Below are positions 1 through 44,338 of a DNA stretch of 44,338 bases, piece after piece. Origin of the DNA: a virus; IMG/VR virus record IMGVR_UViG_3300049846_001631, positions 1-44,338 of that record; one strand, given 5' to 3'. A model generated the notes under the pieces. It was not told the DNA's origin, did not search any database, and worked only from the letters and a program-made list of their open reading frames with translations. Positions within the stretch are counted from its first letter, which is position 1. Every line of letters begins with the position of its first letter. Both the position numbers and the translations under genes were made by a program.

Positions 1-127
1 AAAAACGCCGGTAAAGGCTCCCCTCCGGGTTCGAAAGGCCAAGTAGAGCGTATAGAACCCCGTAAACTAAGTATTTAGCTGGGTTTACAGAATGACCGGA
101 TTGTTGAGGTTATTCTGTAAACCCCGC
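1..127. repeat. Terminal direct repeat, left copy (probable assembly overlap)
   Basis: Bases 1-127 are identical to the last 127 bases of the window (44212-44338). Positions 2-46 are the last codons and stop of the primase-helicase gene, whose complete copy lies at the right end. A length of exactly 127 equals a commonly used maximum assembly k-mer, so this most likely marks a circular contig rather than a biological terminal repeat. A genuine short direct terminal repeat cannot be excluded without reads. Confidence 0.93.
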
Positions 128-162
128 CACATTAGTGGCCTACGCAGGAAAGAACGCCTGCG
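81..162 (+). other. Three consecutive hairpins upstream of the small-gene cluster
   Basis: Three inverted repeats follow each other between the primase stop (position 46) and the first small gene (204). A perfect 13-bp stem joins 81-93 to 112-124 with an 18-nt loop. A 5-bp stem joins 126-130 to 135-139 with an ATTA loop. A 6-bp stem joins 143-148 to 157-162 with an 8-nt loop. No U-run follows any of them, so they are not typical intrinsic terminators. They could be a structured mRNA leader, a processing site or an origin-like element; function unknown. Confidence 0.6.
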
Positions 163-203
163 GCCGAAAAACCAACCCTGGGAAAACCACCAAGGAGCTT
201 CCA

Positions 204-311
204 ATGCTGGCTGTACAAATTCACAACCTAATCGCTAACACAGCTGCCGCTGGTAAGCGTTATTTTTATGTCCGTAATCGAAGCTTAAACCAACCAAGGA
301 GCCAGTCATGA
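204..311 (+). CDS. Small hypothetical protein, 35 aa
   Basis: This is a 35-residue frame starting MLAVQIHNLIANTAAAGKRY. The start is supported by an AAGGAG ribosome-binding site about 7 nt upstream. The stop overlaps the next start as ATGA (308-311), which suggests translational coupling. The product is short and moderately basic, with no recognisable motif. It is the first gene after the three-hairpin leader. It could be a true small early protein or a leader peptide that loads ribosomes onto the next gene. Confidence 0.55.
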   Translation: MLAVQIHNLIANTAAAGKRYFYVRNRSLNQPRSQS

Positions 312-502
312 AAACCAAAGCCCAAGCCCGAGCAGCTTATAAAAAAGCACGCAAAGAGTACGACGCCACGAAGCGTCACTTTGATAAACTTTTGAATAAG
401 CTCGAAAAAGAACTTGAGCGTGTGACGAATCTCCGGGACAAGGAGATTTACCGTATCACGCAGAAGATCGCCAAGGCTGAAGATTACTTGTACTGGGGTT
501 AA
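308..502 (+). CDS. Small charged coiled-coil protein, 64 aa
   Basis: The protein is highly charged and Lys/Glu/Arg-rich, with predicted continuous helix through most of its length (about residues 5-58) and heptad-like spacing of Leu/Ile, consistent with a coiled coil. It has no membrane segment or cysteines. The start overlaps the stop of the 35-aa gene (ATGA). I do not recognise a family. Small basic helical proteins in phage early regions are often nucleic-acid binding or host-takeover factors, but nothing here proves that. Confidence 0.7.
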   Translation: MKTKAQARAAYKKARKEYDATKRHFDKLLNKLEKELERVTNLRDKEIYRITQKIAKAEDYLYWG

Positions 503-530
503 GCCGACTAAACCAGAATCACCAACCAAC

Positions 531-550
531 CATAGAAAGTACGCTATGAA
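531..550 (+). promoter_or_regulatory. Start-codon hairpin leader, copy 1
   Basis: The 20-nt block reading CATAGAAAGTACGCTATGAA contains the inverted repeat CATAG/CTATG, and the right arm includes the ATG of the gene at 546. The AAAG in the loop is the only ribosome-binding-like sequence. A 19/20 identical copy precedes the gene at 1078. The arrangement would place the start codon inside a short 5-bp stem. Confidence 0.5.
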
Positions 551-875
551 AAACAACACACACGCTCTCCACCCCTTCCGCCGTAACGACTGGTACGGAT
601 TCGCTGGAGCTGAACGCTTCGCCGACGGAAGCGAACCGCTGATCGGTGATTGGTGCTTGGCCGACGGCGGTAGCGTTTTGATGGTCGTGAGCAGCGGTTT
701 ATCAACTATCATGCTCTTCGACGGTGACAGCAACCCGGACGAAGCTACCGAGGGAGGCGGATACATGCTGGAGAATAACTTCGCAAACCAGAAGGAAGCC
801 TTGCAGTGGTTCAAAGCGGTCAAGCCGTTGACGAACACGCGCAAGTCGATCTTCAATTTGGGATTCAAGGCCTAA
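546..875 (+). CDS. Hypothetical phage protein, 109 aa
   Basis: This is a soluble protein of 109 residues rich in Asp, Gly and aromatics, with no signal peptide or membrane span. Its start codon sits in the hairpin leader at 531-550 rather than behind a strong Shine-Dalgarno site. It belongs to a run of small co-directional genes separated by unstructured CA-rich spacers with repeated ACCAAC. I recognise no domain. The position, after primase and before DUF932, suggests an accessory or host-interaction role, which is inference only. Confidence 0.7.
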   Translation: MKNNTHALHPFRRNDWYGFAGAERFADGSEPLIGDWCLADGGSVLMVVSSGLSTIMLFDGDSNPDEATEGGGYMLENNFANQKEALQWFKAVKPLTNTRKSIFNLGFKA

Positions 876-878
876 CCC

Positions 879-1055
879 ATGCGCACCCCAAAGAAAACCA
901 AGTTCCTCTCGTACCGTCAAGCACGCAAGGTACGCTCCCGCAAGGGTGCGGGATGGATCGTGTACCCCGATCCGATCAATCAATTTCCAGGCTGGCAGAA
1001 AAGCTGGTACGTTGTCAGCCTCCAAGGTCCTCTTCAAACTCCCGTTCACGCCTAA
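879..1055 (+). CDS. Small basic hypothetical protein, 58 aa
   Basis: This is a 58-residue frame that starts 3 nt after the stop of the preceding gene and ends just before the leader of the gene at 1078. The N-terminal half is strongly basic (many Lys/Arg in residues 1-25) and the C-terminal half is aromatic (several Trp/Tyr). The close packing between two supported genes and codon use similar to its neighbours argue that it is real. There is no strong ribosome-binding site, so translation may be coupled to the upstream gene. Function unknown. Confidence 0.55.
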   Translation: MRTPKKTKFLSYRQARKVRSRKGAGWIVYPDPINQFPGWQKSWYVVSLQGPLQTPVHA

Positions 1056-1062
1056 CCCAACC

Positions 1063-1082
1063 CATAGAAAGCACGCTATGAA
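1063..1082 (+). promoter_or_regulatory. Start-codon hairpin leader, copy 2
   Basis: The block CATAGAAAGCACGCTATGAA is 19/20 identical to 531-550 and again ends in the ATG of a gene (1078). The single difference (T to C) lies in the loop, so the CATAG/CTATG pairing is intact. This suggests a duplicated translation-initiation element. Confidence 0.5.
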
Positions 1083-1419
1083 CTACATTCTCCAACAACG
1101 CATCTACTCCCACACCCCGCTGAACCTCTGCGGTACGCTGAACTTCAAGACAGGTAACTGCCGTTGGTTCAATGTTCGCGAGGATGGCACCCACATCGCC
1201 GTCTACTACTGCCACGGCACCGGACAGAAGATCGCTGTAGGCGGTTGTGGGCATCCGCCAATCGGCACCAAGAAAAGATTCTACAACTCGCAGACGTTCC
1301 GCGAGCTGCTTGGTGGCCACGAATTCGAAGTCATCGAAACGGTTACCGCCACCGACGAAGGCCTGAAGCTGCTCGAGCAGCACCACGGCAAAACCATCCG
1401 CTTCTTCACCCTCGACTAA
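1078..1419 (+). CDS. Hypothetical phage protein, 113 aa
   Basis: The start is placed at 1078 because the ATG follows the repeated leader also found before the gene at 546; longer in-frame extension to 946 would overlap the 58-aa gene. The protein is soluble with four cysteines (about residues 18, 27, 45 and 56) and a Gly-rich middle segment. No signal peptide, membrane span or known motif is visible. It shares its unusual leader with the gene at 546, so the two may be co-regulated. Confidence 0.7.
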   Translation: MNYILQQRIYSHTPLNLCGTLNFKTGNCRWFNVREDGTHIAVYYCHGTGQKIAVGGCGHPPIGTKKRFYNSQTFRELLGGHEFEVIETVTATDEGLKLLEQHHGKTIRFFTLD

Positions 1420-1442
1420 CTCATTCCACCCAGGAGTATCCA

Positions 1443-1631
1443 ATGAGCAAACGCCAACACAAACTCTCTCGCTCCCACGCGCTAGAAACGCTGGTAGCGA
1501 AACATCGCAAGCAGTACAAGGAAGGAGCAGCCACGGATCCCACGTTGGCTCCAAAAGACTACTCTCCCGCGTACCTCAACGAATGGCGTCGCCAATGCGA
1601 TGCCGAACGTGCCGTCCTCTTCACCAAGTAA
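1443..1631 (+). CDS. Small basic hypothetical protein, 62 aa
   Basis: The chosen ATG at 1443 has a CAGGAG ribosome-binding site about 6 nt upstream; the longer open frame to 1164 overlaps the preceding gene. The N-terminal third is basic with His, Lys and Arg, followed by a helical segment and a Pro/Tyr region. No recognised domain. It sits between two supported genes in the same direction. Confidence 0.65.
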   Translation: MSKRQHKLSRSHALETLVAKHRKQYKEGAATDPTLAPKDYSPAYLNEWRRQCDAERAVLFTK

Positions 1632-1678
1632 CCAACCCACTAACCATTCTCCAACCACAACGCAGAAGGAACCCTGCC

Positions 1679-2893
1679 ATGGCTATCGCAACTATCAACC
1701 GCACCAACACCACCACTAAGACGAACCTCACCCGTGCGTCGAATCAATGGTCGACTCGCCCTGCCGATGAACGCTTCTGGGATCTGCCAGAATTCATCGC
1801 CGCAACGAAGAAGATCGACGCCGGACGTAAGGCTGTCGTTCTGCCGACCAAATCCCTCGTCGCCGATTACTCGGAGGACGGCGGATTGCTCTTCCGTGCG
1901 AAGGGACTGGAAAAGCCCACGGCACTCACGCACTGGGCGACGAACCTTCTCCTGGCACGAATCGCTGCCCCTGCTCGCTACATCCGTGCGCTCCCGCCTG
2001 AGCTGGCTGCCAAGCTGATCAACCATGGTCTGCAGAACTCGCCGCACTGGGACGACGAGCACAAGGCTCGCCTCTCGATCCGTAACGACACATTCACTCC
2101 GCACATCGAAGCGTTCACTTCCGATCGCTACGGATACATCCCGAACTGGAAGATCGGCGAAGGCCTGCAGGGTCTCGTTGCGAAAGGCTGGCGCGTTCCG
2201 CCAGCTCGCCCTGCTGGCAAGACGAACGAACGCGTTCGCAAAGCAACCAAGGACGACGTTCTGCTTAACAGCAAGTTCCACGGACTCGGTGTGAAGGTCG
2301 GTGACGACATCGCTCCTGCTGGACTCTACGCCAGCGATCGCGACATGTTCGCGTTCCTCGTGCACGAGAAAAACTCGGTCGACGTGAAAGATTTCTCGTT
2401 GAACCGTGGAATCTGGGTTGAGAACTCGGAAGTCGGTAGCGGAGCCTTCCGCATCACCACGTTCCTGTACGACGCTGTGTGTGGCAACCACATCGTGTGG
2501 GGTGCGAAGGACGTGACCGAGCTGGTCGTGCGCCACATCGGAAAAGCCGAACCACGTATGGTGGAAACCATGGGTGACAAGCTGAGCGGTGTGCTCACGT
2601 ACGACAACACCGACGTAGCCAAGAAGATCGCAGCTGCGCAGAAAACCTTCCTGGGTAAGAATCGCTCGGAGGTTGTCGAGGCAGTCTACTCGAACCGTCG
2701 CGTACATCTCTCCCAGGACGACGCTGGCAAGGCGTTTGACTTGGCTGAGGCGCACGACGCCAAGCGTACCGACCCTACCACCGTGTGGGGCATGATCTGC
2801 GGTCTGACGCGTTTGTCTCAGCTGGAATCCAACTCCGATGATCGCGCACGCATGGACCAATCGGTACCCATGCTGATGGCGATGGCGAACTAA
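1679..2893 (+). CDS. DUF932 family protein, 404 aa
   Basis: This 404-residue protein resembles the DUF932 / phage-plasmid-like family. The features I rely on are its length, the N-terminal region with conserved Trp and Pro, and the mid-protein Arg/Gly/Tyr-rich region around residues 120-240. Members are common in phages and plasmids; their biochemical role is not settled. The start at 1679 follows an AGAAGGA site; the longer frame to 1583 overlaps the 62-aa gene. It is the largest gene in this section and begins a new translational unit after a 47-nt CA-rich spacer. The family call is from memory of sequence character, not a search. Confidence 0.75.
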   Translation: MAIATINRTNTTTKTNLTRASNQWSTRPADERFWDLPEFIAATKKIDAGRKAVVLPTKSLVADYSEDGGLLFRAKGLEKPTALTHWATNLLLARIAAPARYIRALPPELAAKLINHGLQNSPHWDDEHKARLSIRNDTFTPHIEAFTSDRYGYIPNWKIGEGLQGLVAKGWRVPPARPAGKTNERVRKATKDDVLLNSKFHGLGVKVGDDIAPAGLYASDRDMFAFLVHEKNSVDVKDFSLNRGIWVENSEVGSGAFRITTFLYDAVCGNHIVWGAKDVTELVVRHIGKAEPRMVETMGDKLSGVLTYDNTDVAKKIAAAQKTFLGKNRSEVVEAVYSNRRVHLSQDDAGKAFDLAEAHDAKRTDPTTVWGMICGLTRLSQLESNSDDRARMDQSVPMLMAMAN

Positions 2894-2979
2894 CCAACCA
2901 ACAACCTGGGCATCGCCGTGACGCAGCGGTGCCCAGTACCTTTGCGTCGTAAACCAAACCGTCCCGAAAGGACAATCCC

Positions 2980-3633
2980 ATGGCTCATTTCCACATCGTT
3001 ATCGATCCCATCCACCCACTCAACCCGACCGGCCCTTGTGCTGAAGTCCTCGAAGTGATGTTCCGTCACAGCAACGAACGCAAGAAGGATGCACAATCAT
3101 GCATCGTCTCGTGGGTACGCCCGGACGCGACGCACCCGTGGATGTCTCCGAGAGTCTCGTTGGCTGGCGATCCTACCACTGTCGTTGAATCCGCGTGCAT
3201 GGTCGCTATCGTCGAGCGTTGGTCGAAGCGTTTGAAATCTGGTATGAACGACGCCAATCTCCTCATCACCGAGATTTTGAAGAAGAACGGTGATCAGGCT
3301 GTCTGGTCCGAAACGCACCAAGAGTACATCCCGGTTAAGAAGCTGGAGCAAAATGGCAAGAAGTGGCGTGCCGTCATCGCTGGTACCTCGGATGTCCTGG
3401 TGGTAGTCGATGCGCCTGACGAGTCCGCTGCTCGTCGTATCGCCGGACAACGCCTACTTTCTCTCTCCCAGGAACATCCAGAAACGGAGAAGCCACGATT
3501 CATTGCGTGGCTCTCTGGTGGCGAGAAGATGGAAGAAGTTCAGCAGAAGGATGCTCCGCGAGTTGTGCCGCTCACGGTGCTCCTGCCTGTTGCTGCCGAT
3601 GCTAAGGCTCCCGCTACGAAGGCGAAGAAGTAA
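2980..3633 (+). CDS. Hypothetical phage protein, 217 aa
   Basis: This is a soluble protein of 217 residues with a lysine/alanine-rich C-terminal tail (last 10 residues) that may contact nucleic acid. The start has AAAGGA about 9 nt upstream, inside a small GTCC/GGAC hairpin. The 86-nt spacer before it contains an imperfect hairpin (CTGGGCA pairing TGCCCAG). The stop overlaps the next ATG (TAATG at 3631-3635). I recognise no family. Confidence 0.7.
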   Translation: MAHFHIVIDPIHPLNPTGPCAEVLEVMFRHSNERKKDAQSCIVSWVRPDATHPWMSPRVSLAGDPTTVVESACMVAIVERWSKRLKSGMNDANLLITEILKKNGDQAVWSETHQEYIPVKKLEQNGKKWRAVIAGTSDVLVVVDAPDESAARRIAGQRLLSLSQEHPETEKPRFIAWLSGGEKMEEVQQKDAPRVVPLTVLLPVAADAKAPATKAKK

Positions 3634-3917
3634 TGGCTCTGCTGGTTCGCCGGAGGGTGGTATCCGCCGTCCCTCCGGCATGGCTAATCGAGTGCGCGAA
3701 GGAAGAAGCTCTGAAGGCAAACGGAGTAACTTCCCGCGAGTTGGCGAAGAGAACGAAGCAGGACGAACTGCTTTGCGCTCGTGCGCTCTACTCGCTCATG
3801 GCGCAACCGGGACGCCCAGCGGTTGTGGTCACCGCCTACGAGCCGTACAAAGGCGAACGGGACGGTGACCCAATTCAGGTGCTCCGATACTCTAAACCGC
3901 CTAACCCCTTGAAATAA
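3633..3917 (+). CDS. Hypothetical protein, possible winged-helix, 94 aa
   Basis: The frame is coupled to the preceding gene by a TAATG overlap. Residues about 20-60 read as helix-turn-helix-like (helix, a VTSRELAKRTK-type segment, then another helix), and residues 62-80 could form a strand-loop wing, so a DNA-binding fold is possible. It ends just before a strong terminator, making it the last gene of this transcription segment. Function is not otherwise known. Confidence 0.6.
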   Translation: MALLVRRRVVSAVPPAWLIECAKEEALKANGVTSRELAKRTKQDELLCARALYSLMAQPGRPAVVVTAYEPYKGERDGDPIQVLRYSKPPNPLK

Positions 3918-3935
3918 CTAGGCTTATAGCGAATT

Positions 3936-3972
3936 ACCCGTAGAGGCGTTTCTAGGCGTTTCTACGGGTTTT
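3936..3972 (+). terminator. Intrinsic terminator after the small-gene/DUF932 cluster
   Basis: A perfect 9-bp stem (ACCCGTAGA at 3936-3944 with TCTACGGGT at 3961-3969) is followed by a T run (3969-3972). The loop and right arm contain a tandem 10-bp repeat, GGCGTTTCTA, at 3945-3954 and 3955-3964. The element separates the small-gene cluster from the lysis cassette, so lysis genes may need their own promoter or read-through. Confidence 0.75.
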
Positions 3973-4050
3973 GCCGTTTATAGGCTCCAATCCCCCATAG
4001 AACCCCACATCTCCCCGCACACAAGCGGGAACACAAGAAGGACAAGCCCA

Positions 4051-4245
4051 ATGGGCAACTACCGTTACCAACAATACGCTCTCCCTTTGTTATTCATCGC
4101 CATCATCGTCGTCGTCGCCACAACCCTCTACGTCCGAGCAAGGATTTACAATGCGAACCGCACTATTACTCCTGATCGTATGGAAGTTGACTTCAGCCGA
4201 GATTCCGGATTGGGTGATACGTGGAATCGCGAAGGTAGAAACTAA
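4051..4245 (+). CDS. Small membrane protein, holin candidate, 64 aa
   Basis: One hydrophobic segment spans about residues 9-29, followed by a basic stretch and a hydrophilic charged tail. An AAGGA site lies about 9 nt upstream of the ATG. The C-terminal third overlaps the start of the downstream transglycosylase by 95 nt in another frame, a compact layout typical of lysis cassettes. A single-span protein next to a muralytic enzyme is consistent with a holin or spanin-like protein. The assignment rests on context and topology only. Confidence 0.6.
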   Translation: MGNYRYQQYALPLLFIAIIVVVATTLYVRARIYNANRTITPDRMEVDFSRDSGLGDTWNREGRN

Positions 4246-4546
4246 CTCTGTCTGGCGAGATCTCGGTAGCGTCGACTACCGAAATAAAAAAGACGGAGCT
4301 GATGGTGAAGTAGGATTTATGCAGCTGTCACCTATCGCACTACGACAGTTGAACAAATATCATTTACGTGACCGTTGTAGAAGCAACGTAGTACTTTGCG
4401 AATCAATTGCTCGCGAGTACTTGGTTTGGTTGTATCGTCGTGCAGGTTCCTGGAGGAAAGCTGTAGCTATGTACAACGTTGGACCGTCGGGCGATCTGTC
4501 TGTCGGTGAATTGTATTACCAACAAGTTAAATCAGAAGGATGGTAG
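4151..4546 (+). CDS. Secreted lytic transglycosylase (endolysin candidate)
   Basis: This 131-residue protein begins with a signal-like segment (basic start, Leu-rich core at residues 4-10, possible cleavage after Ala16). It continues with an SLT-type lysozyme-like fold. The catalytic Glu is probably E30 in the GIAKVETN context. The GEVGFMQLSP block (about 52-61) matches the family's GxxGLMQ motif, and AMYNVGP (about 107-113) matches the AYNAGP motif. Such enzymes cleave the MurNAc-GlcNAc bond of peptidoglycan. It overlaps the putative holin gene and is followed one base later by another small membrane protein. A signal sequence suggests Sec export, with timing perhaps set by membrane release. 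At about 115 mature residues it is a minimal catalytic domain. Confidence 0.85.
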   Translation: MRTALLLLIVWKLTSAEIPDWVIRGIAKVETNSVWRDLGSVDYRNKKDGADGEVGFMQLSPIALRQLNKYHLRDRCRSNVVLCESIAREYLVWLYRRAGSWRKAVAMYNVGPSGDLSVGELYYQQVKSEGW

Positions 4547-4547
4547 T

Positions 4548-4688
4548 ATGTTTGATCCATTCCCAGTCCCAGTTGAATGCCTTAAGATTTCTATAGAAAT
4601 AGAAAAAGCTCGACGCCGTCGCAAAAGACGTCGCCGAGCTCTTCTACTTATTCTACTACTTATACTGCTGGTGTGGTGGGTGCTTTAA
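4548..4688 (+). CDS. Small C-terminal-anchored membrane protein, 46 aa
   Basis: ATG 4548 is preferred because an AGAAGGA site lies about 9 nt upstream and it follows the transglycosylase stop directly; the longer frame to 4479 lies inside that gene. Residues 1-22 are soluble, then comes a run of nine Arg/Lys, then a Leu/Ile-rich transmembrane segment (about 29-46) ending the protein. This is consistent with a pinholin or lysis accessory protein. The coding sequence contains the hairpin that terminates the opposing operon, which may explain the unusual Arg run. Confidence 0.6.
   Translation: MFDPFPVPVECLKISIEIEKARRRRKRRRRALLLILLLILLVWWVL
4595..4640 (-). terminator. Intrinsic terminator of the leftward structural operon
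   Basis: On the minus strand a 14-bp stem with two mismatches (4627-4640 pairing 4607-4620, 6-nt loop 4621-4626) is followed by a U-rich tract (TTTTCTATTTC). It lies just beyond the stop of the last leftward gene (4660) and inside the coding region of the last rightward gene. It may also slow rightward transcription, as the plus strand after the hairpin is pyrimidine-rich. Confidence 0.75.
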
Positions 4689-5361
4689 CTGCCGCACCGG
4701 CACTTTTGATAACGTTCTTAGTTCCGTTCTCTTCTTGAATCTTTTTATGTTTCTCGATTAGGTGCTTACGTGCTTCAGCATCCTCGGGATTTATAGCAAC
4801 TGCGTCATTGCCGAATTGGACAGCATCCTTCACGGCAGTACGCAGTTTGCTTATATGCTTGAGAACTCCGGCCGCCAACAATCCGGCCGTACCACCACCA
4901 CTGAGCAGAAGCGTCATCCATCCGCTTGCGGTAGTCTCTCCGAACTTGAGAGCCATAGCGGTGACCTGCAACCACCAACTGACTTTTTCAGCCTCCACGG
5001 TTGCCCTGCCGGTTTGCATAGCAGCCTTGGCTACGAACTGCTCTGTCCGTTCTACAGCTTCCTCTACGGTAGTATCTACTTGAGGAGGCGGTTCATTGCC
5101 GGCAGTGATAGTCAAAGCCGGACGAATAGATGACCGTGCGCTGTTGAGCAGTGAGCAGATTTTATTCAGTGCAGCTTCGACCGCCTTCTTGTTCTCTTCC
5201 GAAAGCGTAGCTACTTGCGGAGCTACTTGTTCTGCGAGAATTTTCTGCGAGGCTTCCGTCGCTTGGTCCGCTTGTTGAAGACTTTTATTAGTCTCGCGAA
5301 GTTGGCAACCGGTACTAAGGAGGAGGAAGGGTAGGAGTAGGAATAGGCAAACGCGATTCAT
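4660..5361 (-). CDS. Lipoprotein with internal membrane segment (lysis/spanin candidate)
   Basis: The ATG at 5361 is chosen because it gives a classic lipoprotein signal (MNRV, hydrophobic core, LSTGC lipobox with Cys about residue 19) and a GGAG site about 10 nt upstream. The 233-residue protein then has a helical region (about 20-75), a Pro-rich turn, a hydrophobic segment near residues 145-170, and a charged C-terminal helix. Its 5' end overlaps the single-span protein gene at 5315-5584 by 47 nt, as in Rz/Rz1 spanin pairs, but it is much longer than usual outer spanins. A holin-like role is the alternative. The lipobox implies membrane anchoring in a Gram-negative-type envelope. Confidence 0.65.
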   Translation of the reverse strand: MNRVCLFLLLPFLLLSTGCQLRETNKSLQQADQATEASQKILAEQVAPQVATLSEENKKAVEAALNKICSLLNSARSSIRPALTITAGNEPPPQVDTTVEEAVERTEQFVAKAAMQTGRATVEAEKVSWWLQVTAMALKFGETTASGWMTLLLSGGGTAGLLAAGVLKHISKLRTAVKDAVQFGNDAVAINPEDAEARKHLIEKHKKIQEENGTKNVIKSAGAAVKAPTTPAV

Positions 5362-5584
5362 TATTAAGGTCTCCGGTGAAAGGGTTATCGATCTTAAGTT
5401 TCTTGAATAAGTAATTGACACGTATGTCAAATTGAGTGATGCGATCGTTGATCCTGTCTAATGTGTACATCACGGACGCGAAGTACACAGTACCAAGCAC
5501 GACAGCAAAGATGATGGACCAAAATAATTTGGCCTTCATTCTGATAACTGTGTCTTCGCTAATGTTCACAGTGTCTCTACTCAT
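5315..5584 (-). CDS. Single-span membrane protein, inner-spanin or holin candidate
   Basis: The start is placed at ATG 5584 (ATGA overlap with the upstream gene, AGGAG site upstream); the longer frame is an out-of-frame shadow. The 89-residue protein has one transmembrane segment (about 18-38), then a short helical region and a Pro-rich C-terminus (PTPTLPPP). The topology of N-terminal anchor plus outside helix, and the overlap with a lipoprotein gene, fit an inner-membrane spanin; a class III holin is also possible. Confidence 0.6.
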   Translation of the reverse strand: MSRDTVNISEDTVIRMKAKLFWSIIFAVVLGTVYFASVMYTLDRINDRITQFDIRVNYLFKKLKIDNPFTGDLNNESRLPIPTPTLPPP

Positions 5585-5964
5585 CGGACAGGCTCCTGCG
5601 GAAAGTCGGCCCAGAATTCTCCTGGAGTGAGAGGCATTCCTTGCTTGGAAATCGCGTACACCCATACCGCATCTCGCCATGCGCGAGCGAGTCCAGCTTC
5701 TGTAGCAAACTGTACCACAGTACTGTTGTGATACGACAATAAGGAAAGCATGGAGTCGTAACCCCACGACCGTGCGAGAGCATCAAGCCGTTGACCAATC
5801 TCCGCTAGCACTTCTGCTTGCGTTATAATTGGCTGCTCAACAACCGCCTCCCCACGTTGGACTTCCTCCAGGATTCTGGCGTAGTCGCGATTTTTTGGAT
5901 CCGGCGGTACATGCTTACCGTCGGCGACAACGCCAGACGGCGTTTGTATATAAACCTTTGTCAT
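5581..5964 (-). CDS. Small tail-fibre-associated protein, 127 aa
   Basis: The gene directly follows the tail fibre gene and overlaps it by ATGA (5961-5964), an arrangement typical of fibre assembly chaperones or fibre tip accessory proteins. The protein is soluble; the N-terminal 50 residues include a Pro/Asp-rich segment, and the middle (about 55-100) is helical with aromatic residues. It reminds me of XkdW/DUF4376-type fibre assembly proteins, but I see no diagnostic motif. Confidence in the gene is high, in the role low. Confidence 0.65.
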   Translation of the reverse strand: MTKVYIQTPSGVVADGKHVPPDPKNRDYARILEEVQRGEAVVEQPIITQAEVLAEIGQRLDALARSWGYDSMLSLLSYHNSTVVQFATEAGLARAWRDAVWVYAISKQGMPLTPGEFWADFPQEPVR

Positions 5965-7667
5965 AGTTCTGACTCCGCGCTCGCGTGTATGCCAATCACT
6001 TCACCAAGAGCGTCCGTGGCTACTTGTGCATTGGCTAGGGTGAATCCGTCCTGACTTGTACTGCCCACAACCGATGCCGCGCCACTATCACCGGCGTCTG
6101 TGAAGTTACGCCAGTTAGCGTTGGCAGCATTGGGGTTGAACGTAGTGATTGTAGGCGCTGCCCGCATTTGAGTGGGGAATCGTACGTGCTGGCTGTTAGC
6201 AGCACTGATGCCAGCGATGGCAGGGCGGTAGGTAATAGCACCGTTCTGCACGCCACTATTCTGGGCTGCTGCCGTCGCGTATGGCATTGACTTCCAGTAG
6301 TAACGACGGCACAAGCGCAGCTCCTCCTCGAACGGACGTAGCTGGTACTGTGTCGCCTCTGACCCTGGCTCAAGTTGAACGCTGGTGATGTACAGCTCAT
6401 CGTTGGTCGCAGCGGCGAAGTTGGTATCACCAGTAGTAAACGCCACAGCGGTCGAGTTGACCCATACACCATCATTCGAGATGGATGTCTGGTAGGTGCT
6501 GCCAGCATGCAGCGCAAACACCAGCTCTACAGACTTGGTTTCATCTAGCGTCATGCCTGCAACGCCAGTAGCTACTGGGAACGTTACCGTCTTTTTCTCC
6601 CATGTGTTAGCTGCGTTGATCGTCACGCGACGCACACACGTCCACGAAGCTGTACGGATCGCAACCGGGAGATTGCCGGTCTTGGTAGCGCGCACCCAGA
6701 ACGTCAGCACACAAGGCTTAGTTGTGTAGATCAACCGGAACCGATTACCCTCAATCGGCTGTGACGCCAAGCTGTATTCACCAGCGGCAGGAGATGCGTT
6801 GCCGGTTGTGCAGAGTAGGTTCCAGCTATAGCGTTGCGTAACACCAGATTCAGCAGCCGTTGGCACGGTTGCGCTACGCTTAGACGTATGCACCACAGCA
6901 CCGTTTTTCTGGTACTGCCAGCGGTCGGCGTGATAGGCTAAGTTTGCGATGCTGGCGGTATCGGCGTTCGTGCGCTGCCACACATCAAACGTGGAGTTGA
7001 TAATCACGTTCTTGTCAAGGGACATTTCTGCCAGTGACGTAGCCGGGATACTTGGGTCCTGTGGGTCGAATACAAGGTCCGTCGCACTTGCAGCGTAGCC
7101 GAGAATGCAGCAAAGGCCCGTAGGCTTCGTCTGCGTCTTGGTACCAGAAGCGTCAACGTAGACTGCCCCGCCGGGAGTCCAGCTAGACCCAACCCCCGCC
7201 AAGCGTAGGCCACGGGTGAAGCATACCTTACCACGTACACCACTTCCGATGGACGTGGACATCACGATGCCAATGTCACGAATGGTGTCCACTGTCATGG
7301 CAGTGACCGCTGGACGCAAGAACGTACCATCCGTGCCGGACTGGTACACTACGTCACCTTTGCTCGCGGTACCAGAAGATCCCTGGAGCATGTTCTTGTA
7401 GTTAGCGTCACGGCAGACGATGTTGTTCATCGTGACCGTACCACCGCCGTTGTACGTGATGACAATGTTGTACACACCATCTAGAACCTTGGCCTCATAC
7501 ATGCCAGTAGAGTCGGCAGTCAAGGGGTTCGCTTTGGTTGCTACCTCATCTTCATCATACAGCGTTGCCGCTGCGCCGGTGATGGCGTCATTGATTTGGA
7601 CGGACGCACCAGCACCGGTGAATCCGTATCCCGAGCGTGGGACTGCGAAACCTACGAGTTTGAACAT
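5961..7667 (-). CDS. Tail fibre / receptor-binding protein, 568 aa
   Basis: The N-terminal 110 residues are beta-rich and Gly/Ala/Thr-rich, consistent with a virion-attachment domain. Around residues 230-260 there is an NSTFDVWQRTNADT segment followed by ADRWQ. This is a signature seen in many phage fibre proteins before a carbohydrate-binding beta-sandwich domain. The C-terminal 200 residues are again beta-rich. It starts behind an AAGGA site 10 nt after the glycine-rich protein gene. It is probably the distal adsorption protein that sets host range, with the adjacent 127-aa protein as assembly partner. Confidence 0.8.
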   Translation of the reverse strand: MFKLVGFAVPRSGYGFTGAGASVQINDAITGAAATLYDEDEVATKANPLTADSTGMYEAKVLDGVYNIVITYNGGGTVTMNNIVCRDANYKNMLQGSSGTASKGDVVYQSGTDGTFLRPAVTAMTVDTIRDIGIVMSTSIGSGVRGKVCFTRGLRLAGVGSSWTPGGAVYVDASGTKTQTKPTGLCCILGYAASATDLVFDPQDPSIPATSLAEMSLDKNVIINSTFDVWQRTNADTASIANLAYHADRWQYQKNGAVVHTSKRSATVPTAAESGVTQRYSWNLLCTTGNASPAAGEYSLASQPIEGNRFRLIYTTKPCVLTFWVRATKTGNLPVAIRTASWTCVRRVTINAANTWEKKTVTFPVATGVAGMTLDETKSVELVFALHAGSTYQTSISNDGVWVNSTAVAFTTGDTNFAAATNDELYITSVQLEPGSEATQYQLRPFEEELRLCRRYYWKSMPYATAAAQNSGVQNGAITYRPAIAGISAANSQHVRFPTQMRAAPTITTFNPNAANANWRNFTDAGDSGAASVVGSTSQDGFTLANAQVATDALGEVIGIHASAESEL

Positions 7668-7676
7668 GAGTTATCC

Positions 7677-8585
7677 TTAGTAAGTGTACCAGATACGAAG
7701 CACGCCACCAGCACCAGCTCCACCACCAGAGTAGGTTCCTCCGATATTACCACTCTGTTCGCCCGTTGGCCCTGGGGTGGTCAGTCCTGCGGTGCCTGAA
7801 GCACCACCCCCAGCGCCCCCACGTCGAACAAGGATGGGATACCCCGTGCCTGGTAGCACAGTACGTACTTTCCTGCCATAGCTACCACCCCCTCCACCGC
7901 CACCGCTGCCATCGTCTGCACCGTTCGTACTGGTGCCCCCCTGTCCTCCACTTCCGTAACCAAGGCCGCCTAAAGCTGGGAGTACAAGAGTCCCTATATT
8001 TCCGTTACTGTTTGCCACTGTATTTCTGCGCCCCCCGCCTATACCGAATGTGCCAGGATTACCAGACGCACCACCTCCCCCTCCCATACGGCAGGCTGCC
8101 GTTAGCTCAGAACCGCCATCTTGTCCGGCTTCTCCGGCTATGCCCCAATCCGCCCCAGCACCGACCGCACCACCAGCCCCTCCAGTTCCTGCTGTTGTGG
8201 TTGTTCCCGCCGTACCTCCACTGCCTGCTCGTGCTAATGTCTCACCATCGAATAAAGTATCTCCACCACCAGCATTGCCTGCTCCCGTGCCAGAGAATCC
8301 AGCACCACCACCACCTCCAGGGCCTATAGCCTCTAGGAGAATAGCGGTCACTCCGGCAGGACACGTCCATGTGAAGTTACCATTGCTACCAGTAAGATCA
8401 CCACTGGCCACAGTGTCATAGCGAACGTCAATAAACTTCCAACGTAATGCCGCTGGGCTGATCGCCGGAGCGGCAGGGTCGCCGGATAACGTAGCGAGAA
8501 GGGAGTCTCGCAGACGAGTAAAGAGCGAACCGCGTATTGGTTTGCCTGGTGCGCATTCGCCGTCAGTTGGTGGATTGTATGCCAT
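7677..8585 (-). CDS. Glycine-rich tail/adhesin protein, 302 aa
   Basis: Residues 1-80 are a normal mixed sequence, followed by a beta segment. Residues about 90-300 are dominated by Gly runs, with repeated GGGG and GxGG motifs broken by Thr, Ala, Asn and Asp. This pattern resembles glycine-rich phage adhesins and fibre tip domains that form polyglycine sandwiches, where loop residues determine receptor choice. It lies between the tail hub-like protein and the fibre gene. The extreme Gly content makes the reverse complement look like a long Pro/His-rich frame, which is a shadow. Confidence 0.75.
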   Translation of the reverse strand: MAYNPPTDGECAPGKPIRGSLFTRLRDSLLATLSGDPAAPAISPAALRWKFIDVRYDTVASGDLTGSNGNFTWTCPAGVTAILLEAIGPGGGGGAGFSGTGAGNAGGGDTLFDGETLARAGSGGTAGTTTTAGTGGAGGAVGAGADWGIAGEAGQDGGSELTAACRMGGGGGASGNPGTFGIGGGRRNTVANSNGNIGTLVLPALGGLGYGSGGQGGTSTNGADDGSGGGGGGGSYGRKVRTVLPGTGYPILVRRGGAGGGASGTAGLTTPGPTGEQSGNIGGTYSGGGAGAGGVLRIWYTY

Positions 8586-8591
8586 AGTTCC

Positions 8592-10355
8592 TCATGCAAA
8601 GAGATAGGGGTCTGTGCCGTCAGGCATAACGTCATAGTCGGAGCAAAAGAATCCGTCGCCTGCGTCGAGTGCCGCATCACCAGTGTAGTCGTCAGCGGTG
8701 TCGGTGGTAAAGAATGCGTACCGCCCTTGGAAAAAGTCATCCTCAGCAGTCACCGATAATTGTGTACCGCCAGCCATCGGTGCAACTTCTATCACGCGCA
8801 TGTTGCGAGTAAGACGATTGCCACTTGCATCCTGGATGTGAGCAAGAGCTACCGTGACGAATGAGCCCAGCTTGAGTTGTGTGGACGCGTCGACGCTGAA
8901 TTTGTACCGTCGGGGAGCGTCGCGGAATCGCAAAAGGTACCGTGTAGATACAGCCGTAACTTGTGCGTCACTGACAGCTCCGAGCCATCGAGAGTTGATA
9001 CTACGTGGAACCACATCATCATACTCTGGAGCCGATTGGGCGTCTGCTGAAATAGTGATACGAGTGAAAAGAAGGTTTCCCTCTTTTGCCTCTTGTGACC
9101 AATCAATTACTCCGTAGTTTAACCAAACTTCGTTTATGCGTTGGTCGGTTTTCTCACTGGTAGTTAGTTTACCGACAAGAATGTTATCATCGTCAGTCAG
9201 GTTGATAATTTCACCAGCCGTTGGTGGACGTACCGGTTCGAGTATAATTTTACTTGTCTCATCATCGTAGTAAAGAATTAACAACCACGCTTCGCAGATA
9301 CCAGCGAGTAATTTGTCCACGTCTTCCGGAGCACTAACGTAAGCGGTTATAGCACCCAACTCAATCCAATCATCACACGCAGTATGCCAAGCGGTCTTGT
9401 CCATGAACTGCGTATGTACGCCAGCCCCAGCAAGAACCGAGTAAATAACCTCAACCGCATCCGTCGCGTTGAATTGAACCGTACGCTGGCAGTTATTGTC
9501 TACGTCGTGTGCAGCAGCGGTAGTTCCGGCGACGCCTCGCGTACAACCTGTGAACGTGGTAGCCGTCTTGCCTGAGTACTGAATGATTTCGTCTTCAATA
9601 CGCAAGAATCCCGAAGCGTCGAAATCCGTAGTGTCGTCCACTGTAAGTGTAGTTGCAACATTCGTAGCAGCTACTGTAAGAGCACACTTAGTCGCAATTG
9701 GAAACTTAGATCTTTCCTTTGCTGTAATACGCAACGGATCCTTAGCGACACCAGTGACTTTACCACCACCATCCGGACCGGTGACGGAATCAAGAACATA
9801 CGTACGAACCTTCAGACTCGATTCGTCAACCATACCCTCGTCGGTTAAGAATCCTTGGTAAACACGCACCGTCCGGTTCTGGAAGTAACGCCACCGAGCG
9901 ATCATCTTCGCCAGGAAGAACCCATTGTCAAAATTAGACCGTCGCTCATCAAGGTAGTCGTCGGCTTGGACGTCGTCGCCAGTACCGTCGAACAACTCGA
10001 AGTTACAACCACTCCGTTGACCAATGGTAGATCCGCCCAGGTCGATACGTCCTGGAGTGAACGACACACTCTTAAGCATCGCTCGCTGAATAACTGGCGT
10101 GCTGCCGTACGGGACTACTTCTTGATCCGTGAATCGGAATGTAGTGATGCGGTTCGTGTACCCATTCCCGGTTTGTGTGTAGTTTGCTTTACGTTGGCAT
10201 GTCGCCTTGGTGTTGTAGCACTTAGCTTGTCCGGTAACTCCGAGGATTGCTCCACACGCAGTAGAACCGTAGGCAAGCGCACAACGCTCCACGTCTATTT
10301 CCAACGCGGTAAAATGCCTGCGTGTAGATTTTGCTACTTCCGTGGCGTAGCTCAT
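8592..10355 (-). CDS. Tail tip/hub assembly protein, 587 aa
   Basis: The gene is downstream of tape measure and the distal tail protein and upstream of the fibres, the usual place for a siphophage tail hub. Residues 23-53 carry four Cys (about 25, 34, 46 and 53) that could bind a metal or Fe-S cluster, comparable in placement, not in detail, to cysteine-rich tail tip proteins such as lambda gpL. The middle has alternating beta segments and the C-terminal half is acidic. It resembles DUF2163/BR0599-type tail proteins by context and length. The ATGA overlap with 10352 indicates coupled translation. Confidence 0.65.
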   Translation of the reverse strand: MSYATEVAKSTRRHFTALEIDVERCALAYGSTACGAILGVTGQAKCYNTKATCQRKANYTQTGNGYTNRITTFRFTDQEVVPYGSTPVIQRAMLKSVSFTPGRIDLGGSTIGQRSGCNFELFDGTGDDVQADDYLDERRSNFDNGFFLAKMIARWRYFQNRTVRVYQGFLTDEGMVDESSLKVRTYVLDSVTGPDGGGKVTGVAKDPLRITAKERSKFPIATKCALTVAATNVATTLTVDDTTDFDASGFLRIEDEIIQYSGKTATTFTGCTRGVAGTTAAAHDVDNNCQRTVQFNATDAVEVIYSVLAGAGVHTQFMDKTAWHTACDDWIELGAITAYVSAPEDVDKLLAGICEAWLLILYYDDETSKIILEPVRPPTAGEIINLTDDDNILVGKLTTSEKTDQRINEVWLNYGVIDWSQEAKEGNLLFTRITISADAQSAPEYDDVVPRSINSRWLGAVSDAQVTAVSTRYLLRFRDAPRRYKFSVDASTQLKLGSFVTVALAHIQDASGNRLTRNMRVIEVAPMAGGTQLSVTAEDDFFQGRYAFFTTDTADDYTGDAALDAGDGFFCSDYDVMPDGTDPYLFA

Positions 10356-11152
10356 TCCACAAGTCCTACATACTTAATGGTTGCCTTCATGAACGTTGGC
10401 TTCATGTACGAAGCAGTGACGTCCGTAGATTCTGTCCAACAGTACGCCGTCTCGTAAGGGAATGCGTACCCGTGCCACTTGAGGAAAAACGGCTTCTTGG
10501 ACAATCGCTTAAACAACGGAGCGTAAACCAATCGTGCACGTTCCGGATTAATGTAATCCAGTGGTACTTCCCCTTCGTACGGTACACGCGAGCGCAAGGC
10601 ACGCCCAAGCCATGTAGTCGCCATTGAGTTATTCGTCAGTACCGTTGGCATGCCACCGAGTGTCGGTGGGGTGAATCCAACACAAACACCCTTCTCTGGA
10701 CGGAACTCTTCTCCGGCCGCAATCACAGCGATACTTGGTTTTGTATTAGGCCCATCGATTAGAACGCGGAACCAACCAGCAAACACCTTTGTAAAGCTGA
10801 TATGAACTGGAGCGGTATTCCTGGGAGTGACTGTGCAGAGGGTCGTGAAGTTCACGCCGTCCGTACTGTACTGGAATGTGGCTGCTGCCCGTTGAACCGA
10901 TAAGTCATTAGAGTACAACGCAAAATAGTCTACCCATTTCGCTTCTGGTAAAACGAATAGTAATGAGTGTTGTGCAACTGCGTTGGCTGGACGCCAGTAC
11001 GTACCCGCTCGTCCGTCTACTACGTTACGAGCATCGAATCCCGTTGCCGTTGACGACGCAGTAATAGCTGCGTTCTCGAGAGCGTTGTCAGCAGCAATAC
11101 GCAACTGTGACAGCGTGAATACGGGAGCAGGGACTACGGTTGCGTGAAACAT
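10352..11152 (-). CDS. Minor tail protein with discoidin-like domain, 266 aa
   Basis: Residues about 15-150 look like an F5/8 type C (discoidin) beta-sandwich. The run NALENAAITAS, then VVDGRAGTYWRPAN, is the typical start, where the D-G-x-x-x-T-x-W pattern marks a galactose-binding-like fold. The C-terminal part (150-266) is an unrelated aromatic domain. It follows tape measure by a TAATG overlap, a position often held by the distal tail protein, and could provide carbohydrate contacts near the tail tip. Confidence 0.7.
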   Translation of the reverse strand: MFHATVVPAPVFTLSQLRIAADNALENAAITASSTATGFDARNVVDGRAGTYWRPANAVAQHSLLFVLPEAKWVDYFALYSNDLSVQRAAATFQYSTDGVNFTTLCTVTPRNTAPVHISFTKVFAGWFRVLIDGPNTKPSIAVIAAGEEFRPEKGVCVGFTPPTLGGMPTVLTNNSMATTWLGRALRSRVPYEGEVPLDYINPERARLVYAPLFKRLSKKPFFLKWHGYAFPYETAYCWTESTDVTASYMKPTFMKATIKYVGLVE

Positions 11153-13431
11153 TATGTTGCCCTCAAGCTGCCGATGGTTGCGCCGTCACCGAGTTGTCCA
11201 TTGATTGCATCGATAAGGCCACGCACTTGCGTTGCCGAGTACATGGAATCACCTTGCAGCTGAATAGTAATCTGCTTAGCAGCTCCGCCTCCACCATAGA
11301 TACCACCGGGATCGCCGCCAGTCGGTGCGTTCGCTCCGGTTCCGGTTCCTAGTTGTGGAGCAGTAGGTGCACCACCACCGCCTCCCCCACCGAATTGTGT
11401 GGAGCTAATTTTCTGCACGTTGGCAAGACCGGCAGCAACAGCGGCAGCGGCAGCAGCAATACCAAGAGCGGGACCAATAACGGGGATAGCAGACATAGCG
11501 TTATAAGCACCCATCGCTGCTGAGTATGTATTAACAATCGTTTCACCGATTGCTGCAGCCTTCCAAACCTCGAACTGCTTCCTGGAGTGAGATCCTTGAA
11601 GGGCGGAGAGCTGACCAAGGATCGATCCGACAATCTGGGCTTTACCTTTCCAGCCACTTTGCCATAGCGCGAGCGTGCGTGCTTGCGCGTCTACGTCTTG
11701 CTGCTCGAGGTTGGCTAGGTGCTGCTCCTTGAGTGCCTCCATTTCCAAGTCCGCGTTGGCTTGGAATTCACGACGCTGCGTTTGAATGTCCACCAGCTTC
11801 TCAGCCAGGACTTCACGGTACGCTTTGTGATCGCTTTCCAGGGTGCCTATGTTGAACATAGTCCCGACGAATTCAGAGGACCCACCTTCTTGTCCGTTGG
11901 CGGTCTCACCGCTACCAGCAGTCTGTGGCTTGCTGGCATCAGCTACGGCTTGTGCAACTTCGTTGATTTTTTCACGCGCACGTTCTGCCCATTGCTCAAT
12001 ACCTTCTGACGGCATGGGTTGTTGCAATAAGGCAGTCAGTTCTACCCACGCTTTCTCTGCGTGGAACTTAGCGGTGTCGGCATTTTGGGTCAGTGCGTTT
12101 GACCACGTATTACTGGCGTCTGGGCTTAATGCCTTACCCCAAGCTTCTTGGCAAGCTTTAGCTGCAGCGGCGGATTGCCCTGCAACGGTCTTCATCTCTA
12201 CATCAAATGTCTGTGAAACTTTTGCAGCAGCACGACGAGCATCGAGCGCAGCATTCTCAAAAGATTTTCCAAGTTCTTTGTTTGTGTAAAATGTAACGTT
12301 GGCAATACCAAAAAGCAAGTCCGCTATACCGTCGATCATGAACCCGATCGACTTCGCAGCAGCCATTTTTATAGCAACCCACATCACTTCTAATCCAGAT
12401 TGCCCCATCTCTGCTGTACGCATTAAGGCAGAACCGAAGTTCTCCACCATTACACCAGTTCCGTGGATAATCTTCATAGCAAAAGATAAACCACTGTTAA
12501 GCGCAGCGGAGAATTCCAAGAATACGGCTTTTACCCACAACCAACTTATTTGCATTTTTCTCATTACGTCTAACAACCAACCAAGCGCACCAATTGATCC
12601 ATCAACCATGGATTTGATTTCAGCCTTGAAGTTACCAGACTTCACAGAAGCGTCAACCAAGTTCTTAGTCGCCTCCAGGATGTACGGAGCCAGGGCTTGA
12701 GAGAACGAATTCCCCACGCCAGCGACAACGGTTTTAAGTTCATCGAACGCGTCGTTAACAGCTTCTATTTTTGCAGCTTCCATGCGCGAGAGCGTGAGCC
12801 CGAGCTCCTTAGCACGCTCTGTAGCCTTAGCCATACCCTCGCTGCCAAGCTTGATGAAGTTACTATTCTCCATGAAGCCACGGCCAAGAACACTCATTCC
12901 TAGTGCGGTCTTATCGGCTTGGTTGGTAACGTTATTCAGCTTATCGCTAATTACTCCAAGGGCTGCCTCTGGCGTTAGGAAGCGTAACTCTGAGAACGAC
13001 GTACCAAGTCGTTTGAAGTTGTCTGCCGCTTCCTTACTCCCATTAGCAGCTTCCGAAATTTGTCGCTGCAACATCTGCGACATTTTCGTTACGCCTTGCA
13101 GTTCTACTCCTACGTCATCAGCAGCAACCTGCCATCCGTACAAAGTCTCAATTTGAATGCCGGTTTTATCTGACAACTTAGCCATCGCGTCCGTAGCATC
13201 GAGCGACTGCTTAACCAACAACGCGATACCGCCACCAGCAGCAGCACCAGCAGCGATACCCATTGCGGTAAACGTCTTGGCTACAGAAGCAGCAGCAGAA
13301 GCAACACCACCGAACGTGGGTTGCATCTTTGATGCCCACTGCTTGGCGTATGAACTAACGCCTTGGAGCCCTTTGCGGAAAGCGGTTCCGTCGGCGGTTA
13401 CTTCTACGACTAAGGTATCGATAGTGGTCAC
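11152..13431 (-). CDS. Tail tape measure protein, 759 aa
   Basis: This is the largest protein in the window. It is mainly alpha-helical and Ala-rich, with an N-terminal region typical of tape measure proteins (VEVTADGTAFRKGLQGVS-like opening). It has hydrophobic segments near residues 55-75 and 665-690 and a Gly-rich stretch before the C-terminus. Tape measure proteins set tail length and are ejected with the DNA; at roughly 0.15 nm per residue this predicts a tail of about 110 nm. The start is GTG at 13431, overlapping the TGA of the chaperone frame (GTGA). The preceding frameshifted chaperone pair supports the call. Confidence 0.93.
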   Translation of the reverse strand: MTTIDTLVVEVTADGTAFRKGLQGVSSYAKQWASKMQPTFGGVASAAASVAKTFTAMGIAAGAAAGGGIALLVKQSLDATDAMAKLSDKTGIQIETLYGWQVAADDVGVELQGVTKMSQMLQRQISEAANGSKEAADNFKRLGTSFSELRFLTPEAALGVISDKLNNVTNQADKTALGMSVLGRGFMENSNFIKLGSEGMAKATERAKELGLTLSRMEAAKIEAVNDAFDELKTVVAGVGNSFSQALAPYILEATKNLVDASVKSGNFKAEIKSMVDGSIGALGWLLDVMRKMQISWLWVKAVFLEFSAALNSGLSFAMKIIHGTGVMVENFGSALMRTAEMGQSGLEVMWVAIKMAAAKSIGFMIDGIADLLFGIANVTFYTNKELGKSFENAALDARRAAAKVSQTFDVEMKTVAGQSAAAAKACQEAWGKALSPDASNTWSNALTQNADTAKFHAEKAWVELTALLQQPMPSEGIEQWAERAREKINEVAQAVADASKPQTAGSGETANGQEGGSSEFVGTMFNIGTLESDHKAYREVLAEKLVDIQTQRREFQANADLEMEALKEQHLANLEQQDVDAQARTLALWQSGWKGKAQIVGSILGQLSALQGSHSRKQFEVWKAAAIGETIVNTYSAAMGAYNAMSAIPVIGPALGIAAAAAAVAAGLANVQKISSTQFGGGGGGGAPTAPQLGTGTGANAPTGGDPGGIYGGGGAAKQITIQLQGDSMYSATQVRGLIDAINGQLGDGATIGSLRAT

Positions 13432-13688
13432 AGTTTACCCATCTTCGCTAGGTGTTCTTCTAACTCTGCTATGTCGTCTTGAGTGCGTGGGGCATCAGAC
13501 GACTTTTTGTTTTTCTTGGGGTTCAATTCCTCCATGTGGAAGTCATAGCACGCCCAATACTCCTGGGGAGTAAAGAACCACGCCTCGGACGGTTGGACTT
13601 TGAATACGCACACTGCCGAAGCAAAGTAGCGTAACCAATCCGCCCTTCTTGACCCATCATCAGAAGGGCCATCCAAGGCGGAGTTCAC
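13428..13688 (-). CDS. Tail assembly chaperone, frameshift extension (GT-type)
   Basis: The middle segment (about residues 30-55, with SEAWFFTPQEYWACYDFHME) matches small phage tail assembly chaperones that have a conserved W..TP.E..A pattern. The frame lacks a good start: its GTG at 13688 has no ribosome-binding site and lies immediately after the TAG of the upstream chaperone. A CCCAAAA slippery heptamer in the correct phase lies just before that stop. The natural product is therefore probably a -1 frameshift fusion of about 192 residues, analogous to lambda gpGT, that binds tape measure. Confidence 0.8.
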   Translation of the reverse strand: MNSALDGPSDDGSRRADWLRYFASAVCVFKVQPSEAWFFTPQEYWACYDFHMEELNPKKNKKSSDAPRTQDDIAELEEHLAKMGKL

Positions 13689-14005
13689 TAAGCTTTTGGG
13701 CCTGCCTGCAATGCCTCCGAGAGCATACGCGTGACAGGTTCTGCGACTTCAACGATGGGAATGGAACGTAACCACTCACCGATTTCATCGAAGCTTGGAG
13801 GCTTGCCTCCTGCTGCAATGATTCCCTGCTGAATGACCACAGCTATGTGGCCGTAGCGGAGATTGCCGTTCGCTAATTCTATCACCACAGAAGTGATAGA
13901 CCGATCAAGCAAATCCTCCACGCGAGTGATGAATTTGAAGCTCGGACGCAGAACGTATTCGGTGTCTTTAATCTTGAGTGTGATCTCACCAGATGGGGTG
14001 GCCAT
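13688..14005 (-). CDS. Tail assembly chaperone (G-type), 105 aa
   Basis: This is a short protein between the tail tube and tape measure genes. The opening SGEITLKIKDTEYVLRPSFKF resembles gene-transfer-agent-type tail assembly chaperones, with a beta hairpin then a helical body. It ends in the sequence encoding GPKA, where codons GGC CCA AAA contain the slippery heptamer C CCA AAA. Most ribosomes would stop at TAG 13688-13690; a minority would shift -1 into the next frame. It has an AGGAG ribosome-binding site. Confidence 0.82.
   Translation of the reverse strand: MATPSGEITLKIKDTEYVLRPSFKFITRVEDLLDRSITSVVIELANGNLRYGHIAVVIQQGIIAAGGKPPSFDEIGEWLRSIPIVEVAEPVTRMLSEALQAGPKA
13694..13700 (-). promoter_or_regulatory. 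Programmed -1 ribosomal frameshift slippery site CCCAAAA
   Basis: On the minus strand the heptamer CCCAAAA is phased as C CCA AAA relative to the upstream chaperone codons, the X XXY YYZ rule for -1 slippage. After the shift, translation reads AGC TTA GTG and continues in the downstream chaperone frame. It lies two codons before the upstream stop, as in many siphophage G/GT pairs. Confidence 0.85.
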
Positions 14006-14028
14006 GATCAGCTCCTAATTGTTAAGGG

Positions 14029-14436
14029 TTACGGGGTGTAAGTGACAGCACCAGACGATGCCAGCTTCATGCTGTACGTCTCTTCCTTGTCGTGATCGCC
14101 GTTGCGCTCCAAGCTTTGGACTTGGAACTGGCCGACCCACTGGTCGCCAAGACCGGAGATGATCTTGAAGTACCGGATTTGGCCGGTGCTCGCAGCGGTA
14201 CGCATCGTAGTCAGCGACGCGCCATTGGTCATAGGACCAGATAGCGTTAGGTCGATCGACCGAATGCCGCCTTCCATCAACTCACGCCAAGGCATCACGT
14301 CCTTCTCGGTCGTGTCGATCGCTTCGTTGTTGAGGGACATCTGCGTGGCGCGCATTGCAGCGACGGTCACGAAGTTCGTCGGGGTGGCTACGTCACCAAC
14401 CTGAACGAGAAAGTTTTTACCGAGATACTTAGACAT
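14029..14436 (-). CDS. Major tail (tube) protein, 135 aa
   Basis: A small beta-rich protein immediately upstream of the chaperones and tape measure, the standard place for the tail tube subunit. Its features match TP901-1/gene-transfer-agent-like tail tube proteins. It has an N-terminal strand with GKNFLVQVGD, a mid-protein segment with IDTTEKDVMPWRELMEGG (common in this family), a strand pair around GQFQVQSLE, and a C-terminal beta segment. It has a strong AGGAG site. It would assemble into hexameric rings around the tape measure. Confidence 0.88.
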   Translation of the reverse strand: MSKYLGKNFLVQVGDVATPTNFVTVAAMRATQMSLNNEAIDTTEKDVMPWRELMEGGIRSIDLTLSGPMTNGASLTTMRTAASTGQIRYFKIISGLGDQWVGQFQVQSLERNGDHDKEETYSMKLASSGAVTYTP

Positions 14437-14464
14437 GAGAGACTCCTAAAAGAGGTTGGTTGGA

Positions 14465-14887
14465 TTATCCGATGACAAGGGTGTTGACGGCGATCAGCTT
14501 GATCTTGTTCGTGGTTTTACCCACACCGAGCACAGCACGTGCCCAGCCAGCGGCAAGGTCAGCCACCGGAGCAATACCACCAGCGTTGGCAGAACCAACG
14601 TAGACGGTACCATTGACTGGAGCAGCACCAGCACCGAGAGTAATCTCAGCACCAGGAGATTCCTGCCACGAAACCGATTGGCCTGCGGCAGCTGCTTGAC
14701 CGACAGCAATACCAGGCTGAAGTGTGTTGACCGCACTGTCGTTTGCATCCCACAACTTAACTGTCAATGTCGCGGGATCGTAGCAGACCACCTGTCCTGG
14801 GGTGATGGCTACGGCAGCAATACCGGTGCGTATTGGGTACGCGGTGTCCGGTAAAACTTGCGATGCGGTTACGGTAAGATCTGCCAT
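14465..14887 (-). CDS. DUF2190-like virion protein, 140 aa
   Basis: This Ala/Gly/Val-rich protein reads as all-beta and resembles DUF2190/capsid decoration-like proteins, with repeated G-Q-V and A-V-G patterns. It has no charged coiled coil or membrane span. It lies between the tail terminator-like gene and tail tube rather than beside the capsid gene, which is unusual; it could decorate the capsid or the tail. The ribosome-binding site is AGGAG within AGGAGTCTCCCATG, a leader similar to that of the tail tube gene. Confidence 0.6.
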   Translation of the reverse strand: MADLTVTASQVLPDTAYPIRTGIAAVAITPGQVVCYDPATLTVKLWDANDSAVNTLQPGIAVGQAAAAGQSVSWQESPGAEITLGAGAAPVNGTVYVGSANAGGIAPVADLAAGWARAVLGVGKTTNKIKLIAVNTLVIG

Positions 14888-14901
14888 GGGAGACTCCTAA
14901 G

Positions 14902-15318
14902 TTAGATGAGCACGCGGTAACGGTCGATGCCGTGCCAGTTAGTGCCATCGGTGTTTCTGACGATACGGTCGATGAATCGAACGAGGTACGTACTTCGTCC
15001 GCCGGATACAATGATTGGAGAGCATTCGTGGAGCAATTCGTACACGCGAGCCTGAATAGCATTCATTCCATGCTGCCCACGCTTTGTGGGAGACTGGTCA
15101 TAAAAGTGAATTGTTGATGTGAACTCTTGACCGGCTTCATCCTTGTCACCATAGTCTACGATCACATCATCACCAAGCCGGATGTACGGTGTTGGAGTTC
15201 CTTTCGGAACGTTGTCGTAAATCCGACAAGGGTTACCAAGCAACGTCTGCATGGTGCTGTCCGTAGACAACAGCGCAATCAAAGCAGTACGCCAAGCCAA
15301 GCCAAAATCAGTAGGCAT
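14902..15318 (-). CDS. Tail terminator/completion protein (DUF3168-like)
   Basis: The 138-residue protein has the layout of DUF3168 tail completion proteins. An N-terminal helix begins (about residues 8-25), then comes a VPKGTPTPYIRLGDD strand motif. A central HFYDQS segment and a helix around NAIQARVYELLHE lead to C-terminal strands with RYRVLI. In siphophages this protein caps the tail tube and docks it to the head. Its position between the HK97 gp10-like gene and tail tube fits exactly. Confidence 0.8.
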   Translation of the reverse strand: MPTDFGLAWRTALIALLSTDSTMQTLLGNPCRIYDNVPKGTPTPYIRLGDDVIVDYGDKDEAGQEFTSTIHFYDQSPTKRGQHGMNAIQARVYELLHECSPIIVSGGRSTYLVRFIDRIVRNTDGTNWHGIDRYRVLI

Positions 15319-15321
15319 AGT

Positions 15322-15762
15322 TTAGTCCTCCCATGGAGCACCGCCTTTTTGACTACTGTGAGCTTCGCGCATAAGTTCTGCTACTGTATTTTTATTTATC
15401 GCTGCAGCTGGGCGCATGAATGGACGTTCTTCGATAGTCGTGCCATCGTCGGTACCCAACTCCAATACGGCCGCGTAAGGAGCACGACAAATAACATTAA
15501 CTTGTCCATCGTTTATTTCCTCCACGGTTATACTACTAACGAGATTTCCCGTATCGCTCGCTGGCGGTTCTCCTGGAGCAGATGCTGTGTGCTTACCGTA
15601 GGTGCGGCCGGTTTTGGGACCACGCTGGATAAGTTGCTTCGCGGTTCCTGCAACGATGTACGCAGCCTTGCGGAGTGCAGCTTTGCGCCGCTTCCTTGTA
15701 GCTTCGATAGTCTTCTGGATTTTCTTTTCCAGTGACCCGACGCCATTAACTGCGAACGTCAT
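15322..15762 (-). CDS. HK97 gp10-like minor tail/joining protein, 146 aa
   Basis: The start is set at ATG 15762, 8 nt after the upstream stop; the longer frame overlaps the previous gene. The N-terminal basic helix (about 10-50, many Lys/Arg) is followed by a segment with APGEPPASDTGNL and a YAAVLELGT block. These are hallmark patterns of the HK97 gp10-like family, found at the head-tail junction of siphophages. The C-terminus includes the typical RPFMRPA motif. Confident by motif and by gene order. Confidence 0.87.
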   Translation of the reverse strand: MTFAVNGVGSLEKKIQKTIEATRKRRKAALRKAAYIVAGTAKQLIQRGPKTGRTYGKHTASAPGEPPASDTGNLVSSITVEEINDGQVNVICRAPYAAVLELGTDDGTTIEERPFMRPAAAINKNTVAELMREAHSSQKGGAPWED

Positions 15763-15770
15763 TATCAGGC

Positions 15771-16115
15771 TCACGCGCCAGCTCCTTTTTTGACAACGAC
15801 TTCCATGTAGAACTTCTTGCCGTCCAAGCCATCGGCAGTTTCGATATTCCACAGCACATCGTCAATCATCATCGCAATGTTGTCTTCGAAGTCGATAATT
15901 CGTTGGTCGTAGTACATGGTGAGGGTGTAGAACTTAATACCCTTGAGCTGATCCTCCCGGAATTGCTCGCTACGTGCACCGAGCTTCACCTTTGCCCAAG
16001 AGTTGAACCACGGATTAAATTGTACGTCTTGTCCTCCCGATGTGTTCGGGTTGATCGATGCTTGACACACCGTAACCGGTACATCAAAGTCGGAAGGGCA
16101 GAGGCACTTACCCAT
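15771..16115 (-). CDS. Head closure / head-tail stopper protein, 114 aa
   Basis: A 114-residue beta-rich protein between the connector module and the gp10-like protein. The second half (YTLTMYYDQRI, then a helix DFEDNIAMMIDDVLW and a C-terminal strand YMEVVVKKG) resembles head-tail stopper proteins that plug the portal-adaptor channel after packaging. Assigned from order and overall layout; no catalytic residues are expected. Confidence 0.65.
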   Translation of the reverse strand: MGKCLCPSDFDVPVTVCQASINPNTSGGQDVQFNPWFNSWAKVKLGARSEQFREDQLKGIKFYTLTMYYDQRIIDFEDNIAMMIDDVLWNIETADGLDGKKFYMEVVVKKGAGA

Positions 16116-16118
16116 GGC

Positions 16119-16313
16119 TTAGGCCTTAGGTGCTTTCGACACTTTGCGTTCTTCGATGAAGGCAGCATCAAGCACTGTGTACTTTCCTTCAGCGATAGTT
16201 AGCAACGCTTCGTTTGGTTGACTGACAATTTCGCCAGCTCCAAATCTGCGCGAGAAACTTCCTTCCGGAACTTCGATGGGGTGCGTGAGTTTGATACGGG
16301 ATGGGGTGCTCAT
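16119..16313 (-). CDS. Small hypothetical connector-region protein, 64 aa
   Basis: ATG 16313 is chosen because it overlaps the upstream stop (ATGA at 16310-16313) and has an AGGAA site; the longer frame is inside the adaptor gene. The protein looks like a small beta-barrel (several short strands, then an Ala-rich helix) and has a basic C-terminal tail. No family is recognised. Position suggests a small virion or assembly factor. Confidence 0.6.
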   Translation of the reverse strand: MSTPSRIKLTHPIEVPEGSFSRRFGAGEIVSQPNEALLTIAEGKYTVLDAAFIEERKVSKAPKA

Positions 16314-16963
16314 CGGATTCCTACCTCGTTTACTACGTAGTGGGATACGGATTGGAACGCGCCACAATTCTTGCACGCCGACTCATCACAAGGCACTCGA
16401 TGCGTTGCTGCCCAAGCTGCCGTAGACAAGATAGCATTGACCAGGTCGGCTGGTACAGAGCCATCAGCATAACCGGCAGTGTAGGCGATTACCATCGCGT
16501 TACGCTTGCGCATGATGGGTGGGAGAACTGCTTGGAAGTTGAAACACAATCTACCCTTCTGATTCATCGAGGAGATATCCGCTCGATAATTTGCAGCAGA
16601 GTAAACGGACGAACTATTGTTGATGTCGTACGTTGTGACGGACTCGATGGATACAAGCGGAGGATACGGCAGCGGAATGTCTCCCGCCGAGAACATTGAG
16701 ATTGGACCCTCACGGACCCCTTCCCATTGTAGTGCCAGATCGTTCGGATTGTACCCACCGATGTCGCACAAATCGAGACTAAGCTCGAAAGTTTTCCTGG
16801 TGATGGACATCCGCGTGAGCTTTTCGACTACCATACGAGCAACTGCCGGCAGCGTACCTAAGTACGTGTCGTCAGTGTCGTAGGTAATACGCATCGCCTG
16901 CTTAAGCAAAGCCAGCGATACCGGTTCTGCTCCAGGAGATGTTAGTACACGTGGACGTTGCAT
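16310..16963 (-). CDS. Head-tail connector/adaptor (HK97 gp6-like), 217 aa
   Basis: The pattern is that of gp6-like adaptors. The N-terminus has PVSLALLKQAMRITYDTDD, where the PVSL..K..LRI and D-D motif is typical, followed by a helix with ARMVVEKLT. A central strand block is around LPYPPLVSIESVTTYD, and VIAYTAGYADGSVPADL comes before a C-terminal helix. It forms the ring between portal and stopper. Two C-terminal Cys (CKNC, about residues 198-201) are extra. Start ATG 16963; the stop overlaps the next gene. Confidence 0.88.
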   Translation of the reverse strand: MQRPRVLTSPGAEPVSLALLKQAMRITYDTDDTYLGTLPAVARMVVEKLTRMSITRKTFELSLDLCDIGGYNPNDLALQWEGVREGPISMFSAGDIPLPYPPLVSIESVTTYDINNSSSVYSAANYRADISSMNQKGRLCFNFQAVLPPIMRKRNAMVIAYTAGYADGSVPADLVNAILSTAAWAATHRVPCDESACKNCGAFQSVSHYVVNEVGIR

Positions 16964-16966
16964 GGT

Positions 16967-17239
16967 TTACTTCTTCTTGGCTTTGGGAAGTTTTGGGCTC
17001 TTCGGACCATCAGGATTATCGTCGTCCTGATCATCCTGGGTAGCGTTGTCGTCCTTCTCAATCAGTTCAACGAGATCCTCGTCGAGACCGCACTTGGCTA
17101 CGAGTGGACGAACGTCCGCCTCTTCGCCTTCTTTGAGGACAACCGCTTGATCCCACCCGTTGGGCGAGTAGCGGAACTTCTTACCGGGGAGCACGCGGAT
17201 GCGTGCACTTTTTGCTTCTGGAACTGCGTGGGTAGCCAT
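16967..17239 (-). CDS. Small acidic/basic hypothetical protein, 90 aa
   Basis: The first 60 residues look like a small beta-barrel (KSARIRVLPGKKFRYSPNGW...). The last 30 are first strongly acidic (DDNATQDDQDDDN) and then basic (KSPKLPKAKKK). The ATG has an AAAGGAG site about 10 nt upstream. It lies between the capsid-associated protein and adaptor genes, so it is probably a minor head or assembly protein; function unknown. Confidence 0.65.
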   Translation of the reverse strand: MATHAVPEAKSARIRVLPGKKFRYSPNGWDQAVVLKEGEEADVRPLVAKCGLDEDLVELIEKDDNATQDDQDDDNPDGPKSPKLPKAKKK

Positions 17240-17299
17240 GATGGTGGCTCCTTTCTTGATGGGTGATGGGGATACGAAGAAGACAAAGAGCAGAAGGTA

Positions 17300-17322
17300 G
17301 GTGGCGTGATGGGAACGCCACC
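17300..17322 (-). other. Intergenic hairpin (processing or attenuation)
   Basis: A perfect 8-bp stem (GGTGGCGT with ACGCCACC, 7-nt loop) lies in the 91-bp gap between genes ending at 17331 and starting at 17239. The minus strand after it is not a U-run, so it is not a canonical terminator. It may stabilise the 3' end of capsid messages or act as a partial attenuator. Confidence 0.5.
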
Positions 17323-17330
17323 CAACTTAA

Positions 17331-17786
17331 TCAGACCGGACGCTGGTGCGGACGGCCACGGACAGCCACAGCGTGAGCTGCGATACTGGTGCCGCTGTTC
17401 TTGGTGAACACAACACCGATGTAACGCTTGCTACCTTTGTAGCCAAGACGGTACGTAGTGTCGGCAGCCAGCACGCCAGCAGGCGCGATGTCGCAGTCGT
17501 AATCAGCAGCAGCCACGTCAGTGTAGTCCGACGAGTTGGTGTCCGATTCGACAAGCTTCACCGAGAAGTTGCCAGCACCAGCGATGGCACCAGTCGTGAC
17601 CAGAACCATTGCGGATTCAAAGTCACGGGTGTCAACACCGTTCGTCGTCATCGTGGTACTGGCAGACAGCACCTGCGGTGAGACGATGATAGCACAACCG
17701 AGGTTGGGCTTCAGCGAGTGGGTTACGCCAAGAGCCATCGCGAACATCGCGAAAGCGATCATGGACAGAGTGATGAAAAAGTGCAT
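17331..17786 (-). CDS. Capsid-associated (decoration-like) protein, 151 aa
   Basis: The protein follows the major capsid gene. From about residue 28 it is a Val/Thr/Ala-rich all-beta protein with a C-terminal GYKGSKRYIGVVFTKNSGTS segment, a pattern seen in phage virion proteins often annotated as decoration or head proteins. Unusually, the first 24 residues are strongly hydrophobic and signal-like. The AAGGA ribosome-binding site supports this full-length ATG; internal Met17 is an alternative. Whether the hydrophobic start is removed is unknown. Confidence 0.65.
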   Translation of the reverse strand: MHFFITLSMIAFAMFAMALGVTHSLKPNLGCAIIVSPQVLSASTTMTTNGVDTRDFESAMVLVTTGAIAGAGNFSVKLVESDTNSSDYTDVAAADYDCDIAPAGVLAADTTYRLGYKGSKRYIGVVFTKNSGTSIAAHAVAVRGRPHQRPV

Positions 17787-17832
17787 AGACAGATTCCTTT
17801 GAAGGAGGGTTAATGAAAAGAAAACCGAACGA

Positions 17833-17856
17833 ACCCCGTAGTGTAAGTCCTACGGG
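17833..17856 (-). terminator. Terminator/attenuator after the capsid gene
   Basis: A perfect 8-bp stem (CCCCGTAG with CTACGGGG, 8-nt loop) lies 13 bp beyond the capsid stop. On the minus strand it is followed by a T-rich but interrupted tract (TTCGTTCGGTTTTCTTTTC). This is consistent with partial termination giving more capsid than downstream product, or with mRNA stabilisation. Confidence 0.6.
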
Positions 17857-17868
17857 GCATGATTCAGA

Positions 17869-19122
17869 TCAGGTCGAGATCACCATGATCTTGCCAGCCT
17901 CGAAGTTGCTGACGTCGCCACCCACACGACGAGTCGTGTAGAAGCCAACGTAGCCCTTCACGGTGTACGGATCACGCAAGATGCGCAAGCCGAGACGTTC
18001 GAGGATGGTGTAGAATTCTGACCAGTCGGCGTACGCCAACGGCAGAGCTGCACCAGCGATCGCAGGCATGTCGTTGAACTCGAGGATCGGATCGCCGAGC
18101 AACGAGGAAGGCGTACCAGCCTGCAGAGAAGGCTCCCACAGGTAACGGTTCTGGCTGTCCTTCAGCTGACGAATCACGCGACGCGTGCCGCGATTCATAG
18201 CCCACTGACCGCGTGCGCGGTATGGCATCTTGAGCGAATCCTGGATGGTGAAGAGCGCATCCGGGGTGATCGTACTGGCGGAACCAGAAACGATCTGCTC
18301 AATCTGCGAACCGAGCGTAGTACCAGCGGGGTAGGTGAGGAAGCCGCGAGGCTTCTTGACACCGTTGCCGCTGACGAACGCGGTAGCTTCCAAGCGAGCG
18401 AGCTTGTCCGCAACCTTAGCAGCCAACCAAGCCTCGGCGTTCGGAGCATCGTCGAGGAACTTCTGGGTCTGCTTGGGGAAGGCGTACAACTCATGCACCG
18501 GGATGAGCCACTTGCCGATTTGCGGAGTGTTGGTTTCGGGACGGGATTCCGTCTCACCAACCCAGCCACCATCAGCTTCGTTGTAATCCGTCAAGCCTTC
18601 TTGAGCATCCGACCCAACAGTGACGACCGTCGCCACTTGACGAACTGGGCTGGTCTCGAAGACCTTACGAACGACACGACCATTGAAGTCGTTCTGCACC
18701 ATGTAGCCACCATCGGCGTCGGAGATAACCGACATCGACTTGCGCTGCAGAGCTTTCTCGTAACGGAACTCTTTCTTGTCCAGAGTCATGTTACGACCAC
18801 CTTCGCAATCACCCGTACGGATGAAGTTGACGAAGGCTTTGTGAACTTCCTCGTGGTCTTCTGGTTTGGCTTCACCACTCTTTGTGATGAGCTTGGCCAT
18901 ACGTTGGTTTTCCAAGATGGCTTTTTCGAGCTCTGCCTTCTTGGTCTCGAGAGTGTCGAGATGGGTTTGGATCTTGTCAATCTTCTCGTTCAACGCTTTT
19001 GCGGAAGCGTCACTATGAGATTTGACCTGGGTGCCGATGGTTGCATCGACTTCCTTACGAAGCGCAGCAACGGCAGAACCGATCTGCGTGCCGACTTCTT
19101 TGATCATGTCTTCTGGGGTCAT
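17869..19122 (-). CDS. Major capsid protein, HK97 fold, 417 aa
   Basis: The N-terminal 90 residues are a charged coiled-coil delta domain, which acts as internal scaffold and is normally removed by the protease. The mature part begins near residue 100-130 and includes a GGYMVQNDFNGRVV segment, a VGETESRPETNTPQIG loop and repeated beta/alpha features of HK97-type capsids. The C-terminal end has GFYTTRRVGGDVSN. The prohead protease gene lies just upstream, as expected. Start ATG 19122 with AGGAG about 9 nt upstream. Confidence 0.95.
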   Translation of the reverse strand: MTPEDMIKEVGTQIGSAVAALRKEVDATIGTQVKSHSDASAKALNEKIDKIQTHLDTLETKKAELEKAILENQRMAKLITKSGEAKPEDHEEVHKAFVNFIRTGDCEGGRNMTLDKKEFRYEKALQRKSMSVISDADGGYMVQNDFNGRVVRKVFETSPVRQVATVVTVGSDAQEGLTDYNEADGGWVGETESRPETNTPQIGKWLIPVHELYAFPKQTQKFLDDAPNAEAWLAAKVADKLARLEATAFVSGNGVKKPRGFLTYPAGTTLGSQIEQIVSGSASTITPDALFTIQDSLKMPYRARGQWAMNRGTRRVIRQLKDSQNRYLWEPSLQAGTPSSLLGDPILEFNDMPAIAGAALPLAYADWSEFYTILERLGLRILRDPYTVKGYVGFYTTRRVGGDVSNFEAGKIMVIST

Positions 19123-19158
19123 TGGGAGGAACTCCTGGGGTAAGTGCTGGCTTTTGGC

Positions 19159-19851
19159 TCAGCTGTTGGGGAGACGGAGGGATTCGTTGATTACCTTCAC
19201 GATATCCTCGCGAGCTTTAGCCATGCGTTGTTCAGCTTCCCACTGGGCACGCATACTTTTAACGACTCCTGCCAGGAAGGCCTTGGCATCAGTCGCGGAG
19301 AATTCACCTGCGTCTCGCAGGAGCTCTTCCGCTTCACGAATGGAAATTTCGCCACGCTCGTTCAGCATGGACTTTACATTGGTAATGACGGCACTACGAT
19401 TTACTGGGCTTCCAGTAACCGAGCATTCACGAACCATTACCTTGGGGAATTGCCGAACCGACTTCTCGTAGGTTGGCGTTGTCGTTGGTTTGAATCCAAT
19501 ACTGAGACCTTTCTCAGCCTTGCTCTTGAGAATACGATGCGCACGTTCGGCATTCTGGATGCCGGTGTTCACCCACAACTGGCCTTCCATGATAAGGCCT
19601 TTCTTGTCCACTTCCATATGGAGCCAATCACCAATATCCTCGCCCTGCTTATGGTCGTAGAGCATTCGCGGCATCGTGCCGGTACTCTTGTAGTGCTCGA
19701 TGCATTCGTCAAACGCGCCTGGGAGAATACGGTCTCCTTGTTGGTCGACGTTGCCGAACGTTGAACCATAGCCTCTGAACCAGCCTGCGCGTTCGCCTTC
19801 AGACTTCAGTTCGAGTAGTTCAAAGCCACAGGTAAAGCGTTCCATAATCAA
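19159..19851 (-). CDS. Prohead (capsid maturation) protease, HK97 family
   Basis: This is a U35-type serine protease of 230 residues. The core features are the G.....D..GD...PGAF segment (about 33-47), the catalytic His in MLYDHKQG (H67), and the nucleophile Ser in KGLSIGF (S117). These are followed by a VRECSVTGSPVNRSA stretch typical of the family. The C-terminal third (about 165-230) is a charged helical extension that could help scaffolding. It cleaves the capsid delta domain during maturation. It overlaps the MuF gene by ATGA. Confidence 0.93.
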   Translation of the reverse strand: MIMERFTCGFELLELKSEGERAGWFRGYGSTFGNVDQQGDRILPGAFDECIEHYKSTGTMPRMLYDHKQGEDIGDWLHMEVDKKGLIMEGQLWVNTGIQNAERAHRILKSKAEKGLSIGFKPTTTPTYEKSVRQFPKVMVRECSVTGSPVNRSAVITNVKSMLNERGEISIREAEELLRDAGEFSATDAKAFLAGVVKSMRAQWEAEQRMAKAREDIVKVINESLRLPNS

Positions 19852-20561
19852 GCACTCCTTCTAGGTATGTAAACGCAGACGCATCGGCAGTTGATAACCT
19901 CGCCAGCTTCACCGGAAGGATCACCTGGGTAGTATAACTCCTCGTCGCCTACGTCGAATGTTTCTTCTAATTCTCGTATCTGGCCGTTTGCTTCGACGTG
20001 CGTGTCACGCGTACGTCCGTCTTCAACCGACACCCACATCTTGACTAAGTCCAGCCCGGACTCTTGCGCCAGCTCGAATGCTGCGTCTTGCGATGCGCTG
20101 TGGCTCTCGGTACGTGCAATAGTCTCGGCACGACGACGACCTTCCTCACCGCCGATCTTCTCGCGTATTAGCTTCTCCAATCCACGCATGTCGCCTTCAG
20201 CCAAGCTGGTTTCGATTGCACGCTTGATCTTTTGCTTTGTGGTGTTGGAAATATCCGCAGCCTTACGAAGAGAATTCTTCGTAACGTATCGAGCAACCGC
20301 ACGCTCATACGGAGTTTCCTTCGCCTTCTTCTCCAAGATGCCTAGCTTCTCAGCAAGACGTTTACCGAAGTCACCAAAGATCAAGAAGTATTCCTGGGAG
20401 AGAATGCGGCGCAATCTCATTTCATGCCCGTCGGCATTACCACGTCGAGCAACTTCACCGAACTCTCCCATTAGGCGACGTGCCATGCGACGTTGATGCG
20501 CGAATCGCATACGCTCCTGTGCTGCGTGCTCAGCTTGATTACGAGAGGCTAGCGCAGTCAT
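19848..20561 (-). CDS. MuF-like head morphogenesis protein, 237 aa
   Basis: The C-terminal 110 residues carry the MuF/SPP1 gp7 signature: an ARTESHSAS helix start, a V.D.RTRDTH block and a PGDPSGEAGEVINCRC ending. The N-terminal half is a long basic helical region. MuF proteins are minor head proteins bound to portal and sometimes ejected. Two Cys in NCRCVC are typical. The gene is unusually separated from portal by five other virion genes. Confidence 0.9.
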   Translation of the reverse strand: MTALASRNQAEHAAQERMRFAHQRRMARRLMGEFGEVARRGNADGHEMRLRRILSQEYFLIFGDFGKRLAEKLGILEKKAKETPYERAVARYVTKNSLRKAADISNTTKQKIKRAIETSLAEGDMRGLEKLIREKIGGEEGRRRAETIARTESHSASQDAAFELAQESGLDLVKMWVSVEDGRTRDTHVEANGQIRELEETFDVGDEELYYPGDPSGEAGEVINCRCVCVYIPRRSA

Positions 20562-21064
20562 ACCATAGCCTCCTCTTCAATCATCACCGCCATTATCATA
20601 GCGTGAAGTTGTTCATCGGTGATCGTGTAAACCTTCTTCCCGCTCGCGTACGCACGCGGGGGAGTCGTTCGCATCTTGGCTACCGGCGGAGTAGCTTTGC
20701 TGGTATACCGGAATTTCGGTTCCCATGGGATCACCTGCCAGCCTCTCGCGAGCGCACGAGGAGCGACTACACGAAGCCCACGCATCTGATCGGTGAATGC
20801 GTGCCCAGGCTCCTTGAACAACTTGTTCACGCCTGCCGGACTTCCGACGATCGACAAATCCCAGTAACCGACCGGAGGCGGGATCACTCCGTTGGCGGTA
20901 GCGATAGGCGCAGATAGATTTATTACTGGTACTGTCGGGTTCGCTTCGCCCGACACAGTTCCAGCTGCTTGCGCCACTGGAGCTGATAGCGTGATGGTTC
21001 CTACAGCTGGCGTAGCTTCGCCGTTGGTAGACCCATCAAAGAAGTCGAATAGAATTCTGCTCAT
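20558..21064 (-). CDS. Hypothetical virion protein with N-terminal beta repeats, 168 aa
   Basis: The N-terminal 60 residues contain two similar units (ATPAVGTITLSAPVAQAAG and ANPTVPVINLSAPIATANG), each a short Ala/Val/Thr strand pair, suggesting a small repeated beta structure. The rest is a mixed sequence ending in a helical acidic tail. The gene is coupled by ATGA-type overlaps on both sides (21061 and 20558), within a block of virion genes between portal and MuF. No known family. Confidence 0.65.
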   Translation of the reverse strand: MSRILFDFFDGSTNGEATPAVGTITLSAPVAQAAGTVSGEANPTVPVINLSAPIATANGVIPPPVGYWDLSIVGSPAGVNKLFKEPGHAFTDQMRGLRVVAPRALARGWQVIPWEPKFRYTSKATPPVAKMRTTPPRAYASGKKVYTITDEQLHAMIMAVMIEEEAMV

Positions 21065-23199
21065 CTGTTCACCAACCTGAACGTATCCGTCGCTGCAGGA
21101 GCAGACGTGAACGCACTCGATAGGGTGACAAACTTAGTTGTGCCGTTGTACGCACTTACTTTCTTAACTTGTCCAGCCAACGCACCAGTTAAGAACACCA
21201 GCAAGGCATCCTTCCAGTGGTCGTTGGTAGAGCTTACAAGATTCGTTTTGAATGTGGTAGCTGTGTTGCCTGCATCGGAGACTACAGCACCGGACGTTTG
21301 AATCGGACCAACGAGATCATCCAAACTTCCAGCTGCCGGAGAACCAGCCGGAGCTAACGTCATCGCGTCACGAATTTGCTGCTGTGTCGGAGCTACCGTA
21401 CCGCCAGTGTTGACTGTGATCGCTTGTACCGGTTGCTGGTACAGAATTCTCACGACATAGCTACCAAGCGTATCCACGAATGGATCGCCGCCACCATCGA
21501 CAAGCAGGATGCCGGTCGTAACAGAAAGCGTATGCGAAGCTTCCTGTGGACGAACGCGCCAAGCGTTTATCAAGTAAACGTAGTAAGGAATAGACGTTCC
21601 AGCACCAGGGTCAACGTCGGTTCCACCTTGCGTTGTGAATGCTGGGAAGAATCGAAGGTTGCTACCAAGCAAAGCCCAGTCGACCCATTCCGAGTACAAC
21701 GCCTGCACATTTATGGACGTGTTACCAGCGTCGGCCACGATACGCTTGGTCGATCCGTTGAACGTAACGGCTTCCGATGTAGCACCATCGTAAACAACAT
21801 CGTCCTGTTGAATAACAGGAATTGTTTGAATGTCTTCAACTAAGTCGAAGTTCGGTATTTGCTGCCAGACTTTACCAGCTGCAAGAATGTTGAAGTCTAC
21901 AAATGTACCAGGGTTTGCTGTATAATTGTAGGTGACTTGTCCACCACTCTCCGTTAGAATCTCTACAAGAGTTTCCGTACCTTGCTGAACGACAGCAACA
22001 ACCGTTCCAGTCGCCAAACCAGTAAGCGTTACGGATGGAGAAATCAATGGCTCATCGGTAAACGTGAACCAAATCTCAAGGCTCGCCCACGCGCTAACGT
22101 TGACCAACGTGCCTGTGGCGTTTTCTGCCGACGACACGATCGCCAAACCTTCTCCTGGACGGAGAACGATGCCGCTGTCGTTCTTATTCCCCAGAAGGTT
22201 TATCTGACGTAAGAACTTGTCGAGTCCGTCGGGCACTAATCCGGTTGCTCCAACGCGAAGCTCTGGGAAACACACACGGTAAACCGGACCTGCAAAGTCC
22301 TTTGTGTGTAGGTAATTGAATCCCTTCGGAGTTCCTACACTGGACTCTTGGATGTACGATTGCGGAACGCCGAGTGGTGAAATCGCAACGTCTTTGAATG
22401 CTGCAATCTTCGACGTGTCTAACGTTGGGCTTGCTGTGTCGTTCTTGTTTGGAGTCAGACGTGTCGCTGGTACAATTGCCGCTGGGTCGATCGCGCCAAC
22501 GGGGACGACCTGCAAGTACGGCGTATCGGTCGATCCTAGTTCGGTAAGCGTGATGTTGTAAACTTCAACTACAACACCCGAACCGGTACCGTTCTGAATA
22601 CCAAGCAGAGCTACGCCACCACACAACGCGGACGTGTATGCGCGCAACGTGTACGTAGCGGATCCAATCTTTACGCACGCACTTACTTCATACGGAATGG
22701 TGCTACGATCGTCTGCTGCAACCAACCCAAGGCATTCTCCCTCGCGCACGACGTAACTTTCAAGAGCTGCTACAGGCTTCTTATTTTTACCGATACGGAA
22801 ACCCAATCGCCCTTGTTGCAGAGCGGCAGCCATATCATTCGCACCTACACCAGTGAAGCATCGGTTCAGATACACACGCGAGATAGTCGTTGGAGAATCT
22901 ATACCGCAGAGAGCACGAGCTATAACCTGCGAAGGTAAAGCTCCAGTGTTCGTGTCGTTCTCAACAAAGTCCACTACGTCTCCACCACCAATGGTCGTAC
23001 CACGTTGAACAAGAGCGAATTGCTGACCACGTAAAATCGCACCAGCAGCTCCCTGGCAGGAACTAAGTATGTCAATGTCAATACGTTGGACAGTTACTTT
23101 GCGATTACTATTCGCGAAGTTCTGCAACGCCATGACTGCTTGTCCAGAGACACTGGCCCAGTCCATCTTTCCGCCAACGCGATACGTAGGTAGCGTCAT
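21061..23199 (-). CDS. Large multi-domain virion protein, 712 aa
   Basis: This appears to be a chain of all-beta domains. Residues about 1-180 and 270-440 each resemble the neighbouring 173-aa protein. The first shares a DTNTGALPSQV motif (DTNSSALPAQV there). The second shares an IVLRPGEGL...WFTFTD pattern (IVLREGQGL...MFEFTD there). A third region (about 500-640) has a GNTSINVQALYSEWVDW motif and reads as another beta-rich module. No enzymatic motif is visible. It is probably a head- or neck-associated fibre or decoration protein with repeated jelly-roll-like domains. Confidence 0.65.
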   Translation of the reverse strand: MTLPTYRVGGKMDWASVSGQAVMALQNFANSNRKVTVQRIDIDILSSCQGAAGAILRGQQFALVQRGTTIGGGDVVDFVENDTNTGALPSQVIARALCGIDSPTTISRVYLNRCFTGVGANDMAAALQQGRLGFRIGKNKKPVAALESYVVREGECLGLVAADDRSTIPYEVSACVKIGSATYTLRAYTSALCGGVALLGIQNGTGSGVVVEVYNITLTELGSTDTPYLQVVPVGAIDPAAIVPATRLTPNKNDTASPTLDTSKIAAFKDVAISPLGVPQSYIQESSVGTPKGFNYLHTKDFAGPVYRVCFPELRVGATGLVPDGLDKFLRQINLLGNKNDSGIVLRPGEGLAIVSSAENATGTLVNVSAWASLEIWFTFTDEPLISPSVTLTGLATGTVVAVVQQGTETLVEILTESGGQVTYNYTANPGTFVDFNILAAGKVWQQIPNFDLVEDIQTIPVIQQDDVVYDGATSEAVTFNGSTKRIVADAGNTSINVQALYSEWVDWALLGSNLRFFPAFTTQGGTDVDPGAGTSIPYYVYLINAWRVRPQEASHTLSVTTGILLVDGGGDPFVDTLGSYVVRILYQQPVQAITVNTGGTVAPTQQQIRDAMTLAPAGSPAAGSLDDLVGPIQTSGAVVSDAGNTATTFKTNLVSSTNDHWKDALLVFLTGALAGQVKKVSAYNGTTKFVTLSSAFTSAPAATDTFRLVNR

Positions 23200-23375
23200 T
23201 CTTCATCTCCCAGGAGTACCCACTCCTCTATATCTTCTGGGAGAATCTGTACGCCGTTGCACACAAACACCAACCCATCGAATACGGCCGGAGCCAATTC
23301 GACAAAACGACCACGTACGGCGATCTTGCGATCGACTGGTGGCAGCTGGGTTGATGTTTTTGTCCAGGTTGGCAT
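23196..23375 (-). CDS. Small hypothetical protein, 59 aa
   Basis: This 59-residue frame fills the gap between two virion genes. It starts at ATG 23375, just after the 173-aa gene, and its stop overlaps the next ATG (ATGA at 23196-23199). It is Pro/Val-rich with an acidic end (EEWVLLGDEE) and shows no membrane segment. The tight coupling on its 3' side and absence of alternative frames support it as a real gene. Function unknown. Confidence 0.65.
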   Translation of the reverse strand: MPTWTKTSTQLPPVDRKIAVRGRFVELAPAVFDGLVFVCNGVQILPEDIEEWVLLGDEE

Positions 23376-23380
23376 AAGTA

Positions 23381-23902
23381 TTACGATGCTGCGTCAGTGA
23401 ACTCGAACATGACGTCGATTACGCCGATAGCGTTTGCACCAGGTTGGCGCAGAGACAAACCTTGACCTTCGCGGAGCACAATCGGTTCAACGTTTGTGTC
23501 GCCATAGCCAGCATCCCACAAGAGACCGTTGGCAGGCAGACATTCCAATTCGTCGTTCGTACCAGTACCAACTGCCGGTTCGTCACCCGACCAGAGTACG
23601 CGTCGGAACAAGTCACTGGCTACGTCCGTTGGACCAGTTGCCGACGTTACTTGCGCGGGGAGGGCTGAACTATTGGTGTCGTGCTTCACCGGAGTCTGTG
23701 CAGTACCACCCGAACTCGAAGTGATTCGGCGCAATTCCAACGCAGTCATCACGCCGGTAACAGCGCCGGTCTGATGGTTCAATGCCCACACGCGATACAC
23801 ACGCAAGACACGACCACTCCCGACGCCGTTGAACAACGACAGGAGGGACTTGTTAGATGCGAAGGCTGTGCCTTGTACGGTTACAGTCCATGTTGCTGCC
23901 AT
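23381..23902 (-). CDS. Beta-rich virion protein, paralogue of the 712-aa protein domains, 173 aa
   Basis: A Gly/Ala/Thr/Val-rich protein of 173 residues without charged coiled coil. Two of its segments (about 80-95, DTNSSALPAQV; and about 140-170, IVLREGQGL then MFEFTD) recur in the 712-aa protein, implying domain duplication. Likely a capsid decoration or head-fibre component. The ribosome-binding site is weak (GAGGT). No enzymatic residues recognised. Confidence 0.68.
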   Translation of the reverse strand: MAATWTVTVQGTAFASNKSLLSLFNGVGSGRVLRVYRVWALNHQTGAVTGVMTALELRRITSSSGGTAQTPVKHDTNSSALPAQVTSATGPTDVASDLFRRVLWSGDEPAVGTGTNDELECLPANGLLWDAGYGDTNVEPIVLREGQGLSLRQPGANAIGVIDVMFEFTDAAS

Positions 23903-23909
23903 GATTACC

Positions 23910-24329
23910 TCAGTTCTGGAAGATTAGTGGGTCGGTTGGAGTGACTGTGAAAGAACCATTTATAGAAATGATTTCTCCACCAAAATCTAAATAGCAAACA
24001 AGCTCGTCGGCAGTCGGCGTACCGCCACGTGATTTGTAAATTACTGCGCCTCGTGCGGTGATGGTTGATGGATCCCAAACCTCTTGGCTCAACTCGTACG
24101 ACGTGCGATCGAGTGGGTTGCTGTCTGTCCTGGTGAGAGTGATTACTTGACCGCCTGCCGAATAGCCCGAGCCTACTACCTCGTTGGTTACGTCGCTGCG
24201 CTTGGTGTGTGCGTCCTTGTCGGGAACGTAGGCAGAAGTCACCAACATGATTTTGAACGTGTCCGATGCCAGCACAATGTTGCCGGTCAGTACGTCGAAC
24301 AAGAACGAGTTGTAGATGATCGAAGCCAT
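23910..24329 (-). CDS. Virion structural protein, 139 aa
   Basis: The protein matches a recurrent phage structural type: an opening with N.FLFDVLTGNIVLASDTFKIMLVTSAYVPDKDAH, then a DVTNEVVGSGYSAGG motif, and a beta-rich C-terminal half with DFGGEIISINGSFTV. Members are found with head genes, but the exact role is unclear. It overlaps the portal stop by TAATG. Confidence 0.72.
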   Translation of the reverse strand: MASIIYNSFLFDVLTGNIVLASDTFKIMLVTSAYVPDKDAHTKRSDVTNEVVGSGYSAGGQVITLTRTDSNPLDRTSYELSQEVWDPSTITARGAVIYKSRGGTPTADELVCYLDFGGEIISINGSFTVTPTDPLIFQN

Positions 24330-26296
24330 TATTCGTCCTTCGCCTTACTAACGATTCCAACGAACTTACCAGTCGCGTCGTACTTGGCTTCGTACACTCT
24401 CGACGCGGACTTCTGTTGCGTATTCAATTTACCGAGAAGGTCTTTTATTTCGTCCGACTTGAGTGTTGTGTCTTCTGTGTCTGGAGTTGCCATAGCTAAG
24501 TCAAACAACTCGTCTTTAAGTTTTTGGAGTTTGCTAAGGTCTGCCGTTGAAACTGAAGCGGATGCAGTCGACATGGAAGCTTTACTAAGTTCCCGTAGCA
24601 TGGCTTCTGCTTTTGCAATTGCGACACGAGCTTTTGCAATTCGACCACGAGTATTATTTCCTCGTACTGCATCAACAGTTTTCTCTGCTTCTGTGATGGC
24701 AGCTACAGCTTCTTGTACCACTACAGGACTACCAAATCGCCCGAGTTCATTACGAGAACCAGACTTGTAATGGATGAGCTTGCTGGCTAATCCTTCAATG
24801 TCTTTGCACGCCTTGGCGAATGGTGCTTCAGGCTTCTTACCAAACGCTGGTTTCTTTTTACCGAATGCAGGCTTTTTGCCTTCGTCTTCACTCGCGGTGT
24901 CTTCACCCTCCCCAGCATCTTCACCTTCGCCTTCTGCGTCGTCCTCAGGCTCGATTGGGTTACCGTCTTCATCGAGCTGCTGCTCACCTTCCATTTGCGC
25001 CTGCATCTCAGCGGCAGCTTCATCAGTAAGCGGAACCATAGAGCTCGAAACCAAGATAGCATCAGCAGCCTTGTTGGGATCCGGTTCGATGTCCATCATC
25101 GTGCGCTTCTCGTTCGTGCTAAGGAACGTCGCGTTGTTCACACGATCCCACTTCTCGCGGCGACGATAATCAAGCGCAGAGACTTTTTCTAGGTCGAGTG
25201 CCAGCTGAAGGTCTTCGCCGAATTGCGGCACGATCCACTCGTTCCAATCGTCCACTACTTCTTGCATCAACGGAATGCACGTATCCTCGTGCAACGCACC
25301 GCGAGCTTCTTCGTAGTTCTTGTAGGTGTTGTCCCCAGGAATGTTCAGCAGAATAGGTGGGCAACCGATCACCAAGCAAATGGTGCGTGCTGCGTCGCGA
25401 GAACCTTCAAGCCAATCAAGATCCTTGGGTGCAATCTGCATCTCTTGCCAAGTGAAACCACCATCAAGGATCAACGGATCATGCGCTCCTTTAGCTCCCG
25501 ATAGCTTCGTCTTAATTTCATCCTTAAGCGCAGTCTTTTGTTCTTCTGTGAGAACCGCGTCCATTTCCCCAGGCTTGTAGGAGAACACACCATCTGGGCG
25601 CATCCCATTCTTGACCGCACGAGCATTCCAATGCGCTGCTTCATTGTGCTGACAAATCTGCATGGCAGCCGAACCGAGAGGACTAAGGCCATACCACTCA
25701 TCCAATGGATTGAATTCGCGCCAATGCGAAATAGGAACTGGCGTACCCTCAGGCACATCCATTTCAAATTCCATTTGTCCAAGTGCGCTGCTGTAAACCC
25801 ACTTCGCAATTTCACCATCATCTCCTGGGATGCAGCGCATCCGGTCGGGGCGAAGTAAGAATAGCTCCTTGGTCTCGCTGCTCGGGCTCAGGCTATTGCG
25901 AATCTGGTACACATTGCCAGCGATGCGATTGTACCCGATGAGTGCTTTAACGTACTGCTTGTAACGCTGGCGAGAGTTCGGCTTGGCCATTAGCATCATC
26001 AGAGGATGCTCTTGGTCTTCTTTGCCATCCACGTCTTCGTAGTCGCCATCAGCATTCTTACGCTGAAGCTTCAACGGGATCTTGCTGCATGTGGTAGCGA
26101 TCTTATCGATAGCTGCACGCGCAATGGCATTCAGCTTGTAGCCTTGCTCCGAATACTCCTCGTACTTCAACGGCGGAGAAATAGTCAGCCCACCACCCCA
26201 ATACGGAATAAGCAGTTTGCCTACCGGATTAGCCTTTGCGATAAGTGATGTCTTCGCGTAGCCGAACGCGTTGAAGATAGATTCAACGAAGGTCAT
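24329..26296 (-). CDS. Portal protein, HK97 family, with long C-terminal extension
   Basis: Residues about 1-410 look like an HK97-type portal. An N-terminal segment leads into a long helical wing with NAIARAAIDKIATT, a LMAKPN stretch and a mid-protein region with GMRPDGVFSY. Residues about 410-655 are an unusual extension. It has an acidic tract rich in Glu/Asp/Gly (about 450-475), two tandem KKPAFGK units, and then a helical Ala/Lys-rich tail. Typical HK97 portals have about 400-450 residues, so this one is roughly 200 longer. The extension could serve as scaffold or bind MuF or capsid. Confidence 0.9.
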   Translation of the reverse strand: MTFVESIFNAFGYAKTSLIAKANPVGKLLIPYWGGGLTISPPLKYEEYSEQGYKLNAIARAAIDKIATTCSKIPLKLQRKNADGDYEDVDGKEDQEHPLMMLMAKPNSRQRYKQYVKALIGYNRIAGNVYQIRNSLSPSSETKELFLLRPDRMRCIPGDDGEIAKWVYSSALGQMEFEMDVPEGTPVPISHWREFNPLDEWYGLSPLGSAAMQICQHNEAAHWNARAVKNGMRPDGVFSYKPGEMDAVLTEEQKTALKDEIKTKLSGAKGAHDPLILDGGFTWQEMQIAPKDLDWLEGSRDAARTICLVIGCPPILLNIPGDNTYKNYEEARGALHEDTCIPLMQEVVDDWNEWIVPQFGEDLQLALDLEKVSALDYRRREKWDRVNNATFLSTNEKRTMMDIEPDPNKAADAILVSSSMVPLTDEAAAEMQAQMEGEQQLDEDGNPIEPEDDAEGEGEDAGEGEDTASEDEGKKPAFGKKKPAFGKKPEAPFAKACKDIEGLASKLIHYKSGSRNELGRFGSPVVVQEAVAAITEAEKTVDAVRGNNTRGRIAKARVAIAKAEAMLRELSKASMSTASASVSTADLSKLQKLKDELFDLAMATPDTEDTTLKSDEIKDLLGKLNTQQKSASRVYEAKYDATGKFVGIVSKAKDE

Positions 26297-27690
26297 TAGA
26301 ACACCCCTGCAGCTTGACCACGAGACAGAACGTTGAACGCACCAGTGAATGCGTCAACACGATCGTCGTGGTAGTTGTCCGGCATAGTTACATCGATCTG
26401 CTTCTCGTCGACGAAGTCTTCCAGCTCTCGGAAGAACTCATCATTCCAAGCACCACGCAGCACCTTAATAAGACCATTCTCAGCAGCTGCACTCGCAGGC
26501 GCACTACGCGTCCACTTACTTCCGGTAGGCTTGATGAATCGTGGAGCGAAGTGGAGTAATTGCTGCGCAATGTCACCACGCTCAGCTTTACCTGCTTGCG
26601 CGGGATCCTGCTCAAACCACAGCTCGCACTCCTTAGGTGAGTTGTCCTGCTTAGCGATCGTTTTGATGTGCTCGCGTACAGCGTGCGGAGTTTTGCGGAA
26701 TGCCTCGCAATGCTCGATGACATACACGTCACCATAACGCGAGAGCTTAACGCCAGCACTTCTGTCAGGCGACTTCGAGATTGCACTCTCTTCAGTTCCA
26801 GCTCTGTCCCAGTAACGCACGCGACGTGGTCTTCCTGGAGGGAGTTGCTCGATGACTTCGAACCACTCGCGTCGGAAGCGCATGCCCTTCGAGCGTCGCA
26901 CCTTCCAGTTACCACCAAGCAGGACTTCACGTTCATACAAAGGTAGCGCCATCAACGTAGCACGATACCCAGGGTCCATGTCCACACCGATCTTGTTGTC
27001 GTCGATGCGTGCACCAATGAACGTTAGCGACTTGGCATCTTCAGGACGTGCCAGTTCATGGCGATGATTTGCCCATTGGATGTTATTTCCGTCGCGTATG
27101 AACCAACGTAGGACACCCGAACGCGCTTCGATGGGCAAACCGTTCGGACCAATCCACCAGTCGAGCAGGTCCGCGAGCCACGATCCCGGTTCCGGATTGC
27201 ACGACGCACGCGCATAAGGCCTCACTGCCATTCGTGTGGGTAGGCGATTACGAGACAGCATGTACCAGAATTGTGCTGCTGTGAAGTGAGGCAGCTCGTC
27301 GAACTCAACTAACGGGATCTGCGAGCCTTGCCAATCGAAGCGATTCTTCTCGTGTTGCATGTGTGCGAACTTGACGCGAGCACCACTCGGGAACGTAAAA
27401 GATAAATCACTCTCGCGAGCCACACCACCAAGCGGAGGATAAAGTTCCAATGCTTTATCCCACAGACCGCCTTGCATCTTAATTTCTGGGTACGTCCGGC
27501 GGAAGATCACTGCTCCGAACTCGGGCTTATCAATGTGGCGCAATGGCTCCATTAGTATTGCCATGCTCTTGCCGGAGAATGCTGCACCACCATAGATAAC
27601 AATGTCAGCCTTGGATGTGAAGAAGGCTGTCTGCGGACCTTCTTGCGGCCGTATCTCTCTTATAGGTGCTTCGAGTAGTTCAGTACTCAC
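26296..27690 (-). CDS. terL: Terminase large subunit (TerL), 464 aa
   Basis: An N-terminal ATPase has Walker A GGAAFSGKS (34-42), a coupling region, and Walker B-like VEFDE around residue 130. The C-terminal RNase H-like nuclease includes RYWDRAGTEES (about 292-302) with its acidic residue, and a DDRVDAFTGAF block near 440-450. The enzyme cuts concatemers and pumps DNA into the prohead via the portal. Start GTG 27690 overlaps the TGA of the preceding gene (GTGA). Gene order TerS-TerL-portal is canonical. Confidence 0.95.
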   Translation of the reverse strand: MSTELLEAPIREIRPQEGPQTAFFTSKADIVIYGGAAFSGKSMAILMEPLRHIDKPEFGAVIFRRTYPEIKMQGGLWDKALELYPPLGGVARESDLSFTFPSGARVKFAHMQHEKNRFDWQGSQIPLVEFDELPHFTAAQFWYMLSRNRLPTRMAVRPYARASCNPEPGSWLADLLDWWIGPNGLPIEARSGVLRWFIRDGNNIQWANHRHELARPEDAKSLTFIGARIDDNKIGVDMDPGYRATLMALPLYEREVLLGGNWKVRRSKGMRFRREWFEVIEQLPPGRPRRVRYWDRAGTEESAISKSPDRSAGVKLSRYGDVYVIEHCEAFRKTPHAVREHIKTIAKQDNSPKECELWFEQDPAQAGKAERGDIAQQLLHFAPRFIKPTGSKWTRSAPASAAAENGLIKVLRGAWNDEFFRELEDFVDEKQIDVTMPDNYHDDRVDAFTGAFNVLSRGQAAGVF

Positions 27691-28121
27691 TTCTTCACCT
27701 GCGGAGTATCGCGTCCGTTATCTGGGAGGAAGATAACCACTCCACCTTTACCGCCACCTTCAGTACTGCTTGGTGCCGCTTTCATCTCGACCATCTTTTT
27801 CTTGGCGTAGATGTATTGTGCGAGTTCGCAGTATGCGTTGTACCTTGTGTGCGGGGAGATGTATTCCAGCGCACGCTCCTTGCCCGATGGGACACGAGGG
27901 AGCACAGCATTGCCAGATACACGTGCCGCTCTTGCTGGTGCATCGAGTTCCGCCTGTGTCATGAAGCCGAGACCGACTACATCTCCTGCAGCGAACATCG
28001 CCATGCCCATGAGCGGATCACCACACACCTTCTGCACCATCTCACGTAGCTCGTCGAGACTCTCGTCTCCCGCTTTCGTGCGATAACGCTTATTGGCGTT
28101 TAGGCCATTGCGCTTGGTCAT
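27687..28121 (-). CDS. terS: Probable terminase small subunit
   Basis: The gene precedes and overlaps TerL. The 144-residue product (from ATG 28121; a longer start at 28145 is possible) has a basic N-terminus, a helical segment with DELREMVQKVCGDPLMGMAMFAAGD, and a helix near HTRYNAYCELAQYIYAKKKMVE. It ends in a Pro/Gly-rich tail. The helix layout is consistent with small terminases that recognise packaging sites. No diagnostic DNA-binding motif can be read by eye and neither start has a strong ribosome-binding site. Confidence 0.65.
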   Translation of the reverse strand: MTKRNGLNANKRYRTKAGDESLDELREMVQKVCGDPLMGMAMFAAGDVVGLGFMTQAELDAPARAARVSGNAVLPRVPSGKERALEYISPHTRYNAYCELAQYIYAKKKMVEMKAAPSSTEGGGKGGVVIFLPDNGRDTPQVKK

Positions 28122-28287
28122 GCTGGCGACCACTATGCACATCATTCTGCAGAGCGTGCAAGATTTCTGGAGGAGGTTGTGGCCTGAGGCTGTGGGCCCT
28201 CTCCCCTAGACTAACGCTAGATAACCATCCGGCGTTTTGGCTCGTTTCAAAATCCGACTTATAACCAATTTTAAGAAAAACCCCTAC

Positions 28288-28346
28288 TTACGATGTGACC
28301 GATAGCCATTAAATTATTTAGTACGATCTTTTCAATCACATCGTAA
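28288..28346 (-). promoter_or_regulatory. Leftward promoter framed by an 11-bp inverted repeat
   Basis: On the minus strand TTGAAA (28330-28335) and TTTAAT (28308-28313) are separated by 16 bp, close to a sigma-70 consensus. Directly outside lie arms of a perfect 11-bp inverted repeat: TCACATCGTAA (plus strand 28336-28346) just upstream of the -35, and TTACGATGTGA (28288-28298) at and after the expected start site. This geometry suggests a promoter for packaging and structural genes with regulator half-sites on both sides. Confidence 0.6.
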
Positions 28347-28383
28347 CTAGGCATTTTACTTTTATTTTGTCAAACCCACGATT

Positions 28384-28414
28384 CTGTATACAGCATGATA
28401 CGACTGGTATACAC
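28384..28414. promoter_or_regulatory. Paired GTATAC palindromes, operator candidates
   Basis: A perfect 10-bp palindrome CTGTATACAG (28384-28393) is followed by a second GTATAC centre (28407-28412, within TGGTATACAC). The centres are 21 bp apart, two helical turns, suitable for cooperative binding of a dimeric regulator. On the minus strand a weak promoter-like pair TTGCAC (28416-28421) and TATCAT (28395-28400) overlaps them with a short 15-bp spacer. Confidence 0.45.
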
Positions 28415-28435
28415 CGTGCAATCACCGCATTTTGC

Positions 28436-28582
28436 CCATTTCGGCATTACGGCGTTTTGTCCCCCCTATACCCCCCTCTTCCTAACTACCTAAAGACTAC
28501 TTTTAATTGTTTTAATTAGTTGTAAGTGTAATCTCGCAATTACAGCGTTTATAGCCCTCGGGGGGGCAAAACACCGAAATGG
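28436..28582. other. Long-range inverted repeat around an AT-rich core, origin candidate
   Basis: CCATTTCGG (28436-28444) and GTTTTG-T-CCCCCC (28454-28466) on the left match CCGAAATGG (28574-28582) and GGGGGGCAAAAC (28561-28572) on the right, with a 9-nt and a few single-base bulges. Between the arms lies an AT-rich stretch (about 28485-28555). The feature sits where the two arms diverge. It could be a replication origin, a transcription control structure or both; nothing proves either. Confidence 0.45.
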
Positions 28583-28605
28583 CCTGACCCCCCTTTTCAG
28601 CGATA

Positions 28606-28648
28606 TCAAAGTACTCCATAGACAGCACAAAAAAGCTTTCAAAGTACT
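28606..28648 (+). repeat. Two direct repeats TCAAAGTACT, 33-bp spacing
   Basis: The 10-mer TCAAAGTACT occurs at 28606-28615 and 28639-28648, both upstream of the first rightward gene (28724). They could be iterons or activator/repressor sites for the rightward operon. A promoter match nearby (TTGAGG 28660-28665, CATAAC 28685-28690, 19-bp spacer) is weak. Confidence 0.45.
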
Positions 28649-28723
28649 ACGCAAAACAGTTGAGGCGTTCCAATTCCGCCTCCCCATAACGGTTCGCGGA
28701 ACCCAAACCAAAGGAGGTATCCA

Positions 28724-29329
28724 ATGACCAACCCCGCAAGCAAAACCACCATGAGCGAGCTGACAGACCTTGTCGATCGCTTACGCCAATCGGTGGAGCG
28801 GAAGAACGCACCACGCAAAGCCGTTAAGGAGGTACGCATACCACGAGCACTGCTCGGAGAGTTCTACGCCCTCGTTGACGAGGAAGACGAAGCCGAACGC
28901 TTAGCACGCGACAACGTACGCTACAAAGGTATGCTCAGCGTTACGCACACACGTATGTACCGCTGGATACAAAAGAACTTCCCGGAACTGATCGGTTACG
29001 ACATCGGCGTAAAGATGGTCAGTGCGTTCGAAGCGTACATCATGCAGTGGACGGACACGTACGTTGATCCGAGGGCACCAACAAAACCCAACGCACGACT
29101 CCTGTACAACTTCTCGGAGACCGAGTTCGAAGAGCTGGAACCGTTCCTCGAAGACGAATTCCAAAGACGTAAAGGACGGTACGACCTCTGGAAGAAGATC
29201 TACCAGATGGTCCCTGCGGTTCGGACGTACGTGGACAACGATAAGCCATTACGCTTGAGCTCCCCACCGTTGCAGCTCTGGTACGATGAAGTGTCTGAAG
29301 ACGACACTCCAGCTACCGACAAGGAATAA
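28724..29329 (+). CDS. First rightward early gene, hypothetical, 201 aa
   Basis: A charged soluble protein. The N-terminal region (about 10-60) is helical and basic, residues 70-110 are aromatic, and the C-terminal third is acidic. A very strong AAGGAGG site (28711-28717) precedes the ATG. It is the first gene of the rightward arm, so it is probably expressed immediately after infection and may be a host-takeover or regulatory factor. No family recognised. Confidence 0.72.
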   Translation: MTNPASKTTMSELTDLVDRLRQSVERKNAPRKAVKEVRIPRALLGEFYALVDEEDEAERLARDNVRYKGMLSVTHTRMYRWIQKNFPELIGYDIGVKMVSAFEAYIMQWTDTYVDPRAPTKPNARLLYNFSETEFEELEPFLEDEFQRRKGRYDLWKKIYQMVPAVRTYVDNDKPLRLSSPPLQLWYDEVSEDDTPATDKE

Positions 29330-29395
29330 CACAACCTAAGTTACTAGCCTTGAAACCTCACACTCTTACATCCCTCGTCGGTAGGTTGGTCTTTG

Positions 29396-29466
29396 ACATA
29401 CGTAGTATAACGGAATTACTGGGGCGAGACCCGTCCTCGATGCAGGTTCGAATCCTGTCGTATGTC
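29396..29466 (+). tRNA. tRNA-like gene with atypical anticodon loop (formal GAC)
   Basis: A full cloverleaf can be drawn. The 7-bp acceptor (29396-29402 with 29459-29465) is perfect. The D arm pairs 29405-29407 with 29417-29419 and its loop contains GG. The anticodon stem is 29421-29425 with 29433-29437. A 4-nt variable region follows, then a 5-bp T stem with loop TTCGAAT. Tertiary bases U8, A14, A15, G18, G19, A21 and U48 are present. The anticodon loop (29426-29432, GAGACCC) lacks U33 and a purine at 37; positions 34-36 would be GAC (Val). No CCA is encoded. It may be a poorly decoding tRNA or a structural mimic that RNase P can process. Confidence 0.65.
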
Positions 29467-29468
29467 TC

Positions 29469-29577
29469 CTCGTTCTGATGATGACCGGAAGGTCGAAACC
29501 CACACACGGCGAATGCTGGCTGGTCTACATAGCAACAAAAGACTAGCCGATTTCGTCGCTGTGTGCGGGTAAACGAG
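29469..29577 (+). ncRNA. Candidate type I hammerhead ribozyme 1
   Basis: Stem I is CTCGTT (29469-29474) with AACGAG (29572-29577). Core CUGAUGA is at 29475-29481, followed by one extra U (29482). Stem II is GACC/GGUC with GGAA loop (29483-29494), then GAAA (29495-29498). Stem III pairs 29498-29512 with 29556-29570 (one A-C mismatch, one G-U) and carries an inner 9-bp hairpin. The GUA site predicts cleavage between 29571 and 29572, leaving 24 nt before ATG 29596. The extra core U departs from the strict consensus. The ribozyme begins 2 nt after the tRNA-like gene. Confidence 0.8.
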
Positions 29578-29595
29578 TATCATAAGGAGAACATT

Positions 29596-29622
29596 ATGAT
29601 TAGCTGGCCTAGACATGCTTAA
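29596..29622 (+). CDS. Leader peptide, 8 aa, overlapping the next gene
   Basis: A tiny frame, MISWPRHA, has an AAGGAG site 6 nt upstream. Its last 8 nt overlap the start of the 102-aa gene (ATGCTTAA). The downstream gene has no ribosome-binding site of its own, so it is probably translated by reinitiation. The ATG is exactly 24 nt from the predicted ribozyme cut, the same distance as at the second ribozyme, which supports its reality. Confidence 0.6.
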   Translation: MISWPRHA

Positions 29623-29923
29623 ACCACTCGACCTAAAGAGTTTGCTCTACGAGCTAGCCTACCTGCGCGGCGTTGACAGCTACGTACTCACCACGTATGA
29701 GTACCTGTTCGTGCGTAGCGAGATTCGGAATTACCTCCAGCTCCAGCCTGAAATGAATATGCACGTAGCGTTTACCCAAGATGCGCTTGTGATTAACGGT
29801 GTCCGTATCTTGAAGGGAGAGCTGAACGTCGCTCCACCAAAGGGCTTTTGTGGATCAACCGCAACCAACGAGTGTGAGTGGGTATACGAGAAACCCAAGA
29901 AGAAGAGGAAGGCATCGAGATGA
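29615..29923 (+). CDS. Hypothetical early protein, 102 aa
   Basis: A soluble, mixed alpha/beta protein with a basic C-terminal tail (KPKKKRKASR). It begins within the 8-codon leader frame and overlaps the next gene by ATGA (29920-29923). This starts a chain of six coupled small genes running to 31322. No domain recognised. Production would depend on ribosomes arriving from the leader peptide and on whichever 5' end the hammerhead generates. Confidence 0.7.
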   Translation: MLKPLDLKSLLYELAYLRGVDSYVLTTYEYLFVRSEIRNYLQLQPEMNMHVAFTQDALVINGVRILKGELNVAPPKGFCGSTATNECEWVYEKPKKKRKASR

Positions 29924-30129
29924 AGGACAAGAAAAAGAGCACGTACGAGCTTACCCCAGGAGAGTGGGTCCGTGCTGAAGTCGTGCCGAGAGTATTCCTG
30001 GTAGGAGTTATTGCAGCGATGACTCCGAATGGTAAGTTGGCCTTGATGGAAGGCTCCGGTGCTTGGCTTGATCCGAAGAAGTGCAAACCACTACCAGCCA
30101 AGCTGGTGAAGGAGATAAAAGCTTTATGA
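29920..30129 (+). CDS. Hypothetical early protein, 69 aa
   Basis: The start is set at ATG 29920 from the ATGA overlap; the longer frame lies inside the preceding gene. The product starts with a Lys-rich segment and contains a small beta-rich core (a WVRAEVVPRVFLVGVIAAM-like stretch, then GKLALMEG), reminiscent of small SH3-like barrels, although this is only a resemblance. The stop overlaps the next start. Confidence 0.65.
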   Translation: MKDKKKSTYELTPGEWVRAEVVPRVFLVGVIAAMTPNGKLALMEGSGAWLDPKKCKPLPAKLVKEIKAL

Positions 30130-30344
30130 GCGGAGACCACGCGAACGTTTACGCGAAGCACGCTATAGTATTCCCTACGCTACCAGCTGGGTACTACTTA
30201 GCACATCATCCAAAGCATCGTCCACAGGTTGTGGAGTTTTGCACCGTAGGCATCCCACACTGGCGTGGACCAAACAACGATCGTCTGCCCCACGACCCAC
30301 GGGACCTTGGGTACTACCTCGAAGTTATAAGGAAGCCGGAATGA
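30126..30344 (+). CDS. Hypothetical early protein, 72 aa
   Basis: The ATG at 30126 overlaps the previous stop (ATGA). The sequence is His/Pro-rich with several aromatic residues and a cysteine near the middle. It has no membrane segment and no clear family. It is coupled to the following gene by another ATGA overlap at 30341. Confidence 0.65.
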   Translation: MSGDHANVYAKHAIVFPTLPAGYYLAHHPKHRPQVVEFCTVGIPHWRGPNNDRLPHDPRDLGYYLEVIRKPE

Positions 30345-30595
30345 TCGGTGGGAAGATAATCCAAGTCGACTTCGACTTCCAAGACGATACCGTCTATGTT
30401 GTGGTACGCGACGACCCACCGTACGAGCGTGACACCACAAAGCGAGTTCTTCCGCTCACGAAGAAGACACGTTGTATCGGCGTAGGCGACAGTATCTGGT
30501 GGCAGAATAAAATCCATTACTGGACGCCACAAGGCAGCGCACGCAAGGTCATCGGAGCAGACTACGACATCCGTGTTACGGGACCAAACACATGA
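30341..30595 (+). CDS. Hypothetical early protein, 84 aa
   Basis: The start at ATG 30341 is chosen from the ATGA overlap; longer frames are shadows. The protein is beta-strand rich (IIQVDFDFQDDTVYVVV and a later KIHYWT segment) with alternating acidic and basic residues. It is coupled to the next gene (ATGA 30592-30595). Function unknown. Confidence 0.67.
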   Translation: MIGGKIIQVDFDFQDDTVYVVVRDDPPYERDTTKRVLPLTKKTRCIGVGDSIWWQNKIHYWTPQGSARKVIGADYDIRVTGPNT

Positions 30596-30906
30596 ACTTA
30601 CCTACGTGCAACAACACCGGATTCACCCTAGCTGGTAATGCACAAGACCACGTGATGAAGGCTACGCGGTATTACACCATGGCCGAGGGTATGCTCTCCG
30701 AGGCGAGGTTCCAGCACCGTAAATTAACAATAAAAGAACTTAAGCGGATAGACGATTACTACATGCATGGTGACGCGCACCAAGCGTTGGCTGAGGTAGT
30801 CGATCCGCGTGCCAAGATATACAGAAGAAAAGATTACCCGATCACAACCGGCGACACCATAGTGGTAGCGTTGGCTGATCACAATAAAAAAGGAAAAGCA
30901 CCATGA
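30592..30906 (+). CDS. Hypothetical early protein, 104 aa
   Basis: The middle is a long helical region (about residues 18-65) with many Ala/Glu/His residues, followed by a short strand segment and a basic tail. It lies in the coupled small-gene chain and overlaps the next start (ATGA). No known motif. Confidence 0.67.
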   Translation: MNLPTCNNTGFTLAGNAQDHVMKATRYYTMAEGMLSEARFQHRKLTIKELKRIDDYYMHGDAHQALAEVVDPRAKIYRRKDYPITTGDTIVVALADHNKKGKAP

Positions 30907-31322
30907 GTGCCGATACCGCTCGCATCACCAAGAAACCAGAAGACGGCAAGGACCGTAAGAAGGGGCACAAGGCTCGATTCCTAACGCGCCTATTCGAGAA
31001 CCAACCTCGCGCCAAACTTTCCGACGCGAAGCTCGCAGCTGAGTGTAAGAAAGAGTACCCGAACGTTAAGTCCGACTGGGAGAGTCGTATGTCGGCTTTC
31101 CGTCGCATCTACAACAAGGGGCATTTTTTCGGGCAGAAGAAAAAGCCTACCGTACCTGCCGTTCGCTACGACAACGACGGTAAGATTATGTTCCCAACGC
31201 CACCCGGACGCAAGCCTGGAGTGAAGCTGAAAAAGAACGCAGCAGACAAGAAGCCTGAAGCACGAACCACAGCACCGGCACAAACAACGGCAGCAAAGCC
31301 AGTGACCGTTAAGAAGTCGTAA
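30903..31322 (+). CDS. Basic hypothetical protein, probable nucleic-acid binding, 139 aa
   Basis: The protein is Lys-rich throughout. Residues about 20-85 include a helical segment that could fold as a small DNA- or RNA-binding unit. From about residue 90 it is a low-complexity tail of Pro, Lys, Ala and Thr, like the disordered tails of histone-like proteins. It is the last gene before a strong terminator. Function inferred only from charge. Confidence 0.65.
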   Translation: MSADTARITKKPEDGKDRKKGHKARFLTRLFENQPRAKLSDAKLAAECKKEYPNVKSDWESRMSAFRRIYNKGHFFGQKKKPTVPAVRYDNDGKIMFPTPPGRKPGVKLKKNAADKKPEARTTAPAQTTAAKPVTVKKS

Positions 31323-31329
31323 CCCTCGG

Positions 31330-31392
31330 CCCACCGGCATGGAGTCTTGCTCCTTTGTGCGCAGGGTTCCGCTCCATGTCGGTGGGTCTTTT
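31330..31392 (+). terminator. Intrinsic terminator after the small early genes
   Basis: A 15-bp stem with one G-U pair (CCCACCGGCATGGAG at 31330-31344 with CTCCATGTCGGTGGG at 31372-31386) is followed by TCTTTT. It ends the first block of early genes and separates it from the helicase/nuclease block, whose first gene starts 12 bp later. Read-through or an antitermination mechanism would be needed if no promoter lies between. Confidence 0.8.
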
Positions 31393-31403
31393 ACGGAACT
31401 CGT

Positions 31404-31580
31404 ATGAAATCACGCATACGCGACACGCAAGCATGTAGGAAACCACACACATGCAGTTACTGCAAACGAACAATCCCCAAAGGCGATCCGTGCTGGGAAT
31501 TGTCTATGCTTGAAGAAGCTATAGGCAAAACCTACGTACGTTCGATATACCGGTGCAGGCCATGTCGCCCCAAGGCCTAA
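31404..31580 (+). CDS. Small zinc-finger-like protein, 58 aa
   Basis: The ATG at 31404 lies just after the terminator; the longer frame crosses the hairpin. Two CxxC-type pairs are present (CSYC near residues 16-19 and CRPC near 52-55), with one further Cys in PCW. This is consistent with a treble-clef or zinc ribbon that binds nucleic acid. It has no close ribosome-binding site. It overlaps the next frame. Confidence 0.6.
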   Translation: MKSRIRDTQACRKPHTCSYCKRTIPKGDPCWELSMLEEAIGKTYVRSIYRCRPCRPKA

Positions 31581-31819
31581 GATGCTACGGCGGACCACTC
31601 GACGGTAAATGGATAGTACTACGTCCAGGAGTAGGTGAAGTTTTTATTAGTTGTCCCACTGATTTACTCTCAACTCCGGCAGAACACTGGGTGATACAAG
31701 AGACACCGGTATTATTCAGCAGCCGTGCCGATACTGGCCACATCGTAATGCTAAAAGGTAGGTACAAAGTGATCGAGCGACACACGCAAATACTTTCATG
31801 GCAAGGGTACGAGAAATGA
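31562..31819 (+). CDS. Hypothetical YGGPLDG-type small protein, 85 aa
   Basis: ATG 31562 is preferred over GTG 31553 because it is closer to a GCAGG site. The N-terminus has a RCYGGPLDGKW block that I have seen in small phage proteins of unknown function. It is beta-rich with no membrane span. It overlaps the zinc-finger gene 5' and the helicase gene 3' (ATGA at 31816-31819). Confidence 0.62.
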   Translation: MSPQGLRCYGGPLDGKWIVLRPGVGEVFISCPTDLLSTPAEHWVIQETPVLFSSRADTGHIVMLKGRYKVIERHTQILSWQGYEK

Positions 31820-33174
31820 ATCTTCGTCCAGCGTTACCGCACCAAGCTATCGCCCTAGCTTCTCCCCAATTGGAGAACGACTACGCCGGACTCTTCATGG
31901 ACATGCGCTTAGGTAAAAGCTTAGTGCTGCTCCGCTGGTTGAAGATGAAGGAAGCGACTAACACTTTACTGGTTGCTCCAGACCTGCCCTTAGCTGACTG
32001 GGAGTCGGAGTGCGAACGCGAGGAGGTTGCCTTCGAGCGCATACGAGGAACAAAAAAGAAACGATTGGAACGAGTAGAGTATTGGAAACGCAGAATACTA
32101 GATGCCGTTTACACGTACGGATACATCCCGTTCGTTGTAGCGGTGACCTACGAGACGTTGCGCGTTACGCCTGAGCTGCTCGAACTACCGTGGGATTGTG
32201 TAGCCCTCGACGAGTCGACGCACATTAAGAATCCCAAGGCAGCAATTACCAAGTTGCTACTACGCAAATGTAGTAACTTCCATAACCGTGCTGTGCTCGC
32301 TGGTCTACCGAGACCGCAAGGACCGATGGAGATCTTCACACAGATGCAGTTTTTGCTCGGTGGATCGTTCATGGGGCATAGCAATTTTTGGAAGTGGCGA
32401 GACAGGTTTTTCTTCCAAGCTGGCTACGAGTTCTTACCACGCAAAGGAGCAATGCAAGCCATCAAGGACGCAACCCACGAGCACGCAGTGGTAATGACAA
32501 AGGCTGAAGCCGGTATCACGCGCCATGTGGAACGTAAAACGCTACGCGCACCACTCGACAAGAAAGCTAACGATCTACAGAATAAGATTGTCACTGATTG
32601 GGCTGCTGAAGACTACAGCACGTTGTACGCTCCCGTGAAGTCTGGTTGGCTTGAACGCTTGGCTGGTGGGCATGATCCGAATTGGAATCGGATACCGTGT
32701 TGGAAGTACGATGCCCTGGTGGAATTCCTGGAGGAGTTGGGCGACGAGCAAGCCGTTATCTGGGCTCGGTTCAATAAAGAACAAGAGCGAGCGTACGAAG
32801 TACTCAACGACAAGGGATGGACGGCCGAAGTTCTGAATGGCTCTGTGGTACCTGAGCACCGCAAGTCCGTACTGAATAGATTCCGTGGAGGGAAGATCCA
32901 GTACCTAATCTGCCAGCCCATCCTTGTACGTTATGGTGTGGACCTTGCCAACGCCGACGTCAGTATTTACCTATCGAGCGATTACTCTCACCTCACCAGG
33001 AGACAGTCCGAAGAACGCACCAGCCATCCGATGAAGAAAAAGCCTACATTGATCGTAGACTTCATCAGCGAGGGTTCGGCCGATGAGATCGTGCATGAAG
33101 CCTTGCGCGACATGAAGGCTGATGCTTCGTGGTTCATGAACCGTGTGAAACTTAAACTAGGGAGAAAGAAATGA
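31816..33174 (+). CDS. SF2/SNF2-like DNA helicase, 452 aa
   Basis: The ATG at 31816 is coupled to the previous gene; the frame extends further 5' but overlaps it. Motif I is MDMRLGKS (G33-S35), motif II is LDEST (D132-E133), and a GLPRPQG motif III-like stretch follows. C-terminal motifs include ICQPILVRYGVDLANAD and the arginine-finger-like RRQSEERTSHP. This is the two-RecA-domain layout of compact SNF2-type helicases found in phages. It may act in replication fork or recombination steps with the nearby RuvC-like and Cas4-like enzymes. Confidence 0.85.
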   Translation: MNLRPALPHQAIALASPQLENDYAGLFMDMRLGKSLVLLRWLKMKEATNTLLVAPDLPLADWESECEREEVAFERIRGTKKKRLERVEYWKRRILDAVYTYGYIPFVVAVTYETLRVTPELLELPWDCVALDESTHIKNPKAAITKLLLRKCSNFHNRAVLAGLPRPQGPMEIFTQMQFLLGGSFMGHSNFWKWRDRFFFQAGYEFLPRKGAMQAIKDATHEHAVVMTKAEAGITRHVERKTLRAPLDKKANDLQNKIVTDWAAEDYSTLYAPVKSGWLERLAGGHDPNWNRIPCWKYDALVEFLEELGDEQAVIWARFNKEQERAYEVLNDKGWTAEVLNGSVVPEHRKSVLNRFRGGKIQYLICQPILVRYGVDLANADVSIYLSSDYSHLTRRQSEERTSHPMKKKPTLIVDFISEGSADEIVHEALRDMKADASWFMNRVKLKLGRKK

Positions 33175-33428
33175 ATGATTATCTGGAAGAAATAAATCGA
33201 CTACGTGCTAAGCTTGCAGAGGCACAGCAGGAGCGAGACGTAATGGAGCGGGAGCGTGGGCTACTGGCTGAGTCGCTTCCAGCATTACGTAGGATCCTCA
33301 ACCACGCCGATCCTGACTGTAGTATTTGCGGCGGCACAACTCAGGCGCATGGGCTTGGCCACAAACCGGCATGTCTTACTAGGCGCATCGACGCTGCCCT
33401 CACCCCGCCGAAGGAGGCGAGCGAATGA
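33171..33428 (+). CDS. Small coiled-coil/zinc protein, 85 aa
   Basis: Residues 1-40 form a charged helix with heptad features; residues about 48-70 have CSICGG, two His and a Cys in an order that could bind zinc. It overlaps helicase and RuvC-like genes (ATGA at both ends). It may be a partner of one of these enzymes; inference from neighbours. Confidence 0.62.
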   Translation: MNDYLEEINRLRAKLAEAQQERDVMERERGLLAESLPALRRILNHADPDCSICGGTTQAHGLGHKPACLTRRIDAALTPPKEASE

Positions 33429-33934
33429 GTAGTGTGTGGCTCAGTATTGATCCAGGTCTCGGAGGTACTGGTTACGCTATATGGGAAACCGGTACGCCTT
33501 CACGGCACTACAAGAAAGCTCTGCTGTACTCAGGACAGGTGAGTTGCTCTATTGGAGACGATAGTGTAGTCGCACGGGCTTCAGATATAGCCAGAGAGCT
33601 GGTATATCAAATCGTACAAAACATCTCTGTAGATGAAACTGTTAGTCGTGCGTACGTAGAAGAGCCTGCGTATATGGGCGGACCGACAGCTCGACGTGGG
33701 GACTTAGTCAAACTGACACTGACAGCAGGCATAATAGTAGAGACCGTACGTGAGAAATTCAAATGCCCTATAAATATGGTCCGTGTGATTGACTGGAAGG
33801 GTAACGCACCTAAAGAAATTATTGCGAAGCGTGTGTGCCATCTAATGGGTTGGTCCGTTGATAGCGTTAAGAAAGATAACCATAAGCTCGACGCTGTAGG
33901 TATCGGGCTTCACTGCTTAGGAGTATTCAAATGA
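33425..33934 (+). CDS. RuvC-like Holliday junction resolvase, 169 aa
   Basis: This is an RNase H-fold enzyme. The first catalytic Asp is in SIDPGLGGTGYA (D9), the conserved acidic residue is in AYVEEP (E79/E80), and the C-terminal acidic residue is in HKLDAVGIG (D156). The fold order and size (about 160-180 residues) match RuvC. The role would be cutting branched DNA before packaging or during recombination. A GAAGGAGG site precedes the start. Confidence 0.85.
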   Translation: MSSVWLSIDPGLGGTGYAIWETGTPSRHYKKALLYSGQVSCSIGDDSVVARASDIARELVYQIVQNISVDETVSRAYVEEPAYMGGPTARRGDLVKLTLTAGIIVETVREKFKCPINMVRVIDWKGNAPKEIIAKRVCHLMGWSVDSVKKDNHKLDAVGIGLHCLGVFK

Positions 33935-34092
33935 AAGTGCTAGTTAAGAAAAAGAGAAGAAACAATATCGTAATCACAGTAGCAGGAAAGCGATTTTTCT
34001 GCCGTCGTGGATGTAACGTATTTAACAATCCTACGAACGATGCGAAGTTGTACGAGTGCAACTCATGCAAAGTTCAATACAAGGGGGAATAA
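33931..34092 (+). CDS. Small zinc-ribbon protein, 53 aa
   Basis: This 53-residue frame starts at the ATGA overlap with the RuvC-like gene and ends at the start of the nuclease gene (TAATG at 34090-34094). The N-terminus is Lys/Arg-rich; Cys residues near 24 and 28 and a later CNSC motif (about 43-46) make a four-Cys zinc-ribbon pattern. Likely nucleic-acid binding. Supported by tight coupling on both sides. Confidence 0.6.
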   Translation: MKVLVKKKRRNNIVITVAGKRFFCRRGCNVFNNPTNDAKLYECNSCKVQYKGE

Positions 34093-35108
34093 TGAATGCA
34101 TTCAAACTAACGAACCCGTTACGTAACCGTAACAACGCTACGTACAAGTACGATCCTCGCGAGCACGGTGTTAGCCAGTCGATGCTTGAAGCGTGGTTGG
34201 TATGCCGTGAGAAATCTCGCCTTAGCACGTTGTTAGGCTGGTCGAGTTCTGGTGCCAGCAAGCCGTTGACCTTCGGAGATCTTTCCCACGGTATCCTGGA
34301 GAGGGTGTACAACGGGGTACGTTCGAAGAAGGTGCGCAACCTTAAGGACGCTGTGGCTATGGTCCCGCACGCGGCAGTACAAGCACGTGACGCGTTCTTC
34401 GCAGCACAACCACGGGTACTAACGTCTACCAAGGATCTGGTGGAGGAGTGCCTTGCTATTTTGCTCAAGCAGATGCCGCTTTACTTCGACAAGTGGATAA
34501 AAGAAGACCTAGCTGTCGAGTGGATCTTGGTGGAAGATAAGTTCGCAGTACCTATCAAAACAAAGTGGGGAAACATACCGATGGTGGGTAAGTTTGACGG
34601 TGTGATTAAGCGCAAGGGGAAGGTTGGCGTGTTCGAGACCAAGAATAAGTCACAGTGGTCCGCTGAGCTGCTCGACTTGCTACCACTGGACCTGCAATTG
34701 AGTTACTACATCGCTGCGTGTCACCACAAGAAACTTGATCCGTCGTTTGCCCTTTACAACTTAATCCGTCGCCCAGGCGAGCGTAGAAAAGTAGACGAAC
34801 CGTTGAAGGTGTTCGCAGAACGCATAGAGCAGAACATAATAAAAGAACCAAGTCATTACTTTGAACGCTACGATGAGCAGCTGACACCCAAGGATATAAA
34901 AACATACTGCGCCAGGGCAGAAGCTCTCGTCCAGGGATTCGCGCAATGGTACTTTGAAGCTCCACACGACGACCGGGACTTGATGTGGAATTCGTTCAGC
35001 TGCGAGAATAAGTACGGTGTGTGTAGCTTGTTACCAATTTGCGCTAAGGGAGACTTCGACGGGCACTATATCCGCCAGCATGTGTCGCCAGAATTGGCTA
35101 CCAAGTAG
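34092..35108 (+). CDS. Cas4/RecB-like PD-(D/E)XK nuclease with Fe-S cysteines, 338 aa
   Basis: The start at 34092 uses the TAATG overlap and an AAGGGGG site. The nuclease core is GKFDGVI (D169) and VGVFETKNK (E182, K184). An N-terminal Cys (C38, in LVCREKSR) and three C-terminal Cys near residues 305-325 (C-x7-C-x5-C) match the four-Cys iron-sulfur arrangement of Cas4/AddB-type nucleases. Such enzymes resect DNA ends 5' to 3' in phage recombination. With the SSB-like and Sak4-like proteins downstream it makes a plausible recombination set. Confidence 0.82.
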   Translation: MNAFKLTNPLRNRNNATYKYDPREHGVSQSMLEAWLVCREKSRLSTLLGWSSSGASKPLTFGDLSHGILERVYNGVRSKKVRNLKDAVAMVPHAAVQARDAFFAAQPRVLTSTKDLVEECLAILLKQMPLYFDKWIKEDLAVEWILVEDKFAVPIKTKWGNIPMVGKFDGVIKRKGKVGVFETKNKSQWSAELLDLLPLDLQLSYYIAACHHKKLDPSFALYNLIRRPGERRKVDEPLKVFAERIEQNIIKEPSHYFERYDEQLTPKDIKTYCARAEALVQGFAQWYFEAPHDDRDLMWNSFSCENKYGVCSLLPICAKGDFDGHYIRQHVSPELATK

Positions 35109-35184
35109 AATTTTAATTAGGTGCAGCGAACCAAAATTTGGTGCGCATGCTCCGCGTCCAACCTAACCGCGAGGAGAACATCGC

Positions 35185-36336
35185 GTGAGTACTGAAAACA
35201 AAAACAACTCAATGTACGACGACGCCTGGCATCGTCCGCACGCAGATCACAAAGGGGAATTCCCAACTGTGACTACGACGGTCGGACCGGAGTCGCTCAA
35301 AGTAACGCTCAACAGCTGGGGACCGAACGACGGTAAACTTCTGTCGACGATTTACAATCAAGCACAATCGAACTGGGGCGAGTCACCATCGTACCTGAAC
35401 AACGACAAGGAGCTAACCCCAAGCCAGCTTAATGTCGTAGAGCAAATCCTGGCTGGCAAGCATTTGCAGAACGCTCTCGAAGTTATCAGCTTCGCGTTCA
35501 CCGTCGAGGGATGTACCCGTGCTTGTACCCATGAGATGGTTCGCTCTCGCGTAGGGGCAAGCTTCGCACAGCATGGTGGTCGCGACAACGATTGGCGTCA
35601 CCGTGGATGGACTATGCCGGAGACGGTTGATAGAATGATTAAAGTACAGCAAGACGCACTACATCCAGAATTGGTGTCGTGCGGGAATGGGCAAACGTTT
35701 ACGAATTTCATGCGTCACTACTTGGAAGAAGCCGGACTGATTTTAACGCACGACTTCGAGTCGCAGCTGTTGGAGCGTTGGAGTGACGGTGGTAGGATGC
35801 ACGCATACCTGATGCTTACGCTGACTATGCAGAAGTGCGCGTATGCTGCTATGGTTGACGCTGGTGTGCCTTGGCAGGACGCTCGACGGATACTAGGCAT
35901 CGGACATCAGACCTACATTCACGCGAACTATAACTTCGTCGCGTTACGTGGTGTATTGGCGCACCGATTGGAGCATATGGCTGTGGACTGGGAGATTGAT
36001 TGCGTAGCACAATTAATGATGCGTGAGATCTGGTTGCATTGCCCACGAATTATCGCTCGCGCATTGGGGAGCCACTCCGACAAAGCTGGCGTGAACAAGT
36101 TCGCAAATTTATACTCGTGGCCACCGAACGGTAAGTGGCCAAACCCAAAAGACCATGACGAGAATCGTAAGAATACATTCAACCGTCTGCAGGGTCCGTT
36201 TTTCGTACTGGATCCACGTTGCTTAGTCCAAGCAGACCGACCGGTAAGCTGGATTAAGACGAACGGAATCTTCCCGCACAAAGAGTACAACACTCTGGCG
36301 TTGGAAGTACAAGAAGAACTCAACCGGAGATACTAA
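35185..36336 (+). CDS. ThyX-like flavin-dependent enzyme with diverged signature, 383 aa
   Basis: The overall layout resembles ThyX: a helix with RAC.HEMVRSR, a RSRVGASFAQHGGR segment at the signature position, and a C-terminal VPWQDARRILG then NFVALRGVLAHRLEHMAVDWEI block. In classical ThyX the signature is RHR..S; here the His is Ser and one residue appears inserted before SFAQ. The protein is also longer than typical ThyX (about 220-300). It may make dTMP, or modify a different deoxynucleotide. The GTG start has a GAGGAG site. A 13-nt near-palindrome (35130-35142) lies in the 76-bp gap before it. Confidence 0.65.
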   Translation: MSTENKNNSMYDDAWHRPHADHKGEFPTVTTTVGPESLKVTLNSWGPNDGKLLSTIYNQAQSNWGESPSYLNNDKELTPSQLNVVEQILAGKHLQNALEVISFAFTVEGCTRACTHEMVRSRVGASFAQHGGRDNDWRHRGWTMPETVDRMIKVQQDALHPELVSCGNGQTFTNFMRHYLEEAGLILTHDFESQLLERWSDGGRMHAYLMLTLTMQKCAYAAMVDAGVPWQDARRILGIGHQTYIHANYNFVALRGVLAHRLEHMAVDWEIDCVAQLMMREIWLHCPRIIARALGSHSDKAGVNKFANLYSWPPNGKWPNPKDHDENRKNTFNRLQGPFFVLDPRCLVQADRPVSWIKTNGIFPHKEYNTLALEVQEELNRRY

Positions 36337-36337
36337 C

Positions 36338-37210
36338 ATGCCTATCGTCAGCAAGGTCGGCTCGAAAAAGCCGATCGCAGGGGTAGTCGCCCCTTTCACA
36401 TTACCCACAACCAAGAATGTACCGTCGGTCGAACTACTCGACTACAGCATTCTGCTTTACGGAGGGAAGAAGATCGGAAAGACGTCTCTTGCTGGGCAAT
36501 TCCCGGACGCGTTGTTCCTGGCGTTAGAACCCGGAACAAAGGCCTTACGAGTTTACTCCGTGCCCGTACCAGATTGGACCGCGTTCTGCAAAGCCATCGA
36601 CGCTCTCAAAGCAGACAAGTCCAAACGGTATCGTACTGTGGTGATTGACACCGTGGACGTGGCTTATGGACTTCTGTATCAGCAGGTGATGAATGAGCGT
36701 GGCATAGCCCACCCCAACGACGAGAAAGACCACGGTGCAACGTGGGGTGAGATTCGTCGCCGCTTCCGTGAGCAGATGCTGAAGGTTCTCAATCTCAAAA
36801 TGGGTGTGATATTTATCAGTCACGAGACCGAAAAAGAATTCGAGCAAAGTGATGGTAGCGTTGTTGATCGCAAGCAACCGACAATGTCGAAGCAAGCAAT
36901 GGAAGAAGTAGAAGGTCTGGTGGATGTGGTAGCCCACTACCACTACATCGGATCACAACGAGCACTCCGGATAGATGGTCTGGAAACCGTAGTCGCCGGA
37001 GCACGGTTAGAAGAGAACTTCGTCCGCAAGGGAGGAAGTCCTCGCTCCCCAGGAGATCGCATCCAAGTGATCCCGATGGGGTTGACCGCGAAGGAAGCGT
37101 ATAACAATTTCGTAAAGGCTTTTCAAAACGAGCAGGAGAAACCTGATCCGTTTGAGAAGCCAGTCTCTGTGAAGCCGAAGACGAAGGTCGTCGTAGGCAA
37201 GAAAAACTAA
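36338..37210 (+). CDS. Sak4-like RecA-type ATPase, 290 aa
   Basis: A single RecA-like ATPase domain with Walker A GGKKIGKT (42-49) and Walker B VVIDTVD (about residues 102-108). It then contains a HETEKEFE segment and a C-terminal part ending in a Lys-rich tail. Size and order match Sak4-type single-strand annealing/recombinase ATPases of phages. The following gene encodes an SSB-like protein, the usual partner. Start ATG with GGAG upstream. Confidence 0.78.
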   Translation: MPIVSKVGSKKPIAGVVAPFTLPTTKNVPSVELLDYSILLYGGKKIGKTSLAGQFPDALFLALEPGTKALRVYSVPVPDWTAFCKAIDALKADKSKRYRTVVIDTVDVAYGLLYQQVMNERGIAHPNDEKDHGATWGEIRRRFREQMLKVLNLKMGVIFISHETEKEFEQSDGSVVDRKQPTMSKQAMEEVEGLVDVVAHYHYIGSQRALRIDGLETVVAGARLEENFVRKGGSPRSPGDRIQVIPMGLTAKEAYNNFVKAFQNEQEKPDPFEKPVSVKPKTKVVVGKKN

Positions 37211-37234
37211 CCCATCAACACCAAGGAGTATACC

Positions 37235-38098
37235 ATGGGTAAGCTAGGCATCAAAATCAACAAGAACGTCTTCTCATCCGGAGCGAAGAAATTCGCCGAG
37301 GGTGATCAATTCGACAACGTACAACTTCCGAACGGTCGTTATATCGTTGCGTTCGTAAAAGGACGTGCGGTCGAAGCGAAAGGGAAGCCGAGCGTAGTGC
37401 TGGACTTCATCGTCGGGAAGGACCACGAAGAGTTTGCTGGCCAGCGTGGCAGCATTTTCTACAACCTTAGTGAAGAACATTCCGTTTGGTTGTTCCGAGC
37501 TCTGGCTAAGCTGGGCTTTGAAGTCGACTCGCTCGACGAAGAAGGTCTCGCGGAAATCCTGGAGCAGTTGGAGGCTTCGCCGGTCGTCGCTCGTATCGTA
37601 GCGAAGGAGAAGGATGACTTCACGAACTACAACATCGACAAGAAGGTCGATCGCGATATCTCTGAAGTGATGCCTGAAGGTGCTGCTGCGGAAGCAACGG
37701 AAGAGCAGGAGCAAGAGCAGGAAGAGGAGACGAAGGAAGAACCGGAAGGCGACGACCTGGCTGAATTGTCACGGGACGAACTGAAGAAGATCCTCACCAA
37801 AGAGAAGATCGACTTCAAGGTATTCAAGAACACCGAGGACGATGCCATTCGTGACGCCATCCGCGAGGCTCGTGGCGGTAAGCAAGAAGAAGAGCAGGAA
37901 GAGGAAGAGACCAAAGAAGAAGAACCGGAAGGCGAGTCAGTTGAGCTGAAGGTCGGCGATAAGTGCACCGTGACCCATCGTGGTAAAGAACACGCTGGTG
38001 CCAAGGTGAAGAGCATCGACGAAAAAACTGGCAAGATCAAGGTGGAGCTCAAGGACAAGACGGTCGTGATCGTGACCGCAGAGCAAATCACCGTTTGA
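37235..38098 (+). CDS. SSB-like protein with acidic linkers, SAP/HeH-like and KOW-like modules, 287 aa
   Basis: Residues about 1-140 resemble phage SSB/DUF669-type single-strand DNA-binding proteins (OB-like strands with a long helix). Then come a Glu/Gln-rich acidic linker (about 155-175), a LSRDELKKILTKEKIDF helix pair typical of SAP/HeH modules (about 180-215), a second similar acidic linker (about 220-235), and a C-terminal KOW-like beta domain. The two acidic stretches share EEETKEE-PEG. The stop codon TGA (38096-38098) overlaps the first stem of ribozyme 2. Confidence 0.68.
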   Translation: MGKLGIKINKNVFSSGAKKFAEGDQFDNVQLPNGRYIVAFVKGRAVEAKGKPSVVLDFIVGKDHEEFAGQRGSIFYNLSEEHSVWLFRALAKLGFEVDSLDEEGLAEILEQLEASPVVARIVAKEKDDFTNYNIDKKVDRDISEVMPEGAAAEATEEQEQEQEEETKEEPEGDDLAELSRDELKKILTKEKIDFKVFKNTEDDAIRDAIREARGGKQEEEQEEEETKEEEPEGESVELKVGDKCTVTHRGKEHAGAKVKSIDEKTGKIKVELKDKTVVIVTAEQITV

Positions 38099-38157
38099 TA
38101 CGCTGATGAGCCCGAAAGGGCGAAACCGATCGAGGCTCCCCTTGGTCGGTACGTATC
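38097..38157 (+). ncRNA. Candidate type I hammerhead ribozyme 2 (textbook core)
   Basis: Stem I is GATACG (38097-38102) with CGTATC (38152-38157). Core CUGAUGA is at 38103-38109. Stem II is GCCC/GGGC with GAAA loop (38110-38121), then core GAAA (38122-38125). Stem III is 11 bp with two G-U pairs (38125-38135 with 38140-38150, CUCC loop). The GUA site predicts cleavage between 38151 and 38152. All consensus core bases are present. The first stem begins in the stop codon of the SSB-like gene and the cut leaves 24 nt before ATG 38176. Confidence 0.92.
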
Positions 38158-38175
38158 TATCAACTGGAGGATTCC

Positions 38176-38727
38176 ATGCACCCAGACCGTAACGCCAAGC
38201 GAGTGTATCTCGCTGGTCCTTTCTTCAACGCAGCGCAGATCGCACTGATCCAGGAAGTTGAGGATGCGCTCGCCGCGATGAACATCCCGACTTTCTCGCC
38301 AAGAAAGATGGCACTGAACGACAAACCAACCACAACCAAACCTACACCGGAGCAAGCTGCGCAGATATTCCGCAAGGATTACGAAGAGATAACCAAGAGC
38401 ACGCACGTAATCGCTGTGCTCGATTGGGCTTTGAATCCTGGTGTCTCTCTTCGCTTGTGCAAGAACGACGTAGGTGAGGATGGTCCACTACAACCTATTA
38501 GCGATCACCTGTCGCTACCGGATGCTGGTACGGTGTGGGAGATGGGCTGCGCGTACGCGTTGCGCGTGCCCGTATACCTTTACACACAGAACCCTGCAGC
38601 CAAGTTGAACTTGATGCTGTCGCAGTCAGCACGTGGCGTTCTGTACGGAATCGATCACCTGAAGACATTCCTTGGTGCTGGTATGGATGAAGATCTTCTC
38701 TCACCGTGGAAAGGAGAGCACCGATGA
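38176..38727 (+). CDS. Nucleoside 2-deoxyribosyltransferase-like protein, 183 aa
   Basis: The N-terminal KRVYLAGPFF (8-17) and the catalytic-region PDAGTVWEMGCA (D116, E122) are the hallmark blocks of nucleoside 2-deoxyribosyltransferases, which exchange bases on deoxynucleosides or cleave them. An insertion rich in Pro/Thr/Lys (about 48-62) is present. The start has GGAGG 5 nt upstream and is the first gene after ribozyme 2. Together with the HD nucleotidase and kinase that follow, it belongs to a deoxynucleotide salvage or remodelling cassette. Confidence 0.85.
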   Translation: MHPDRNAKRVYLAGPFFNAAQIALIQEVEDALAAMNIPTFSPRKMALNDKPTTTKPTPEQAAQIFRKDYEEITKSTHVIAVLDWALNPGVSLRLCKNDVGEDGPLQPISDHLSLPDAGTVWEMGCAYALRVPVYLYTQNPAAKLNLMLSQSARGVLYGIDHLKTFLGAGMDEDLLSPWKGEHR

Positions 38728-39341
38728 ATATACGAGAACTACTTCTTGGTGACGTAGTGCGTATGCGCTATGTACATCGGTTCGGCACTTGCCGAGTCCT
38801 AACAAAAGAAACCGTCGCGGAGCACGTTGCGTTCACCGGTATTTACTCTACCTTGGTAGCTCGGTGGGTGCGTAGGCACAACCCATCTGTGGTGGTGAAC
38901 GTAGGAAAACTCCTAGAGCGTGCACTATTTCACGACATCGAAGAAGTAATAACTGGCGACATGCCTCGGCCGCACAAGCACTCCAATCCACAACTCGCTT
39001 TGTTGATGGAACAATCAGCCATGACGTGCGCGAAGGAGGTTTTCACACGGATAGAACTAGACGACGAAGACACCATAGAACTATTCGATGGTTGGAACAC
39101 CGCGAAGAGCGATGGCTACGAAGGGCGAATCTTAAGCTTCGCCGATTTCTTAAGTGCCATCTCTTTTATCTTCCAAGAAGTGCAAGGAGGGAACCGCACC
39201 ATAGAAAAGCACATCTCTTCCTGTCGCGAGTACACGAATACATTCAAGTCGGCACGGTACGACTTCATCGCTCCGCTGGTATTACAAACCGAAGCTCTGA
39301 TGGATGAAGTGTTCAGTACATTCTCTGTGGGGAAGCGATGA
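38724..39341 (+). CDS. HD-domain 5'-deoxynucleotidase (YfbR-like), 205 aa
   Basis: The start at ATG 38724 overlaps the previous stop (ATGA). The metal motif is H34 in VAEHVAFTG, then H70-D71 in LFHDIEEVITGDMPRP, and later FADFLSAISFIFQE, all matching the YfbR/HD phosphohydrolase family. Such enzymes dephosphorylate dNMPs (YfbR) or, in related phage branches, dNTPs. It would alter host dNTP pools. The call is well supported, the substrate is not. Confidence 0.85.
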   Translation: MNIRELLLGDVVRMRYVHRFGTCRVLTKETVAEHVAFTGIYSTLVARWVRRHNPSVVVNVGKLLERALFHDIEEVITGDMPRPHKHSNPQLALLMEQSAMTCAKEVFTRIELDDEDTIELFDGWNTAKSDGYEGRILSFADFLSAISFIFQEVQGGNRTIEKHISSCREYTNTFKSARYDFIAPLVLQTEALMDEVFSTFSVGKR

Positions 39342-39874
39342 AAAGACTCTGGTTTGTAGAAGGTATGGACGGTGTCGGTAAAACGACATTGGTACGAGAA
39401 CTACAAAACCGGTCCGGATACGCTATCTGTGGTTTGGTTGACCGTGGTCCATTATCTCGTGTGATATGGGCAGAAGCACACAACGAAAGTTACGACGCTG
39501 TAGCTTGGCGTGAGTGGTTGGAGTCGTTCACACAAGATCAATTCAAACGTATTGGTGTGCTGCTACTGCTCGGTTCCTGGGATGGACGTGCCGGAGCTGT
39601 CTTGCGTGAAGAGATGGCCCAAGATGGGTACCGTGGTTTGCTGTGGACAAGAGACTATTGGATTGACATGCAAAGAAACTATGTATCCGCTGCAACGTAC
39701 CTGTCTCTAAAGGGACTGCCCGTTCAGATAATCGATACAGAAAAGTCATTTGAAGAAACTTTACTCTTAGCTGCAACCGCACTAGGATACACCAAAGCCG
39801 TATTCAACACCCCTGCCAAGTACAACATGGGAGAAAAGGAGCGGAACGATGGTCGCAGTAAGAAAACGATCTGA
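39338..39874 (+). CDS. Deoxynucleoside monophosphate kinase, dTMP kinase-like, 178 aa
   Basis: The P-loop GMDGVGKTT (9-17) and DRGPLSR segment near residues 34-40 are typical of thymidylate/deoxynucleotide kinases. The rest has a lid-like loop around 85-100. Length is short for Tmk (about 200-210). It may phosphorylate products of the ThyX-like enzyme or the nucleoside exchanger. It overlaps PolA by 26 nt. Confidence 0.8.
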   Translation: MKRLWFVEGMDGVGKTTLVRELQNRSGYAICGLVDRGPLSRVIWAEAHNESYDAVAWREWLESFTQDQFKRIGVLLLLGSWDGRAGAVLREEMAQDGYRGLLWTRDYWIDMQRNYVSAATYLSLKGLPVQIIDTEKSFEETLLLAATALGYTKAVFNTPAKYNMGEKERNDGRSKKTI

Positions 39875-42095
39875 TGCAAGAGAATTGGTTGGAAAAGTAG
39901 AGTGTGTAGGCTTCCCGTTCACCACACCGGGAGCGTGGTTCGCTATAGACACCGAAGGCACCGGATTAGATCCGTGGGGAACGATGGGCGTAGACAGACC
40001 GCACTGGCCTGCACGCCCATTCGCGTTTTCTCTTTGCAACGCCGACGGGCAGTACGCTTACATTCGCTGGCCAGTTGATCCAGTAACTCGTAGACCGATA
40101 CGCGACGATAAAACGTTCATTCTCCTCCAGGAACTCCTGGGGAACGAAGCCATAACTAAGGTGTTCCATAATTGTAGTCACGATCATCGTGCGTTGTCCA
40201 AGGCTGGATTCGTAATTCGTGGACCGTTGTTCGATACCATTATTGGAATGCATGTAGTTAATCCAGACGAGTTCTCCTATGGGTTGAAGGACTTGTGTAA
40301 GAAGTACCTCGACATCGGAACGGAAGACGAATCGGACCTCGATGAGTCTACTAAGGAAGCACGGAATAAGGTACGTCGTGCTCCTAAGGGTTCGTACATG
40401 TCGACCTGGACGATAGCTACAGAAGAGTGGTTTGGTAACGAGCCGTACAAAGCAGACTTTTGGTTAGCTGATCCGGATCTGTGTCGTATCTATGCGTGCA
40501 AGGACGCTGTGCGTACGGCCGAACTTTACAAAGCTATCGTAGAAGAACTTGACGAAGACGAGCAACAAGGAGGGAAACTCTGGCGCGTCGTAAACCGTGA
40601 GTTGGAATTGATGCATGTTATACGGTCGATGGAAGATCGTGGTATATGCTTGGACGTACCAAGGACTGAAGAAGTTAGAAAAGACTACAGTTCGTACTGC
40701 AACAACGCAATGCGGAATATAGAAAAGAATGGTGGAAAAGGACTTAATCCAAAATCACCAAAGCAGATGTGCCAAAAGTTTTTTGGAGAGCGTGGACTGA
40801 AACCAAAGAAATTCTCGCTGCGTAAAGACGGATCTCCGGTACCGTGCCCGCACTGCAAGACTCCAGTACTAGACAAGAACGGAGAAAAAGTAAAAGAAGC
40901 CCGTGTGGTGAAAACTGGCAAGACCAAAATGTTCACCGTGACCAAATCACCAGGATGCAAGTTGTGTCAATTCACAGGTCACTCGCCAAAATGTGACGCA
41001 GAACTTCTGTACGACTTAGCGGGGCACTGGGAGGAGGACAGCAAAGGAGGAGACAAGTTCGTACGTGACGACGAGTTGGCTTACTGGATTCTAAACTATG
41101 ACGCAGCAAAGCACATGCTTAGCAGCTTCATAGAACCGTACCTACAACTGAAGACAAGAGATCCAGACGGCAGCTGGATAATCCGTCCAAACTATAAGCA
41201 GTGCGGACCAATCACGGGACGGTTGTCTTGTTCGAAGCCAAACATGATGAATGTGGCTTCAGACACCACGGGAAGAAAGAAGGCTGAAGTACCGTATCGC
41301 CCACGCGAGTGCTACCGTCCTCGTCCCGGTTACGTTTTGTACCTACCTGACTACAGTCAAATCGAAGTCTGGGTATTCGCCTTTCTGTCTAACGACGCGT
41401 TGATGAAAGAGCCTTTACTTAACGGTGAAGACTTCCACGGAGGAATTGCATCGCGTGTGTGGGGACACATGTTCGACATAAAGATAGCGAAGGCAGCGAA
41501 AAACAAAGACCCAAAAGAACTCACACCCCAGGAGAAGAAGCACCTAGACGCTTTTACGAAGTACCGAAAGCGGTCTAAGTTGTTAATGTTCTGTAAGTTG
41601 TACGGAGGCGGAACGGACAAAGTGGCAGAACTCCTTGGGTGTACTGTAGAAGAAGCGGCAGGCTTTATTAAGGACTACGATGAACGTCTTCCTGGTGTGA
41701 AGAAGTTCATGTCCGAGATGATCTCAGAGGCGCGTAGGAAGGGTTACATACTAAACCCATTCGGACGTAAGTACCCAATCGATAGAAACTTTGCGTACAA
41801 AGCCACGAATTACTTAGTGCAAGGTTCGTCTGCCGAGCTAATCAAAAACGCTATGGTGCGAATTTACAATCTATCACAACAACCAAAGTACAAAGGTAAG
41901 CTTCATTTGTTGCTGACCATTCACGACGAATTGATAATCGAGGCGCACAAATCCATACACAGCAAACAAACTATGGATGCGGTTGTAGCTGCCATGCAAG
42001 GAACGGACAATAAAGTTATAGGTTGCCCAAAACCGTTCCCGGTCGGTATGAAGATAGCCGTTGAACGCTGGTCCGATACGCAGGAAATCTCATGA
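39849..42095 (+). CDS. DNA polymerase I family polymerase (PolA), 748 aa
   Basis: An N-terminal 3'-5' exonuclease has FAIDTEGTG (D34, E36) and further conserved Asp residues. It is followed by a Cys-rich insertion with CPHC (333-336) and CKLC (370-373) that could bind zinc, not usual in PolA. The polymerase domain has motif A PDYSQIE (D501), motif B R573-K577-F581-Y585 in the O-helix, and motif C HDE (692-694). There is no 5'-3' exonuclease domain. Motif A continues VWVFAF where classical PolA has LRVLAH. It is probably the replicative polymerase. Confidence 0.93.
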   Translation: MVAVRKRSDARELVGKVECVGFPFTTPGAWFAIDTEGTGLDPWGTMGVDRPHWPARPFAFSLCNADGQYAYIRWPVDPVTRRPIRDDKTFILLQELLGNEAITKVFHNCSHDHRALSKAGFVIRGPLFDTIIGMHVVNPDEFSYGLKDLCKKYLDIGTEDESDLDESTKEARNKVRRAPKGSYMSTWTIATEEWFGNEPYKADFWLADPDLCRIYACKDAVRTAELYKAIVEELDEDEQQGGKLWRVVNRELELMHVIRSMEDRGICLDVPRTEEVRKDYSSYCNNAMRNIEKNGGKGLNPKSPKQMCQKFFGERGLKPKKFSLRKDGSPVPCPHCKTPVLDKNGEKVKEARVVKTGKTKMFTVTKSPGCKLCQFTGHSPKCDAELLYDLAGHWEEDSKGGDKFVRDDELAYWILNYDAAKHMLSSFIEPYLQLKTRDPDGSWIIRPNYKQCGPITGRLSCSKPNMMNVASDTTGRKKAEVPYRPRECYRPRPGYVLYLPDYSQIEVWVFAFLSNDALMKEPLLNGEDFHGGIASRVWGHMFDIKIAKAAKNKDPKELTPQEKKHLDAFTKYRKRSKLLMFCKLYGGGTDKVAELLGCTVEEAAGFIKDYDERLPGVKKFMSEMISEARRKGYILNPFGRKYPIDRNFAYKATNYLVQGSSAELIKNAMVRIYNLSQQPKYKGKLHLLLTIHDELIIEAHKSIHSKQTMDAVVAAMQGTDNKVIGCPKPFPVGMKIAVERWSDTQEIS

Positions 42096-44257
42096 GCGAC
42101 GAAGCAGTTTCTATCTTCGAAATCCTAGGATGGGGTTTGGAGAAACAAGGAGATCAGCTGGTAGGCGACTGCCCTTTCTGCGGGAAGAAAAAGTTATACG
42201 CCAGTCCAAAAACTACGAAGTGGGACTGCAAGGCGTGTGGCGAGTACGGTAACAACGTTACCGCAATCAGTAAAATGCACGACTTGGTTTGGCGTCCTGC
42301 GTTTACCGATGCCCGAGCAGACGGCTTAGCGAAGTACAGAAGACTACCTGACGACGCGTTCCAGTTGTCTCCAGTCCTTGGCTACGACGAGAGCACCGAC
42401 AAGTACACATGGTTAGTTCTCAAGCCGAACGGACATCCCGCGAGCGTACGTACGTTCAAGATGCCGAAGCCTGGAAAGAAGAATCCGGTGATGGCGTTGA
42501 AGGGACTACCTCTTGGTCTCCTGGGAGCGGAACTACTGGGCGATGACGACCGTCGTGGTGAGCCGGTCTACATTTGTGAAGGCGAATGGGACTGGCACGC
42601 ATGGCAATGGGTGCTCGCAATGGAAGACAAGCCGGGGATTTGTGTTGGCTTACCAGGAGCCAGTACGATGGCGAAGGATTGGGTTGGTTGGTTCACTGGT
42701 AGGGATGTTGTGGCGTTGTACGACTGCGACGAAGCTGGACGTAAAGGAACCGTGCGTTGCTACGAGAAGTTGCGTTCCGTGACGAAGTCGTTGAAATTCC
42801 TCCATTGGCCACGAGCCGACAAGCAAGAAGAGGATGGTAAGAGCGACGGGTACGACATAAGTAATCTAGTGGAGCAGAACCTCCAGAAGCCTATAACCGC
42901 TTACGATTATGTGCATGCTAGGCTGAAGCTAACCCCGACGGGTGTAGGCGAGGATCCGAACGCGTTGGTGCAATCCAACGATCGCCGAGCAGCTCAAGAA
43001 GAACTCGAACCAATCACCGTGGACGAACTTCATAAAGTTTTCAGCAAGTGGTTGCTGCTGGAGAATCACGATCTAATCGACATCACAATGGCCGTTCTAT
43101 GGACCCTTCACCTTCCAGGAAATCCGTTATGGATGTTTCTAATTGCTCCACCGAGTGGTTCAAAGTCGGAAACCATTATGCCTGCTTCTGCGTGGTGGCG
43201 CTGCCATGCGCTAAGCAACATGACTTCCAAGTCGTTGGTTTCTGGGTTCCAGGGACCGGGCGGATCCGACCCTTCATTGCTCGCAGCCCTAGAGGGGGAG
43301 CGTGCCTGCTTGGCGATCAAGGACCTCACGCCGCTCCTTCAAGGGAGGGCGGAGGAACGGGACGAAGTGTTCGGTATCCTTCGCGATGCATACGATGGGT
43401 CCGTAGTGAAGGTGTTCGGTAACGGTATCAAGCGTGAATACAAGAAGCTACACTTCACCGTGCTCGCAGGTGTGACGCCAGCGATTGACGCTATGTCGAA
43501 CACAGCAATGGGCGAACGCTTCTTGAAGTTCCGAGCCGATAGAGATCTTGACCGCGAGGACGACATTCAACGCGCCATTCGTGCGGTACAAAATTGTGGT
43601 AACGAAGAGGACATGCGTACGGAATTGAAAGACGCTTGTGTGCGTGCGTTGATTCGTCCATACGACGAGCACAACGTACCGAAGCCGTCGCCGAAGTTCG
43701 CAGAAACTATAGCCAAGTTGGCGTACCTTGTAGCGCACCTACGAGCTGTATCCCCAACGGATAAATTCTCCGACCGTCAAACTATGCATCCGATGATCGA
43801 AGCTCCACCAAGATTGGCTACGCAGTTTGTAAAGTTGGCGCAAGGATTGGCATTGCACTTTGAATGTGATACATTGGAAGATCCAAGAATCCTTCGCTTG
43901 CTTCGTCGTGTTGCACTTCACACAGCCGACACTATATCTGCTAGCGTCGCGCACGTGATCTACGCGAACAACAATGTACGTGGTCAAGACATTCAAGAAA
44001 TAACTGCTGCGTTGCCACGATTGAATCGCGACACCGTACGTGAAGTTCTTTCTCGTTGGACGCGTCTCGGTCTCCTGGAAGTGAAGCGTGATGGTGCTTC
44101 GTTGGTGCATAAATTCCGTCCTGCGGTGCAGCACTTGCTGGCAGAAATCCGGTTGTTCCACGACCTGCCTGCCAGCGACGTGCACTACCGAGCGGACTTG
44201 CCCACCAGCGGAAAAACGCCGGTAAAGGCTCCCCTCCGGGTTCGAAAGGCCAAGTAG
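42092..44257 (+). CDS. Bifunctional primase-helicase, 721 aa
   Basis: The N-terminus has a CxxC...CxxC zinc-binding domain (27/30 and 46/49). A TOPRIM primase domain follows, with ICEGEWD (E163) and YDCDEAG (D211, D213). The C-terminal half has a P-loop-like APPSGSKSE (352-360) and lacks the classical GxxxxGKT spacing. Downstream it has an AIKDLTPLL block and an RFLKFR element consistent with an AAA-type helicase, and the end is a basic tail. It would prime and unwind at the phage fork with PolA. The ATGA overlap with PolA is clear. Confidence 0.88.
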   Translation: MSDEAVSIFEILGWGLEKQGDQLVGDCPFCGKKKLYASPKTTKWDCKACGEYGNNVTAISKMHDLVWRPAFTDARADGLAKYRRLPDDAFQLSPVLGYDESTDKYTWLVLKPNGHPASVRTFKMPKPGKKNPVMALKGLPLGLLGAELLGDDDRRGEPVYICEGEWDWHAWQWVLAMEDKPGICVGLPGASTMAKDWVGWFTGRDVVALYDCDEAGRKGTVRCYEKLRSVTKSLKFLHWPRADKQEEDGKSDGYDISNLVEQNLQKPITAYDYVHARLKLTPTGVGEDPNALVQSNDRRAAQEELEPITVDELHKVFSKWLLLENHDLIDITMAVLWTLHLPGNPLWMFLIAPPSGSKSETIMPASAWWRCHALSNMTSKSLVSGFQGPGGSDPSLLAALEGERACLAIKDLTPLLQGRAEERDEVFGILRDAYDGSVVKVFGNGIKREYKKLHFTVLAGVTPAIDAMSNTAMGERFLKFRADRDLDREDDIQRAIRAVQNCGNEEDMRTELKDACVRALIRPYDEHNVPKPSPKFAETIAKLAYLVAHLRAVSPTDKFSDRQTMHPMIEAPPRLATQFVKLAQGLALHFECDTLEDPRILRLLRRVALHTADTISASVAHVIYANNNVRGQDIQEITAALPRLNRDTVREVLSRWTRLGLLEVKRDGASLVHKFRPAVQHLLAEIRLFHDLPASDVHYRADLPTSGKTPVKAPLRVRKAK

Positions 44258-44338
44258 AGCGTATAGAACCCCGTAAACTAAGTATTTAGCTGGGTTTACA
44301 GAATGACCGGATTGTTGAGGTTATTCTGTAAACCCCGC
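44212..44338. repeat. Terminal direct repeat, right copy (probable assembly overlap)
   Basis: Identical to 1-127; includes the end of the primase gene (44212-44257) and the first hairpin stem of the following leader. Merging the two copies makes a continuous rightward run from 28724 through the junction to 4688. No other tandem feature is present at the ends. Confidence 0.93.

Follow-up and report, generated by a model that had tools for sequence, protein, structure and literature searches.

Why does a phage genome carry two hammerhead ribozyme motifs between genes, each the same short distance ahead of a start codon? The function of prokaryotic and phage hammerheads has been termed an open question in the field (PMC6155905). 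The window analyzed here is the whole stretch of an IMG/VR virus record (44,338 bases). The minus strand carries its structural genes (terminase, capsid, tail). From ~28.7 kb, a block of rightward genes encodes a helicase, a RuvC-like resolvase, an exonuclease, ThyX, a Sak4-like protein, a nucleoside deoxyribosyltransferase, a YfbR-like nucleotidase, a kinase-like protein, DNA polymerase A, and a primase-like protein. Both hammerheads lie on the coding strand inside this replication/nucleotide block. The region from 27600 to 39400 had no DNA match among named phages, and blastn of each ribozyme against phages returned short chance matches only.

A sequence-only reading had described the two motifs as one evolved module, a ribozyme plus a ribosome-binding leader, used twice in one genome. 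Its anatomical description agreed with our sequence check throughout (Table 1). The predicted cuts (29571/29572 and 38151/38152) each fall, exact to the base, 24 nt before an ATG (29596 and 38176), with UAUCA at leader positions 7-11 and GGAG at 15-18 at both sites; stems I and II are unlike between the sites, and each is fully paired. The conserved core (CUGANGA ... GAAA) is exact at both, site 1 having one additional U after A9. Stems II and III are closed and stem I is open, and H17, the base before the 3' strand of stem I, is A and not G.

Table 1. Coordinates of the two ribozyme sites and of the adjoining genes in the window.
Feature	Position	Strand	Evidence
tRNA-like gene (tRNA-Val, gac), directly 5' of ribozyme 1	29395..29469	+	ARAGORN
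Hammerhead ribozyme 1, type I	29469..29577	+	structure scan, covariance model, fold
Ribozyme 1 stem I, CTCGTT / AACGAG	29469-29474 / 29572-29577	+	sequence check
Ribozyme 1 core, CUGAUGA; GAA	29475-29481; 29495-29497	+	structure scan
Ribozyme 1 extra U, between A9 and stem II	29482	+	sequence check
Ribozyme 1 stem II, GACC-GGAA-GGUC	29483-29494	+	structure scan
Ribozyme 1 long stem III	29498-29570	+	structure scan
Predicted cleavage site 1, GUA^A (H17 = A29571)	29571..29572	+	structure, fold
Post-cleavage leader 1, 24 nt: stem I strand, UAUCA (29578-29582), Shine-Dalgarno GGAG (29586-29589)	29572..29595	+	
8-codon ORF, MISWPRHA (stop); last codons overlap ATG 29615	29596..29622	+	
102-aa ORF, no Shine-Dalgarno sequence of its own	29615..29923	+	
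287-aa ORF; stop TGA (38096-38098) in 5' strand of ribozyme 2 stem I	37235..38098	+	
Hammerhead ribozyme 2, type I	38097..38157	+	Rfam HH9 20.2 bits (below cutoff), scan, covariance model, fold
Ribozyme 2 stem I, GATACG / CGTATC	38097-38102 / 38152-38157	+	sequence check
Ribozyme 2 core, CUGAUGA; GAA	38103-38109; 38122-38124	+	structure scan
Ribozyme 2 stem II, GCCC-GAAA-GGGC	38110-38121	+	structure scan
Ribozyme 2 stem III	38125-38150	+	structure scan
Predicted cleavage site 2, GUA^C (H17 = A38151)	38151..38152	+	structure, fold
Post-cleavage leader 2, 24 nt: stem I strand, UAUCA (38158-38162), Shine-Dalgarno GGAG (38166-38169)	38152..38175	+	
Nucleoside 2-deoxyribosyltransferase gene (PF05014); first gene on mRNA from predicted cut 2	38176..38727	+	

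A structure scan of the window for the core with stems II, III, and I returned exactly these two places (scores 22.5 for site 1 and 20.1 for site 2). A stricter filter demanded, besides the core, ≥4 bp in each of stems II and III and ≥6 bp in stem I; three matches arose under it in 400 Markov-shuffled windows (best score 11.9) and one, scoring 9.5, in 1.9 Mb of reversed real phage DNA. We also built a covariance model from 24 short GNRA-loop hammerheads of other phages, leaving the window out; 98.9% of their stem cells are paired, and 12 of 15 pairs vary on both sides. The model recovered site 2 at 38095-38161 (52.6 bits, E = 1.2e-15) and the core of site 1 (29467; 21.5 bits, E = 8e-5), where it misplaces stem III and the score is penalized for the 73-nt stem III (closing bases included) and the extra U. 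This U is the sole case among 164 hammerheads, most scans having excluded such variants by design. With flanks included, the minimum free energy fold is the hammerhead at both site 1 (29390-29625; stem I pair probabilities 0.58-0.88) and site 2 (38040-38260; ~0.7), and competing folds can win at either site in longer or shorter fold windows. By these structural models, both sites are type I hammerhead ribozymes, not chance matches, with cleavage predicted.

The placement seen in the window recurs widely among phages. In the viral collection, a pattern with a CC/GG stem II matched at least 119 viral contigs and a GNAA-loop pattern matched 69. Among the matches listed, our parser recognized 167 hammerheads of type I and 75 of type III in the fetched loci; the distinct type I hammerheads number 164, spread over 111 viral loci, of which 29 carry at least two copies and two carry six. 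Clustering by sequence reduced the type I set to 99 independent groups. For type I hammerheads in these listed loci, start codons are most frequent 23-28 nt past the cut, and a start codon with a Shine-Dalgarno sequence lies 20-30 nt after the cut in 27 of the 99 clusters, against 2.6 expected from random same-strand positions (2.6%; P = 4e-20). Stem I is exactly 6 bp in 77/99 clusters. Where the upstream gene could be assessed (an ORF of at least 60 codons ending nearby), its stop codon falls within the ribozyme in 70 of 119 cases, mostly as the UGA of CUGA or as UAA in stem I; site 2 agrees, its UGA overlapping stem I. Both window sites have their Shine-Dalgarno start codon inside the 20-30 nt range, although the ORF at site 1 has only eight codons. 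Because roughly one cluster in two lacks a Shine-Dalgarno start in the 60 nt after the cut, the leader role is common but not universal. The downstream genes are mutually unrelated (phage RNA polymerase, ligase, MazG, ArdC-like, and many uncharacterized); since their proteins belong to many families, it is the position that is kept and not the gene. Dozens of unrelated phages share a ribozyme-before-start arrangement, often in several copies each. A module of ribozyme and ribosome-binding leader reused within a genome is therefore real and broader than the sequence-only reading had proposed, with up to six copies per locus, but without the UAUCA and GGAG 24-nt signature: the spacing of 24 nt is within the modal range and is one value in a spread.

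Further instances of UAUCA and GGAG behind a hammerhead core at the same spacing had been named as what would support a family. We searched the viral collection for CTGATGA...CGAAAC...TATCANNNGGAG, with stem III gap ranges (short and long) together covering 10-52 nt, and no other hammerhead in it carries UAUCA-N3-GGAG in the equivalent position after stem I; we therefore rejected the word as a family signature. Where hammerhead matches of the scan contained it, the word lay 31 nt past stem I (L004, L008), was stem I itself (L138, L140, L145), or stood downstream of a type III ribozyme (L134 and kin), and the remaining matches were chance occurrences in coding sequence. What the class does share is a link between loop II and the bases flanking stem I. 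A GNRA loop II accompanies U immediately 3' and U or C immediately 5' of stem I, and a U..U or U..R loop II accompanies A on both flanks. With the window excluded, the 3' U occurs in 33/38 GNRA-class versus 5/101 U-rich-class hammerheads (P = 2e-21), or 22/27 versus 3/55 by cluster (P = 3e-12). UA follows stem I in 27 of 40 GNRA cases. Both window ribozymes are of the GNRA class and follow the rule. Such covariation of the stem I 3' flank with the loop II class is the pattern expected for a contact between loops I and II. The suggestion that UAUCA is the stem I loop touching loop II is in this way reasonable for its first two letters (U1, A2), which may make the contact, whereas the remaining letters are not common to the class. 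At site 1, UAUCA can alternatively be explained by a predicted leader hairpin (AUCAUAA/UUAUGAU) that would pair with the start region and hold GGAG in its loop.

These patterns suggest what the two ribozymes might do. We consider it likely that each ribozyme cuts its transcript between two genes and thereby leaves a structured end on the upstream RNA, and a 5'-OH with a minimal leader on the downstream mRNA; cleavage itself, the end chemistry in vivo, and any effect on translation or stability are inferred from the architecture. The type I hammerheads would cleave the rightward early/replication transcripts of the phage between genes. The upstream RNA would terminate in hairpins of the ribozyme itself with a 2',3'-cyclic phosphate, and the downstream mRNA would begin with a 5'-OH ~24 nt ahead of the start codon, a length that just fits the stem I 3' strand, a short linker, and the Shine-Dalgarno sequence. 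At site 1, the cut would part the tRNA-like RNA from the mRNA of the 102-aa ORF, and at site 2 the 287-aa ORF from the deoxyribosyltransferase gene. The likely benefit would be that long transcripts are divided, independently of the host, into units whose ribosome-binding site is clean and open. RNase III sites do a comparable transcript-processing job in the early mRNA of phage T7. For phages at large, we give about an even chance to a shared between-gene cassette, in which a type I hammerhead often supplies the upstream stop codon, its cut sets a leader of 20-30 nt, and it sometimes, as at site 1, splits a tRNA-like RNA from an mRNA.

Transcript processing by phage hammerheads has precedents. 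In the passages of Perreault et al. 2011 (PMC3088659) considered here, clustered prophage hammerheads were proposed to process transcripts into gene-length mRNAs, and tandem arrangements cleave in vitro. Those prophage hammerheads resemble the present ones in lying between phage genes, several per genome, next to genes of variable identity; the same passages do not give the narrow cut-to-start distance, the in-ribozyme stop, or the link between loop II and stem I flanks reported here. The part of that source dealing with HHphage of haloviruses HF1/HF2 likewise places a hammerhead just before an early gene's start codon, where a transcript begins at the predicted cut, although HHphage is a structural variant located 13 nt before a helicase start codon in an archaeal virus. 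Our additions to the 2011 processing proposal are two rules, one on placement and one linking loop II to the stem I flanks, and the tRNA neighbors; we did not find these in the literature, in a search that lay largely outside subscription journals, and earlier reports may exist. If the cassette reading is true, phages possess a general host-independent maker of mRNA 5' ends, and the arrangement suggests that 5'-OH mRNAs are common during phage infection. The placement rule makes the role testable, by asking whether cutting sets the mRNA 5' end and how much of the downstream protein is made. The same rule (in-ribozyme stop, stem I of 6 bp, start codon 20-30 nt past the cut) offers a way to find such ribozymes, most of which Rfam thresholds miss.

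Other explanations of the two sites deserve weighing against this processing role. Rfam raises the question of whether both are inactive remnants or chance look-alikes: its curated thresholds are unmet at either site (20.2 bits versus 52 at site 2, no match at site 1), even though the sites have the type I core and fold in common with Hammerhead_1 (RF00163) and HH9 (RF02275), the latter matching site 2 weakly. Most phage relatives are missed in the same way, with one hammerhead found at curated cutoffs in nine loci holding many, and the null controls and the independent covariance model speak against this explanation, leaving it only a very slight chance. Micro-RNA matches that Rfam reported were taken as chance. 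Nor do we think that the two ribozymes and their leaders are recent copies of each other, an in-genome duplication that we judge quite improbable. The 24-nt spacing and the register of UAUCA and GGAG at both sites would fit such copying. Among pairs of GNRA-class leaders from different contigs, some same-register 5-mer occurs in 4.6% and an equal cut-to-start distance in 5.5%, a joint coincidence of ~0.25% if the two are independent. However, this coincidence is weak evidence, given some nine positions in the same register and several possible kinds of match; the loop II class already predicts UA, and GGAG represents a Shine-Dalgarno sequence. For ribozymes of this class, the leader features common to both sites depart only mildly from the usual. 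Stem I, stem II, and all flanking sequence are unlike, and the stem III interior measures 71 versus 24 nt. As the two ribozymes share only the core, the class rule, and the leader words, recent duplication is not supported; unlike but paired stems, read earlier as the sign of one evolved module, do indicate that pairing is required but do not imply common descent. Weighing against the processing role at site 2, two relatives (L131, L132) preserve the order of genes surrounding the deoxyribosyltransferase, with ~45-60% protein identity, yet have no hammerhead before this gene, where a short conserved hairpin stands instead. The site 2 ribozyme is accordingly not conserved before the same gene and, being absent there, is dispensable in that position; it has therefore been gained or lost across the distance to L131 and L132.

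A regulated switch, with the Shine-Dalgarno sequence masked by upstream pairing until cleavage, is a very doubtful alternative. One fold of 29461-29600 pairs the tRNA 3' strand (AUGUCUCCU) with the leader (AGGAGAACAU) and hides GGAG, and a comparable alternative lies within 0.1 kcal/mol at site 2; once the whole tRNA-like sequence is included, however, the tRNA and the hammerhead form and the masking helix is lost. Across 92 hammerheads, pairing between the Shine-Dalgarno sequence and the 5' flank (4.42) was not enriched over swapped flanks (4.36), 71 of 300 swaps reaching or exceeding the observed value, and we rejected such masking as a general feature. An outer extension of stem I was also rejected as weak and non-significant (25/200 swaps at or above the observed value).

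The tRNA-like gene at site 1 opens a further possibility, that this ribozyme mainly serves the tRNA-like RNA, as theta ribozymes do, and that the leader is incidental. Theta ribozymes are HDV-like, associated with phage tRNAs, and cut within 5 nt of the tRNA 3' end (Kienbeck et al. 2024, PMC10879173). Site 1 resembles them as a small ribozyme, with predicted self-cleavage, adjoining a tRNA-like phage gene, but identity with them was rejected: it has a hammerhead fold and a cut 102 nt downstream of the tRNA end. Ribozyme 1 begins at the predicted tRNA end, and the neighborhood recurs. A pattern of a T arm followed by a hammerhead matched 23 viral contigs; in L058/L237, L080, L231/L234/L236, L232, L235, and L241, ARAGORN placed a tRNA upstream of the core at a distance of 7-17 nt, and L233 and L171 have a tRNA 0-1 nt after the cut. 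The tRNA-like gene has a perfect acceptor stem and a canonical T arm, and its cloverleaf is predicted to form together with the hammerhead in the flanked fold. Still, a cut so far past the tRNA end cannot alone generate the mature 3' end of a tRNA, A replaces U at position 33 of the anticodon loop, and the predicted cut leaves a Shine-Dalgarno leader, so that we regard service to the tRNA as unlikely to be the main role. A 22-nt match of the stem III insert of ribozyme 1 near the ribozyme of L080 was considered as an aptamer and set down to chance (BLAST E = 0.7, at another structural place). For the site 1 region we found no relatives, and a family search with the 102-aa ORF gave no match. 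Two features here had not been described in the sequence-only reading, the tRNA-like gene itself and the 8-codon ORF at the site 1 ATG. From the overlap of its last codons with the next start, the 102-aa ORF is probably reached by termination-reinitiation from this short ORF.

Across several phages, a hairpin that copies the tRNA T-arm, GTGAGGGTTCAAACCCTCAC, lies directly 5′ of hammerhead ribozymes of both type III and type I (see table). At the hairpins of contigs L155, L172, L195, L239, and L240, ARAGORN identified no tRNA. The scan that yielded these sites had itself selected for the T-arm word; even allowing for this selection, the recurrence of a tRNA-free T-arm hairpin before hammerheads is striking.

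Hairpins associated with hammerheads, or replacing one, in the compared contigs
Feature	Contig	Position	Strand
T-arm-like hairpin and hammerhead	L155	4270	+
T-arm-like hairpin and hammerhead	L172	9067 and 7972	+
T-arm-like hairpin and hammerhead	L195	2835	+
T-arm-like hairpin and hammerhead	L240	2292	+
T-arm-like hairpin and hammerhead	L239	three sites	
Conserved hairpin GTGGYCCCGGCGATACGGGRCG	L010	2934–2966	
Conserved hairpin GTGGYCCCGGCGATACGGGRCG	L009	2933–2962	

On contigs L233 (6633, plus strand, Tyr) and L171 (3321, minus strand, Gly), the predicted tRNA 5′ end falls 0–1 nt past the hammerhead cut, a position at which ribozyme cleavage could possibly substitute for RNase P processing.

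The search of bacterial and archaeal species genomes with the GNAA-loop hammerhead pattern returned matches predominantly in Patescibacteria (CPR) MAG contigs (loci L204–L230). These ribozymes are of type III with a UGUGUA-like stem I loop, and constitute a family separate from the type I hammerheads of phages. Within ribozyme 1 of the window, the stem III insert (29513–29535) matched positions 6099–6120 of contig L080 over 22 nt (91%, BLAST E = 0.7), directly 3′ of the L080 hammerhead, which is located in a tRNA cluster; this match is probably due to chance. Upstream of the deoxyribosyltransferase gene, which follows ribozyme 2 in the window, relatives carry a conserved hairpin instead of a hammerhead (see table).

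Two further regions of the window were noted. A noncoding, AT-rich gap (28200–28720) separates two divergent gene blocks, contains a long inverted repeat (ACGATGTGA...TCACATCGT, 28290–28345), and is likely a control region or replication origin. Positions 35185–39874 hold a cluster encoding ThyX, the nucleoside deoxyribosyltransferase, a YfbR-like nucleotidase, and a kinase-like ORF, possibly a pathway toward an altered nucleotide pool or a modified base.
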